Positions 1-64,000 of a stretch of DNA of 64,000 nt are shown here, piece by piece. The notes below the pieces were generated by a model. It ran no database searches. It was not told the DNA's origin and saw nothing but the letters and a program-made list of their open reading frames with translations. The DNA is taken from NCBI GenBank assembly GCA_946699065.1, contig CAMPDV010001495.1:1-64000 (forward strand), in the 5' to 3' direction. The DNA is from Loxodes magnus (taxonomy: Eukaryota; Ciliophora; Karyorelictea; Loxodida; Loxodidae). Numbering within the stretch: the first letter of the stretch is position 1; every line of letters begins with the position of its first letter. A program made the translations under genes and the position numbers.

Positions 1-560
1 AATTATTTTAAGATCCTTTTTCTTTGTAATGCTATATCTAAAAAGATTAGTAGAGATGAAAATGGATATATTTATCTTTATAAGAAATAACTTAAAAACT
101 TAAGGAGAAAAACAGTAAAAGAAATATAGAAAAAATAGTTAAAAGAGTCAAGCTCTTCATCAGAAGGTATAATTATGATCAGGCTTGTTGAGATAAGATA
201 ATTTAAGAATGAAATTGATAAAAAATATTAAAATCTAAAAGACTAAATTTAAAGGTTAATCTAAAAATATTTTACAACAAATTTAGATCAAAGGGAAAAA
301 TAAGAGAAATCATAAACAAAAAACCAAAATAATGAGTTTTAAATACTACGTCCCCAGCTAATCTAAAATAACTAAGTAATAGATAGTAAATTTATCTGAA
401 ATCATATTGAAATATAGCTAGATCAAATCATGATTGTAGGAAAGGACTAAGTTAAATTAATTTATCATGGCATGAAATAAATTGAAAAGAAAACTTATAT
501 AAATTATATTATTCCTGCAGATTGAAGTTTCTAATTTATGATAAAATACTTTGCTATTTT
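1..560 (+). pseudogene. ORF1-type coiled-coil protein fragment, block A
   Basis: Read with TAA/TAG=Gln and TGA=Trp, one frame runs across the region and gives a Lys-rich N-terminal part, a Ser run (ESSSSSEG) and a coiled-coil-like stretch ending NNEFQILRPQLIQNN. The same architecture and near-identical anchor (NNELLILRRQLIQ) occur in the minus-strand ORF at 23184-23759, which goes on to a CCHC zinc knuckle. That pairing suggests a retrotransposon ORF1 (nucleic-acid-binding) protein. Here the zinc knuckle is missing and the frame runs into a decayed kinase on the other strand, so it is probably truncated. The window begins inside it. No start was fixed. Confidence 0.45.
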
Positions 561-1345
561 TATTTGATTATTGTCTAAACTCAACCCTTTTTAGAATACC
601 CAGCAATATAATTTCGATAACTTACATATTTGCTCTTTCTTAAGGATTCTATTAAAACAATTTTAAAGTATTTACTGATATATTTAAGGACAATCCTCAT
701 GTATTTTTCTCTATTCTATTAGAACATGATCTTTTATACTAATTCTAATTCGAACTGCTATTTCCCAAAATATTACTCCCTTTGGTAATATGTAGGACCG
801 TTTGCTTATTTAGGCTTTGAGTTCATAGTTCAGGAGTTATTCGAAGAATGTCGCTACTTATCTCTTAGATTCTAATGATTATGATTAGATTCTTACTCTT
901 GATAGTAAAATCAGTAATTTTAGCTCTTAATCTTTTAACTAACAAAATGTTGTTGCTTTTAAATTTCTGTGAATGATGCTTATCTCTTACATATATTCTA
1001 GACCTAAAGCTGCATCTAAACTTGCTTATAATGCGACTGTCATGGTAACTCTTTCTTATTTTGCAGTAAATCAAATAAATTTTATACTAAATATTTCATT
1101 ACTAAACATAATGGTTAAAGACAATGTTCATTCACTTTTATTATGTTCGGATATCTTATTTTTTAAATCTTCGCCATCTCCTGCTCTAATCATTTTATGC
1201 TGCTTTAGATATTCTTTAGCTGTATAACTCTTTGATTGGTATCGTGCATACCTTACATTCTCCTCTTGTACACTACTCCAAAGCCTCTCTAAGCTATGTT
1301 TTCTATTTTTAAAATCTTTGATCTTAAATAACGTAATCTTGATTT
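560..1345 (-). pseudogene. decayed protein kinase copy, block A
   Basis: The minus strand encodes pieces of a protein kinase catalytic domain in more than one frame: GLEYMQEISIIHRNLK (catalytic loop; HRNLK at 957-971 replaces HRDLK), then AKITDFTIKS in another frame (equivalent of the DFG segment, Gly changed to Thr), then in a third frame GVIFWEIAV and EDCPQIYQQILQNCF, as expected for subdomains IX-XI. The order is correct for a kinase. Loss of the catalytic Asp, loss of DFG and the frame changes argue for a pseudogene. The same breaks are in the copies at 10396-11183 and 45553-46340, so decay preceded duplication. The N-lobe with its glycine loop was not recognised. Confidence 0.5.
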
Positions 1346-1780
1346 CTTATCGAGACTATTTATAGTTATTTCCTTAAAATATAAAATTAAAGATTACAAA
1401 GAATTTAAATGATAAATAAGAAAAGAAATTAACTTTAACTCACAATTATTTTAGATATTTATTGTAATTTCTTGGTATAAAAATATTAAACTAATTAATT
1501 AATTTTAATAAAATAAATAGCAATAAATATTTTAAATTTAAAGTAAAGCAAACTAATTTAAATTAAAAACTATTTTATTACTATCCTTTAAAAATGCAAC
1601 CATTATTACATCATTTAAATCATCTAGCTAGTGTTCTAGTACCAAATTAAATACATTTTATCTATTTTTAAATTTATAAATCTGAAAAAGATTTAAGTAA
1701 TTATCAAATATAGTATCCCTTATTTTATATTAACAAATTTATATCAAAATTAATTTTTATTTGTAGATTTAAATATATAA
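1346..1780. other. AT-rich spacer, nothing recognised
   Basis: Very AT-rich sequence between the kinase remnant and the reverse SINE. No motif, repeat or RNA was seen. It is conserved in blocks B and C only because the whole block is duplicated. Confidence 0.5.
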
Positions 1781-2088
1781 GATTAGAGAACACGTAACAC
1801 CTCAATGGCAGGCAGGTATTTAATAAAGACTTTTAAAGTTAAATATTTTTTAAGTATTCTATAGAACTAGCATTCCTTTGTGAGTTTTGTCTTCTTTAGG
1901 ACCTTTATTGGAATGCTCCTTTAAGAGATCCTAGTATCTGACTTCTTTCATCATTAACGTTACTTGAAGCCTTTTCAGTCTTATTTTTTCTTGGCTTCTA
2001 CCAAGATTCTTGTTCGGTTCTTACCCATGGGTATTTCCTGTTATCAGATCTTAAGTGAATCTCAGTTAGAGGATTGGTCCTCCCTATT
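1781..2088 (-). mobile_element. SINE type 1, block A copy (reverse)
   Basis: On the minus strand this is a GC-richer unit of about 310 bp. It starts near AAATAGGGAGGACCAATCCTC, carries the body motifs CTTGGTAGAAGCCAAG (a perfect CTTGG/CCAAG hairpin) and CTAGGATCTCTTAAAG, and ends in a version of the shared 3' tail (GGTGTTACGTGTTCTCTAATC). Related units lie at 30821-31144 and 37771-38088 on the plus strand with the same order of body motifs. Length, lack of coding potential and a tail shared with the local LINE point to a SINE. No tRNA A/B boxes were convincing. Confidence 0.65.
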
Positions 2089-2909
2089 TAAGATATTTGT
2101 TTTTATATTATTAATTTTATTTTACAAATAGAAATATGAAATAATTGTAATACTCAAAATTAACTTTTTTTAATTTATTAAAATATTAAACTTTTGAAAC
2201 TTATTTTAATATATACACACTTTACTCAGATAAAATAATGTAAATAAAATTTGCTTTGATACATGTTATTAATAATTAAAAAGCTCTATAATTATAAATA
2301 TAAATAATGATATAACTTTAATTATTAAATTAAAATATTTCCATAACTTAGAGACAACTTATTAGCCTTATTCTATTATTTTCCTTTTTCTTCCTTACAT
2401 TTATTCGAAAGTTTCAAATAAATTAGCTTTTAATTAAATATTTAATATAATATTTATTTTATAAAGGAAATTCCAAATAATTCAGAATATAATATGAATA
2501 ATAATTTTACCTAGATTTGCTTACTTTATTCATCAGATTTTTTTATTTTTCTAGTTTTTTTGTAAGTCTTGACTCGAACTATCGCCAGTAATTTATAGCT
2601 TAAAACTTGATATAAAATAAACATTTCAAAGTTAGAGTTATTTTTTAAGTTTCTCATTCTCGCGTTTCTGTAATTTTTAAATTAAAGTGCATAATAATAT
2701 TTACCTCTTTGTATGATTTGCTTTTAAGCTTTATAATCTCTATTAGAGCAATTTATGAACTAATAGTAATTTTAATACTCTTATAAGTATCTTCTTTTTT
2801 CTAATTTACTAGCTATTCATGTTCAAATAACTAACATTTCATAAGCTTGTATCTCCAATACTTTCTATTCTTCAAAATTCTATTATTATTATATATTCAA
2901 AATAATTAG
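2089..2909. other. AT-rich region without recognised gene
   Basis: About 820 bp between the SINE and the LINE 5' end. The plus strand is pyrimidine-biased, so any coding sequence would be on the minus strand, but no motif was recognised there. It is present unchanged in blocks B and C. Confidence 0.4.
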
Positions 2910-2999
2910 CTTCAAAAAGGCTTTTTATACCACCTTCTATAAGTAGGAAACAAAACCTCAAGTACTTTCTTCTACCATGTCTTCGCTTTAATTAGTCCA

Positions 3000-3860
3000 A
3001 ACTTCTTTATTACAAATGGAAATCAGACTAATAACGCAAGCACTTAAACTGAATAGAACCAATCTCACTATCGTACAAACAAGATATAATAATACACTCA
3101 ACGGAAAAAGGATATCAATATATCTATGATTGGACAGACTTTATTAAAAGGAGAAGCATAAAATAAGAAAGGAATTAAGTGCTAAAAAAGTCACAACCTA
3201 GGCAATAATTAAATAAAAGAATAAACTACTTATTTCAGCTAACGTCCCTGAAGATTAAATGGTAAGAGTCTACAAAAATGCCTATGATGATCTATCAGAT
3301 ATGGTGATTCAGTTTATTTTAACCACTAACTGGAAAATACTGATTTAGTAGAGAAAAAGGCCATAGACTAAGAAGTGATACTAGTGTTTAGGAATCAAAT
3401 ATGGACAAGCAATGGCTAAATTCATTGTTAAGCAAAACGGAATGGTATATTTGGACTTCTAAAATGAAGAAAGATTCTAACAATTCACATAATTCAGGGA
3501 ATGAGCATTCAAAGGCGTTATAATTCCTATCTAAGCAAGAAATTAATTAAAATACTTTTACATTCATAACTACCCATTTACTTCATAATAAACGAATAAT
3601 CAAACATGAAGAAAGTAATGGACAAAATGAGGTAATAAGGAAAATCTAGAGGAGAGGTATAGCATACATACCCAAACACTATAATGCTAACAGGTAGCAG
3701 TGTAGTTTACCTAGATTTAAAGGTATAGACGAAGAAAAGAGATTATCAGAAGTAATAGACCTGAGCAGAAACAAAATGAGAATACAGCACCCTGTAAATT
3801 TTATTTGCTGCCTATACAAATTGAAAGGGCACACAGACCCACAATGAAGAAGAGTGGAAG
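3000..3860 (+). pseudogene. LINE family 1 ORF1, copy A
   Basis: Pieces of ORF1 appear in two frames. The first part matches the D copy but lacks its ATG (the D bases ATGCAT correspond to ACAAAT here). The second holds SANVPE, AYDDLSDMV and later SSVVYLDLK, followed by ICCLYKLKGHTDPQW, which looks like a CCHC zinc knuckle in which the second Cys is Tyr and the last is Trp (TGA). Proteins of this type bind element RNA. Frame changes and missing residues make it a pseudogene. Confidence 0.5.
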
Positions 3861-4712
3861 CAGCAAAAAAGAAAAAACTACATACAAGAGAATTAGAGAT
3901 TTTTGAAGAAAGAAGCTAAATTAACAATAAGCAAACCAGAATTAAAAGCAAATCAAGCAAATGAGATGATTATTAAAGAAGGAGTATAAATGATTATAGA
4001 GAAAGCAAGGAAAGAAGAGGAGAAAATAAAACGAGGAGAATAGAAAAATAATTAAAACAACTAAATAATTAAATAAAATAAAAAGTTTTTTATGCTAAAA
4101 GAACAAATAAGAATATTTTTCATCAAAATGGATTTGGTCATATGTAAGGCATTTAGAAATGTTCAAATAATTAAATAAAATAGAAAACAATCAACTATAT
4201 AATAAGATATAATATAAAGCAAATCAGAGAAAGGGATAGGATAAGTGATGGTAAAAGCGATAAACCCTAACAGAAGAAATAAGAAACAAACAAAATAGCA
4301 TAATGGAGTATGTAAGGAAAAACGTAAATAAAGAGAAAAACAAAAGAGATAGAACAAACTCAAGAAGAAAAAGAATAAAATTTAAGTTAAAAATGAGAAA
4401 TATGAAGCAAACTGAAACAAGCTTTAATTAGAATTTACTAGGCTAACATACCAAAAACAAAAAGGAATAATCACCCAACAAAAACCGATATGAAAAGGCA
4501 AAAAAGAAGAATAGAATAGATAAGTAGAAGGAAAAGATAGATAATAAGTGAAAAAAGATATAAAAGAAAAAAAAAATTAATAATGAAGAGAATACGGAAG
4601 CTAAGAATGATAGATAAGATAAAGAAAGATGGAGAAGGAAGATGAATACAGAAAGAAAGCGCTGAAGAAGAAGCAGAGGAGATAGATGAAAAAGAAGAAT
4701 AAGAATAAGTCA

Positions 4713-7700
4713 TAAAAATAGGAACAGCAAATGTTAGGAAAATTATAAGTGCAAAAGAGGCATTAGCCAAATTTATGACTCAAAAATGTATCCACATAAT
4801 GGCAATATAAGAGATTTAGATTGAAGACTAAAAAATTAATGTGTAATATAGCAGGATATAAAAACTTAATAAATGTGGAGTCAAAAAAGGGAAAGGAGTA
4901 ATATTATATATTAGAAACGACATATGTAAGGAGATTAGAGAAATATAGAATGAAGTGAACCAAATGACACGTTTTGGAGGAGCGAGAGTGATGACCATTG
5001 AAATAAGGAGAAAATTGGCTGTAATAATTATTTATGCACATGTTGCAAATTACAACGAATAGAATGAGTTATTCTATAATTTAGTAAATAGATTTAAACT
5101 ATAAAAGGTAGAATAAGGACTTTATGTAATGATTATAAACAAATGAAATGCACACATAAAGAAATGATTACAAAAGAAAACTAAATCAGCTGGAAAAAGA
5201 ATGCTAAAGATCATGGAACATAATAATTTAATATGCCTTGATTCAATTGAAATATTTACTTTTGTTCACTAAAATATTTAATATAAAATAGATTACTTTT
5301 TAATTGAAGAGATAATGAGAGAAAAGGTGATAAAAGTATTTTTATTACTCATACGTAATAGGAGACCATAGACCTGGTATTATATAGATAAAGATTGGTA
5401 AAGAAATAAGAAAGCCATAAAAGATAGCAAAAATAAATTACCTACTATTAAAGAAAAAAGAGATATAAGAAAAATTTGAAAGATTTATACAAGAAAATCT
5501 CTAAGAAGAAGAAATTGATAACCTAAATGGTACATAGGCTTATAAATGATAAAAGAAAAAGATATAAGAAGAGATTCAAATGGTATTGGAACAGTTAAAA
5601 CATAAAATTTTAAGACATATAAACGCTCAGAAACTAAAAAACCTTCTTAATAGAAAAAATAATTAGTGATTACCCTTTCCAAAAGAAGATGTTAAGACTT
5701 TTAGGGACGAATGATAGTAGTTATATGAAGATGGCGATAATAAGTTATCAAATAAATACTTAAATAAGAGACAAATAGTAGTAAACTAATATGAAATTTG
5801 AGAAAACATTAAATAATTGGCGAAATAGGAAGCAACAGGACATGGTGAAATATAAGTAGGAACTATTTTAGCAGATGGGAAAAAATTAATAGAAGTAACT
5901 TGCAAAATGATAACTAAGATGATTTAAGAAGGAGTATACATTAGGAGATGAAATAATAATACATAATATTAATACACAAAAAAGGAGCATAGATGAATCC
6001 GATGAACTATAAACCAATCTCTTTATTGAATCGTACTTTAAAAATTGTAGACTCATTAATTTTCTAGCGACTATAAGGATATCTGCATAATGATAAAAGC
6101 AAATATTAATATGGCTTTAAAAAAGGAAAATCATGCGCGCTATAAATCTTCAACCTAAGAACAGTATAGAAATGATGCGGAACAAAAAAAATGTTTTTGT
6201 AATATTTGTTGATATTAAAAAAGCATACGACTCGACTGCAAAGAAAAGATATATGATAAATCCTAAACGATCTAAAAGTACCAAAATAGATAATTAAACT
6301 ATTAACAAATTTCTACTGTGAAGAAGAAATTAAACTGAAAGTCAATGAATAAATAGTATAGATATTTCGCGACAAATAAAGGTTAAAACAGAGAAAAATA
6401 AAGTCACCGAGACAATTTAACCACATAATGGCAAGAATTCTTCATAACTTGAAAGATTAAAAGCTAGGAATTAAGTTAAACTATAAAAACGAAGAGAGAT
6501 GAACATAAGAAATATATCAGGATGCTTTGCATATGCAGATGAATTAGCCTTAATAAGTGAATGAGAATAACTAGAGGAGGTAATCAAAAATTTATCCTAA
6601 TGGGTAGAAAAGTTCAAATTGGAAATTGCAGATAAAACAAAATGAATGATATGAAAAGCAGGAGAAAATAATAACTGAGAAAAGATTGGAAATACTATCG
6701 AGGTGGGAAATGTAAGGATCGAAAGATTAACGACCTTTTAGTACTCTGGTCATATAATAGAAGATAACATAATTTTGAAAAACATATAGAGAATAGACTA
6801 GAAGCAGCATAAAAGATGTAAACATGAATGCTGGGAAAAATAACAATAAATAAGAGATTAACACCATATAATGCAGGATTAATGATAAAAACGTTCGTAA
6901 GCTCATTTTTCAGTTATGGAACAGAAGTGATTCCATATTGCGAATAATTTGTAGCAAAATAAGTGAGGGAACAATTAGAAATATTATAGAGAAAATCGTA
7001 AGGAACAGTCATAGATGCTCCTTTCTAAGTGTAAAATGAGATGCTAGAATACGAGTTACAGTTTATGAAATTTAAACATTACCTATGGCAGAAAACGCTG
7101 AGATTAAGAGGCAGACTAATAGGAACTAAGGAAAAACAGTAGATGGATTAATGTTCGACCTAAGTAAAGAAGAGAACTTTATTTTTGAACAATACTGCAC
7201 GATAATAAAATTGGGATTAAAAATTGAAGGCAAAAATATATTTATAGATGATGGTAATAATAATCAAAAAGGGAAGAAAAACATTAATCGTGCAATTTGA
7301 GAACATAGAGTATACGTAGAAGATAGAGAAAGAATGGAGTAAATGATAACAACTCTACAGTATAGAAAAACATGATTTGATGAATATGTAGTAGGACCAC
7401 CAAACTACCTGAGATACAATAAAAATAGAAAGGAAGAAATATGCTACATATTTAGAATAAGAACGAGATATAATGGGAGCCAGGATTGTTTAAAAGAAAG
7501 ACACCTAGTTGCGACAAGCAAATGACCTTTCTGTAATGACGCAAGAGAAAACGAAAGGCATATCATAGAAAAATGCTCAGAATACAAAGAAAGTAGATAA
7601 ATATGTATTAGAAAGTTAAGAACAATAGGAGTAGAAAGACAAGGAATGGAACTATTTGATATAATATGAGGTACGTCAAAATTCTAAAAATTCATTAGAA

Positions 7701-8079
7701 CCTAAGAAGAGTAAAAAAGAGCTAAAACTGACTTGATAATAAAAGATTATATCAAAAACATATTAGAAAAAAGAAAAAAAGGATAATTAGAAAAGAAAAT
7801 TGAATGAAAAAATGAAATAGGAAAATATTATAGAGCAGGAAAAGGATAATTTTTATGAGTTTATAAAAGCTTGATTAAAAAGAAAAGAATTAGAAACGAA
7901 AATTAGCAAAGTATGTAAAAAAAATAATGAACGCTTGTAACAAAGAATCAATAAAACGTAGATAGATAGAAGATAGAAGAACAAGAGATAATGAAGAAGA
8001 AAATGATGAAGATATGGAACTAATAAGAGAAAATTTTTTAATACCTGAAGGCTTACTTGAAGAAATAGACATGTATTGA
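4713..8079 (+). pseudogene. LINE family 1 ORF2 (endonuclease-reverse transcriptase), copy A
   Basis: Endonuclease motifs: IGTANVR, MAIQEIQIED and, where the active site should read GDWNAH, NKWNAH, so the catalytic Asp is lost. Reverse transcriptase motifs: NYKPISLLN, YGFKKGKS, FVDIKKAYDS (from 6199), SPRQFN and FAYADE (6526-6540), in which the second Asp of the YADD box is Glu. The C-terminal zinc motif has its first Cys changed to Trp (TGA at 7523-7525; TGC in copy D). An acidic C-terminus ends LLEEIDMY before TGA at 8077-8079, and TGA also closes the frame in copies B, C and D. Several frameshifts lie between domains. Confidence 0.75.
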
Positions 8080-8091
8080 AACATTTATTAA

Positions 8092-8129
8092 AGAGCTGCG
8101 CACCAACGAGGCGTTACGCGCTCTATAAT
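8092..8129 (+). repeat. shared 3' hairpin tail, copy A
   Basis: AGAGC (8092-8096) pairs with GCTCT (8120-8124), extended by GCG/CGC past a bulged T. An inner stem AACG (8105-8108) pairs with CGTT (8112-8115) across a 3-nt loop. The same tail ends all four family 1 LINEs, the SINEs at 1781, 30821, 36811 and 37771, and solo copies at 22832 and 58012. Probable recognition structure for the element's reverse transcriptase. Confidence 0.7.
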
Positions 8130-8249
8130 CAAATTGATTTATTAATTATTTATTTATAAATATATTTCCATTATAATCAAATATTTTGATAAGTTAGATT
8201 ATATTAGTTTAATTAATACTAAAAGTTAAAACTGAAAATTATAAGTATA

Positions 8250-9146
8250 TCACTTTTCCAAGCTTTCCCATTTTGCTTTCTTTATCTCATAAGTAAATAA
8301 ATGGGCATCACAGTTATATTAATATATATTCTATCTCATAACGATGGGTTAAGTAAAAACTCAATAAGAAGTTTCAAACTCGGCTCCATGCTTTAAAAAG
8401 GATTTAAAATCAAATAACAAAGTATCTATTTTAGGCTTGCTGTTATAGTAAACAAAAGAGGCATTTTTATTCTGTAAATATGCAGCTGTTGTTCTAGCAG
8501 CAGTGGGAAGACAAACATCATTTAAAGTTCATTCGTTAATATCCTTATCATAAACTTATATCGTTTAAATAGTATCATTTCCTCCTACTACATATATTTA
8601 CTTGCTTGTTTAAATAGTTCCAAAGCATCAAGTTATAACTGGAATATCAGCTATAATATTGAACTACTTGCTTTTTAAATTAAAAACTTCACATACTTTT
8701 GTATTATAGCCTGATAGAACATAAATGTTACTTTTGAGATCAAACGAGGTTCTATGTGCGAATCTTTATTAATTCATCTTTCACTTTTCCATCTCATCTT
8801 CTTTATAAATTATAAATCTTTCTTTTTCTTAACTTATTGCTCCTGATACAACTAATCTTTTATTATCTAGTTATTCTATTTAAGTATCATTTCCTGAAGT
8901 TTCCATCATTTATGTTTCTAATTTATTTATTTTTTTTGTTCTTATATCATATTCTTTTTTAGTTGCTGAACCTTATATGAATGTCGAAACTAGATAATTT
9001 TTCTATAAGTTTGAGCAAACTTCATATTTAACATTTCCTATTCCAAATTTAGCAAACAATCTACTGCCTTAAAAGGATTGAGTATCTCTAATAATTTTCC
9101 TAAGAAGCATAATTTTAGTAGAAGTGTTGAACTATTCTTCCTACAT
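8250..9146 (-). CDS. small kelch-repeat protein (kelch family 2)
   Basis: A 298-residue open frame from ATG (9146) to TGA (8250-8252) under UAR=Gln, UGA=Trp. Kelch-type repeats are visible: RFAHRTSFDLKSNIYVLSGYN would span residues 128-148, IYVVGGN at 184-190 with VYDKDINEW at 198-206, and the C-terminal FTYEIKKAKW. Four internal TGA codons give Trp at residues 122, 173, 206 and 262; 122 and 206 fall at the kelch-blade Trp position. Kelch proteins form beta-propellers used for protein binding; the partner is unknown. The start is supported by a homologue at 35540, which aligns from the second codon. It lies just downstream of, and opposite to, LINE A. No internal frameshift, so probably a real gene. 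Confidence 0.72.
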
Positions 9147-9534
9147 TTATAAACTAAAATATTTAAAGTTAACAGTAAAGAATATCATATTAAGTTTACA
9201 ATTATACTTTAATCTTTATTATTTACTTAAATTAGATAACTTAACTTAAATTAAATTTTACTTAGTTTTTCATTAGTTTAAAATAATAATTAAACTTTTA
9301 TAATTATCTTAAAATTAAATTATTTATTATTTTTCTACTAAAGATAGCTTCATTATAATATTTTATTTGTTATTATTTAAGTTTTAATGTTTCTTAATTA
9401 ATAAAGAATAATATGAAATTAATTATTTAATATTATATTTAATTAGAATCTTGTAATTTAAACATTTTATTTACTACAATATTTAATATTATTTTTCCTT
9501 CTATTATTCAGTTGCTTAGTTATTATATGTAAAA
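9147..9534. other. AT-rich spacer
   Basis: Nothing recognised. Around 9056-9432 is the stretch that is absent at the 44584 junction, where kelch family 2 of unit D is joined directly to the equivalent of 9433. Confidence 0.5.
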
Positions 9535-9830
9535 ATTTTGCTCATTTTCTGGGATTTTAACCCATTTACTACCTGCCAATTTTCTGCGTGGTAGGGATAA
9601 CCCTATTTTACACTCTACTCTTCTCTGCTTTTTTAATTGATGATCCAGAATTCATTTCTTATTGTAGATAATCCCTTAGCAGAAAAGAGTATTTTCCCCT
9701 AATATAGGAATATTTTATTTTCTATTTAGTCTTTTCTCTTTTCAATAAACTTAATAGCTTTTCTATTATTTTATTAAATAAAGGCATTAATTGCTTTAAT
9801 GCTTATTTAATCTATTTTATATCCTTAAAA
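9535..9830 (-). other. coding-like stretch, possible ORF1 tail
   Basis: A minus-strand frame reads KIGLSLPRRKLAGSKWVKIP in good composition. It is loosely similar to the sequence after the zinc knuckle in the ORF1 at 22930-23184 (GNLPLSKKVV). Resemblance is weak and no domain is named. The same stretch is at 44690-44985. Confidence 0.25.
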
Positions 9831-9839
9831 GCGTTATCT

Positions 9840-10396
9840 AATTATTTTAAGATCCTTTTTCTTTGTAATGCTATATCTAAAAAGATTAGTAGAGATGAAA
9901 ATGGATATATTTATCTTTATAAGAAATAACTTAAAAACTTAAGGAGAAAAACAGTAAAAGAAATATAGAAAAAATAGTTAAAAGAGTCAAGCTCTTCATC
10001 AGAAGGTATAATTATGATCAGGCTTGTTGAGATAAGATAATTTAAGAATGAAATTGATAAAAATATTAAAATCTAAAAGACTAAATTTAAAGGTTAATCT
10101 AAAAATATTTTACAACAAATTTAGATCAAAGGGAAAAATAAGAGAAATCATAAACAAAAAACCAAAATAATGAGTTTTAAATACTACGTCCCCAGCTAAT
10201 CTAAAATAACTAAGTAATAGATAGTAAATTTATCTGAAATTATAGTTGATATATAGCTAGATCAAATCATGATTGTAGGAAAGGATTAAGTTAAATTAAT
10301 TTATCATGGCATGAAATAAATTGAAAAGACTTATATAAATTATATTATTCCTGCAGATTGAAGTTTCTAATTTATGATAAAATACTTTGCTATTTT
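9840..10396 (+). pseudogene. ORF1-type coiled-coil fragment, block B
   Basis: Near-identical copy of 1-560 with a few substitutions and small deletions, including a 5-bp loss near 10327 and one A lost near 10064, which shifts the frame. Same ESSSSSEG and NNEFQILRPQLIQNN features. Confidence 0.42.
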
Positions 10397-11183
10397 TATT
10401 TGATTATTGTCTAAACTCAACCCTTTTTAGAATACCCAGCAATATAATTTCGATAACTTACATATTTGCTCTTTCTTAAGGATTCTATTAAAACAATTTT
10501 AAAGTATTTACTGATATATTTAAGGACAATCCTCATGTATTTTTCTCTATTCTATTAGAACATAATCTTTTATACTAATTCTAATTCGAACTGCTATTTC
10601 CCAAAATATTACTCCCTTTGGTAATATGTAGGACCGTTTGCTTATTTAGGCTTTGAGTTCATAGTTCAGGAGTTATTCGAAGAATGTCGCTACTTATCTC
10701 TTAGATTCTAATGATTATGATTAGATTCTTACTCTTGATAGTAAAATCAGTAATTTTAGCTCTTAATCTTTTAACTAACAAAATGTTGTTGCTTTTAAAT
10801 TTCTGTGAATGATGCTTATCTCTAACATATATTCTAGACCTAAAACTGTATCTAAACTTACTTATAATGCGACTGTCATGGTAACTCTTTCTTATTTTGC
10901 AGTAAATCAAATAAATTTTATACTAAATATTTCATTACTAAACATAATGGTTAAAGACAATGTTCATTCACTTTTATTATGTTCGGATATCTTATTTTTT
11001 AAATCTTCGCCATCTCCTGCTTTAATCATTTTATGCTGCTTTAGATATTCTTTAGCTGTATAACTTCTTTGATTGGTATCGTGCATACCTTACATTCTCC
11101 CCTTGTACACTACTCCAAAGCCTCTCTGAGCTATGTTTTCTATTTTTAAAATCTTTGATCTTAAATAACGTAATCTTGATTTC
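10396..11183 (-). pseudogene. decayed protein kinase copy, block B
   Basis: Copy of 560-1345 with the same catalytic-loop change (HRNLK) and the same frame breaks. It shares several substitutions with block C (for example the AAACTGTATC variant near 10850) against block A, as expected if C was copied from B. Confidence 0.5.
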
Positions 11184-11616
11184 TTATCGAGACTATTTAT
11201 AGTTATTTCCTTAAAATATAAAATTAAAGATTACAAAGAATTTAAATGATAAATAAGAAAAGAAATTAACTTTAACTCACAATTATTTTAGATATTTATT
11301 GTAATTTCTTGGTATAAAAATATTAAACTAATTAATTAATTTTAATAAAATAAATAGCAATAAATATTTTAAATTTAAAGTAAAGCAAACTAATTTAAAT
11401 TAAAAACTATTTTATTACTATCCTTTAAAAATGCAACCATTATTACATCATTTAAATCATCTAGCTAGTGTTCTAGTACCAAATTAAATACATTTTATCT
11501 ATTTTTAAATTTATAAATCTGAAAAAGATTTAAGTAATTATCAAATATAGTATCCCTTATTTTATATTAACAAATTTATATCAATATTAATTTTTATTTG
11601 TAGTTTAAATATATAA

Positions 11617-11926
11617 GATTAGAGAACATGTAACACCTCAATGGCAGGCAGGTATTTAATAAAGACTTTTAAAGTTAAATATTTTTTAAGTATTCTATAG
11701 AACTAGCATTCCTTTGTGAGTTTTGTCTTCTTTAGGACCTTTATTGAAATGCTCCTTTAAGAGATCCTAGTATCTGACTTCTTTCATCATTAACGTTACT
11801 TGAAGCCTTTTCAGTCTTATTTTTTCTTGGCTTCTACCAAGATTCTTGTTCGGTTCTTAGCCCATGGGTATTTCCTGTTATCAGATCTTAAGTGAATCTC
11901 AGTTAGAGGATTGGTCCTCCCTATTT
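11617..11926 (-). mobile_element. SINE type 1, block B copy (reverse)
   Basis: Same element as 1781-2088, in the ancestral internal orientation. Bases about 11661-11858 are the part that appears inverted in block C. Confidence 0.65.
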
Positions 11927-14549
11927 AAGATATTTGTTTTTATATTATTAATTTTATTTTACAAATAGAAATATGAAATAATTGTAATACTCAAAATTAA
12001 CTTTTTTTAATTTATTAAAATATTAAACTTTTGAAACTTATTTTAATATATACACACTTTACTCAGATAAAATAATGTAAATAAAATTTGCTTTGATACA
12101 TGTTATTAATAATTAAAAAGCTCTATAATTATAAATATAAATAATGATATAACTTTAATTATTAAATTAAAATATTTCCATAACTTAGAGACAACTTATT
12201 AGCCTTATTCTATTATTTTCCTTTTTCTTCCTTACATTTATTCGAAAGTTTCAAATAAATTAGCTTTTAATTAAATATTTAATATAATATTTATTTTATA
12301 AAGGAAATTCCAAATAATTCAGAATATAATATGAATAATAATTTTACCTAGATTTGCTTACTTTATTCATCAGATTTTTTTATTTTTCTAGTTTTTTTGT
12401 AAGTCTTGACTCGAACTATCGCCAGTAATTTATAGCTTAAAACTTGATATAAAATAAACATTTCAAAGTTAGAGTTATTTTTTAAGTTTCTCATTCTCGC
12501 GTTTCTGTAATTTTTAAATTAAAGTGCATAATAATATTTACCTCTTTGTATGATTTGCTTTTAAGCTTTATAATCTCTATTAGAGCAATTTATGAACTAA
12601 TAGTAATTTTAATACTCTTATAAGTATCTTCTTTTTTCTAATTTACTAGCTATTCATGTTCAAATAACTAACATTTCATAAGCTTGTATCTCCAATACTT
12701 TCTATTCTTCAAAATTCTATTATTATTATATATTCAAAATAATTAGCTTCAAAAAGGCTTTTTATACCACCTTCTATAAGTAGGAAACAAAACCTCAAGT
12801 ACTTTCTTCTACCATGTCTTCGCTTTAATTAGTCCAAACTTCTTTATTACAAATGGAAATCAGACTAATAACGCAAGCACTTAAACTGAATAGAACCAAT
12901 CTCACTATCGTACAAACAAGATATAATAATACACTCAACGGAAAAAGGATATCAATATATCTATGATTGGACAGACTTTATTAAAAGGAGAAGCATAAAA
13001 TAAGAAAGGAATTAAGTGCTAAAAAAGTCACAACCTAGGCAATAATTAAATAAAAGAATAAACTACTTATTTCAGCTAACGTCCCTGAAGATTAAATGGT
13101 AAGAGTCTACAAAAATGCCTATGATGATCTATCAGATATGGTGATTCAGTTTATTTTAACCACTAACTGGAAAATACTGATTTAGTAGAGAAAAAGGCCA
13201 TAGACTAAGAAGTGATACTAGTGTTTAGGAATCAAATATGGACAAGCAATGGCTAAATTCATTGTTAAGCAAAACGGAATGGTATATTTGGACTTCTAAA
13301 ATGAAGAAAGATTCTAACAATTCACATAATTCAGGGAATGAGCATTCAAAGGCGTTATAATTCCTATCTAAGCAAGAAATTAATTAAAATACTTTTACAT
13401 TCATAACTACCCATTTACTTCATAATAAACGAATAATCAAACATGAAGAAAGTAATGGACAAAATGAGGTAATAAGGAAAATCTAGAGGAGAGGTATAGC
13501 ATACATACCCAAACACTATAATGCTAACAGGTAGCAGTGTAGTTTACCTAGATTTAAAGGTATAGACGAAGAAAAGAGATTATCAGAAGTAATAGACCTG
13601 AGCAGAAACAAAATGAGAATACAGCACCCTGTAAATTTTATTTGCTGTCTATACAAATTGAAAGGGCACACAGACCCATAATGAAGAAGAGTGGAAGCAG
13701 CAAAAAAGAAAAAACTACATACAAGAGAATTAGAGATGCTTGAAGAAAGAAGCTAAATTAACAATAAGCAAACCAGAATTAAAAGCAAATCAAGCAAATG
13801 AGATGATTATTAAAGAAGGAGTATAAATGATTATAAAGAAAGCAAGGAAAGAAGAGAAGAAAATAAAACGAGGAGAATAGAAAAATAATTAAAACAACTA
13901 AATAATTAAATAAAATAAAAAGTTTTTTATGCTAAAAGAATAAATAAGAATATTTTTCATCAAAATGGATTTGGTCATATGTAAGGCATTTAGAAATGTT
14001 CAAAAAACTAAATAAAATAGAAAACAATCAACTATATAATAAGATATAATATAAAGCAAATCAGAGAAAAGGATAGGATAAGTGATGGTAAAAGCGATAA
14101 ACCCTAACAGAAGAAATAAGAAACAAACAAAATAGCATAATGGAGTATGTAAGGAAAAACGTAAATAAAGAGAAAAACAAAAGAGATAGAACAAGCTTAA
14201 GAAGAAAATAATAAAATGCAAGTTAAAAGTGAGAAGTATGAAGCAAACTGAAACAAGCTTTAATTAGAATTTACTACGCTAACATACCAAAAACAAAAAT
14301 GAACAATCACCCAACAAAAACCGATATGAAAAGGCAAAAGAAGAAGAATAGAATAGATAAGAAGAAGGAAAAGATAGATAATAAGTGAAAAAAGATATAA
14401 AAGGGGGAAAAATTAATAATGAAGAGAATATGGAAGCTAAGAATGATAGATAAAATGAAAGAAAGATGGAGAAGGAAGATGAATAAAGAAAGAAAGTGAT
14501 GAAGAAGAAGCAGAGGAGATGGATGAAAAAGAAGAATAAGAATAAGTCA

Positions 14550-17404
14550 TAAAAATAGGAACAAAAAATGTTAGGAAAATTATAAGTGCAAAAGAGGCAT
14601 TATCCAAATTTATGATTCAAAAATGTATTCACATAATGGCAATATAAGAGATTTAGATTGAAGACTAAAAAAATATGTGTAATATAGCAGGATATAAAAA
14701 CTTAATAAATGTGGAGTCAAAAAAGGGAAAGGAGTAACATTCTATATTAGAAACGACATATGTAAGGAGATCAGAGAGATAAAGAATGAAGTAAACCAAA
14801 TGACGCTTTTTGGAGGAGCGAGAGTAATGGCAATAGAAATAATGAAATAATTAGCAGTAATAAATGTCTACGCTCCTGTTGCAAGTAACAACGAACATTA
14901 TGAGCCTTTCTATAATTTAGTGAATGAATTTAAACTATAAGCAATAGAAAAAGGACTTAATATAATGATAATAGGAGACTGAAATGCGCACATAGAAAAA
15001 TGACTACCAAAGAAAACAAACTCAGCAGGAAAGAGAATGGCACAGCTTATGGAGCAGAATAATTTAATATGCCTAGACCCAACTGAAATAGGTACCTTTA
15101 TTCACTAAAACAATGAGTATAAAATAGATTACTTTTTAATCGAAGAGAGAATGAGAGAAAAGGTGATAAAAAGTGATTTTTATTACTCATACGTAATAGG
15201 AGACCATAGACCTGGTATTATATAGGTAAAGATGGGTAAAGAAATAAGAAAGCCATAAAAGATAGCAAAAATAAACTACCTACTATTAAAGAAAAAAGAT
15301 ATATAAGAAAATTTGGAAGATTTATACAAGAAAATATCTAAGAAGAAGAAATTGAAAGCCTAAATGGTACATAGACTTATAAATGATAAAAGAAAAAGAT
15401 ATAAGAAGAGATTCAAATGGTATTGGAACAGTTAAAACATAAAATTTTAAGACATATAAACACTCAGAAACTAAAAAACCTTCTTAATAGAAAAAATAAT
15501 TAGTGATTACCCTTTCCAAAAGAAGATGTTAAGACTTTTAGGGACGAATGATAGTAGTTATATGAAGATGGTGATAATACATTACCAAATAAATACTTAA
15601 ATAAGAGACAAATAGTAGTAAACTAATATGAAATTTGAGAAAACATTAAATAATTGGCGAAATAGGAAGCAACAGGATATGGTGAAATATAAGTAGGAAC
15701 GATTTTAGCAGATGGGAAAAAATTAATAGAAGTAACTTGCAAAATGATAGTTTAGATGATTTAAGAAGGAGTATACATTCGGAGATGAAATAATAATACA
15801 TAATATTAATATACAAAAAAGGAGGATAGATGGATCCAATGAACTATAAACAATCTCTTTACATAATCATGCTTTAAAAATTGTAGACTCATGAATTTTC
15901 TAGCGACTATAAGGATATCTGCATAATGATGAAAGCAAACATTAATATGGTTTCAAAAAAGGAAAATCATGCTCACTATAAATTTTCAACCTAAGAATAG
16001 TATAGAAATGATGATGTGGAACAAAAAAGATGTTTTTGTAATATTTGCTGATATTAAGAAAGCTTATGACTCGATGCAAAAAAAAGATATATGATAAATC
16101 CTAAACGATCTAAAAGTATCGGAATAGATATTTAAATTATTAGCAAACTTTTACTGTGAAGAAGAAATTAAACTTAAAATCAATGAATAAATAGTATAGA
16201 TATTTCGCGACAAATAAAGGTTAAAACAGAGAAAAATAAAGTCACCGAGACTATTTAACCTAATAATGGCAAGAATTCTTCATAACTTGAAAGATTAAAA
16301 GCTAGGAATTATGATAAACTATAAAAACGAAGAGATATGAACATAAAAATATATTCAGGATGCTTTGCATATGCAGATGACTTAGCCTTAATAAGTGAAT
16401 GAGAATAACTAGAGGAAGTAATCAAAAATTTAACCTCATGGGCAGAAAAATACAAACTGGAAATTGCAGATAAAACAAAATGAATGATATGAAAAGCAGG
16501 AGAAAATAGTAACTGAGAAAATATTGGAAATACTATCGAGGTGGGAAATTTAAGGATTGAAAGAGTAACGACCTTTTAGTACTCTGGTCATATAATAGAA
16601 GAGAACATCAGTTTTGAAAAACACATAGAGAATATACTAGAAGCAGCATAAAAGATGTAAGCATGAATGCTGGGAAAAATAACAATAAATAAGAGATTAA
16701 AACCATATAATGCAGGAATAATGATAAACCCTTCGTAAGCTCAGTTTTCAGTTATGGAACAGAAGTGATTCCATATTGCGAATAATTTGTAGCAAAATAA
16801 GTGAGGGAACAATTAGAAATATTATAGAGAAGATCGTAAGGAGCAGTCATAGATGTCTTTTTTTAAGTGAAAAATGAGATGTTTTAACATGAGCTGTAGT
16901 TTATAAAATTTAAACATTACCTTTAACAGGAAACGTTGAGATTAAGATGCAGATTAATAGGAACTAAGGAAAAACAGTAAAAGAATTAATGTTCGTAAAT
17001 AATATGAGGTACGGCCAAATTCGAGAAATTCATTAGAACATAAGAAGATTAAAAATTAGCTAAAGCTGATTTGATAATAAAATATTATATCAAAGATATA
17101 CTAGAAAAAAGGAAAAAAGAATATTGAATGAAAAAAATAGGAAAATACTATAGAGCAAGAAAAGGATAATTTTTATTAGCTCATAAGCTTGATTAAGAAG
17201 AAAAGAGTAAAAATGAAAATTAGTAAAATATGTAAGAAAAAAATAGGAATCTTGTAATAAAGATCTTATAAAGCGTAAATAGGAAAAAGACAGAAGAACA
17301 AAAGAACAAAAGATAATGTAGAGGAAAATGACGAAGATATGTAATTAATAAGAGAAGAATTTCTATTACCTGAAGGCTCATTTGAAGAAGCGGATATATA
17401 TTGA
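14550..17404 (+). pseudogene. LINE family 1 ORF2, copy B
   Basis: The best preserved catalytic centres of the four copies. The endonuclease keeps IIGDWNAH (Trp by TGA) and SYVIGDHRPG, the catalytic Asp-His pair near the end of the domain. The reverse transcriptase keeps FADIKKAYDS, SPRLFN and an intact FAYADD (16364-16381). It nevertheless lacks the zinc motif and the linker found in copy D, and shows frame changes (for example NNYKPISL is disrupted near 15845). The acidic end closes with EEADIY and TGA at 17402-17404. Confidence 0.72.
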
Positions 17405-17433
17405 GATATGGAAAGATATGGAAAGTTATGGAA

Positions 17434-17471
17434 AAAGCTGCGCATTAACAAAGGGCTAAGCGCTCTATAAT
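17434..17471 (+). repeat. shared 3' hairpin tail, copy B
   Basis: Diverged tail: GCGC (from 17440) can pair with GCGC before TCTATAAT, and the interior differs from copy A, but the flanking AGCTGCGC and GCGCTCTATAAT remain. Confidence 0.6.
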
Positions 17472-17914
17472 AGAATTTTTTTATTTAGTTATTATTTTAA
17501 ATCTTTCTAAATCTTCTATGCTTTTCAGAATTAGTTGAAAGTATTTAAATTTGTATTATTTTAATAATTAGAAAAAATAGTTTCTTATTAAATTATTAGT
17601 ATAATACCGAATTTCTTTCTTACTTTATATAAATAATTATTTATATTGGAAATACCAAGCAATGCTTAAATTAATTTTATTGGTTTATGATTATTGCTGT
17701 AAAAGAATTTATTAAGGATTTTTATGACTAAGAATTGAATTTAATTGAATATTTAAATTATTATATTTTTATAGTTTATAGATTGAATAACTATTTTAAT
17801 TGTTTATAATTCAAATTACTAGATTCTTTTTTCTTACTTAGACTTTTATTTCATTATCTACATAAAGCATTTATATCATTTTTCTATTTATCTATTTAAT
17901 TATAAACTTAAAAG
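17472..17914. other. AT-rich spacer
   Basis: Nothing recognised between the LINE B tail and the structured patch. Confidence 0.5.
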
Positions 17915-18203
17915 TTTCTCTTATGAGGGACTAGAAACTCTTTCCCAGCTAAATATACAAGAGCACTCTCTTGAAGCACATAACGTAGTATCCTGGTACT
18001 TAATTCAATAAGCTTCAACCGAGAAGTTCTAAAACTATTGGTAGATAGATTTCAAGCCGCTAGCAAGAGAGAATAGCCAGAAAAATTTGACTCACTTGCT
18101 GAGATTGACTCTAATTAGAGACCTTCTAAGCGACAGGATAGGAACTTGATCTTATCCTAAAAGTAGAAGGTTTGATCAGAAAATAAACCTCAACTCTGGC
18201 CAT
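17915..18203 (+). ncRNA. putative structured RNA or SINE-like unit
   Basis: A GC-richer island in an AT-rich setting with several perfect inverted repeats: CAAGAG/CTCTTG (17958-17963 with 17968-17973), AGCAAG/CTTGCT (18062-18067 with 18095-18100), ACCTTCTA/TAGAAGGT (18121-18128 with 18164-18171) enclosing AGGATA/TATCCT (18135-18140 with 18153-18158). The duplicate at 53085-53368 differs at several positions, and none of those noticed breaks a listed stem. It lacks the shared LINE tail. A protein-like frame exists (SYEGLETLSQL...), but the changes between copies in that frame are mostly non-synonymous, so RNA is preferred. No known RNA family recognised; strand assumed. Confidence 0.4.
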
Positions 18204-18649
18204 TTTTAATTATTAAATTTTTTATTTTAGCAAAATATTTATAAAAGAATAGAATTTCCAATCTTCCTTTAAGTTTAATAATTACAAGTAAAGCTATAAT
18301 TATTAAATAAGTTATATTATTAGTTATAAAGTAAATTATTTAAAAATTGTTTATATTAGCAATTCATAAAGCCAAATTTAAATAATATAGTAATTTATTT
18401 AATTTCTTTATCTAGATATTAAGGTCTCTATTTATATGTTCCTTATAAATAAACTGCTTACTCTATTTATAACTGTTTTCTTTTATATGAGTAGGTCAAG
18501 TTTAGAATGCTTGTAAATAAACACTTTTATTATTTATAAATATACAGTCTAATCAATATAATCACATATACTTTAGTAAGTTTTGACAAATTAGATAGTA
18601 ATTAAATAATTTAAGACTAAAAAGTTAATTTTAATTCGAAAATATTCCC
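18204..18649. other. AT-rich flank of kelch fragment
   Basis: No gene seen. The last 120 bp resemble the 3' flank of the kelch gene at 8250 (around TATTTATAAATATA...), showing that the fragment was copied with its flank. Confidence 0.45.
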
Positions 18650-19122
18650 TTAACAAGCTTTCCCATTTTGCTTTCTTTATCTCATAAGTAAATAAATAAG
18701 CATCACAGTTATATTAATATATATTCTATCTCATAACGATGGGTTAAGTAAAAACTCAATAAGAAGTTTCAAACTCGGCTCCATGCTTTAAAAAGGATTT
18801 AAAATCAAATAACAAAGTATCTATTTTAGGCTTGCTGTTATAGTAAACAAAAGAGGCATTTTTATTCTGTAAATATGCAGCTGTTGTTCTCGCAGCAGTG
18901 GGAAGACAAACATCATTTAAAGTTCATTCGTTAATATCCTTATTATAAACTTATATCGTTTAAATAGTATCATTTCCTCCTACTACATATATTTACTTGC
19001 TTGTTTAAATAGTTCCAAAACATCAAGTTATAACTGAAATATCAGCTATAATATTGAACTACTTGCTTTTTAAATTAAAAACTTCACATACTTTTGTGTT
19101 ATAGCCTGATAGAACATAAATG
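18650..19122 (-). pseudogene. kelch family 2, C-terminal half, block B
   Basis: Matches residues from about 141 (IYVLSGYN) to near the end of the 8250-9146 protein, including IYVVGGN and DINEW (TGA), but the terminal Lys-stop is replaced by other sequence and the N-terminal half is missing. At 19122 it joins an ORF1 coiled-coil sequence; the kelch frame is shifted relative to that ORF1 frame, so no fusion protein results. Confidence 0.65.
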
Positions 19123-19557
19123 TCTGAGATATGTTCCAGAAAGCGCTTAGCACTCTATCGTGAGACGTAAGTCTTAATTCGATTTCATCTTGCTTGTTCA
19201 GATTCTCCATTAATTTGTCGTTGTTCTTTTTAAGCTTCCTGACCTCTTCCTGGAGATTAAGTACCACTTTGATAAGCTATTCCATACTCATCGATCTAGA
19301 AAGATTGAGCTCTGAGACCTCCTCTTAGTGAAGAGCAGACTCTGTCTGCTTCCTTGGTTTCTCTTATGAGGTTGGATTTGTTGTATATGCAGTCTTCTGA
19401 GTTTGTTTATTTTCCTCTCCAAGATATTAGGATTAAGAAAAAGGTGAGGATTGAGGGAAAGAAGACTATCCAAGATTGTATTCATATTTCCACTCCAATA
19501 TTTTGGAGGTGGTGTAAAAACCTCTTTTGAATCCTTCCATTTTATATATTTAAGCAT
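19122..19557 (-). pseudogene. ORF1-type coiled-coil protein fused to kelch remnant, block B
   Basis: A minus-strand start (ATG at 19557) opens with EVFTPPPKYW, comparable to FFTAPKW at the start of the ORF1 at 21521. After a frame change a long Gln/Ser-rich section leads into a strong coiled coil (QLIKVVLNLQEEVRKLKKNN) and the anchor SAFWNISQ. The aligned anchor at 21866-21886 reads AFWNISQ with Trp as TGA (21872-21874), while here it is TGG (19136-19138). The zinc knuckle expected next is absent because the kelch fragment begins. Probable ORF1 of a retrotransposon, truncated. Confidence 0.5.
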
Positions 19558-19789
19558 ATTTTATTATAATATTTAATATTATTCTATATTTATCTTAAAT
19601 CAAGAAAAAATCTATTTTAGCCTTTTTTAATGCTTCTTAAATTCGTTTAAATTGCCAAATTGATTTCGTTATTTAAATTTTCTTAATTAAAAATAGTTGA
19701 TAAATTGCTTATATTTATATATTATTTATATATAAATTGTTAATCCTATATAATTATTATATTTTTTTAATTTAGGAATAAATAAAATT
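19558..19789. other. AT-rich spacer
   Basis: No feature recognised. Confidence 0.4.
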
Positions 19790-20290
19790 CTTTCTTTCTC
19801 TTGTACGATCCTTCAAAAATATTCTTCATTTTAATATTGCTTGCTTCTGTTATTCCTTCTATATATTTGTCCTTATTATGTGCAGTATAATTAATTCATT
19901 CTATTTCATAGATTTGCTTCTTCATTCTTTTGCTTTTTAACGTAATGCCAATATTAACCAACTAAGTGTCCTTTTATCTTATTAAACCAGTATCTTGGAA
20001 TTTTTCTCTATTTATAGACTATTTCTTGATCTGTCTCAATGTTGACTCCATTCGATTAATGTTTTAAAAATTGATATCTTATGAGTTGCAATCTTGCTAA
20101 TTTTTTCTTATACCTATATTAATCGCAAATTTACTTCTAAAGATTCAGGTTTACTGTTGATTTATTTTTTAATTAACTACTATCTTACTGAATGCTCACA
20201 ATATTTGCTAGGAGAGTCTTAATTTTTGTTTAGTTGCATGAATTATCTTTATAAATCCTTATTTTCTGTAAATAATTTTTCAATTACTTT
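19790..20290 (-). other. coding-like stretch of unknown identity, block B
   Basis: The purine-rich minus strand gives protein-like frames, such as IVYKQRKIPRYWFNKIKGH and, after a frame change, KKQIYEIEWINYTAHNKDKY. No family was recognised. The copy at 54950-55455 is nearly identical. It could be a decayed gene or part of a mobile element. Confidence 0.25.
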
Positions 20291-21515
20291 AGTAATAAGA
20301 TTGAGGGTTATCTATATCTTTTGTTTATTCTAAGTCTAAATAATTTAGTTTAATATATAATAATAATTTTCTAAGAAAGATACTTAAATACTAAAATATA
20401 AATTCTTGCTACCATTTTATAAATAAAGGAATTAAATTATTTTAATGTTTATTTAATCTATTTATATATCTTAAGTATCCCTTTATTATTTAAAGCTTAT
20501 TTTTCCTTCTAAACCTATATCTATAAAACTATTTTTTAATTACATTTTAGTAAGATAGTAATAAAATATTAAAAAAGCTTTAAAGATTCATGCTTTCAGT
20601 ATTAGAATCATTTTGCTTGGCTTTCTAGATAACTTTTATCTTAAATAAGATTATGCTTGGAAATTATAAGTAAATATAATAAAATTTAGTATCTATGAAA
20701 TAAGAATAAATCAAATTAAATCTTAAATTTAACTATTTAATAGACTAGTAAATCTATTTAAGCTAAAAAGATAATCATAAATATACCAATATTTTATAAT
20801 TAAACAAACAGTTAAAGTAGATTTAAATAAATAAGAGATTCTTAAGGCTAATTATTTATAAGAGAGATTAACTAAAGTTAACTTAAATTTTTATTTAAAA
20901 TGATTTTTTTAAATAAAATCACAAGGAAAATGATTGAAGTAGAAAAGGCTTGTTGATTTAATTAGAAATAAATATTTAGTTATAATAAATAGAGTTAATT
21001 ATAAAATTTATTTGTGAACTTAAGAAGATTAAAAATTATTAAAGCTTATCAAGGAATAATTTTTATGAATTTCTTCATAAGTTAAAGTTAAATTTATTGT
21101 ATCTTTAAATGATAAATTTTTTATGTTTTATAAATAAAAATAATATTCTCCCATATTTTAAATAAAAAATTTTATCTTAATAGAAATTTTACCATTTTCT
21201 GGATTAATTTATCTTTTTATTTTTTTTTAATTTATATTGGTATAAATTCAAATTTTTCAAAATTTTTTTATAATAAAAATGAGTAAATTTTATAACTAAT
21301 AGAAAGAATCTTTTAAAAATAAATTTATAAGATAGCTTAATCAGATTTAAGAAATTATTATTTATTTAATTTTTATACTTCTTAATTTTTTATTTATAGA
21401 GAAAATTAGTTCTAGTTCCTTTATAATTTATTTATTATCATTTTATCGTAAATTATACATTTTTTTTATTTTTATAATTTATCTTCAAATAACATTCATA
21501 TAATAATACTTTAAG
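20291..21515. other. long AT-rich region without recognised gene
   Basis: About 1.2 kb of very AT-rich sequence. A short segment near 20415-20530 resembles 9765-9880 (AATAAAGGNATTAA...TTTAATCTATTT), a low-level dispersed repeat. Nothing else seen. Confidence 0.4.
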
Positions 21516-21520
21516 AAAAG

Positions 21521-22400
21521 ATGTCAGGAATCAAACCAGGATTTTTCACGGCTCCAAAATGGCAGAGTTAGCGACATACTAGAAAGGCTAGGACAAAAGA
21601 AAAGAATACCAAAAAAATCACCCATCATGATGAGTCTCCCACTCTGAAGATAAGCCTAGGAAAATGGCTAAAAATATAAGGCGCTCGGAATTCTCGAATC
21701 TCATCACATAGAGATAAATAAACTATGATTAACTGATTAAAGTGGTGCTTAACCTCCAGAAAGAGGTCAAAAATAATGAAGAAAAATAATAAGAAGTTAA
21801 TGGAAAAACTTGAACTTGCTGAGAAAATAGTATCGAGATTCATGAACTAAGTAAGAGACCTTAATGCATTTTGAAACATTTCACAAGACTAAAACAACTA
21901 ATCTCAAAACTAAAAAAGAAGAGGAAAGAATTGATCAACAAATTTAAAAAAAAAAAATCAGTATAAATTTCAGCGTTAAATGGAACTGAAAGCATAAAGG
22001 AATTTCCAATGATAATTGAAGGTGAAAATAACTCAAAGATTTCAACCTAAACGAAAAACAAGAAGTTGCTATTATTGTAACTCTCAAAAGCATCTGTGGA
22101 AAAAGTGCTAGAAATTTCTCAATTTCAAGTAAGAATATTGAAACTAGTAGATGTAGTTGGAAAGCAAAAAGAAGAAATAATAACAACTGAAACTATTTAG
22201 AGAAAGGGAAAGATTAAATTTTAACAAATTTACAAGAAAAAAGACATCTAGCATCTAATTAAAAAAAATTAAAGGACAACATGCATGGCAAGGAGAAAAG
22301 TTGTTAAGATTTTCAGATTATTATATTAAGCCTCTAGAGTAATCTAGTGCTGGCGGGAAAGAGGTTGAAATACCTTCAAGAAGGCCAAATGTTTAATTTT
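21521..22400 (+). pseudogene. ORF1 / gag-like protein with coiled coil and CCHC zinc knuckle, block B
   Basis: Starts MSGIKPGFFTAPKW at ATG 21521. A second frame carries DQLIKVVLNLQKEV and, after a further shift, KKLMEKLELAEK and NAFWNISQD. A third frame holds CYYCNSQKHLWKKC (22067-22108), a CX2CX4HX4C zinc knuckle, followed by a basic tail ending near SSAGGKEVEIPSRRPN. Domain order is that of LINE ORF1 or gag RNA-binding proteins. Three frame changes, shared with the copy at 56690, mark it as decayed. No reverse transcriptase follows directly. Confidence 0.6.
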
Positions 22401-22831
22401 GTATTTGTAAGCTGATATAATATTTATTTTTTGCAACCCGAATCCAAATATAATAATTTAAGTTAATTAAATTTTATTTAGTGACTGTTTTAATTAATTT
22501 AAAAAATGTATAAAAGTAAATGTTACTGTCTCCATCTATTTGTTTTAATTAAATTTAATAGGTTTATAAATGTTAATTATTTTTATTAGTATTCACTCTA
22601 TAAATTAATTCTTAGAATTTTAATTTTTTATACTTTTATGTATAGGATAAATTGATTAAGACTTTGGTATTTAAATTAATGAAATTTTAATTATAAAAGA
22701 AGGAATATGATTATTAAGACATATCTCTAGACATTTTATTTTAAATATTTATGTACATGTTTTATACTTAATTTAATATATTTAAATTATTAAATTTTAA
22801 TTTAATATTTAACAAATTATCAATTTTATTA
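22401..22831. other. AT-rich spacer
   Basis: Nothing recognised before the solo tail. Confidence 0.4.
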
Positions 22832-22872
22832 AAAAGAGATGTGCAAAAACGTGATACTAGGCGCTCTATAAT
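22832..22872 (+). repeat. solo copy of the shared 3' hairpin tail
   Basis: AAAGAGATGTGC...GGCGCTCTATAAT followed by AAAATTGATTTATTATT, as after the LINE A tail. No LINE or SINE body is recognisable upstream, so it may be the end of a heavily 5'-truncated insertion or of the ORF1-bearing element at 21521. Confidence 0.55.
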
Positions 22873-22929
22873 AAAATTGATTTATTATTTAAATTTTTGA
22901 AAACTAATTTAATGGAAATAATTTACTAA

Positions 22930-23183
22930 TAATAATAATAATAATATACTTAAAGTTATTAAGGTTTTGCATTTCCTGGAATTTCGACCAGTTCCTGCGG
23001 ACATTTTTTTAAACGTGGGTGTGTTCCACGACCTTTTTTGAAAGTGGGAGGTTACCACTATAGACTTCCAAGTGATCTTGCAAAAAGCTTTTATTTGTAG
23101 ATCCCTGTTGGAGTTATTCATAGTTTATTGAGTTGTCTCCATGTTCTTTTCTGCTCTTATTCGTTTATTCTCTTTCATTATCA
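22930..23183 (-). other. possible C-terminal continuation of the ORF1 at 23184
   Basis: GC-richer minus-strand sequence with several plausible frames, for example HFQKRSWNTPTFKKMSAGTG and, in another frame, GNLPLSKKVV. A GTGGG/CCCAC-type stem region is also present. The true frame could not be decided. Confidence 0.3.
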
Positions 23184-23759
23184 GCAGTTTCTTAATAAAT
23201 GATTATTTTATTTGCAATATCAGCACAGTTTATTTTCTCATTTTTATTTCGTTCTTTTTATCGATAGTTTATTTTCTATTTTTTCTAGTCTTTAAATGAA
23301 GTTCATATCGATCATTTCTTTTCCTGGATTTTATTCTACTTTTGAGTATATTGGTGTCTTTTCTATTTCCATTTTCGTATCATATTTAAAGTTTTATTGT
23401 GGCTAAGTTCAGAGTTATTCCTCCGTTATCAAATTACTTTGAATGAGCTGTCTTCTGAGTATTAATAATTCGTTATTTTAATCCTCTATGCTATTCATTA
23501 ATTCCCTTATTTTTTCGCCTAAGTTGTCAGTTGTTTCTTCATAATTTGAGATTACTTTTTACATTTGGTCTATCTAAATTTAAAGTTTTTGATTAGTTTC
23601 GTTTTTAGGTTAACTTATCTCTATTTATCCTACCATAACTTTACCTGCTGAAGAAGAGCTTGGCTCCTCCTATTGTTATTATTTTTTCTAAATTTCTTTT
23701 GCCGCTTTTCTCTTTAGGTTTCTAAGTTAATTTTTTGAGAGTCGAAGAGATTAATCCAT
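23184..23759 (-). CDS. ORF1-type protein with coiled coil and zinc knuckle
   Basis: An uninterrupted 192-codon stretch from ATG (23759) to the last Cys of a zinc knuckle: MDQSLRLSKNQLRNLKRKAA, a Gln run and EEPSSSSAG, a coiled coil through EKIRELMNSIEDQNNELL and LRRQLIQSNL, then a basic segment and CWYCKQNNHLLRNC (23184-23225; CX2CX4HX4C, one Trp encoded by TGA). The codon after the last Cys is TGA, so it may end there, or continue to about 22930. The copy at 58362-58937 has exactly the same length. A family relation to 1-560 is clear from the shared Ser run and LRxQLIQ anchor. RNA-binding ORF1 of a LINE is the best guess; host co-option is possible. Confidence 0.55.
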
Positions 23760-23917
23760 TTTATTAAATTTAAATTTGATAGTATTTTAAAAATTAAAAG
23801 TTAAAATATATTTATAAATAAATTAAACACATAAAGTATTATTTTTATATATCATATACTTAATTCATTATATATATTATTAGTCAAAACTTATATCTTT
23901 ATTATAAAAAATACATC

Positions 23918-23945
23918 AAACTCGACAAAACTCGAAAGATCGATG
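23918..23945 (+). promoter_or_regulatory. AACTCGA repeat upstream of TRIM-like gene
   Basis: Two copies of AAACTCGA and a related GATCGATG lie 35-62 bp before the ATG at 23980. Similar tandem motifs precede the diverged paralogue (31575-31613) although flanks are otherwise dissimilar. Possible transcription element; role inferred from conservation only. Confidence 0.35.
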
Positions 23946-23979
23946 CTTTAAATTTTAAATTTTAATTTAAATTAAAAAA

Positions 23980-25638
23980 ATGAAAATCAAGTAGGTTTGC
24001 TTAGGCTGCTAGAACTAATTCAACTAAAAGGCAAATTATCCTTAAATTCTTCCCTGCAAACATGACTTATGTAAAAAGTGCTGTTTTGATTAATATAGAA
24101 ATAACTAGAAAATAGTATGTTAAGTTTTAACTTGCTAATAAGAAGCAGTTTAAGATCCTTTAGAGTTTGAAATGAATGCTTTCTTACTAAGTTAAATCTA
24201 ATAAGAAGAGAGTAAAGATAATGAAATATCAAATGATTAAGAAAGAATCTGTAGAAAACATTCCAAGCAACTTATCTTTTACTGTTTTTAAGACTAAAAG
24301 CTATTATGCAATAAATGCATAGACTCTTAAACTCATAAAAGCCATGTAGTTAAAGAAGTTTGCGAGGCTTAACAAGAGTTGAAATAAGAACTCGCTTAGA
24401 TTGCTGATTCTATGATTTAAAATATGAACTTAATACAAGAAAACTGCAAAAGAACCTAAAAAATAAAAGAAGCATTTATAATTAAAGAAAAAGAGTTCTA
24501 GAAATACATTCAATAGCAAGCACAATAGTATTGCTCATATATTAATAGCAAAATGAAAATTTACATCTAAGAAAGTAAAGAAAAAACTGAAGATTTAATT
24601 TAAGAGATTGACTAGAGAACATAAAACTGGAACTCAATTTATTAAATGCTACAAGAGTAGAACTTCAGTGTACCAAACGATCCTTTAGAAGCAATGGAAC
24701 TAAAAAAGAAAGTTTAAGATGTTTAGTAATGGACAGAAGGAGAAATAAATGAATAAAGTGTGAACTTAGTAATCTAAACAGATTTTGATTAATATGATCA
24801 TAGTAAAGTTTCGTTTTAAATTGATGTTCTTGGATTTATAACTGATGTTAAAAGTAAACTTAAAATCAGTATTTTTAGTCATTTATTATTCGCTGTGAAA
24901 GATAGTTAAAGTATGATTAAATACAATACGTAAAATGGATAAATTGAGAAAAATATTTTAAACATTTAGAAAATGAATGGAGAATTCAGAGCAATATAAA
25001 TAAATTAAAACACTCTTGTAGTTACAGGAGGAAATGAAGGAAAATAAATTTATGATAGAATAAGTATAATAAAAAGCTATTAAGTATAAGATTACTAAAT
25101 GATCTAAGCTAGATAAGGACATAGTATTGCTTTTCATAATATAAGAAATTCCATTTTTCTAATATCTGGTTACAATAATACATATATCAAAAATAATGAG
25201 ACCTTTAGTTTAAGTACATTTTAGTCGCATTAGATAAGTGATATTATAGAAGCTTCGTATTTCGGAAGTGCTGCAATATTAGGGGATATTCTTTATAATT
25301 TTGGAGGATATAACGAATAAAAATATTCCTAAAGCATTTAAAAATACGAAATTTCATAAGATAGATGAACAAAACTATTATTACAACTTCCTTAAGCTTC
25401 TTATACTCTTGCAAGTTTAGTGAAAAATAAAATATATGTATTTAATGATGGAAATAATATTTTAGAAAAAGTATTTTCATTTGAGCAAGAAATTTTATAA
25501 GAAATCGAAAAAACAAAGTCTAGAGGTTACGTTTACAATATGCCAATGTTGGTCAAAGATAAGATTTATTTCTATGAGGGTTCGAAACTCACTACTTTTG
25601 ATTTAAACAATTTACAGTGGGAAAGCAAAAATATATGA
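23980..25638 (+). CDS. TRIM-like protein: RING, B-box, coiled coil, kelch repeats (copy 1)
   Basis: 552 residues, ATG to TGA (25636-25638), no frameshift. RING-type zinc finger at about 7-52 (CLGC, then PCKHDLCKKCC, then a Cys pair); B-box at 91-122 with Cys91, His94, Cys102, Cys110, Cys113, His119, His122 in canonical CX2HX7CX7CX2CX5HX2H spacing; coiled coil at about 125-245, Gln-rich, with many TAA/TAG codons; kelch repeats at about 290-550 (VVTGGNEG, ARQGHSIAF, LYNFGGYNEQ, ISQDRWTKL, IYFYEG). Trp463 is TGA. RING and B-box proteins of this layout are typically ubiquitin ligases whose C-terminal propeller binds substrate; activity here is inferred. Two paralogues in the window (31641, 59158). 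Confidence 0.88.
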
Positions 25639-26334
25639 TCTACAAATATTAAAGAATATTAATTTGATTAAGAATTAATAATTTTCTTTTTTTAAGTTAT
25701 AACTTAAGCTAGATTAAGCTTAAAAATCTTTTAAATATAATTTTTTGTAACTTATTCATTATCATTTTTCTTGCTGTCATTTGTATAACCAGATTATTTC
25801 TGCCTTTTTAGAACTTAGAAAATATTATTTCTTTTTTCTTATTTATTTTTTAATAAAAATTAACATTTTTAATAAAATTATCTTGTAAATAAAAGGAAAG
25901 CTTAAAGATCTTAGGAAATGATTGATAAATAAAATTAGAAATTTAATTAAATGTTTAATTAAAGTTTATATATTAAAACTATTAAAATTAAATTAAAAAT
26001 AGCATTTTATATTTATCATTGTATGCTAAATTTATAGTTATCTTTCTAATTATTTTCAATATTAATAACAATAAATAGAAAATATAAACAATTAAATTAA
26101 AAAAGGAGACTTTAGAATAATTTTATCTTTTTGTGAAAATAAATAAAATAAAAAGCTTACTAAGTAATTATATATGATAACCTTAAAAATTAAGTATTAA
26201 ATGCTTTCATAACTTTATCTACAATCTACTGATGAAAATAATATTAATTAAAATAAATATTAAATTAATTTTATATTAAAAATATTAATAAATAAGTAAA
26301 TTTTATTTGTTTTTACTATATTTCATATAGAAAT
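25639..26334. other. AT-rich 3' flank
   Basis: Extremely AT-rich; no gene, repeat or RNA recognised. Confidence 0.45.
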
Positions 26335-27480
26335 TAATTTATTTCTAACTCTATTTCATCATCTTGAAGTATTTCTCGTTTATCTATTCTATTTACTTCT
26401 CTCTTCTGCTTGCTCTTTCTTTCATTGTCATTATCATCCTCTCGCTTCATTTCTTCTGCCTCTCTGTTAAAGTAATCTAAATAAAGTTACATTCCCTATA
26501 AAATTTAGTTATTTTATCAAGAATATAAATTATTTTTTAAAGTAATTTGTTTAAATATTTTTAATTTTAAATAAACTTGCTAAATGTGATTTTTGGCTTT
26601 TAAAATATAACTGAGATAGCTTGATTATAGAATAAGAGTTTAATTATATCATAATTTTTTAATTCTATAAATTCTTAAATATTTTCTGTCAGAACTTCAC
26701 ATTACTATATATGAGTAAAAGAATACATACTCCCAAAATACATATTTCAGAGTGCATAATTTATAGTACCTTTATTGTAAGTCGTATTGGAAATTTTAGA
26801 AAATGTTCTAAACTTATTAATGAAAACTATTTCTTTAATCATTTTTTTATTTAAAGTAGTATATGTATAAAATTAAAATTACTACATTCTAGTATATTTG
26901 ACTCCTTAATAAAGGCTTGCAGTTGGTACTGCACTCATTCTGCTTACTGTCTCTAGGTAAAATTTTGTAAAAATTCATTTTTTATAAAATTCAAAGACTC
27001 TCTAGATGTTTTTTCTCCTTCATTTTCTATTCAAGTCAATTAGGAATCGTAAATTCAAACAAAATTCATTATTTATTTCTCTTTTATAAATTCTTTTTAT
27101 GATGGATGAATGATTTTCGCTCATAAATATATCCTTAAAGCCTTTAAATAAGCAATTTATTATAAATTTTTAAGAAATATTTATGATAGCAGATGATCTT
27201 CAGTTCTTTCAACCTCTTTTAGTCCCTTTTTTTAATATGGATGATTCTTATTTATTTTAGTATGCTAGGAATATTTTATATCCTTAGCATATTATTCATC
27301 AATTTTAGATTTACTAAATGAAACTCATGATTAGCGTATTTTATTTATTCTACTTTAATTCCATCTGCTCCAGATGATTTGTTATTCTTCAATTTTTTTA
27401 TAATTTTTTATATTACATTTAAGCTAACAAGATTTAATCCTTACAGATATGATGCTTAATATTAAAAAATTTGTAATAAA
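26335..27480 (-). pseudogene. reverse transcriptase fragment of another LINE family, block B
   Basis: The minus strand from 27430 begins KNNKSSGADGIKVEQIKYAN, the conserved start of LINE reverse transcriptases (K-x-G-x-DGI...E..K), followed by NIPSILKQIRIIHIKKRD. Later sections are less clear. The end is a highly charged tail (EAEEMKREDDNDNERKSKQK). The family differs from family 1. Catalytic FxDxxKAFD and YADD boxes were not found within it, so the copy is internally deleted or decayed. Same at 61510-62650. Confidence 0.55.
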
Positions 27481-27493
27481 TAAATAAATAAAA

Positions 27494-27600
27494 ATGATTA
27501 TAGAGCGGATAGCCCTTCATTGGCGCGAGATTACTCGCAATGCAGTATAAACTGCACCAGATTACCTACTAATTTGTCTGACGTGGCCGACATCCATTTT
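27494..27600 (-). mobile_element. reverse tail with SINE-like GC-rich head, block B
   Basis: On the minus strand a GC-richer stretch contains hairpins TGCAGT/ACTGCA and GCGAG/CTCGC and ends in CCGCTCTATAATCA, a variant of the shared tail. In the copy at 62666-62770 the first stem is kept with a changed loop, and the second changes C to T, which still allows a G-U pair. Probably a short SINE or truncated element ending. Confidence 0.5.
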
Positions 27601-28185
27601 ATATATAATAAAGATAAATTAAAGTATTTTCTTATATTTCATATTATTTTCTAACAATCTCAATCTCTAGAGATTTAAATGGTTACATATAGTAGTGTAA
27701 TTTAATTTGGTAATTGCTATCAGCTTTTTCTTATTTATTTTATTTGCATATCCTATTTGCTAGTATTTTATATTTTTACCCAAACTAACTTTCCTTTAAA
27801 CATATTATGGCTCTAAGCTTTTCAATTTTTTTACAAAATTAGAAAAAAAGTTTATAAAAAGTAATTAGAAAATAGAAATAATATATGAAAATAACTTAAA
27901 AGAAGGGTACTAATACTATAACGAAATGATGAAGATGGCTCAATTTTATAAAATTAGATTAAGTGACAAAAATAAATATAAATCTAAAAATATTTGGTAA
28001 GCATTTTAATAATTAAATAAGCTAGATTTTATATAAATTCAAAGAATTAACAAAAGTGACTACAGCTAATAATTTGCTTAATAATTCAAAATTTGTCTTA
28101 ATTTCCGGAAATAACATATTTAAAACTTAATAAACATTACGCAAGAGAAATTAATAGCTATATAAAATGAGAGCCTAATCTTAAT
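27601..28185. other. AT-rich region, possible LINE remnant
   Basis: No motif recognised; plus-strand purine content rises from about 27840, suggesting it may be the upstream part of the LINE fragment that follows. Confidence 0.35.
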
Positions 28186-28620
28186 TTTCGGAACCAATTA
28201 TAAAACTGCCATTTCCCTATTGCTAATCCGAATGTAAATGTGGAGAATACGACACATTTGAACATACTGTGATATGTATGTTTTATTAACACTTAAGAGA
28301 ATGATTTTATAATAGATTAGGAATCATGATATTATTAGGCAGTTCTTTATGACCAGGCATATATCAATTAATTACCTAAAAAGTAATTAGAATATTAGAT
28401 CTTTAGATAAAGAATTTTAAAAAAGCTTATATCTTTTAGAGTTTAATTCTTTTATGTATTAGATGAAGTCGGAAGAGCAATAGTCAAATCAAATGAACAA
28501 AAGAAGAGAGATTGCTGATTTGTTTTTTTTATAGACTTTAGAAATGTCTTTGGTTGAAAGAAGTAGTTCTTACAATTAAAGATATCTATATACTCTTAAA
28601 GTTTAAATTAATGAATTAAT
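28186..28620 (+). pseudogene. LINE fragments: C-terminal zinc motif and reverse transcriptase box, block B
   Basis: CKCGEYDTFEHTVIC (28233-28277) is the CxC...H...C motif that ends many LINE proteins. Downstream, at 28519-28557, the frame reads FVFFIDFRNVFGW, the first catalytic box of reverse transcriptase (F-x-D-F..VF). The zinc motif normally lies after the polymerase, so two fragments have been brought together or the element is rearranged. The copy ending the window reads FVFFTDFKNVFDW, nearer to the canonical form. Confidence 0.55.
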
Positions 28621-28925
28621 CTTAATGTATTCTTTCAGTATTGTTTATTTAATTTTTTCTATTTCTCCTATCCTTTTATCAGTAATTTATTTGAAGATCA
28701 GACATTTAATTTTTTGAAGAATTACTTCTTTGAATTACAGAATATCTTCTGTTCTCCTTTTTTTTAATATTTTTTCATCCTATCATTTCTTTAATCTCTC
28801 AAAACGATTTAATTTTACAATTCTTGCTATTTAATTACTTTTTAATATATTTTTAATCTATTTATTTATTTAGTATAGGTAAAAAATTAATTATTAAAAC
28901 TTTATTAACTAAAATAAAACGCCTA
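28621..28925. other. pyrimidine-rich AT region
   Basis: Minus-strand frames are lysine/glutamate-rich but without motifs. Nothing named. Confidence 0.35.
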
Positions 28926-28930
28926 ATAAA

Positions 28931-30080
28931 GATGGGTTTTTAGGCCACTTCCTCAGAGCAGAAGAGAAAGCCAGAAGCATTTTCTCTTACCGCATCATAA
29001 CTTCAATAAGTCCAACCTTTACAGACAAACATTAAAAAATTATGAAGATAAAAAGAAAAATTCAGAACAGAAGAATTACCAACTCTCAACATCTTCATTG
29101 GAAACTAAAAAATAGATTACTCAATTTAATCTCTGAAATTAATAACAAAGATATAAATGAACAAGGAAAAGTAGGATAAATCAATATAGACTCTGATACC
29201 TTTAATCTAGATAATATTGAAATAGAATAAATGGACTCTTAATAGATGAAGCAACTAATTTTCACACTAATAGAAAACTAAAAAACTCGAAGAGGATTTA
29301 ATCTCATAAAAAGAAGAAAAATCGAAATAAGTAAAGATTTAATAAACTATGAAGATTATGATGAAGTCTATATGGTAAACCGAAGAGCTAAAGCCGGGAT
29401 CTATGAATGAATGACAGGATTAGAAAAATATATTTGAATATTGAGAGAGTAAGACGAGAATAATTGAGTTTAATTAGATTCAAAATCCATTAAATCGAAG
29501 AAATTTTGCAGAAGACTTCAAAAGAAACCTCCATGGAAATAGAAAGACAAGAAAGAACAATTCATAGACAAAGAAAAAGATGCTAAATTTTAAAAAGTAT
29601 GTGACACTTTTGATGGAAATGTACAAGACAAAAAAGAATAAAAATTACCATCTAAGAAATATTAACTTGTAGGAACTGAAAAAAGAACTACTGAATTTTA
29701 ATTGCACTTAGTTGAACAAATAGCTTAGACAAGAATATATCAGTATATATAAACTTAATACACAATCCTATAATTTTCGAAAAAATATTTAAGATCGTCA
29801 TTATCATATTGATAATCCCTATTATAAATGGAGAGTATGATACGTTCGAGTACATTTTAAATGCATAAACTATTCTAATATAAGGGATTGACTATCGTAA
29901 AAGAATGGGAATTATGACTCAAGATGTCTATATTATGTGATTAAGGACTTATAAACTCACTTTTAAGGTTTAAATTTGAGTATTTAGATTTATAAATAAA
30001 AATATTTCATAAGAAACTAATATCAAGAAGACTAGAATTATTAAAAATGTCAAAATCAAAAAAGGAAAAAATAAATTATA
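28931..30080 (+). mobile_element. non-LTR retrotransposon family 2, internally deleted
   Basis: The leader (GGGTTTTTAGGCCACTTCCTC and onwards to AATAAGTCCAACC) is clearly related to the family 1 leader at 38678. It is followed by an unrelated-looking ORF (29042) and then, at about 29790-29870, a decayed copy of the zinc-motif region at 28186 (TATTGATAATCC...TAAATGGAGAGTATGATACG). Polymerase and endonuclease are absent, so a large internal deletion is inferred. End approximate. Confidence 0.55.
29042..29790 (+). CDS. ORF1 of LINE family 2 (partial)
   Basis: From ATG 29042 a single frame of about 250 codons has even composition and no shift: MKIKRKIQNRRITNSQHLHW, an acidic section (DSDTFNLDNIEIEQMDS), then NYEDYDEVYMVNRRAKAGIY and a basic stretch (KSKKFCRRLQKKPPW). 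Several Trp are TGA, Gln mostly TAA/TAG. Placement directly behind the LINE leader suggests ORF1. No zinc knuckle or known domain was seen. The 3' end runs into the decayed zinc region, so no stop is assigned. Confidence 0.5.
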
Positions 30081-30399
30081 AAACTATAACAAGATTAATT
30101 AAAAATTGATGGGATAAAGAATATATTTAAAAAACATTAAAAACATTTACTAACGTCTATAATTGAAGGAAGCTATTTTTACAGTTATAGATTTATAAAA
30201 ACTCTTTTAGTTTACAAATTTTAATTTAATAAATAAAATTTATGTTTTAAAATTAATTAAAATTTCTTAATTATAAAAAAATAAAGAAGAGTTTGTTCTA
30301 TTTATATGCATTTTAGTAATAAATATTTAAAATTTAATTTTTAATTTAGATTATTAATATTATTACGAGAAATCTTATATTCTCAAAAATATTTCCATA
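30081..30399. other. AT-rich spacer
   Basis: Nothing recognised. Confidence 0.4.
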
Positions 30400-30820
30400 T
30401 CTCATCTATCTCAAATGTTTTCCATTTATTAAATTAAAAGATTTAATCCTTAAATATCTTAATTTTTTTCAATATAGTTCTTTATTTATTTTGACTATGT
30501 CTTTTGTCTAAATAATATCTTTTACTATGTAGTTGTCATTACATTACAATTATCTTTCTTGTATCTTAAATAAAATTTTAAGGTTTGATTTTTGGCTTTT
30601 TATTTCACTATATTTTTTTGAACTGTAGAAATTTAATGTTTTCTGTATAGATTGTTTCTGCGATCCACACCAATAAAACTTTTTATTTTCGAAAGTTTTA
30701 TTCGATTTACAACCCCAATCTGCATTCTAAAACCCTCTATATAACCCAAGATTGTGTTTTTTGCTATTTTTATATTATTTACTCATGCTGTTGATATTAT
30801 TTCTTCATTATCATATAAAT
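30400..30820 (-). other. coding-like stretch of unknown identity
   Basis: A minus-strand frame gives protein-like sequence including DNEEIISTAWVNNIKIAKN, ILGYIEGFRMQIGVVNRIKL and SFIGVDRRNNLYRK, with Trp as TGA. It abuts the SINE start at 30821. It may be part of a LINE or a decayed host gene; not recognised. Confidence 0.3.
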
Positions 30821-31144
30821 AAATAGGGTAGAGCAATCCTCCAACTGAAACTGACTTAAACTCTGGTACCAGGAAGTAGCTCATAGATGAAGAACCAAAC
30901 AAAAATCTTGGTAGGAGCCAAGAGAAGAGAAATGAAGACAAATTGAAGAGGCTTCAAGTAACATTAATGTTGAAAGATACCAGATACTAAGGTCTCTTAG
31001 GGTAATATTCCGATCGAGACCTATAGAAGACAAAATTCGCAAGGTAATGCTGGTACTGTATAAGACTTCAGCAAGGAATTTTTTTATTTTAAAAATCTTT
31101 ATTAAAGAGCTGCTCACTATTGGAGTGTTACGCGCTCTATAATC
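30821..31144 (+). mobile_element. SINE type 1, plus-strand copy
   Basis: Starts near AAATAGGGTAGAGCAATCCTCC; body motifs TCTTGGTAGGAGCCAAGAGA, GGCTTCAAGTAAC and ACTAAGGTCTCTTAGG in the same order as the other copies; shared tail AAAGAGCTGC...GCGCTCTATAATC. In the tail the inner stem is CACT/AGTG (31115-31118 with 31124-31127) instead of AACG/CGTT, a pairing-preserving difference. Confidence 0.7.
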
Positions 31145-31570
31145 TCATTTATTTATTAATTATTGTTATCTAGTTTTAAATTAATTTAGTTTTTTGGTGT
31201 TAATAAATAAAATGCTACATAAGAAATCTCTCTTACAGCCTTATGGAATAAAAAATATGTTCTACTAGTTTACACTTATTATAAATTGCTATATATAGAT
31301 TCACTTCTTCTTTATATTTTAAAAATATGCTTCTGAATCTTACTAAATAAGATATAAAACACTCATGTAGTTTGACTTTTAATAGCAAGCTATTTTTATT
31401 TAATTAGTTTTTAAGATTTGACTAAAAGTTTAGTAGAAATAAAATTAATAAAGAATTACTTAAAAATTTAATTTTATTAGTTTAAATTCTAAAATTATGC
31501 AACTACTATAGTTAGTTTATTGTTTAAACCTTTTATTACATCTTATTCATTTAATAAAGTATAAACTCCT
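31145..31570. other. AT-rich spacer
   Basis: No gene seen up to the repeats that precede the next TRIM-like gene. Confidence 0.45.
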
Positions 31571-31574
31571 AAAA

Positions 31575-31613
31575 ATCGAAAAAACTCGAAAAAACTCAAT
31601 GCAATTGCTCGAA
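31575..31613 (+). promoter_or_regulatory. ATCGAAAAAACTCGAAAAAACTC-type repeat upstream of TRIM-like gene
   Basis: Repeated CTCGAAA units lie 28-66 bp before the ATG at 31641, as at 23918 and 59097. Candidate core promoter or regulatory element. Confidence 0.35.
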
Positions 31614-31640
31614 ATTATAATTTTAAATTGAAACTTATAA

Positions 31641-33302
31641 ATGAAAATTATGTAGACCTGCTTAGGCTGTTAGATGTGTTTTAACTAAAAGGAGAACTAG
31701 CCTTATATTCTCTCTTGCAACCATGACTTATGTAAAAAATGTTGTTATGACTAATTCGTAAGCAAATAGAAGATAATTTGCTAAGTATTATCCTGCTAGT
31801 AGGAAACTATTTAAAATATCTTAGAATTACAGATAAATATTGCCTTACTTAATTAGATAAACCAAGAAGAAGAAAATAGAGAAACTAAAACATCTAAAGG
31901 TTAGTTATAGAAATGCGCGGAGCATTCCAAGCAATTTATGTTTTACTGTTTTAGTGACTAGCAATTGATATGTAAAGCATGTACCAAGTCATAAGCACAT
32001 TGCAATCATGAAATAAAAGAAATTTGTGAATTTTAACAAGAGTTTAAAAAAGAACTCGCTTAGATTACTGACACTTTGAGTTAAAATATGAACTTAATAT
32101 AATAAAATAGTGAAAGAAGCTAATAAATAAAGGAATAATTTTTAACTAAAGAAAAGGAGTTCTAGAAATATATCCAATAGCAAGCTCAACAATATGGGCA
32201 TTTTATTAATAATAAAATGAAAATTTACTGTTAAGAAATTTAAGAATAAGCTGAAGATCTATCATGAGAAATAGATTAGAGAACTAAAAACTGGAATGAA
32301 ATAAGTTAAATGCTCCTTAAGTAAATTTTTAATGTACCTAACGATCCTTTAGAAGCAATTGAACTTAAAAATAAAATTAAAGATGTTTCATAATGATTAG
32401 GAGGTGAAATATAAGAGCAAAGCATAAACTTAGTTAATAAAATAAATTTCTAGTAATTTGAAAAAAGTGTCATCTTATTTTAAATCGATGTCCAAGAATT
32501 TTTAAGCAATATTAGAAATAAATTTTTAAGCAATTAATTTATTCATCTGTTATTTGCAGTAAAAGATAGCTAAATCATAATTAAGTATAATACACAAAAT
32601 GGACAAATTGAGAAAAAAATTTTAAATATATAAAAATTTAACGAAGAATTCCGAGCAATATAAATAGATTCAAATACCCTTATAGTTACAGGAGGATATG
32701 ATGAAAAATGTATTTATAATAGAATAAGTATTATAAAAAACTATTAAGTTTAAAACTATTAAATGATTCAGGCTAGATTTGGGCATAGTATTGCTTTTCA
32801 TAGTAAAAGAAACTCTATTTTTCTAATTTCTGGAGCGAATAACTCATTTCTCAAAGTCAATGAAGTATTTAATCTGAATTCTTTCTAATCTTAGAAGTTA
32901 AGTGATATTTTGGAAGCATCCTATTTTGGAAGCGCAGCAATATTAGGGGATATTCTTTATAATTTTGGAGGATATAATGACTAATAACATTCCTAAAGCA
33001 TTTAAAAATACGAAATTTCATAAGATAAATGAACAAAACTATGATTACAACTTCCTTAAGCTTCTTGTACACTTGCAAGTGTAGTAAATAGCAAAATATA
33101 CATTTTCGAGAATGGAGATAGTAATTTAGAAAAAGTATACTTCTTTGAGGAAGATTCTTTATAAGAAGTAGGAAATAAAAAGAAAAAAGATCACGTGTTC
33201 AATATGCCAATTTAAGTGAATAATAAGATTTGATTCTTCGACAATTCATAGCTCATTACTTTTGATCTAAAAACTGTATAGTGGGAAAATAATATAATCT
33301 GA
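31641..33302 (+). CDS. TRIM-like protein: RING, B-box, coiled coil, kelch repeats (diverged paralogue)
   Basis: 553 residues, ATG to TGA (33300-33302), open throughout. Same order as copy 1: RING (CLGC, LSCNHDLCKKCC), B-box (CAEHSKQFMFYCFSDQQLIC), coiled coil, kelch repeats (ARFGHSIAF, ILYNFGGYND). It uses CAA/CAG where copy 1 has TAA/TAG at several Gln (for example before ARFGHS), and TGA (32394-32396, residue 252) where copy 1 has TGG (residue 251). Five internal TGA codons, against one in copy 1. Equal length despite wide divergence implies selection on the protein. Likely role as copy 1: RING-type ligase with a propeller binding domain, inferred. Confidence 0.87.
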
Positions 33303-33572
33303 TATAAAAATAGTTTTAAACTTTAATTTGATTGAAGATTAAATAAACAATTAAAAATTTAAATTTAAGCATATTAAGTATATAAACATTCTAAATAACA
33401 TTTTCTAGTCTATATTTCTACTATTTTCATTAAATGTATAAATATGCATTTATTAACTTACTAGATATCAATCACTTTAGATTTTTCTAACTGATATAAA
33501 AACAAACTAAGCTAGTCATAGTAAATTTATTTTAATTATATTAATTTTAAGAAATAACTAATCAAATTATCA
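33303..33572. other. AT-rich 3' flank
   Basis: Nothing recognised. Confidence 0.4.
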
Positions 33573-34460
33573 ATGAGCAAGCAGAATTTAGTTCTTATTA
33601 ATAAAGCTAGCAATATTCCTATTACACCTTCTAAATTAAACTTAAAGCTAAAACTTAATTGATACTTTTAAGCACTATTTCTAGAGCTATAACTTCATGT
33701 TTATTTACTATCTAAGTAAAAATTGGATAAATAAGATTTAAATATTAGAAATTAATTCTATTATTGTAACTTACTAGAACAGTATATCTTTAAATATATA
33801 TTCAAATACCAACTCTTCTTGCAAAAACCATCAAATAGAAATCATTCCAATCAAATTATCATTACCTAACCATACTCTTAGAATTCAAACTTATGCAATA
33901 GGATCATTTTAAATAAGAAACATAAGAGTTAGAAGCAAAAATCGCATAACTAATGTCTAACTCATAAATACTAAAATATTAAAATTAACAATCAGTCAAT
34001 CTGAGAATTGAACAAATAGAATACTAATTCAGTCAATTAGCGGAATTTACTAAAAGCAAATGACTTCATAGATATGGAGCCGAATCCTCAACCAGCAAAA
34101 ATTCCGATAGAAAAAAATAGAAAGTAGTACTGGTATTGCAGGAAATATGGTCACATTTTAAGATATTGCTGGAAATTCTAAAAATATTAAAACTTGAAAA
34201 ATTTAAGTCTTGGGATCCCTAAATAGTTTATACTGCACTCCAGAAGGTTTACTATACAGAAAAAGATGTAAATAGGGAATTAAATCTTGAAGGTCATCAT
34301 ATTTGCTTAATAAAAAAGAATTTGAATGTATTTAGAATCGAACTCGATTGAAGCAAGATATCTTTTATTAACAGAGCATTGGAAAATATGTATTCAAAGA
34401 AGAAGACTGAAAATGGGTTAATATTTAGCACAATTAAACTTAAAAAAAATGTCGAATTTT
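33573..34460 (+). pseudogene. ORF1-type protein with degenerate zinc knuckle
   Basis: A frame from ATG 33573 gives basic sequence; a second frame near 33895 gives a coiled coil (ELEAKIAQLMSNSQILK, LRIEQIEYQFSQLAEF) comparable to the one at 19122-19557. A third frame has YWYCRKYGHILRYC (34128-34169), a zinc knuckle whose first Cys is Tyr (TAC for TGC; compare CWYCKQNNHLLRNC at 23184), then a basic tail. Frame changes and the lost Cys indicate decay. Independent of the duplicated segments. Confidence 0.5.
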
Positions 34461-35085
34461 ATTGATAGGTGTAATCACTATTATTCACTATTATTATTAT
34501 AAATATATTTCAGCTAAAAAAAGATGAAAAAGATAATATATTTTAAGAATATAAATAAATAAAATAAATAAGCATTTAAATAAATTTAGTAGTACTGCAT
34601 AGAAATGAAAAAGAAGAATAAAAATAATTTTAGTTGCTTCTTCTATATAAACATTCATAGGAGCTTTTATATCCTCTCATTTTTATTTAAAAAATAAAAA
34701 ATAATAAATTTATAGGTTAAGTATCTTTAACAGAATATCTAAATTTAAATATTTTTCTTAAAATGGATGCTATATTCATCTTTAGCATAGAATTATTTAA
34801 TAGAAAATTGAAATTTTCAATTTGTTATAAAAAGAGTGAAGAATATAATTTAATAGGGAGAAAATATGGTATTAGTTTGATGAAAGTAAAAATAAATGGA
34901 AATAATTATTTGACTATAAAGAAATAATTTATTTTATAATGCATACTTATTTTATAATATTTTTATAATTAAATCTATATATTTTAAAGGATTTAAACTA
35001 TATAGAAATATTTTAGCTTATTTAAATAAAAATTTAAATTATTTAAATTTAGATTTACAAATATATTAAGTATGATATAAGGTTC
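34461..35085. other. AT-rich region with weak kelch-like trace
   Basis: Mostly featureless. Around 34845-34930 the plus strand reads KIWYQFDESKNKWKQLFDY, which has the spacing of a kelch blade (Y-x-F-D...KW), possibly a relic of one of the kelch families. Too short to assign. Confidence 0.3.
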
Positions 35086-35089
35086 AGTG

Positions 35090-35370
35090 TTTTGGAATTC
35101 CAGAAGCCAATAAGTACAAGCTATAATTTCCTCACAAGAAGCTATGTTTGAGGATTAATCTACATCTCCTAGATTTTAAGTTGTGTAAAGTCGCCAATGA
35201 CCGAATATAGACATTGTGAAAGAATTGACTCCAATCGACCTTATCGCATCCCGATTTTCCCGAACAATCAAATAGGCACATCATCATACGAAATAATCAT
35301 AAGGGCGCAATAACCTAAATAATAACTTGGGGCTTGGCTCCTTATACCGTTCCCCTTCTGTTCCATATTT
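35090..35370 (+). other. GC-richer patch of unknown nature
   Basis: About 280 bp clearly less AT-rich than its surroundings, with a GGAATTCC palindrome near the start and GGGGCTTGGCTCC near the end; AGCCAA and TTGGCT near the two ends could pair. It has no shared tail and no match elsewhere in the window. Could be a non-coding RNA or an old SINE. Strand assumed. Confidence 0.3.
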
Positions 35371-35539
35371 AACTATCTTAATTAAGTAATTTTAAATTTT
35401 AGATAATAAACTTAGATTTTATTTAAATACTTTAGCTTATATCTATTTAATCTATTTATCTTTAATTATATAATTTATAGTTTAATATTTAATACTTTAT
35501 AAAATCTAGGAAGAACAAATCAACACTATTACTAAAATA

Positions 35540-35914
35540 ATGTTTCTAAGGAAATTTATATGAAAGACAAAATCATTTTAAGGAAGTAGATAATTTAGAA
35601 AATTTGGAATAGGAAATGCTAAATACCAAATATATCCTAACTTACTGACTATTCAACTTCCTATTGCTACTAGAACAACAGCTGCTTATATATAAAATCA
35701 AAAAGCTTCACTTGTTTATTACAATAGTTGTCCAAAGTTAGATACTTTACTATTTTATTTCAAATTCTCTGTAGTACATGGAGATTAATATTAAACTCCC
35801 GCATATGTTTTCACATAGCCTGTTGTTGTAAGATAGACAAAATATTAATTTAACTATGATAATAATCTATTCTCTTATGACCTTAGAAAAGCATAGTGGG
35901 AGAGAAAAGGATGA
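35540..35914 (+). CDS. short kelch family 2 protein, internally deleted
   Basis: 124 residues, ATG to TGA (35912-35914). The N-terminus (MFLRKFIWKTKSFQGSRQ, then KFGIGNAKYQ) matches residues 13-41 of the 8250-9146 protein. After IYPNLL the sequence jumps in frame to IQLPIATRTTAAYIQN, matching residues from about 213, and ends with FSYDLRKAQWERKG. About 165 residues of propeller are missing without loss of frame. The alignment also extends upstream (QEEQINT), but the family's first ATG is ATC here, so the internal ATG is taken. Upstream Gln is CAA where the homologue has TAG. Could be a real short protein or a pseudogene. Confidence 0.55.
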
Positions 35915-36084
35915 CTAAGATGAATTCAAAATATTTAAATTTATTTCTTTAAATCTATTTTTTTAATTTTATGCATATTTATGTATACTGATGGAGTTTT
36001 GCTTTAGTACATTTTTTTGTATAAATATGAAACATTTTAATTGTGTTCGATAAAAATTGAAATTTAAATTATTAAATTATTAAA
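35915..36084. other. AT-rich 3' flank
   Basis: Nothing recognised. Confidence 0.4.
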
Positions 36085-36415
36085 ATAATTGTTCGCCTTT
36101 CGGCTTAATTGAAGTTTTAAATGTAAAAATTCTCCGTTTCTGCATATTCTATCCTAGCAAGGCCCTTTTTCCTTGATTTCTCTGTTGCATATAATTCTAG
36201 TTAATAATTTATTTTTCTTCCAGATTTTACCTTTTACCGATGTGAAAAATTCTGTCGCTCGTTACTTCAGTTGCTATTAGTTAGCCCTTTTCCAAATATT
36301 TATTCTTATTTATTTCTATTGGAGCATTTCCATCATAAATGTCAAGTGCTGTTGCAAATGTAATACTTTTTATTACTCTAGAAAACTTCTTTTCTTGGTT
36401 CTCTATTTAAAAGAT
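36085..36415 (-). CDS. unidentified coding fragment
   Basis: A minus-strand frame of about 110 codons has convincing protein composition: IENQEKKFSRVIKSITFATA, LDIYDGNAPIEINKNKYL, IATEVTSDRIFHIGKR and later RRIFTFKTSIKPKGEQLF. No clear start or stop; both ends run into low-complexity AT-rich sequence. No family recognised. It may be an exon, a truncated gene, or part of a mobile element. Single copy in the window. Confidence 0.4.
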
Positions 36416-36810
36416 TAAAAATAATTAGATTAAATAAAGTATTTTAAGAAAATAATTTAAGCTTTAAATAATAATTTAATAAAAGTATTTTCTAAAAGAA
36501 TATCAATCAATAATTAGTTTTTAAGCTTATGTTTACAATTTTATATTTTTTATTACTTTTTTAATTAATTATTACTCTTATTAAATTGCTTATCATTTGC
36601 TTTCTCATTAAATTTATAAAATACCTTAGATTTAAAAATAAGAAAGATATTCATTAAAGAGATATTTTATTCTATTCAAATTTATAATGGAATGTATAAT
36701 AATAATGCTTACTTTCTGTATTATTTTAAGTTATAATAATCTTTATTTAGTTATTTTATATATAAGACACATTATTTTATTATTTTATTATATTATATAT
36801 ATTTTTTAAA
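36416..36810. other. AT-rich spacer
   Basis: Nothing recognised. Confidence 0.45.
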
Positions 36811-37143
36811 ACCGCCATAGTTGTTCGAAGGTGAACAACAAGGTCATCTTCATCAGAGGTTGGGGAATTTAAGTACCCATAATTGACACATGTCGTCCTC
36901 TGCTTTGGTGATGCAATGAGACACAATCCTGCCATGTCCTTGGACCTCCAGCAAGTATTAAAGATTACGAGTATTCTAAAATTATATCAGTATTGAACAT
37001 TTTTATCAGTACTGAATAATTATACAAGTATTGAACAAGGTTTATCAGTATCTGATAATTTTATCAGTAACAAGCATTCTTGTCAGTATGAAACATTTTT
37101 TTAAAGAGCTGCGCACCAACGAGAGTGCTACACACTCCATAAT
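36811..37143 (+). mobile_element. SINE type 2 with structured head and tandem repeats
   Basis: GC-richer head starting ACCGCCATAG with a perfect 7-bp hairpin GTTGTTC/GAACAAC (36820-36826 with 36833-36839) and a CAGAGG/CCTCTG stem (36854-36859 with 36897-36902). Then six degenerate 19-20 bp repeats, then the shared tail AAAGAGCTGCGCACCAACGA...CTCCATAAT. The tail links it to the LINEs and SINE type 1, while the head is unrelated to SINE type 1. Single copy in the window. Confidence 0.55.
36986..37100 (+). repeat. degenerate tandem repeat, 19-20 bp unit
   Basis: About six units of ATCAGTATTGAACATTTTT-like sequence, each starting near ATCAGTA and ending in T-rich bases. It lies inside SINE type 2, between head and tail. 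Confidence 0.7.
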
Positions 37144-37770
37144 AAAATTTATCTATTCCTTTATTATTTATGATCTTTTTATCATAAAAAATGCATTCAT
37201 GTTTAAATAGTAAAAAATTTAAGTTTCAGTAGTTAGTTAGTAAATTCCAATAGTTTCCATCTCTATTTAAATTATTTTATTTATAATTTTACTCTAAATA
37301 TTCTTTAGTACCATTTGGTTACTTTAAGTTTCATTTACTTTTTTGTAGAATTTTTATTTTATAAATATCAAGAAATGCTAACTCTTTTATTTAAGATTCT
37401 AACTTTATTACTTTCATTAGAATCTAATAATAATTATTTTTATTGCAGTTACTAGTTTAGTAAATAAAGAATAGTTGCATCTATATTATTTACTTTGATG
37501 TAAGCAAATATTAAAGTTATAAAATAAAGTACTGATAATTGGTAGCATTTAATCTACAATTAAGCTAATTAAATTAACTTATTTATTTAACTTCTGTATC
37601 TTTAATTTTAGCTTCTATTTTCATAACTAAACTATAAAGAGATCTTTTATTTGCTTTATTTATTTTAAATCTACTGAAATAACTTAGTCCAAAATTTAGA
37701 ATATTTATAAATATATTTTAGAAATAAATGGAATTATTTTGCTTATTTAATGTTAGTATATTATAATTTA
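37144..37770. other. AT-rich spacer
   Basis: Nothing recognised. Confidence 0.45.
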
Positions 37771-38088
37771 AATAAGGAGGAGCAGTCCTACAACTAAGAA
37801 CAAAAATAATTTTCGTTTCAGGAAGTACCTATGGTGTGAAGAAACAAGCAATGATCTTGGTAGGAGTCAAGAGAGAGCTCAGTCTTTGAGGCATCAAGTA
37901 GCAACAGGTTGAAAGACGCTAAGACTCTAAGGTCTCTTAGGGAAACATTTTATCCTCAGCCCTATTGAGACAAAGTTGATACAGGGGAATTCTAGCACAT
38001 GAAGAGACTTCCTAAAGACCTTTATAATAACTAATAAAAAAATTTTAAAGAGCTGCAAGACAGTGTGGTATAACGCATTCTATAATCT
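37771..38088 (+). mobile_element. SINE type 1, second plus-strand copy
   Basis: AATAAGGAGGAGCAGTCCTAC head, ATCTTGGTAGGAGTCAAGAG and CTAAGGTCTCTTAGGG body motifs, tail AAAGAGCTGCAAGACAG...GCATTCTATAATC. More diverged than 30821-31144, notably in the tail. Confidence 0.68.
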
Positions 38089-38677
38089 AAGTTTTTTTTA
38101 TCTATTAAATATTTTGTCTACCTTGCATCAAACAATTTTTTAGTTATACAGACATTTAAAAAAACATAAATATCCATTTTAACTATATAATTTTTATCGT
38201 GCTTCGGTTATTAAATTTTAAAGCTTGAATATCAATTAAAAGGAAATCTTTAAAGATGCTTAAATTAAAATTTAGTAGATTCTAATTTTTTAAATTTAAG
38301 TTTATATTAAAATAAATTTGATAATAGTGTCAGTTAAACTTTTCTATTTAAACCTACGTAACTAAAGAATAATTTCTTCTTCCTTTAATATTTGAGTATT
38401 ATACTTTAATTAAAAAACTAAATGTTTATTATTAAATAAGTTATAATATTTATTATAAAGTCTAATCAATTGAAGAAGCTAGTTATATTAGTAGTCAGAA
38501 AACCTAACCTAAATTACATATTACCTTAATAAAATTCCTTAATCTTGGAATTAAGTTTATAATTTAAAGGTTTCATATAAATAGACTGCTTATTTAATTA
38601 TTAGTTTTATCCTTAAATAATAAATAGATAAAATTAGATTGTTTATAAATACCACTTATATATAAAAAATGGTTACC
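38089..38677. other. AT-rich spacer
   Basis: Nothing recognised. Not similar to the flank of LINE A, so this side of unit D is independent. Confidence 0.45.
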
Positions 38678-38778
38678 TTCAAGAAGGGCTTTTATACCAC
38701 CTCCTCAGAGTAGGAGAGAAAACCTTAAGCACTTTCTTTTACCACGTCTTAGCTTCAATTATTCCAACCTTCTTTATT

Positions 38779-39660
38779 ATGCATAGAAACCAGACTAATA
38801 ATGCAAGACCTCAGACTACGCAGGACCAAACTAACTGACCGAACGAACACGAAATAATAGAAAAAAAATAGCAATATACCCATGATTGGTCGGACTTTAC
38901 TAAAAGGAGGAGCACAAAATAAGAAAGGAATGCGGCAAAAAAAGTAAGGAACCTAAATAATAATTTAACAAAATAATGAACAATTCATTTCAGCCAACGT
39001 CCCTGAAAAATAAATGTAAAGGGTCTACTAAAATGCCTATGATGATTTATCAGAAATGGTGGCCGCAATTTACTTTAACCATTACTTGGAAAACACTGAT
39101 TTAGTAGAAAAAAAGGCCATAGACTAAGAAGTTATACAAGTGTTTAGAAATCAAATATGGAAGGATTACGGACAAGCAGTGGCGAAGTTCATAGTGAAAT
39201 AAAACGGAATTGTATACTTGATATTAGCAATGAAGAAAGATACTAACATTTCACTTAATTCAGGGAATGAACGTTCAAAGGAGTTAGAATTCCTATCTAA
39301 GCTAGAAATTAATTGGAATATTTTGACATTCATAGCTACCCAATTTACTTCATAATTAACGAATACTCAAATATGAAGGAAGTAATGGAAATAATAAGAT
39401 AATATGGAAAATCAAGAGGAGAGATATAGCATACATATCCAAACACTATAATGCTAACAGGTAGCAGTGTAGTTTACCTAGATTTAAAGGTATAGACGAA
39501 GAAAAGAGATTATCAGAAGTAATAGACCTGAGCAGAAACAAAAGGAGAATACAGCACCCAGTAAATTTTATTTGCTGCCTATACAAATTGAAAGGGCACA
39601 CAGACCCACAATGAAGAAGAGTGGAAGCAGCAAAAAAGAAATAGAACAAATTCAAGAAGA
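38779..39660 (+). pseudogene. LINE family 1 ORF1, copy D
   Basis: ATG 38779 opens MHRNQTNNARPQTTQDQTNW; after a frame change near 38990 the second frame runs FISANVPEKQM, AYDDLSEMVAAIYFNHYLEN, IWKDYGQAVAKFIVKQNG, then, after further slips, SYPIYFIINEYSNMKEVMEI and SSVVYLDLK, and near 39570 the knuckle-like CCLYKLKGHTDPQW with two of the four ligands replaced. Acts, by analogy, as the RNA-binding protein of the LINE. Best copy for defining ORF1, but not intact. Confidence 0.5.
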
Positions 39661-39718
39661 AAAAGAATAAGATGCAAGATAAAAGTGAGAAGAAAGAAGT
39701 AAATTGAAGCAAATTTCA

Positions 39719-42700
39719 ATGAGAATGTACTATGCTAAGAAACCGAAAAACAAAAATGAACAATTATCCGACTTCAACTAATAGGAAAAGGAAAAAGAAG
39801 AAGAAGAAGATTAGAATAGATAAGAAGAAGGAAAAGGTAGATAATAAGATGAAAAAGATAAAAAAGGGGAAAGAACTAATAAAGAAAATAATATGGAAGC
39901 ATAGAATGATAGATAAGAAGAAGAAAAGGTGGAGAAGGAAGATGAATAAAAAGAAGAATAAGGTGAAGAGGAAGTAGAGGGAATGAGTGTTAAAAAAGAT
40001 TAAGAATAAGTCATAAAAATAGGGACAGCAAATGTTAGGGGAGTAAGAAGTGCAAAAGAGGTACTAGCCAAATTAATGACTCAAAAATGTATCCACATAA
40101 TGACAATATAAGAGATTTAGATTGAAGACTAAAAAAATATGTGTAATATAGCAGGATATAAAAACTTAATAAATGTGGGATCAAAAAAGGAAAAAGAGTA
40201 ACATTCTATATTAGAAACGACATATGTAAGGAGATCAGAGAGATAAAGAATGAAGTAAACCAAATGACGCTTTTTGGAGGAGCGAGAGTAATGGCAATAG
40301 AAATAATGAAATAATTAGCAGTAATAAATGTTTACGCTCCTGTTGCAAATAACAACGAACATTATGAGCCTTTCTATAATTTAGTGAATGAATTTAAACT
40401 ATAAGCAATAGAAAAAGGACTTAATATAATGATAATAGGAGACTGAAATGCGCACATAGAAAAATGACTGCCAAAGAAAACAAACTCAGCAGGAAAGAGA
40501 ATGGCACAGTTTATGGAACAGAATAATTTAATATGCCTTGATTCAATTGAAATATTTACTTTTGTTCACTAAAATATTTAATATAAAATAGATTACTTTT
40601 TAATTGAAGAGATAATGAGAGAAAAGATGATAAAAGTATTTTTATTGCTCATACGTAATAGGAGACCATAGGCCTGGTATTATATAGGTAAAGATGGGTA
40701 AAGAAATAAGAAAGCCATAAAAGATAGCAAAAATAAACTACCTACTATTAAAGAAAAAAGAGATATAAGAAAAATTTGAAAGATTTATACGAGAAAATCT
40801 CTAAGAAGAAGAAATTGATAACCTAAACGACACATAGACTTATAAATGATGAAAAAAAAGATATAAGAAGGAGTTTAAATGGTATGTGGAAAATTTAAAA
40901 CATAAAACTCTAAGATATATAAATATTCAGAAACAACAAAATAGTGTAATAAAATTTACAGAAAATGCAGCAAACAATTAAAATAAAGGGTAAAGAACAG
41001 AGAACAAATAAATGAAAATCAATAAATTGAGAATCAAAGAGAATACCAAAGAGTAAGATAAGAATACATTTAATCAAGAAAAAAAGGATAAAAGAAACTA
41101 ACTAAACCTATTTATGGACAATGTAAATAAAGGAAATCAAACAGATATGTGGAAGAAACTAAAAAGCTTACTTAATAGAAAAAATAATTAGTGATTACCC
41201 TTTCCAAAAGAAGATGTTAAGACTTTTAGGGACGAATGATAGTAGTTATATGAAGATGGCGATAAAACATTACCAAATAAATACTTAAACAAGAGACAAA
41301 TAATAGTAAACTAAAATGAAATTTGAGAAAACATTAAATAATTGGCGAAATAGGAAGCAACAGGACATGGTGAAATATAAGTAGGTACAATATTAGCAGA
41401 TGGGAAAAAATTAATAGAAGTAACTTGCAAAATGATAGTTAAGATGATTTAAGAAGGAGTATACATTAGGAGATGAAATAATAATACATAATATTAATAT
41501 ACAAAAAAGGAGGATAGACGAATCCAATAAACTATAAACCAATCTCTTTATTGAATCGTACTTTAAAAATTGTAGACTCATGAATTTTCTAGTAATTGTA
41601 AGGATATCTGCATAATGATGAAAGTAAATATTAATATGGCTTTAAAAAAGGAAAATCATACTCACTATAAATTTTCAACCTAAGAACAGTATAGAAATGA
41701 TGATGTGGAACAAAAAAGATGTTTTTGTAATATTTGCTGATATTAAGAAAGCTTATGACTCGACGCAAAAAAAAGATATATGATAAATCCTAAACGATCT
41801 AAAAGTATCGGAATAGATATTTAAATTATTAGCAAACTTTTACTGTGAAGAAGAAATTAAACTTAAAATCAATGAATAAATAGTATAGATATTTCGCGAC
41901 AAATAAAGGTTAAAACAGAGAAAAATAAAGTCACCGAGACTATTTAACCTAATAATGGCAAGAATTCTTCATAACTTGAAAGATTAAAAGCTAGGAATTA
42001 CGATAGACTATAAAAATGAAGAGGGATGAACATAAGAAATATATTCAGGATGCTTTGCATATGCAGATAGTCTAGCTTTAATAAGTGAATGAGAATAATT
42101 AGAGGAAGTAATCAAAAATTTAACCTCATGGGCAGAAAAATACAAACTGGAAATTGCAGATAAAACAAAATGAATGATATGAAAAGCAGGAGAAAATAGT
42201 AACTGAGAAAAGATTGGAAATACTATCGAGGTGGGAAATTTAAAGATCGAAAGAGTAACGACCTTTTAGTACTCTGGTCATATAATAGAAGAGAACATCA
42301 GTTTTGAAAAACATATAGAGAATAGACTTGAAGCAGCATAAAAGATGTAAGCATGAATGCTGGGAAAAATAACAATAAATAAGAGATTAACACCATATAA
42401 TGCAGGAATAATGATAAACCCTTCGTAAGCTCAGTTTTCAGCTATGGGACAGAAGTTATCCCATATTGCGAATAATTTGTAGCAAAATAAGTGAGGGAAT
42501 AATTAGAAATCTTATAGAGAAGATCTTTACGAGCAATCATAGATGCTCCTTTCTAAGTGTAAAATGAGATGCTAGAATACGAGTTACAGTTTATGAAATT
42601 TAAACATTACCTATGGCAGAAAACGCTGAGATTAATAGGCAGACTAATAGTAACTAAGGAAAAACAGTAGATGGATTAATGTTCGACCTAAGTAAAGAAG

Positions 42701-43607
42701 AGAACTTTATTTTTGAGCAATACTGCACGATAATAAAATTAGAGATAAAAATTGAAGACAAAAATATATTTATAGATGATGGTAATAATAATCAAAAAGG
42801 AAAGAAAAACATTAATCGTGCAATTTGAGAACATAGAGTATACGTAGAAGATAGAGAAAGAATGGAGTAAATGATAACAACTCTACAGCATAGAAAAACA
42901 TGATTTGATGAATATGTAGTAGGACCACCCAACTACCTGAGATACAATAAAAATAGAAAAGAAGAAATATGCTACATATTTAGAATAAGAACGAGATGTA
43001 ATGGGAGCCAGGATTGTTTAAAAGAAAGACACCTAGTTGCGACAGGCAAATGCTCTTTCTGTAATGATGCAAGAGAAAACGAAAGGCATATCATAGAAAA
43101 ATGCTCAGAATACAAAGAAAGTAGATAAATATGTATTAGAAAGTTAAGAACAATAGGAGTAGAAAGACAAGGAATGGAACTATTTGATATAATATGAGGT
43201 ACGTCAAAATTCTAAAAATTCATTAGAACCTAAGAAGAGTAAAAAAGAGCTAAAACTGACTTGATAATAAAAGATTATATCAAAAACATATTAGAAAAAA
43301 GAAAAAAAGGATAATTAGAAAAGAAAATTGAATGAAAAAATGAAATAGGAAAATATTATAGAGCAGGAAAAGGATAATTTTTATGAGTTTATAAAAGCTT
43401 GATTAAAAAGAAAAGAATTAGAAACGAAAATTAGCAAAGTATGTAAAAAAAATAATGGATGCTTGTAACAAAGAATCAATAAAACGTAGATAGATAGAAG
43501 ATAGAAGAACAAGAGATAATGAAGAAGAAAATGATGAAGATATGGAACTAATAAGAGAAAATTTTTTAATACCTGAAGGCTTACTTGAAGAAATAGACAT
43601 GTATTGA
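39719..43607 (+). pseudogene. LINE family 1 ORF2, copy D
   Basis: Possible start MRMYYAKKPKNKN at 39719, then an acidic Glu/Gln-rich linker (EKEKEEEEDQN...GEEEVEG) in frame with the endonuclease: IKIGTANVRG, TIQEIQIED, ARVMAIEI, VINVYAPVA, IIGDWNAH (40438-40455; Trp by TGA) and KIDYFLIEE. The 230-bp linker leads to the polymerase: NEIWENIKQLAKQEATGHG, NYKPISLLN, YGFKKGKS, and FAYADS (42054-42068), where the second Asp of the active box is Ser. Zinc motif CSFCNDARENERHIIEKC at 43051-43104 is intact. TGA at 43605 closes EEIDMY. Frame changes occur (for example before GDHRP and in the FADIKKAYDS box). Confidence 0.75.
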
Positions 43608-43619
43608 AACATTTATTAA

Positions 43620-43658
43620 AGAGGTGCGCACCAACGAGGTGTTACGCGCTCTATAATC
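43620..43658 (+). repeat. shared 3' hairpin tail, copy D
   Basis: As copy A, with AACG facing TGTT (a G-U pair replaces G-C), so the inner stem is still possible. Confidence 0.65.
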
Positions 43659-43777
43659 AAATTGATTTATTAATTATTTATTTATAAATATATTTCCATT
43701 ATAATCAAATATTTTGATAAGTTAAATTATAGTAGTTAAGTTAATACTAAAAGTTAAAACTGAAAATTATAAGTAAA

Positions 43778-44584
43778 TCGCTTTTCCAAGCTTTTCCATT
43801 TTGCTCTCTTTATCTCATAAATAAATAACTAAGTATCACAGTTATATTAATAAGTATTCTGACTTATAACAACAGGCTAAGTAAAAACTCATTAAGAGGT
43901 AGAAAACTCATCTCCATGATTGGCAAAGGATTTAAAATCAAATATCATAGTATCTATTTTAGGCTTGCTATTTTAATAAATTAGAGAAGATTTATGGGTT
44001 TATAAATAAGCAGCTGTTGTTCTTGCAGCTATAGGAAGTTGACCATCATTTATAGTTCATTCGTTAATATCCTTATTATAGATTTATACCGTCTAAATAC
44101 AGTCATCATGTCCTCCTACTACATATATTTACTTGCTTGTTTAAATAGTTCCAAAACATCAAGTTATAACTGGAATATCAGCTATGATATCGAACTATTT
44201 GTTTTTTAAACTAAACATTTCACATACTTTTGTATTATATCCTGATAGAACATAAATATTACTTTTGAGATCAAACGAGGTTCTATGTGCGAATCTTAAT
44301 TAATTCATCTTTCACTTTTCTATCTCATCTTCTTTATAAATTATAAATCTTTCTTTTTCTTAACTTAATGCTCCTGATATAACTAATCTTTTATTATCTA
44401 GTTATTCTATTTAAGTATCATTTCCTGAAGTTTTCATCATTTATGTTTCTAATTTATTTATTTTTTTTGTTCTTATATCATAGTCTTTTTTAGTTGCTGA
44501 TCCTCATAAGAACGTTGAAACTAGATAATTTTTCTATAAGTTTGAGCAAACTTCATATTTAACATTTCCTATTCCAAACTTAGC
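43778..44584 (-). pseudogene. kelch family 2, unit D copy, both ends lost
   Basis: Diverged relative of 8250-9146, open over its length: VVGGHDDCIQTVQIYNKDI, NEWTINDGQLPIAARTTAAY, QWVFTQPVV. The terminal TGA is CGA here (43778-43780), so the stop is lost, and the N-terminus is cut by the junction at 44584, leaving no start. The flanking order LINE tail then kelch is the same as in block A. Confidence 0.6.
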
Positions 44585-44689
44585 ATATTATATTTAATTA
44601 GAATCTTGTAATTTAAACATTTTATTTACTACAATATTTAATATTATTTTTCCTTCTATTATTCAGTTGCTTAGTTATTATATGTAAAC

Positions 44690-44985
44690 ATTTTGCTCAT
44701 TTTCTGGGATTTTAACCCATTTACTACCTGCCAATTTTCTGCGTGGTAGGGATAACCCTATTTTACACTCTACTCTTCTCTGCTTTTTTAATTGATGATC
44801 CAGAATTAATTTCTTATTGTAGATAATCCCTTAGCAGAAAAGAGTATTTTCCCCTAATATAGGAATATTTTATTTTCTATTTAGTCTTTTCTCTTTTCAA
44901 TAAACTTAATAGCTTTTCTATTATTTTATTAAATAAAGGCATTAATTGCTTTAATGCTTATTTAATCTATTTTATATCCTTAAAA
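44690..44985 (-). other. coding-like stretch, block C
   Basis: Copy of 9535-9830; same weak case (LPRRKLAGSKWVKIP) and no clear identity. Confidence 0.25.
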
Positions 44986-44994
44986 GCGTTATCT

Positions 44995-45555
44995 AATTAT
45001 TTTAAGATCCTTTTTCTTTGTAATGCTATATCTAAAAAGATTAGTAGAGATGAAAATGGATATATTTATCTTTATAAGAAATAACTTAAAAACTTAAGGA
45101 GAAAAACAGTAAAAGAAATATAGAAAAAATAGTTAAAAGAGTCAAGCTCTTCATCAGAAGGTATAATTATGATCAGGCTTGTTGAGATAAGATAATTTAA
45201 GAATGAAATTGATAAAAATATTAAAATCTAAAAGACTAAATTTAAAGGTTAATCTAAAAATATTTTACAACAAATTTAGATCAAAGGGAAAAATAAGAGA
45301 AATCATAAACAAAAAACCAAAATAATGAGTTTTAAATACTACGTCCCCAGCTAATCTAAAATAACTAAGTAATAGATAGTAAATTTATCTGAAATCATAT
45401 TGAAATATAGCTAGATCAAATCATGATTGTAGGAAAGGACTAAGTTAAATTAATTTATCATGGCATGAAATAAATTGAAAAGAAAACTTATATAAATTAT
45501 ATTATTCCTGCAGATTGAAGTTTCTAATTTATGATAAAATACTTTGCTATTTTTA
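44995..45555 (+). pseudogene. ORF1-type coiled-coil fragment, block C
   Basis: Copy of 1-560. It shares the A-run deletion with block B (GATAAAAATATT) but matches block A at AAATCATATTGAAATATAG and AAAAGAAAACTT, so it is a mixture of the two. Confidence 0.42.
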
Positions 45556-46340
45556 TTTGATTATTGTCTAAACTCAACCCTTTTTAGAATACCCAGCAAT
45601 ATAATTTCGATAACTTACATATTTGCTCTTTCTTAAGGATTCTATTAAAACAATTTTAAAGTATTTACTGATATATTTAAGGACAATCCTCATGTATTTT
45701 TCTCTATTCTATTAGAACATGATCTTTTATACTAATTCTAATTCGAACTGCTATTTCCCAAAATATTACTCCCTTTGGTAATATGTAGGACCGTTTGCTT
45801 ATTTAGGCTTTGAGTTCATAGTTCAGGAGTTATTCGAAGAATGTCGCTATTTATCTCTTAGATTCTAATGATTATGATTAGATTCTTACTCTTGATAGTA
45901 AAATCAGTAATTTTAGCTCTTAATCTTTTAACTAACAAAATGTTGTTGCTTTTAAATTTCTGTGAATGATGCTTATCTCTTACATATATTCTAGACCTAA
46001 AACTGTATCTAAACTTACTTATAATGCGACTGTCATGGTAACTCTTTCTTATTTTGCAGTAAATCAAATAAATTTTATACTAAATATTTCATTACTAAAC
46101 ATAATGGTTAAAGACAATGCTCATTCACTTTTATTATGTTCGGATATCTTATTTTTTAAATCTTCGCCATCTCCTGCTTTAATCATTTTATGCTGCTTTA
46201 GATATTCTTTAGCTGTATAACTCTTTGATTGGTATCGTGCATACCTTACATTCTCCCCTTGTACACTACTCCAAAACCTCTCTAAGCTATGTTTTCTATT
46301 TTTAAAATCTTTGATCTTAAATAACGTAATCTTGATTTCT
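45553..46340 (-). pseudogene. decayed protein kinase copy, block C
   Basis: Copy of 560-1345 with HRNLK and the same frame breaks. Confidence 0.5.
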
Positions 46341-46773
46341 TATCGAGACTATTTATAGTTATTTCCTTAAAATATAAAATTAAAGATTACAAAGAATTTA
46401 AATGATAAATAAGAAAAGAAATTAACTTTAACTCACAATTATTTTAGATATTTATTGTAATTTCTTGGTATAAAAATATTAAACTAATTAATTAATTTTA
46501 ATAAAATAAATAGCAATAAATATTTTAAATTTAAAGTAAAGCAAACTAATTTAAATTAAAAACTATTTTATTACTATCCTTTAAAAATGCAACCATTATT
46601 ACATCATTTAAATCATCTAGCTAGTGTTCTAGTACCAAAATTAAATACATTTTATCTATTTTTAAATTTATAAATCTGAAAAAGATTTAAGTAATTATCA
46701 AATATAGTATCCCTTATTTTATATTAACAAATTTATATCAAAATTAATTTTTATTTGTAGTTTAAATATATAA

Positions 46774-47084
46774 GATTAGAGAACACGTAACACCTCAATG
46801 GCAGGCAACTCTTTAATAAGAACCGAACAAGAATCTTGGTAGAAGCCAAGAAAAAATAAGACTGAAAAGGCTTCAAGTAACGTTAATGATGAAAGATGTC
46901 AGATACTAGGATCTCTTAAAGGAGTATTCCGATAAAGGTCCTAAAGAAGACAAGACTCACAAAGGAATGCTAGTTCAATAGAATATTTAAAAAAAAATTT
47001 AACTTTAAAAGTCTTTAGCCCATGGGTATTTCCTGTTATCAGATCTTAAGTGAATCTCAGTTAGAGGATTGGTCCTCCCTATTT
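46774..47084 (-). mobile_element. SINE type 1, block C copy with inverted core
   Basis: Both ends match the block B SINE in the reverse orientation, but the core, about 46818-47016, lies in the opposite orientation (AAGAACCGAACAAGAATCTT at its left end). The core also differs from its B counterpart at about seven positions, more than the flanks do. Confidence 0.7.
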
Positions 47085-49710
47085 AAGATATTTGTTTTTA
47101 TATTATTAATTTTATTTTACAAATAGAAATATGAAATAATTGTAATACTCAAAATTAACTTTTTTTAATTTATTAAAATATTAAACTTTTGAAACTTATT
47201 TTAATATATACACACTTTACTCAGATAAAATAATGTAAATAAAATTTGCTTTGATACATGTTATTAATAATTAAAAAGCTCTATAATTATAAATATAAAT
47301 AATGATATAACTTTAATTATTAAATTAAAATATTTCCATAACTTAGAGACAACTTATTAGCCTTATTCTATTATTTTCCTTTTTCTTCCTTACATTTATT
47401 CGAAAGTTTCAAATAAATTAGCTTTTAATTAAATATTTAATATAATATTTATTTTATAAAGGAAATTCCAAATAATTCAGAATATAATATGAATAATAAT
47501 TTTACCTAGATTTGCTTACTTTATTCATCAGATTTTTTTTATTTTTCTAGTTTTTTTTGTAAGTCTTGACTCGAACTATCGCCAGTAATTTATAGCTTAA
47601 AACTTGATATAAAATAAACATTTCAAAGTTAGAGTTATTTTTTAAGTTTCTCATTCTCGCGTTTTCTGTAATTTTTAAATTAAAGTGCATAATAATATTT
47701 ACCTCTTTGTATGATTTGCTTTTAAGCTTTATAATCTCTATTAGAGCAATTTATGAACTAATAGTAATTTTAATACTCTTATAAGTATCTTCTTTTTTCT
47801 AATTTACTAGCTATTCATGTTCAAATAACTAACATTTCATAAGCTTGTATCTCCAATACTTTCTATTCTTCAAAATTCTATTATTATTATATATTCAAAA
47901 TAATTAGCTTCAAAAAGGCTTTTTATACCACCTTCTATAAGTAGGAAACAAAACCTCAAGTACTTTCTTCTACCATGTCTTCGCTTTAATTAGTCCAAAC
48001 TTCTTTATTACAAATGGAAATCAGACTAATAACGCAAGCACTTAAACTGAATAGAACCAATCTCACTATCGTACAAACAAGATATAATAATACACCTCAA
48101 CGGAAAAAGGATATCAATATATCTATGATTGGACAGACTTATTAAAAGGAGAAGCATAAAATAAGAAAGGAATTAAGTGCTAAAAAAGTCACAACCTAGG
48201 CAATAATTAAATAAAAGAATAAACTACTTATTTCAGCTAACGTCCCTGAAGATTAAATGGTAAGAGTCTACAAAAATGCCTATGATGATCTATCAGATAT
48301 GGTGGTTCAGTTTATTTTAACCACTAACTGGAAAATACTGATTTAGTAGAGAAAAAGGCCATAGACTAAGAAGTGATACTAGTGTTTAGGAATCAAATAT
48401 GGACAAGCAATGGCTAAATTCATTGTTAAGCAAAACGGAATGGTATATTTTGACTTCTAAAATGAAGAAAGATTCTAACAATTCACATAATTCAGGGAAT
48501 GAGCATTCAAAGGCGTTATAATTCCTATCTAAGCAAGAAATTAATTAGAATACTTTTACATTCATAACTACCCATTTACTTCATAATGAACGAATATTTA
48601 AACATGAAGAAAGTAATGGACAAAATGAGGTAATAAGGAAAATCTAGAGGAGAGGTATAGCATATATACCCAAACACTATAATGCTAACAGGTAGCAGTG
48701 TAGTTTACCTAGATTTAAAGGTATAGGCGAAACAAAGATATTATTAGAAGTAATAAACCTGAGCGGAAACAAAATGAGAATACAGCACCCAGTAAATTTT
48801 ATTTGCTGCCTATGCAAATTGAAAGGGCACACAGACCCACAATGAAGAAGAGTGGAAGCAGCAAAAAAGAAAAAACTCCATACAAGAGAATTAGAGATGC
48901 TTGAAGAAAGAAGCTAAATTAACAATAAGCAAACCAGAATTAAAAGCAAATCAAGCAATTGAGATGATTATTAAATAAGGAGTATAAATGATTATAGAGA
49001 AAACAAGGAAAGAAGAGGAGAAAATAAAACGAGGAGAATAGAAAAATAATTAAAACAACTAAATAATTAAATAAAATAAAAAGTTTTTTATGCTAAAAGA
49101 ACAAATAAGAATATTTTTCATCAAAATGGATTTGGTCATATGTAAGGCATTTAGAAATGTTCAAATAATTAAATAAAATAGAAAACAATCAACTATATAA
49201 TAAGATATAATATAAAGCAAATCAGAGAAAGGGATAGGATAAGTGATGGTAAAAGCGATAAACCCTAACAGAAGAAATAAGAAACAAACAAAATAGCATA
49301 ATGGAGTATGTAAGGAAAAACGTAAATAAAGAGAAAAACAAAAGAGATAGAACAAACTCAAGAAGAAAAAGAATAAAATTTAAGTTAAAAATGAGAAATA
49401 TGAAGCAAACTGAAACAAGCTTTAATTAGAATTTACTAGGCTAACATACCAAAAACAAAAAGGAATAATCACCCAACAAAAACCGATATGAAAAGGCAAA
49501 AAAGAAGAATAGAATAGATAAGTAGAAGGAAAAGATAGATAATAAGTGAAAAAAGATATAAAAGAAAAAAAAATTAATAATGAAGAGAATACGGAAGCTA
49601 AGAATGATAGATAAGAAGAAGAAAAGGTGGAGAAGGAAGATGAATAAAAAGAAGAATAAGGTGAAGAGGAAGTAGAGGGAATGAGTGTTAAAAAAGATTA
49701 AGAATAAGTC

Positions 49711-52569
49711 ATAAAAATAGGAACAGCAAATGTTAGGAAAATTATAAGTGCAAAAGAGGCATTAGCCAAATTTATGACTCAAAAATGTATCCACATAATG
49801 GCAATATAAGAGATTTAGATTGAAGACTAAAAAATTAATGTGTAATATAGCAGGATATAAAAACTTAATAAATGTGGAGTCAAAAAAGGGAAAGGAGTAA
49901 TATTATATATTAGAAACGACATATGTAAGGAGATTAGAGAAATATAGAATGAAGTGAACCAAATGACACGTTTTGGAGGAGCGAGAGTGATGACCATTGA
50001 AATAAGGAGAAAATTGGCTGTAATAATTATTTATGCACATGTTGCAAATTACAACGAATAGAATGAGTTATTCTATAATTTAGTAAATAGATTTAAACTA
50101 TAAAAGGTAGAATAAGGACTTTATGTAATGATTATAAACAAATGAAATGCACACATAAAGAAATGATTACAAAAGAAAACTAAATCAGCTGGAAAAAGAA
50201 TGCTAAAGATCATGGAACATAATAATTTAATATGCCTTGATTCAATTGAAATATTTACTCTTGTTCACTAAAATATTTAATATAAAATAGATTACTTTTT
50301 AATTGAAGAGATAATGAGAGAAAAGGTGATAAAAGTATTTTTATTGCTCGTACGTAATAGGAGACCATAGACCTGGTATTATATAGGTAAAGATGGGTAA
50401 AGAAATAAGAAAGCCATAAAAGATAGCAAAAATAAATTGCCTACTATTAAAGAAAAAAGAGATATAAGAAAAATTTGAAAGATTTATACAAGAAAATCTC
50501 TAAGAAGAAGAAATTGATAACCTAAATGGTACATAGGCTTATAAATGATAAAAGAAAAAGATATAAGAAGAGATTCAAATGGTATTGGAACAGTTAAAAC
50601 ATAAAATTTTAAGACATATAAACACTCAGAAACTAAAAAACCTTCTTAATAGAAAAAATAATTAGTGATTACCCTTTCCAAAAGAAGATGTTAAGACTTT
50701 TAGGGACGAATGATAGTAGTTATATGAAGATGGCGATAATAAGTTATCAAATAAATACTTAAATAAGAGACAAATAGTAGTAAACTAATATGAAATTTGA
50801 GAAAACATTAAATAATTGGCGAAATAGGAAGCAACAGGACATGGTGAAATATAAGTAGGAACTATTTTAGCAGATGGGAAAAAATTAATAGAAGTAACTT
50901 GCAAAATGATAACTAAGATGATTTAAGAAGGAGTATACATTAGGAGATGAAATAATAATACATAATATTAATACACAAAAAAGGAGCATAGATGAATCCG
51001 ATGAACTATAAACCAATCTCTTTATTGAATCGTACTTTAAAAATTGTAGACTCATGAATTTTCTAGCGACTATAAGGATATCTGCATAATGATAAAAGCA
51101 AATATTAATATGGCTTTAAAAAAGGAAAATCATGCGCGCTATAAATCTTCAACCTAAGAACAGTATAGAAATGATGATGCGGAACAAAAAAAATGTTTTT
51201 GTAATATTTGTTGATATTAAAAAAGCATACGACTCGACTGCAAAGAAAAGATATATGATAAATCCTAAACGATCTAAAAGTATCGGAATAGATATTTAAA
51301 TTATTAGCAAACTTTTACTGTGAAGAAGAAATTAAACTGAAAGTCAATGAATAAATAGTATAGATATTTCGCGACAAATAAAGGTTAAAACAGAGAAAAA
51401 TAAAGTCACCGAGACAATTTAACCACATAATGGCAAGAATTCTTCATAACTTGAAAGATTAAAAGCTAGGAATTAAGTTAAAACTATAAAAACGAAGAGA
51501 TATGAACATAAGAAATATATCAGGATGCTTTGCATATGCAGATGAATTAGCCTTAATAAGTGAATAAGAATAGTTATAGGAAATAATCCAAAATTTATCC
51601 TAATGGGTAGAAAAGTTCAAATTGGAAATTGCAGATAAAACAAAATGAATGATATGAAAAGCAGGAGAAAATAGTAACTGAGAAAAGATTGGAAATACTA
51701 TCGAGGTGGGAAATTTAAAGATCGAAAGAGTAACGACCTTTTAGTACTCTGGTCATATAATAGAAGAGAACATCAGTTTTGAAAAACATATAGAGAATAG
51801 ACTAGAAGCAGCATAAAAGATGTAAACATGAATGCAGGGAAAAATAACAATGAATAAGGGATTAACACCATATAATGCAGGAATAATGATAAACCCTTCG
51901 TAAGCTCAGTTTTCAGTTATGGAACAGAAGTGATTCCATATTGCGAATAATTTATAGCAAAATAAGTGAGGGAACAATTAGAAATATTATAGAGAAGATG
52001 GTAAGGAGCAGTCATAGATGTCTTTTTTTAAGTGCAAAATGAGATGTTTTAACATGAGCTGTAGTTTATAAAATTTAAACATTACCTTTAACAGGAAACG
52101 TTGAGATTAAGATGCAGATTAATAGGAACTAAGGAAAAACAGTAAAAGAATTAATGTTCGTAAATAATATGAGGTACGGCCAAATTCGAGAAATTCATTA
52201 GAACATAAGAAGATTAAAAATTAGCTAAAGCTGATTTGATAATAAAATATTATATCAAAGATATACTAGAAAAAAGGAAAAAAGAATATTGAATGAAAAA
52301 AATAGGAAAATACTATAGAGCAAGAAAAGGATAATTTTTATTAGTTCATAAGCTTGATTAAGAAGAAAAGAGTAAAAACGAAAATTAGTAAAATATGTAA
52401 GAAAAAAAAAGGAATCTTGTAATAAAGATCTTATAAAGCGTAAATAGGAAAAAGACAGAAGAACAAAAGAACAAAAGATAATGTAGAGGAAAATGACGAA
52501 GATATGTAATTAATAAGAGAAGAATTTCTATTACCTGAAGGCTCATTTGAAGAAGCGGATATATATTGA
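49711..52569 (+). pseudogene. LINE family 1 ORF2, copy C
   Basis: Endonuclease site reads NKWNAH as in copy A; polymerase has FVDIKKAYDS and FAYADE; C-terminal zinc motif deleted as in copy B; TGA at 52567-52569. Non-functional. Confidence 0.7.
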
Positions 52570-52599
52570 GATATGGAAAGATATGGAAAGTTATGGAAA

Positions 52600-52636
52600 A
52601 AGCTGCGCATTAACAAAGGGCTAAGCGCTCTATAAT
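52600..52636 (+). repeat. shared 3' hairpin tail, copy C
   Basis: Same sequence as the copy B tail (17434-17471). Confidence 0.6.
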
Positions 52637-53084
52637 AGAATTTTTTTATTTAGTTATTATTTTAAATCTTTCTAAATCTTCTATGTTTTTCAGAATTAGT
52701 TGAAAGTATTTAAATTTGTATTATTTTAATAATTAGAAAAAATAGTTTCTTATTAAATTATTAGTATAATACCGAATTTCTTTCTAACTTTATATAAATA
52801 ATTATTTATATTGGGAATACCAAGCAATGCTTAAATTAATTTTATTGGTTTATGATTATTGCTGTAAAAGAATTTATTAAGGATTTTTATGACTAAGAAT
52901 TGAATTTAATTGAATATTTAAATTATTATATTTTTATAGTTTATAGATTGAATAACTATTTTAATTGTTTATAATTCAAATTACTAGATTCTTTTTTCTT
53001 ACTTAGACTTTTATTTCATTATCTACATAAAGCATTTATATCATTTTTCTATTTATCTATTTAATTATAAACTTAAAAAGTTTC
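52637..53084. other. AT-rich spacer, block C
   Basis: Counterpart of 17472-17914; nothing recognised. Confidence 0.45.
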
Positions 53085-53368
53085 TCTTATGAGGGACTAG
53101 AAACCCTTTTCCAGCTAAATATACAAGAGCACTCTCTTGACGCACATAACGTAGTATCCTGGTACTTAATTCAATAAGCTTCAACCGAGAAGTTCTAAAA
53201 CTATTGGTAGATAGATTTCAAGCCGCTAGCAAGAGAGAATAGCCAGAAAAATTTGCCTCACTTGCTGAGATTGACTCTAATTAGATACCTTCTAAGCGAC
53301 AGGATAGGAACTTGATCTTATCCTAAAAGTAGAAGGTTTGATCAGAAAATAAACCTCAACTCTGGCCA
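53085..53368 (+). ncRNA. putative structured RNA or SINE-like unit, block C
   Basis: Counterpart of 17915-18203. All four perfect stems listed there are kept; the substitutions seen (for example GAAGCACAT to GACGCACAT, GACTCACTT to GCCTCACTT, AGAGACC to AGATACC) fall outside them. Confidence 0.4.
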
Positions 53369-53815
53369 TTTTTAATTATTAAATTTTTTATTTTAACAAA
53401 ATATTTATAAAAGAATAGAATTGCCAATCTTCCTTTAAGTTTAATAATTACAAGTAAAGCTATAATTATTAAATAAGTTATATTATTAGTTATAAAGTAA
53501 ATTATTTAAAAATTGTTTATATTAGCAATTCATAAAGCCAAATTTAAATAATATAGTAATTTATTTAATTTCTTTATCTAGATATTAAGGACTCTATTTA
53601 TATGTTCCTTATAAATAAACTGCTTACTCTATTTATAACTGTTTTCTTTTATATGAGTAGGTCAAGTTTAGAATGCTTGTAAATAAACACTTTTATTATT
53701 TATAAATATACAGTCTAATCAATATAATCACATATACTTTAGTAAGTTTTGACAAATTAGATAATAATTAAATAATTTAAGACTAAAAAGTTAATTTTAA
53801 TTCGAAAATATTCCC
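53369..53815. other. AT-rich flank, block C
   Basis: Counterpart of 18204-18649; no gene seen. Confidence 0.4.
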
Positions 53816-54288
53816 TTAACAAGCTTTCCCATTTTGCTTTCTTTATCTCATAAGTAAATAAATAAGCATCACAGTTATATTAATATATATTCTATCTCAT
53901 AACGATGGGTTAAGTAAAAACTCAATAAGAAGTTTCAAACTCGGCTCCATGCTTTAAAAAGGATTTAAAATCAAATAACAAAGTATCTATTTTAGGCTTG
54001 CTGTTATAGTAAACAAAAGAGGCATTTTTATTCTGTAAATATGCAGCTGTTGTTCTCGCAGCAGTGGGAAGACAAACATCATTTAAAGTTCATTCGTTAA
54101 TATCCTTATTATAAACTTATATCGTTTAAATAGTATCATTTCCTCCTACTACATATATTTACTTGCTTGTTTAAATAGTTCCAAAGCATCAAGTTATAAC
54201 TGGAATATCAGCTATAATATTGAACTATTTGTTTTATAAATTAAAAACTTCACATACTTTTGTGTTATAGCCTGATAGAACATAAATG
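53816..54288 (-). pseudogene. kelch family 2, C-terminal half, block C
   Basis: Counterpart of 18650-19122: same truncation, same lost stop, same out-of-frame junction with the ORF1 sequence. Confidence 0.63.
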
Positions 54289-54723
54289 TCTGAGATATGT
54301 TCCAGAAAGCGCTTACCACTCTATCGTGAGACGTAAGTCTTAATTCGATTTCATCTTGCTTGTTCAGATTCTCCATTAATTTGTCGTTGTTCTTTTTAAG
54401 CTTCCTGACCTCTTCCTGGAGATTAAGTACCACTTTGATAAGCTATTCCATACTCATCGATCTAGAAAGATTGAGCTCTGAGATCTCCTCTTAGTGAAGA
54501 GCAGACTCTGTCTGCTTCCTTGGTTTCTCTTATGAGGTTGGATTTGTTGTATATGCAGTCTTCTGAGTTTGTTTATTTTCCTCTCCAAGATATTAGGATT
54601 AAGAAAAAGGTGAGGATTGAGGGAAAGAAGACTATCCAAGATTGGATTCATATTTTCACTCCAATATTTTGGAGGTGGTATAAAAACCTCTTTTGAATTC
54701 TTGCATTTTATACTTATAAGCAT
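54288..54723 (-). pseudogene. ORF1-type coiled-coil protein fused to kelch remnant, block C
   Basis: Counterpart of 19122-19557. The start region differs most (MLISIKCKNSKEVFIPPPK), the coiled coil is nearly unchanged, and one change gives RVVSAFW for RVLSAFW. Confidence 0.48.
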
Positions 54724-54949
54724 ATTTTTATTATAATATTTTATATTATTCTATATTTATCTTAAATCAAGAAAAAATCTATTTTAGTCTTTTCTAATGC
54801 TTCTTAAATTCTTTTATATTGTCAAATTGATTTCGTTATTTAAATTTTCTTAATTAAAAATAGTTGATAAATTGCTTATATTTATATATTATTTATATAT
54901 AAATTGTTAATCCTATATAATTATTATTTTTTTTAATTTAGGAATAAAT
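54724..54949. other. AT-rich spacer, block C
   Basis: Nothing recognised. Confidence 0.4.
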
Positions 54950-55455
54950 AAAATTCTTTCTTTCTCTTGTACGATCCTTCAAAAATATTCTTCATTTTAA
55001 TATTGCTTGCTTCTGTTATTCCTTCTATATATTTGTCCTTATTATGTGCAGTATAATTAATTCATTCTATTTCATAGATTTGCTTCTTCATTCTTTTGCT
55101 TTTTAACGTAATGCCAATATTAACCAACTAAGTGTCCTTTTATCTTATTAAACCAGTATCTTGGAATTTTTCTCTATTTATAGACTATTTCTTGATCTGT
55201 CTCAATGTTGACTCCATTCGATTAATGTTTTAAAAATTGATATCTTATGAGTTGCAGTCTTGCTAATTTTTTCTTATATCTATATTAATCCCAAATTTAC
55301 TTCTAAATATTCAGGTTTACTGTTGATTTATTTTTTAATTAACTATTATCTTACTGAATGCTCACAATATTTGCTAGGAGAGTCTTAATTTTTGTTTAGT
55401 TGCATGAATTATCTTTATAAGTCCTTATTTTCTGTAAATAATATTTCAATTACTT
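54950..55455 (-). other. coding-like stretch of unknown identity, block C
   Basis: Counterpart of 19790-20290, with the same frame change. Confidence 0.25.
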
Positions 55456-56689
55456 TAGTAATAAGATTGAGGGTTATCTATATCTTTTGTTTATTCTAAG
55501 TCTAAATAATTTAGTTTAATATATAATAATAATTTTCTAAGAAAGATACTTAAATACTAAAATATAAATTCTTGCTACCATTTTATAAATAAAGGAATTA
55601 AATTATTTTAATGTTTATTTAATCTATTTATATATCTTAAGTATCCCTTTATTATTTAAAGCTTATTTTTCCTTCTAAACCTATATCTATAAAACTATTT
55701 TTTAATTACATTTTAGTAAGATAGTAATAAAATATTAAAAAAGCTTTAAAGATTCATGCTTTCAGTATTAGAATCATTTTGCTTGGCTTTCTAGATAACT
55801 TTTATCTTAAATAAGATTATGCTTGGAAATTATAAGTAAATATAATAAAATTTAGTATCTATGAAATAAGAATAAATCAAATTAAATCTTAAATTTAACT
55901 ATTTAATAGACTAGTAAATCTATTTAAGCTAAAAAGATAATCATAAATATACCAATATTTTATAATTAAACAAACAGTTAAAGTAGGTTTAAATAAATAA
56001 GAGATTCTTAAGGCTAATTATTTATAAGAGAGATTAACTAAAGTTAACTTAAATTTTTATTTAAAATGATTTTTTTTTAAATAAAATCACAAGGAAAATG
56101 ATTGAAGTAGAAAAGGCTTGTTGATTTAATTAGAAATAAATATTTAGTTATAATAAATAGAGTTAATTATAAAATTTATTTGTGAACTTAAAAAATTTAA
56201 AAATTATTTAAGCTTATCAAGAAATAACTTTTATGAATTTCTTCATAAGTTAAAGTTAAATTTATTGTATCTTTAAATTATAAATTTTTTATGTTTTATA
56301 AATAAAAATAATATTCTCCCATATTTTAAATAAAAAATTTTAATCTTAATAGAAATTTTACCATTTTCTGGATTAATTTATCTTTTTATTTTTTTTTAAT
56401 TTATATTGGTATAAATTCAAATTTTTCTAAATTTTTTTATAATAAAAATGAGTAAATTTTATAACTAATAGAGAGAATCTTTTAAAAATAAATGTATAAG
56501 ATAGCTTAATCAGATTTAAGAAATTATTATTTATTTAATTTTTATACTTCTTAATTTTTTATTTATAGAGAAAATTAGTTCTAGTTCCTTTATAATTTAT
56601 TTATTATCATTTTATCGTAAATTATACATTTTTTTTATTTTTATAATTTAATTTCAAATAACATTCATATAATAATACTTTAAGAAAAG
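55456..56689. other. long AT-rich region, block C
   Basis: Counterpart of 20291-21515; nothing recognised. Small indels in T- and A-runs compared with block B. Confidence 0.4.
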
Positions 56690-57580
56690 ATGTCAGGAAT
56701 CAAACCAGGATTTTTCACGGCTCCAAAATGGCAGAGTTAGCGACATACTAGAAAGGCTAGGACAAAAGAAAAGAATACCAAAAAGATCACCCATCATGAT
56801 GAGTCTCCCACTCTGAAGATAAGCCTAGGAAAATGGCTAAAAATATAAGGCGCTCGAAATTCTCGAATCTCATCAAATAGAGATAAATAAATTATGATTA
56901 GCTGATTAAAGTGGTGCTTGACCTCCAGGAAGAGGTTAAAAATAATGAAGAAAAATAATAAGAAGTTAATGGAAAAACTTGAACTTGCTGAGAAAATAGT
57001 ATCGAGATTCATGAACTAAGTAAGAGACCTTAATGCATTTTGAAACATTTCACAAGACTAAAACAACTAATCTCAAAACTAAAAAAGAAGAGGAAAGAAT
57101 TTATCAACAAATTGAAGAAAAAAAAATCAGTATAAATTGCAGCGTTAAATGGAACTGAAAGCATAAAGGAATTTCCAATGATAATTGAAGGTGAAAATAA
57201 CTCAAAGATTTCAACCTAAACGAAAAACAAGAAGTTGCTATTATTGTAACTCTCAAAAGCATCTGTGGAAAAAGTGCTAGAAATTTCTCAATTTCAAGTA
57301 AGAATATTGAAACTAGTAGATGTAGTTGGAAAGCAAAAAGAAGAAATAATAACAACTGAAACTATTTAGAGAAAGGGAAAGATTAAATTTTAACAAATTT
57401 GGGAAATTTACAAGAAAAAAGACATCTAACATCTAATTAAAAAAAATTAAAGGACAACATGCATGGCAAGGAGAAAAGTTTTTAAGATTTTCAGATTATT
57501 ATATTAAGCCTCTAGAGTAATCTAGAGCTGGCGGGAAAGAGGTTGAAATACCTTCAAGAAGGCCAAATGTTTAATTTTGT
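56690..57580 (+). pseudogene. ORF1 / gag-like protein with coiled coil and zinc knuckle, block C
   Basis: Counterpart of 21521-22400, with the same frame changes and the CYYCNSQKHLWKKC knuckle. A 10-bp insertion (around 57399) after the knuckle is new. Decayed in both copies. Confidence 0.58.
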
Positions 57581-58010
57581 ATTTGTAAGCTGATATAATC
57601 TTTATTTTTTGCAACCCGAATCCAAATATAATAATTTAAGTTAATTAAATTTTATTTAGTGACTGTTTTAATTAATTTAAAAAATGTATAAAAGTAAATG
57701 TTACTGTCTCCATCTATTTGTTTTAATTAAATTTAATAGGTTTATAAATGTTAATTATTTTTATTAGTATTCACCCTATAAATTAATTCTTAAAATAGTA
57801 ATTTTTTATACTTTTATGTATAGGATAAATTGATTAAGACTTTGGTATTTAAATTAATGAAATTTTAATTATAAAAGAAGGAATATGATTATTAAGACAT
57901 ATCTCTAGACATTTTATTTTAAATATTTATGTACATGTTTTATACTTAATTTAATATATTTAAATTATTAAATTTTAATTTAATATTTAACAAATTATCA
58001 ATTTTATTAA
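57581..58010. other. AT-rich spacer, block C
   Basis: Nothing recognised. Confidence 0.4.
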
Positions 58011-58011
58011 A

Positions 58012-58052
58012 AAGAGATGCGCAAAAACGTGATACTAGGCGCTCTATAATAA
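58012..58052 (+). repeat. solo shared 3' tail, block C
   Basis: AAAGAGATGCGC...GGCGCTCTATAAT. The block B copy has ATGTGC; here GCGC is restored, which strengthens pairing with the GCGC before TCT. Confidence 0.55.
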
Positions 58053-58361
58053 AATTGATTTATTATTTAAATTTTTGAAAACTAATTTAATGGAAATAAT
58101 TTACTAATAATAATAATAATAATATACTTAAAGTTATTAAGGTTTTGCATTTCCTGGAATTTCGACCAGTTCCTGCGGACATTTTTTTAAACGTGGGTGT
58201 GTTCCACGACCTTTTTTGAAAGTGGGAGGTTACCACTATAGACTTCCAAGTGGTCTTGCAAAAAGCTTTTATTTGTAGATCCCTGTTGGAGTTATTCATA
58301 GTTTATTGAGTTGTCTCCATGTTCTTTTCTGCTCTTATTCGTTTATTCTCTTTCATTATCA

Positions 58362-58937
58362 GCAGTTTCTTAATAAATGATTATTTTATTTGCAATATCA
58401 GCACAGTTTATTTTCTCATTTTTATTTCGTTCTTTTAATCGATAGTTTATTTTCTATTTTTTCTAGTCTTTAAATGAAGTTCATATCGATCATTTCTTTT
58501 CCTGGATTTTATTCTACTTTTGAGTATATTGGTGTCTTTTCTATTTCCATTTTCGTATCATATTTAAAGTTTTATTGTGGCTAAGTTCAGAGTTATTCCT
58601 CCGTTATCAAATTACTTTGAATGAGCTGTCTTCTGAGTATTAATAATTCGTTATTTTAATCCTCTATGCTATTCATTAATTCCCTTATTTTTTCGCCTAA
58701 GTTGTAAGTTGTTTCTTCATAATTTGAGATTACTTTTTACATTTGGTCTAATTAAATTTAAAGTTTTTGATTAGTTTCGTTTTTAGGTTAACTTATCTCT
58801 ATTTATCCTACCATAACTTTACCTGCTGAAGAAGAGCTTGGCTCCTCCTATTGTTATTATTTTTTCTAAATTTCTTTTGCCGCTTTTCTCTTTAGGTTTC
58901 TAAGTTAATTTTTTGAGAGTCGAAGAGATTAATCCAT
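58362..58937 (-). CDS. ORF1-type protein with coiled coil and zinc knuckle, block C
   Basis: Counterpart of 23184-23759: ATG at 58937, same 192-codon length to the last knuckle Cys, CWYCKQNNHLLRNC at 58362-58403, followed directly by TGA. A few substitutions, no shift. Preserved length in both copies suggests a usable frame, though the duplication may simply be recent. Confidence 0.53.
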
Positions 58938-59096
58938 TTTATTAAATTTAAATTTGATAGTATTTTAAAAATTAAAAGTTAAAATATATTTATAAATAAA
59001 TTAAACACATAAAGTATTATTTTTATATATCATATACTTAATTCATTATATATATTATTAGTCAAAACTTATATCTTTATTATAAAAAATACATCA

Positions 59097-59123
59097 AACT
59101 CGACAAAACTCGAAAGATCGATG
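59097..59123 (+). promoter_or_regulatory. AACTCGA repeat upstream of TRIM-like gene, block C
   Basis: Identical to 23918-23945 except for the final base of the block (GATCGATGG for GATCGATGC). Confidence 0.35.
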
Positions 59124-59157
59124 GTTTAAATTTTAAATTTTTATTTTAATTAAAAAA

Positions 59158-60816
59158 ATGAAAATCAAGTAGGTTTGCTTAGGCTGCTAGAACTAATTCA
59201 ACTAAAAGGCAAATTATCCTTAAATTCTTCCCTGCAAACATGACTTATGTAAAAAGTGCTGTTTTGATTAATATAGAAATAACTAGAAAATAGTATGTTA
59301 AGTTTTAACTTGCTAATAAGAAGCAGTTTAAGATCCTTTAGAGTTTGAAATGAATGCTTTCTTACTAAGTTAAATCTAATAAGAAGAGAGTAAAGATAAT
59401 GAAATATCAAATGATTAAGAAAGAATCTGTAGAAAACATTCCAAGCAACTTATCTTTTACTGTTTTTAAGACTAAAAGCTATTATGCAATAAATGCATAG
59501 ACTCTTAAACTCATAAAAGCCATGTAGTTAAAGAAGTTTGCGAGGCTTAACAAGAGTTGAAATAAGAACTCGCTTAGATTGCTGATTCTATGATTTAAAA
59601 TATGAACTTAATACAAGAAAACTGCAAAAGAACTTAAAAAATAAAAGAAGCATTTATAATTAAAGAAAAAGAGTTCTAGAAATACATTCAATAGCAAGCA
59701 CAATAGTATTGCTCATATATTAATAGCAAAATGAAAATTTACATCTAAGAAAGTAAAGAAAAAACTGAAGATTTAATTTAAGAGATTGACTAGAGAACAT
59801 AAAACTGGAACTCAATTTATCAAATGCTACAAGAGTAGAACTTCAGTGTACCAAACGATCCTTTAGAAGCAATGGAACTAAAAAAGAAAGTTTAAGATGT
59901 TTAGTAATGGACAGAAGGAGAAATAAATGAATAAAGTGTGAACTTAGTAATCTAAACAGATTTTGATTAATATGATCATAGTAAAGTTTCGTTTTAAACT
60001 GATGTTCTTGGATTTATAACTGATGTTAAAAGTAAACTTAAAAACAGTATGATTAGTCATTTATTATTCGCAGTAAAAGATAGTTAAAGTATAATTAAAT
60101 ACAATACGTAAAATGGATAAATTGAGAAAAATATTTTAAACATTTAGAAAATGAATGGAGAATTCAGAGCAATATAAATAAATTAAAACACTCTTGTAGT
60201 TACAGGAGGAAATGAAGGAAAATAAATTTATGATAGAATAAGTATAATAAAAAGCTATTAAGTATAAGATTACTAAATGATTTAAGCTAGATATGGACAT
60301 AGTATTGCTTTTCATAATATAAGAAATTCCATTTTTCTAATATCTGGTTGCAATAATACATATACCAAAAATAATGAGACCTTTAGTTTAAGTACATTTT
60401 AGTCACATTAGATAAGTGATATTATAGAAGCTTCGTATTTTGGAAGTGCTGCAATATTAGGGGATATTCTTTATAATTTTGGAGGATATAATGAATAAAA
60501 ATATTCCTAAAGCATTTAAAAATACGAAATTTCATAAGATAGATGAACAAAACTATTATTACAACTTCCTTAAGCTTCTTATACTCTTGCAAGTTTAGTG
60601 AAAAATAAAATATATGTATTTAATGATGGAAGTAATACTTTAGAAAAAGTATTTTCATTTGAGCAAGAAATTTTATAAGAAATCGAAAAAACAAAGTCTA
60701 GAGGTTACGTTTACAATATGCCAATGTTGGTCAAAGATAAGATTTATTTCTATGAGGGTTCGAAACTCACTACTTTTGATTTAAACAATTTACAGTGGGA
60801 AAGCAAAAATATATGA
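59158..60816 (+). CDS. TRIM-like protein: RING, B-box, coiled coil, kelch repeats (copy 2)
   Basis: 552 residues, ATG to TGA (60814-60816), same length as copy 1 and about 1% different in DNA. No indel in 1659 bp, while neighbouring AT-rich sequence shows several. Differences include a TAA-to-CAA change at residue 222 (59821-59823), silent only if TAA is Gln, Gln-to-Tyr in ARQGHS, and a four-base cluster turning ISIFS into NSMIS. RING and B-box ligands are all kept; Trp463 is TGA (60544-60546). Role as copy 1. Confidence 0.87.
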
Positions 60817-61509
60817 TCTACAAATATTAAAGAATATTAATTTGATTAAGAATTAATAATTTTCTTTTTTTAAGTTATAACTTAAGCTAGATTAAGCTTA
60901 AAAATCTTTTAAATATAATTTTTTGTAACTTATTCATTATCATTTTTCTTGCTGTCATTTGTATAACCAGACTACTTCTGCCTTTTTAGAACTTAGAAAA
61001 TATTATTTCTTTTTTCTTTTTTATTTTTTAATAAAAATTAACATTTTTAATAAAATTATCTTGTAAATAAAAGGAAAGCTTAAAGATCTTAGGAAATGAT
61101 TGATAAATAAAATTAGAAATTTAATTAAATGTTTAATTAAAGTTTATATATTAAAACTATTAAAATTAAATTAATAATAGCATTTTATATTTATCATTGT
61201 ATGCTAAATTTATAACTATATTTCTAATTATTTTCAATATTAATAACAATAAATAGAAAATATAAACAATTAAATTAAAAAAGGAGACTTTAGAATAATT
61301 TTATCTTTTTGTGAAAATAAATAAAATAAAAAGCTTACTAAGTAATTATATATGATAACCTTAAAAATTAAGTTAAATGCTTTCATAACTTTATCTACAA
61401 TCTACTGATGAAAATAATATTAATTAAAATAAATATTAAATTAATTTTATATTAAAAATATTAATAAATAAGTAAATTTAATTTGTTTTTACTATATTTC
61501 ATATAGAAA
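60817..61509. other. AT-rich 3' flank, block C
   Basis: Nothing recognised. Confidence 0.45.
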
Positions 61510-62650
61510 TTAATTTATTTCTAACTCTATTTCATCATCTTGAAGTATTTCTCGTTTATCTATTCTATTTACTTCTCTCTTCTGCTTGCTCTTTCTTTCA
61601 TTGTAATTATTATCCTCTCACTTTCATTTCTTCTGTCTCTCTGTTAAAGTAATCTAAATAAAGTTGCATTCCCTATAAAATTTAGTCATTTTATCAAGAA
61701 TATAAATTATTTTTTAAAGTAATTTGTTTAAATATTTTTAATTTTAAATAAACTTGCTAAATGTGATTTTTGACTTTTAAAATATAACTGAGATAGCTTG
61801 ATTATATAATAAGAGTTTAATTATATCATAATTTTTTAATTATATAAATTCTTAAATATTTTCTTTCAGAACTTCACATTACTATATATGAGTAAAAGAA
61901 TACATGTTCCCAAAATACATATTTCAGAGTGCATAATTTATAGTACCTTTATTGTAATTCGTATTGGAAATTTTAGAAAATGTTCTAAACTTATTAATGA
62001 AAACTATTTCTTTAATCATTTTTTTATTTAAAGTAGTATATTTATAAAATTAAAATTACTACATTCTAGTATATTTGACTCCTTAATAAAGGCTTGCAGT
62101 TGGCACTGCACTCATTCTGCTTACTGTCTCTAGGTAAAATTTTGTAAAAATTCATTTTTTATAAAATTCAAAGACTCTCTAGATGTTTTTTCTCCTTCAT
62201 TTTCTATTCAAGTAAATTAGGAATCGTAAATTCAAACAAAATTCATTATTTATTTCTCTTTTAGAAATTCTTTTTATGATGGATGAATGATTTTCGCTCA
62301 TAAATATATCCTTAAAGCCTTTAAATAAGCAATTTATTATAAATTTTTAAGAAATATTTATGATAGCAGATGATCTTCAGTTCTTTCAACCTCTTTTAGT
62401 CCCTTTTTTTAATATGGATGATTCTTATTTATTTTAGTATGCTAGGAATATTTTATATCCTTAGCATATTATTCATCAATTTTAGATTTACTAAATGAAA
62501 CTCATGATTAGCGTATTTTATTTATTCTACTTTAATTCCATCTGCTCCAGATGATTTGTTGTTCTCCAATTTTTTAATAATTTTTTATATACATTTGAGC
62601 TAACAAGCTTTAATCCTTATAGTCATGATGCTTAATATTAAAAAATTTGT
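61510..62650 (-). pseudogene. reverse transcriptase fragment of another LINE family, block C
   Basis: Counterpart of 26335-27480, with the SSGADGIKVEQIK anchor and charged tail. Small indels (for example near 62590 and 61618) make this copy slightly more decayed. Confidence 0.52.
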
Positions 62651-62665
62651 AATAAATAAATAAAA

Positions 62666-62770
62666 ATGATTATAGAGCGGATAGCACTTCATTGGCGCGA
62701 AATTACTCGCAATGCAGTATACACTGCACCAGATTACCTACTAATTTGTCTGACGTGGCCGACATCCATT
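62666..62770 (-). mobile_element. reverse tail with SINE-like GC-rich head, block C
   Basis: Counterpart of 27494-27600. TGCAGT/ACTGCA stem kept with altered loop; GCGAG now faces TTCGC (G-U possible). Confidence 0.5.
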
Positions 62771-63350
62771 TTATATATAATAAAGATAAATTAAAGTATT
62801 TTCTTATATTTCATATTATTTTCTAACAATCTCAATCTCTAGAGATTTAAATGGTTACATATAGTAGTGTAATTTAATTTGGTAATTGCTATCAGCTTTT
62901 TCTTATTTATTTTATTTGCATATCCTATTTGCTAGTATTTTATATTTTTACCCAAACTAACTTTCCTTTAAACATATTATGGCTCTAAGCTTTTCAATTT
63001 TTTTACAAAATTAGAAAAAAAGTTTATAAAAAGTAATTAGAAAATAGAAATAATATATGAAAATAACTTAAAAGAAGGGTACTAATACTATAACGAAATG
63101 ATGAAGATGGCTCAATTTTATAAAATTAGATTAAGTGACAAAAATAAATATAAATCTAAAAATATTTGGTAAGCATTTTAATAATTAAATAAGCTAGATT
63201 TTATATAAATTCAAAGAATTAACAAAAGTGACTACAGCTAATAATTTGCTTAATAATTCAAAATTTGTCTTAATTTCCGGAAATAACATATTTAAAACTT
63301 AATAAACATTACGCAAGAGAAATTAATAGCTATATAAAATGAGAGCCTAA
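62771..63350. other. AT-rich region, block C
   Basis: Counterpart of 27601-28185; nothing recognised. Confidence 0.35.
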
Positions 63351-63785
63351 TCTTAATTTTCGGAACCAATTATAAAACTGCCATTTCCCTGTTGCTAATC
63401 CAAATGTAAATGTGGAGAATACGACACATTTGAACATACTGTGATATGTATGTTTTATTAACAATTAAGAGAATGATTTTATAATAGATTAGGAATCATG
63501 ATATTATTAGGCAGTTCTTTATGACCAGGCATATATCAATTAATTACCTAAAAAGTAATTAGAATATTAGATCTTTAGATAAAGAATTTTAAGAAAGCTT
63601 CTATCTTTTAGAGTTTAATTCTTTGATGTATTAGATGAAGTCGAAAGAGCAATAGTCAAATCAAATGAACAAAAGAAGAGAGATTGCTGATTTGTTTTTT
63701 TTACAGACTTTAAAAATGTCTTTGATTGAAAGAAGTAATTCTTACAATTAAAGATATCTATATACTCTTAAAGTTTAAATTAATG
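63351..63785 (+). pseudogene. LINE fragments: zinc motif and reverse transcriptase box, block C
   Basis: CKCGEYDTFEHTVIC at 63405-63449 and downstream FVFFTDFKNVFDW. The Asp and DFKxVFD arrangement is closer to the canonical polymerase box than in block B. Order is still reversed relative to a complete LINE. Confidence 0.53.
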
Positions 63786-64000
63786 AATTAATCTTAATGT
63801 ATTCTTTCAGTATTGTTTATTTAATTTTATCTATTTCTCCTATCCTTTTATCAGTAATTTATTTGAAGATCAGACATTTAATTTTTTAAAAAATTACTTC
63901 TTTGAATTACAGAATATCTTCTGTTCTCCTTTTTTTAAATATTTTTTCATCCAATCATTTCTTTAATCTCTCAAAACGATTTAATTTTACAATTCTTGCT
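63786..64000. other. AT-rich sequence at window end
   Basis: Continuation of the duplicated segment; nothing recognised. Confidence 0.35.

Follow-up and report, generated by a model that had tools for sequence, protein, structure and literature searches.

Seah and colleagues reportedly described the code discussed here for karyorelict ciliates, including Loxodes. It has been published for Loxodes magnus (PMC11441545) and for Parduczia (Swart 2016, PMC4967479); the available portion of the first paper calls UGA "the only stop codon." Loxodes carries a tRNA-Trp(CCA) with a 4-bp anticodon stem, as stated in the accessible parts of PMC13092985 and PMC12005148. The 64-kb window (the whole stretch of DNA analyzed) resembles karyorelict table 27, as portrayed in the available text of PMC11441545 and PMC4967479, in that TAA and TAG are Gln and TGA is Trp or stop, that its kelch gene copies lack TGA and TAA in the last 20 codons, and that it contains A+T-rich sequence after the stop as well as non-LTR elements. 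No difference between the window and that description was noted. Genome-wide, TAA appears to close a few genes, in contrast to the account in the available part of PMC11441545.

Three other systems are comparable, each as given in the accessible portions of the papers cited. In Condylostoma magnum (table 28), all three codons are likewise sense codons whose meaning depends on context, but TAA, TAG, and TGA all act as stops, whereas nearly all genes examined here end at TGA (PMC4967479). Blastocrithidia (table 31) shares TGA as Trp, a changed eRF1 residue 70, and a stop codon with two meanings; however, TAA and TAG are Glu there and Gln here, and TAA is its sole terminator (PMC12153298). In Amoebophrya sp. 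ex Karlodinium veneficum, all three stop codons are also reassigned, but this organism is a dinoflagellate relative, whereas the elements found here fit Loxodes (PMC6394959, PMC12005148).

Results

Kelch paralogues and repetitive elements in the window

Three plus-strand copies of a kelch gene lie in the window: copy A (23980..25638; 552 codons plus the terminal TGA), copy B (31641..33302), a paralogue with 64% protein identity to A, and copy C (59158..60816), which is 98% identical to A and lies inside a 17-kb duplication. All three scored above the Pfam cut-off for B-box and kelch motifs; RING gave no match, and "TRIM-like" is the initial annotation's word only. In frame, copy A contains 46 TAA and 13 TAG (59 together) and one internal TGA, copy B contains 37 TAA and 18 TAG (55) and five internal TGA, and copy C contains 44 TAA and 13 TAG (57). 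Between A and B, dN/dS was 0.24 and differences at codon positions 1, 2, and 3 numbered 113, 101, and 193 (p ~1e-8); this ratio and the third-position excess argue that the kelch frame is a selected coding frame. Frame length was discarded as evidence of coding because TGA-only frames were no longer than in shuffles (longest, 591 codons; the 10 Markov-shuffled sequences reached 855).

The A-B dN/dS ranged from 0.237 to 0.299 across nine codes tried and was uninformative for choosing the meaning of TAA and TAG. Partners of TAA or TAG in the same comparison were Lys 10 times, CAA or CAG 8 times, and Glu twice, so that these A+T-rich copies alone do not settle the question. Two codon pairs put forward in the initial annotation were confirmed by reading the codons directly at aligned residues: TAA in A (24643..24645) is CAA in C (59821-59823), and TGG in A (24730..24732) is TGA in B (32394-32396). 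The Trp of the kelch motif DRW is a sense TGA in copy A (25366..25368), and alignment of the copies places TGA at the same Trp in B (33030-33032, in DKW) and C (60544-60546). Three of the five internal TGA codons of copy B stand opposite TAA, TTA, and TAT of copy A, not Trp.

The final TGA is common to all three copies, as had been claimed of the kelch frames, and G+C there falls from 26 to 30% to 12 to 14%. For A (25636..25638), the fraction is 0.30 in the preceding 100 nt and 0.14 afterward; the values before and after are 0.26 and 0.12 for B (33300..33302) and 0.30 and 0.14 for C (60814..60816). Beyond the terminal TGA of copy A, the A-B alignment contains frame-breaking indels. No TAA or TGA occurs in the last 20 codons of any copy; two TAG occur there in B.

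Elsewhere, a kelch family 2 fragment on the minus strand (18492..19082) is related to 35495-36043 on the plus strand. Its main aligned frame pairs CAG with TAA, TAA with TAG, and TAG with TAG; the pairing of a leader TAG with CAA at 35.5 kb, also proposed at the outset, could not be located in that frame. The TGA in AFWNISQ (21872..21874, plus strand) does stand opposite TGG at 19136-19138 (minus strand), the codons and the alignment agreeing with the original claim, yet matches of the copy in multiple frames make this pair weak. A non-LTR retroelement endonuclease fragment (14642..15000, plus strand) contains, by motif, IQEIQIED with TAA and TAG and GDWNAH with TGA; a second copy (40106..40460, plus strand) has identical codons at both motifs. 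The first motif reads I-TAA-E-I-TAG-IED at 4805, 14642, 40106, and 49804, and the Trp of GDWNAH is TGA at 14974 and 40438, so the codons earlier cited for Gln in IQEIQIED and for Trp in GDWNAH and kelch DRW are indeed present. Because the reading frame shifts between the two motifs, the retroelement copies are weak evidence on their own. The retroelement labels are a motif reading, since Pfam gave no match in the translations of 2-9 kb (three plus frames), 17.4-24 kb (three minus frames), 18-24 kb (three plus frames), or 38-42.5 kb (one plus frame). Rfam gave no match in the whole window at the gathering score or in 27400-31250 at E up to 1, and no tRNA was found in the 64-kb window.

Codons at gene ends across the genome

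Across the genome, TGA occupied the end of the histone H4 pattern (GG-TGA in 9/9 matches), of both eRF1 genes, near where their homologues end, and of 15 of the 20 actin-family loci. By our reading, a Cys motif lay at most three codons from TGA in 39 of the 50 Rabs, although 18 of these ends are in a frame other than that of the domain and were taken as intron-shifted. These positions indicate that TGA terminates translation. TAA was found at the expected C terminus of two Arp1-like genes, L082 and L087 (ends KTF-TAA and KTC-TAA), and two Rabs, L117 and L130 (ends CNC-TAA and CCN-TAA), with a drop in G+C at each. Since TGA occupies that position in another frame, the end of L113 (CLIF-TAA) was left as ambiguous. 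L131 (CCNC-TAA) was rejected: in comparison with L138, all four codon changes were, by eye, synonymous in the frame ending TAG-TGA or CAA-TGA. No clear TAG end was seen among the actin-family loci and Rabs examined. On the strength of the four TAA ends, the ambiguous fifth, and the G+C drop, we lean slightly toward TAA being a working second terminator for a small share of genes, sense internally and stop near the message end, with TAG sense only. For the window's three kelch copies, the initial statement that terminal codons are all TGA is borne out; it may not extend to the genome as a whole.

The same four TAA ends speak for the Condylostoma code (table 28), where each of the three codons is sense and can also stop. 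Against it stand the prevalence of TGA at the H4, actin-family, and Rab ends and the lack of a clear TAG end, and we consider it very improbable. Sense TGA, moreover, makes up about 0.5% of Rab codons before the last 20 (23/4373, a rough figure since three of the 24 genes are partly in the wrong frame), compared with 0.042% in C. magnum and 0.120% in Parduczia according to the available text of Swart 2016 (PMC4967479). Table 27 predicts that sense TGA and TAA, but not TAG, become scarcer over about the last 20 codons. When the last 20 codons of these 24 Rabs, three of which ended in the wrong frame (L104, L122, and L132), were compared with the rest, neither TGA (0/480 versus 23/4373) nor TAA (9/480 versus 132/4373) differed significantly; the TAG counts were 21/480 and 69/4373.

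Sense codons at conserved residues

We scored 50 Rab/Ras domains of the genome assembly at WDTAGQE. The Trp was encoded by TGG in 31, TGA in 15, TAT in 2, TAC in 1, and TTA in 1, and the catalytic Gln by TAA in 32, TAG in 13, CAA in 3, CAG in 1, and ATG in 1. In 20 actin-family loci aligned to two PDB actins, 10/20 aligned TGA codons fell on the four Trp columns. Grouped by us into distinct events, 8/14 fell on Trp columns (p ~5e-13), at three of the four Trp positions (W79, W86, and W340), and the other 6/14 on non-Trp residues in divergent copies. Actin Gln137 was TAA in 14 loci, TAG in 2, and Ser in 4. The two eRF1 genes (L010 and L011) each have TAA or TAG at nine human Gln positions, including Q185 of GGQ (TAA), with 19 and 20 such codons in their aligned parts. 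L009, the best PF03463 match, was set aside as an eRF1 candidate because it looked like Pelota. As support only, 17 kelch repeats with TGA among the 141 matches listed (one per group of near-identical rows) carried it mostly at aromatic positions by eye, for example, GG[W]N, LNDL[W], and NK[W]. The Rab, actin, and eRF1 positions show that TAA and TAG encode Gln within genes and that internal TGA encodes Trp. Homologues from outside the window (Rab switch II, actin, and, for TAA/TAG, eRF1) give Gln and Trp at functionally fixed positions, upholding the preference for table 27 in the initial annotation.

A standard code with pseudogenes would make the stops decay products of Gln and Trp codons in retroelement-rich, A+T-rich DNA; it draws on the frame shifts of the retroelement copies and on the single G-to-A or C-to-T changes that turn TGG and CAA into stops. 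It is refuted by the eRF1, actin, and Rab positions: the Rab catalytic Gln is TAA or TAG in 45/50, and the aligned parts of the eRF1 genes contain the 19 and 20 such codons noted above. Purifying selection on the kelch pair also counts against it. We give it almost no credence. Equally remote is a reading of TAA and TAG as Glu (as in Blastocrithidia, table 31), Tyr, or Lys, which the Lys and Glu partners in the kelch A-B comparison would favor and which the Rab catalytic Gln, the eRF1 GGQ, and actin Gln137, 263, and 353 refute.

Discussion

The window almost certainly uses NCBI table 27; it is probably karyorelict nuclear DNA, with Loxodes magnus the likeliest source. We observed the codon meanings of this code, the terminal TGA, and the drop in base composition at it. 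In our reading, TAA and TAG mean Gln wherever they occur within genes, whereas TGA means Trp when the end of the mRNA is distant and ends translation when it stands just upstream of the short A+T-rich 3′ untranslated region. Where human eRF1 has Ser70, the eRF1 genes found here carry Ala; in Blastocrithidia, a change of this residue to Gly is associated with UGA readthrough. Ala at residue 70 would favor Trp at internal UGA.

The initial observation and its reading were right, and the code itself is already published. Such a code, with no codon reserved for stopping, calls into question the view that a stop has to be unambiguous, but this case had been reported before. What is contributed here is an orthologue-anchored check without RNA, based on Rab switch II, actin, eRF1, and H4, and, further, specific loci at which TAA seems to terminate. 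In the literature searched, we found nothing treating karyorelicts together with stop-UAA. The abstract of Seah 2022 reportedly allows for stop-UAA in a small minority of transcripts; if so, the TAA ends found here are a lead of a kind already known. The loci L082, L087, L117, and L130 would make the question of eRF1 release codons in Loxodes directly testable.

Kelch genes in the window use all three stop codons as sense codons and end at TGA

The initial annotation had proposed that TAA, TAG, and TGA each encode amino acids in 23980 to 33302, with TGA also acting as the terminator, and had favored a karyorelict ciliate. We examined three forward-strand kelch gene copies: A (23980 to 25638), B (31641 to 33302), and C (59158 to 60816). 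The frame of copy A, which carries B-box and kelch motifs, spans 552 codons with 46 TAA, 13 TAG, and one internal TGA in frame; frame length was set aside as evidence for the code, since it proves nothing alone. Copy B encodes a protein 64% identical to that of copy A, and because the differences between the two are distributed 113, 101, and 193 over codon positions 1, 2, and 3, with dN/dS = 0.24, the kelch frame is a selected coding frame. Sense use of all three codons was borne out. Copy C (98% protein identity to copy A) lies inside a 17-kb duplication (11857 to 28828 with 47015 to 64000, 97.5% identity), so its comparison with copy A is not independent evidence.

The six codons cited as paralogous pairs (24643 to 24645 with 59821 to 59823; 24730 to 24732 with 32394 to 32396; 21872 to 21874 with 19136 to 19138) read as described and occupy aligned residues, but a further TAG/CAA pair in a "family 2 leader" was not located. 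The five internal TGA codons of copy B face TGG, TGA, TAA, TTA, and TAT (one each) in copy A, the last three being a poor fit to TGA as Trp. The IQEIQIED and GDWNAH endonuclease motifs, also offered in support, are present in non-LTR retroelement copies, but these change frame between the motifs and thus look decayed, making them weak evidence.

Termination at TGA was likewise upheld. The terminal TGA is at an equivalent position in all three copies, the A-B alignment directly past it is broken by indels not in multiples of three, and G+C content (100 nt) falls from 0.26 to 0.30 before it to 0.12 to 0.14 after. The last 20 codons contain no TAA or TGA, with two TAG in copy B, matching the published pattern in which UGA and UAA are depleted ahead of the stop and UAG is not (PMC11441545).

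Two very large, near-identical duplications fill much of the window, the second pairing 1 to 7157 with 9840 to 16995 (96.3%). A dispersed element of ~200 to 350 bp occurs at 1770 to 2090, 11606 to 11927, 30820 to 31172, 37769 to 38120, and 46817 to 47017 (copies 68 to 96% alike); the one copy tested had no Rfam match. Neither did a short island at ~27500 to 27590, richer in G+C than the surrounding A+T-rich DNA.

Conserved gene families outside the window support the karyorelict code

Loxodes is a karyorelict, and the macronuclear assembly of Loxodes magnus has a reported size of 706 Mbp and is rich in LINE-type elements (PMC11441545). We searched the assembly of 705,730,643 bases (7,843 contigs, the window lying within contig 1495). 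Of 150 scored Rab/Ras matches, the first 50 were read: the Trp codon of WDTAGQE was TGG in 31, TGA in 15, TAT in 2, and TAC and TTA in 1 each; the catalytic Gln codon was TAA in 32, TAG in 13, CAA in 3, and CAG and ATG in 1 each. For the actin family, 20 of 96 matches, selected in favor of loci with TGA, were aligned to two PDB actins. Ten of 20 aligned TGA codons fell at Trp, five at Tyr337 (a single event shared by five closely similar copies), and five elsewhere; by distinct event (our grouping), 8 of 14 were at Trp, and Trp columns make up 4 of 370. TGG fell at Trp in 45 of 53 cases. In each of the two eRF1 genes, nine human Gln positions, including the GGQ glutamine, are TAA or TAG, the remaining 10 and 11 aligned TAA/TAG facing varied residues. 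Homologues outside the window thus agree with the proposed assignments (Gln at TAA/TAG in all three families, Trp at TGA in Rab/Ras and actin), supporting the reading as the karyorelict code (NCBI table 27).

Gene ends pointed mostly to TGA. All nine histone H4 matches ended GG-TGA, under a pattern also able to detect TAA, TAG, or TGG there (reversed control, 0). Both eRF1 genes lack internal TGA and stop at TGA near the ends of their homologues. The 20 actin-family loci ended KCY-TGA (7), KCF-TGA (4), KCI/KCP-TGA (2), KFFC-TGA (2), or TAA (2), and three (L077, L083, and L084) had no clear end. By our reading of 50 Rab tails, 39 have a Cys motif within three codons of TGA (in 18, the frame differs from that of the domain), 8 lack a Cys motif and are uninformative, and 3 have TAA. 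In the Rab paralogues L131 and L138, the last codons differ by synonymous changes only; one of these, TAG versus CAA immediately ahead of the terminal TGA, neatly illustrates TAG as Gln in a single case.

TAA as a candidate rare terminator

Two Arp1-like genes have TAA at the expected chain end: KTF-TAA in L087, with 22 codons to the next in-frame TGA, and KTC-TAA in L082, with 39. The best match of L087 is PDB Arp1, whose chain has one residue past KT; L082 is named from its likeness to L087. In both, the TAA-to-TGA stretch is lower in G+C than all coding windows of the same length (0 of 292 and 0 of 319). Rab gene L117 ends CNC-TAA, with the next TGA 42 codons on, and its relative L103 ends CNC-TGA. 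Rab gene L130, read across two frame changes taken for introns, ends CCN-TAA; the ~111 codons that remain of the fetched stretch contain no in-frame TGA. A third Rab end, CLIF-TAA in L113, is ambiguous. G+C content in the 100 nt past TAA was 0.21 (L117), 0.22 (L130), and 0.15 (L113), compared with a mean of 0.331 (minimum, 0.230) past 174 TAA inside Ras domains and a mean of 0.230 past 33 Cys-TGA motifs in Rab tails. Together, these ends and the accompanying G+C drop suggest that TAA may be a rare terminator in Loxodes magnus.

Against this reading, sense TAA is found among the final 20 codons of Rab genes that end at TGA (9 of 480 codons). The Rab11-like gene L120 ends CC-TAA-AAT-TGA (CCQN), with a sense TAA two codons ahead of the stop, which counts against a simple rule that TAA near the end always stops. 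Alternatively, the four genes with TAA ends could be decaying copies in which the TGA has mutated. A 2022 karyorelict paper reportedly hinted at stop-UAA already.

eRF1 residues at stop-recognition positions

Both eRF1 genes (L010, by alignment; L011, read directly) encode Ala in place of human Ser70 and Phe in place of Tyr125. Both also have Glu in place of Asp128, and all three positions lie within or close to motifs for stop recognition. The NIKS and GGQ motifs are intact. In Blastocrithidia, readthrough of UGA has been linked to a Ser70Gly change (PMC12153298), and by analogy Ala70 of Loxodes may act similarly. Under a published model (PMC4967479), translation would be the default at these codons, and proximity to the poly(A) tail would let eRF1 win.

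The all-codons-sense code of Loxodes is already known; of further interest are the possible TAA terminator and the eRF1 residue.
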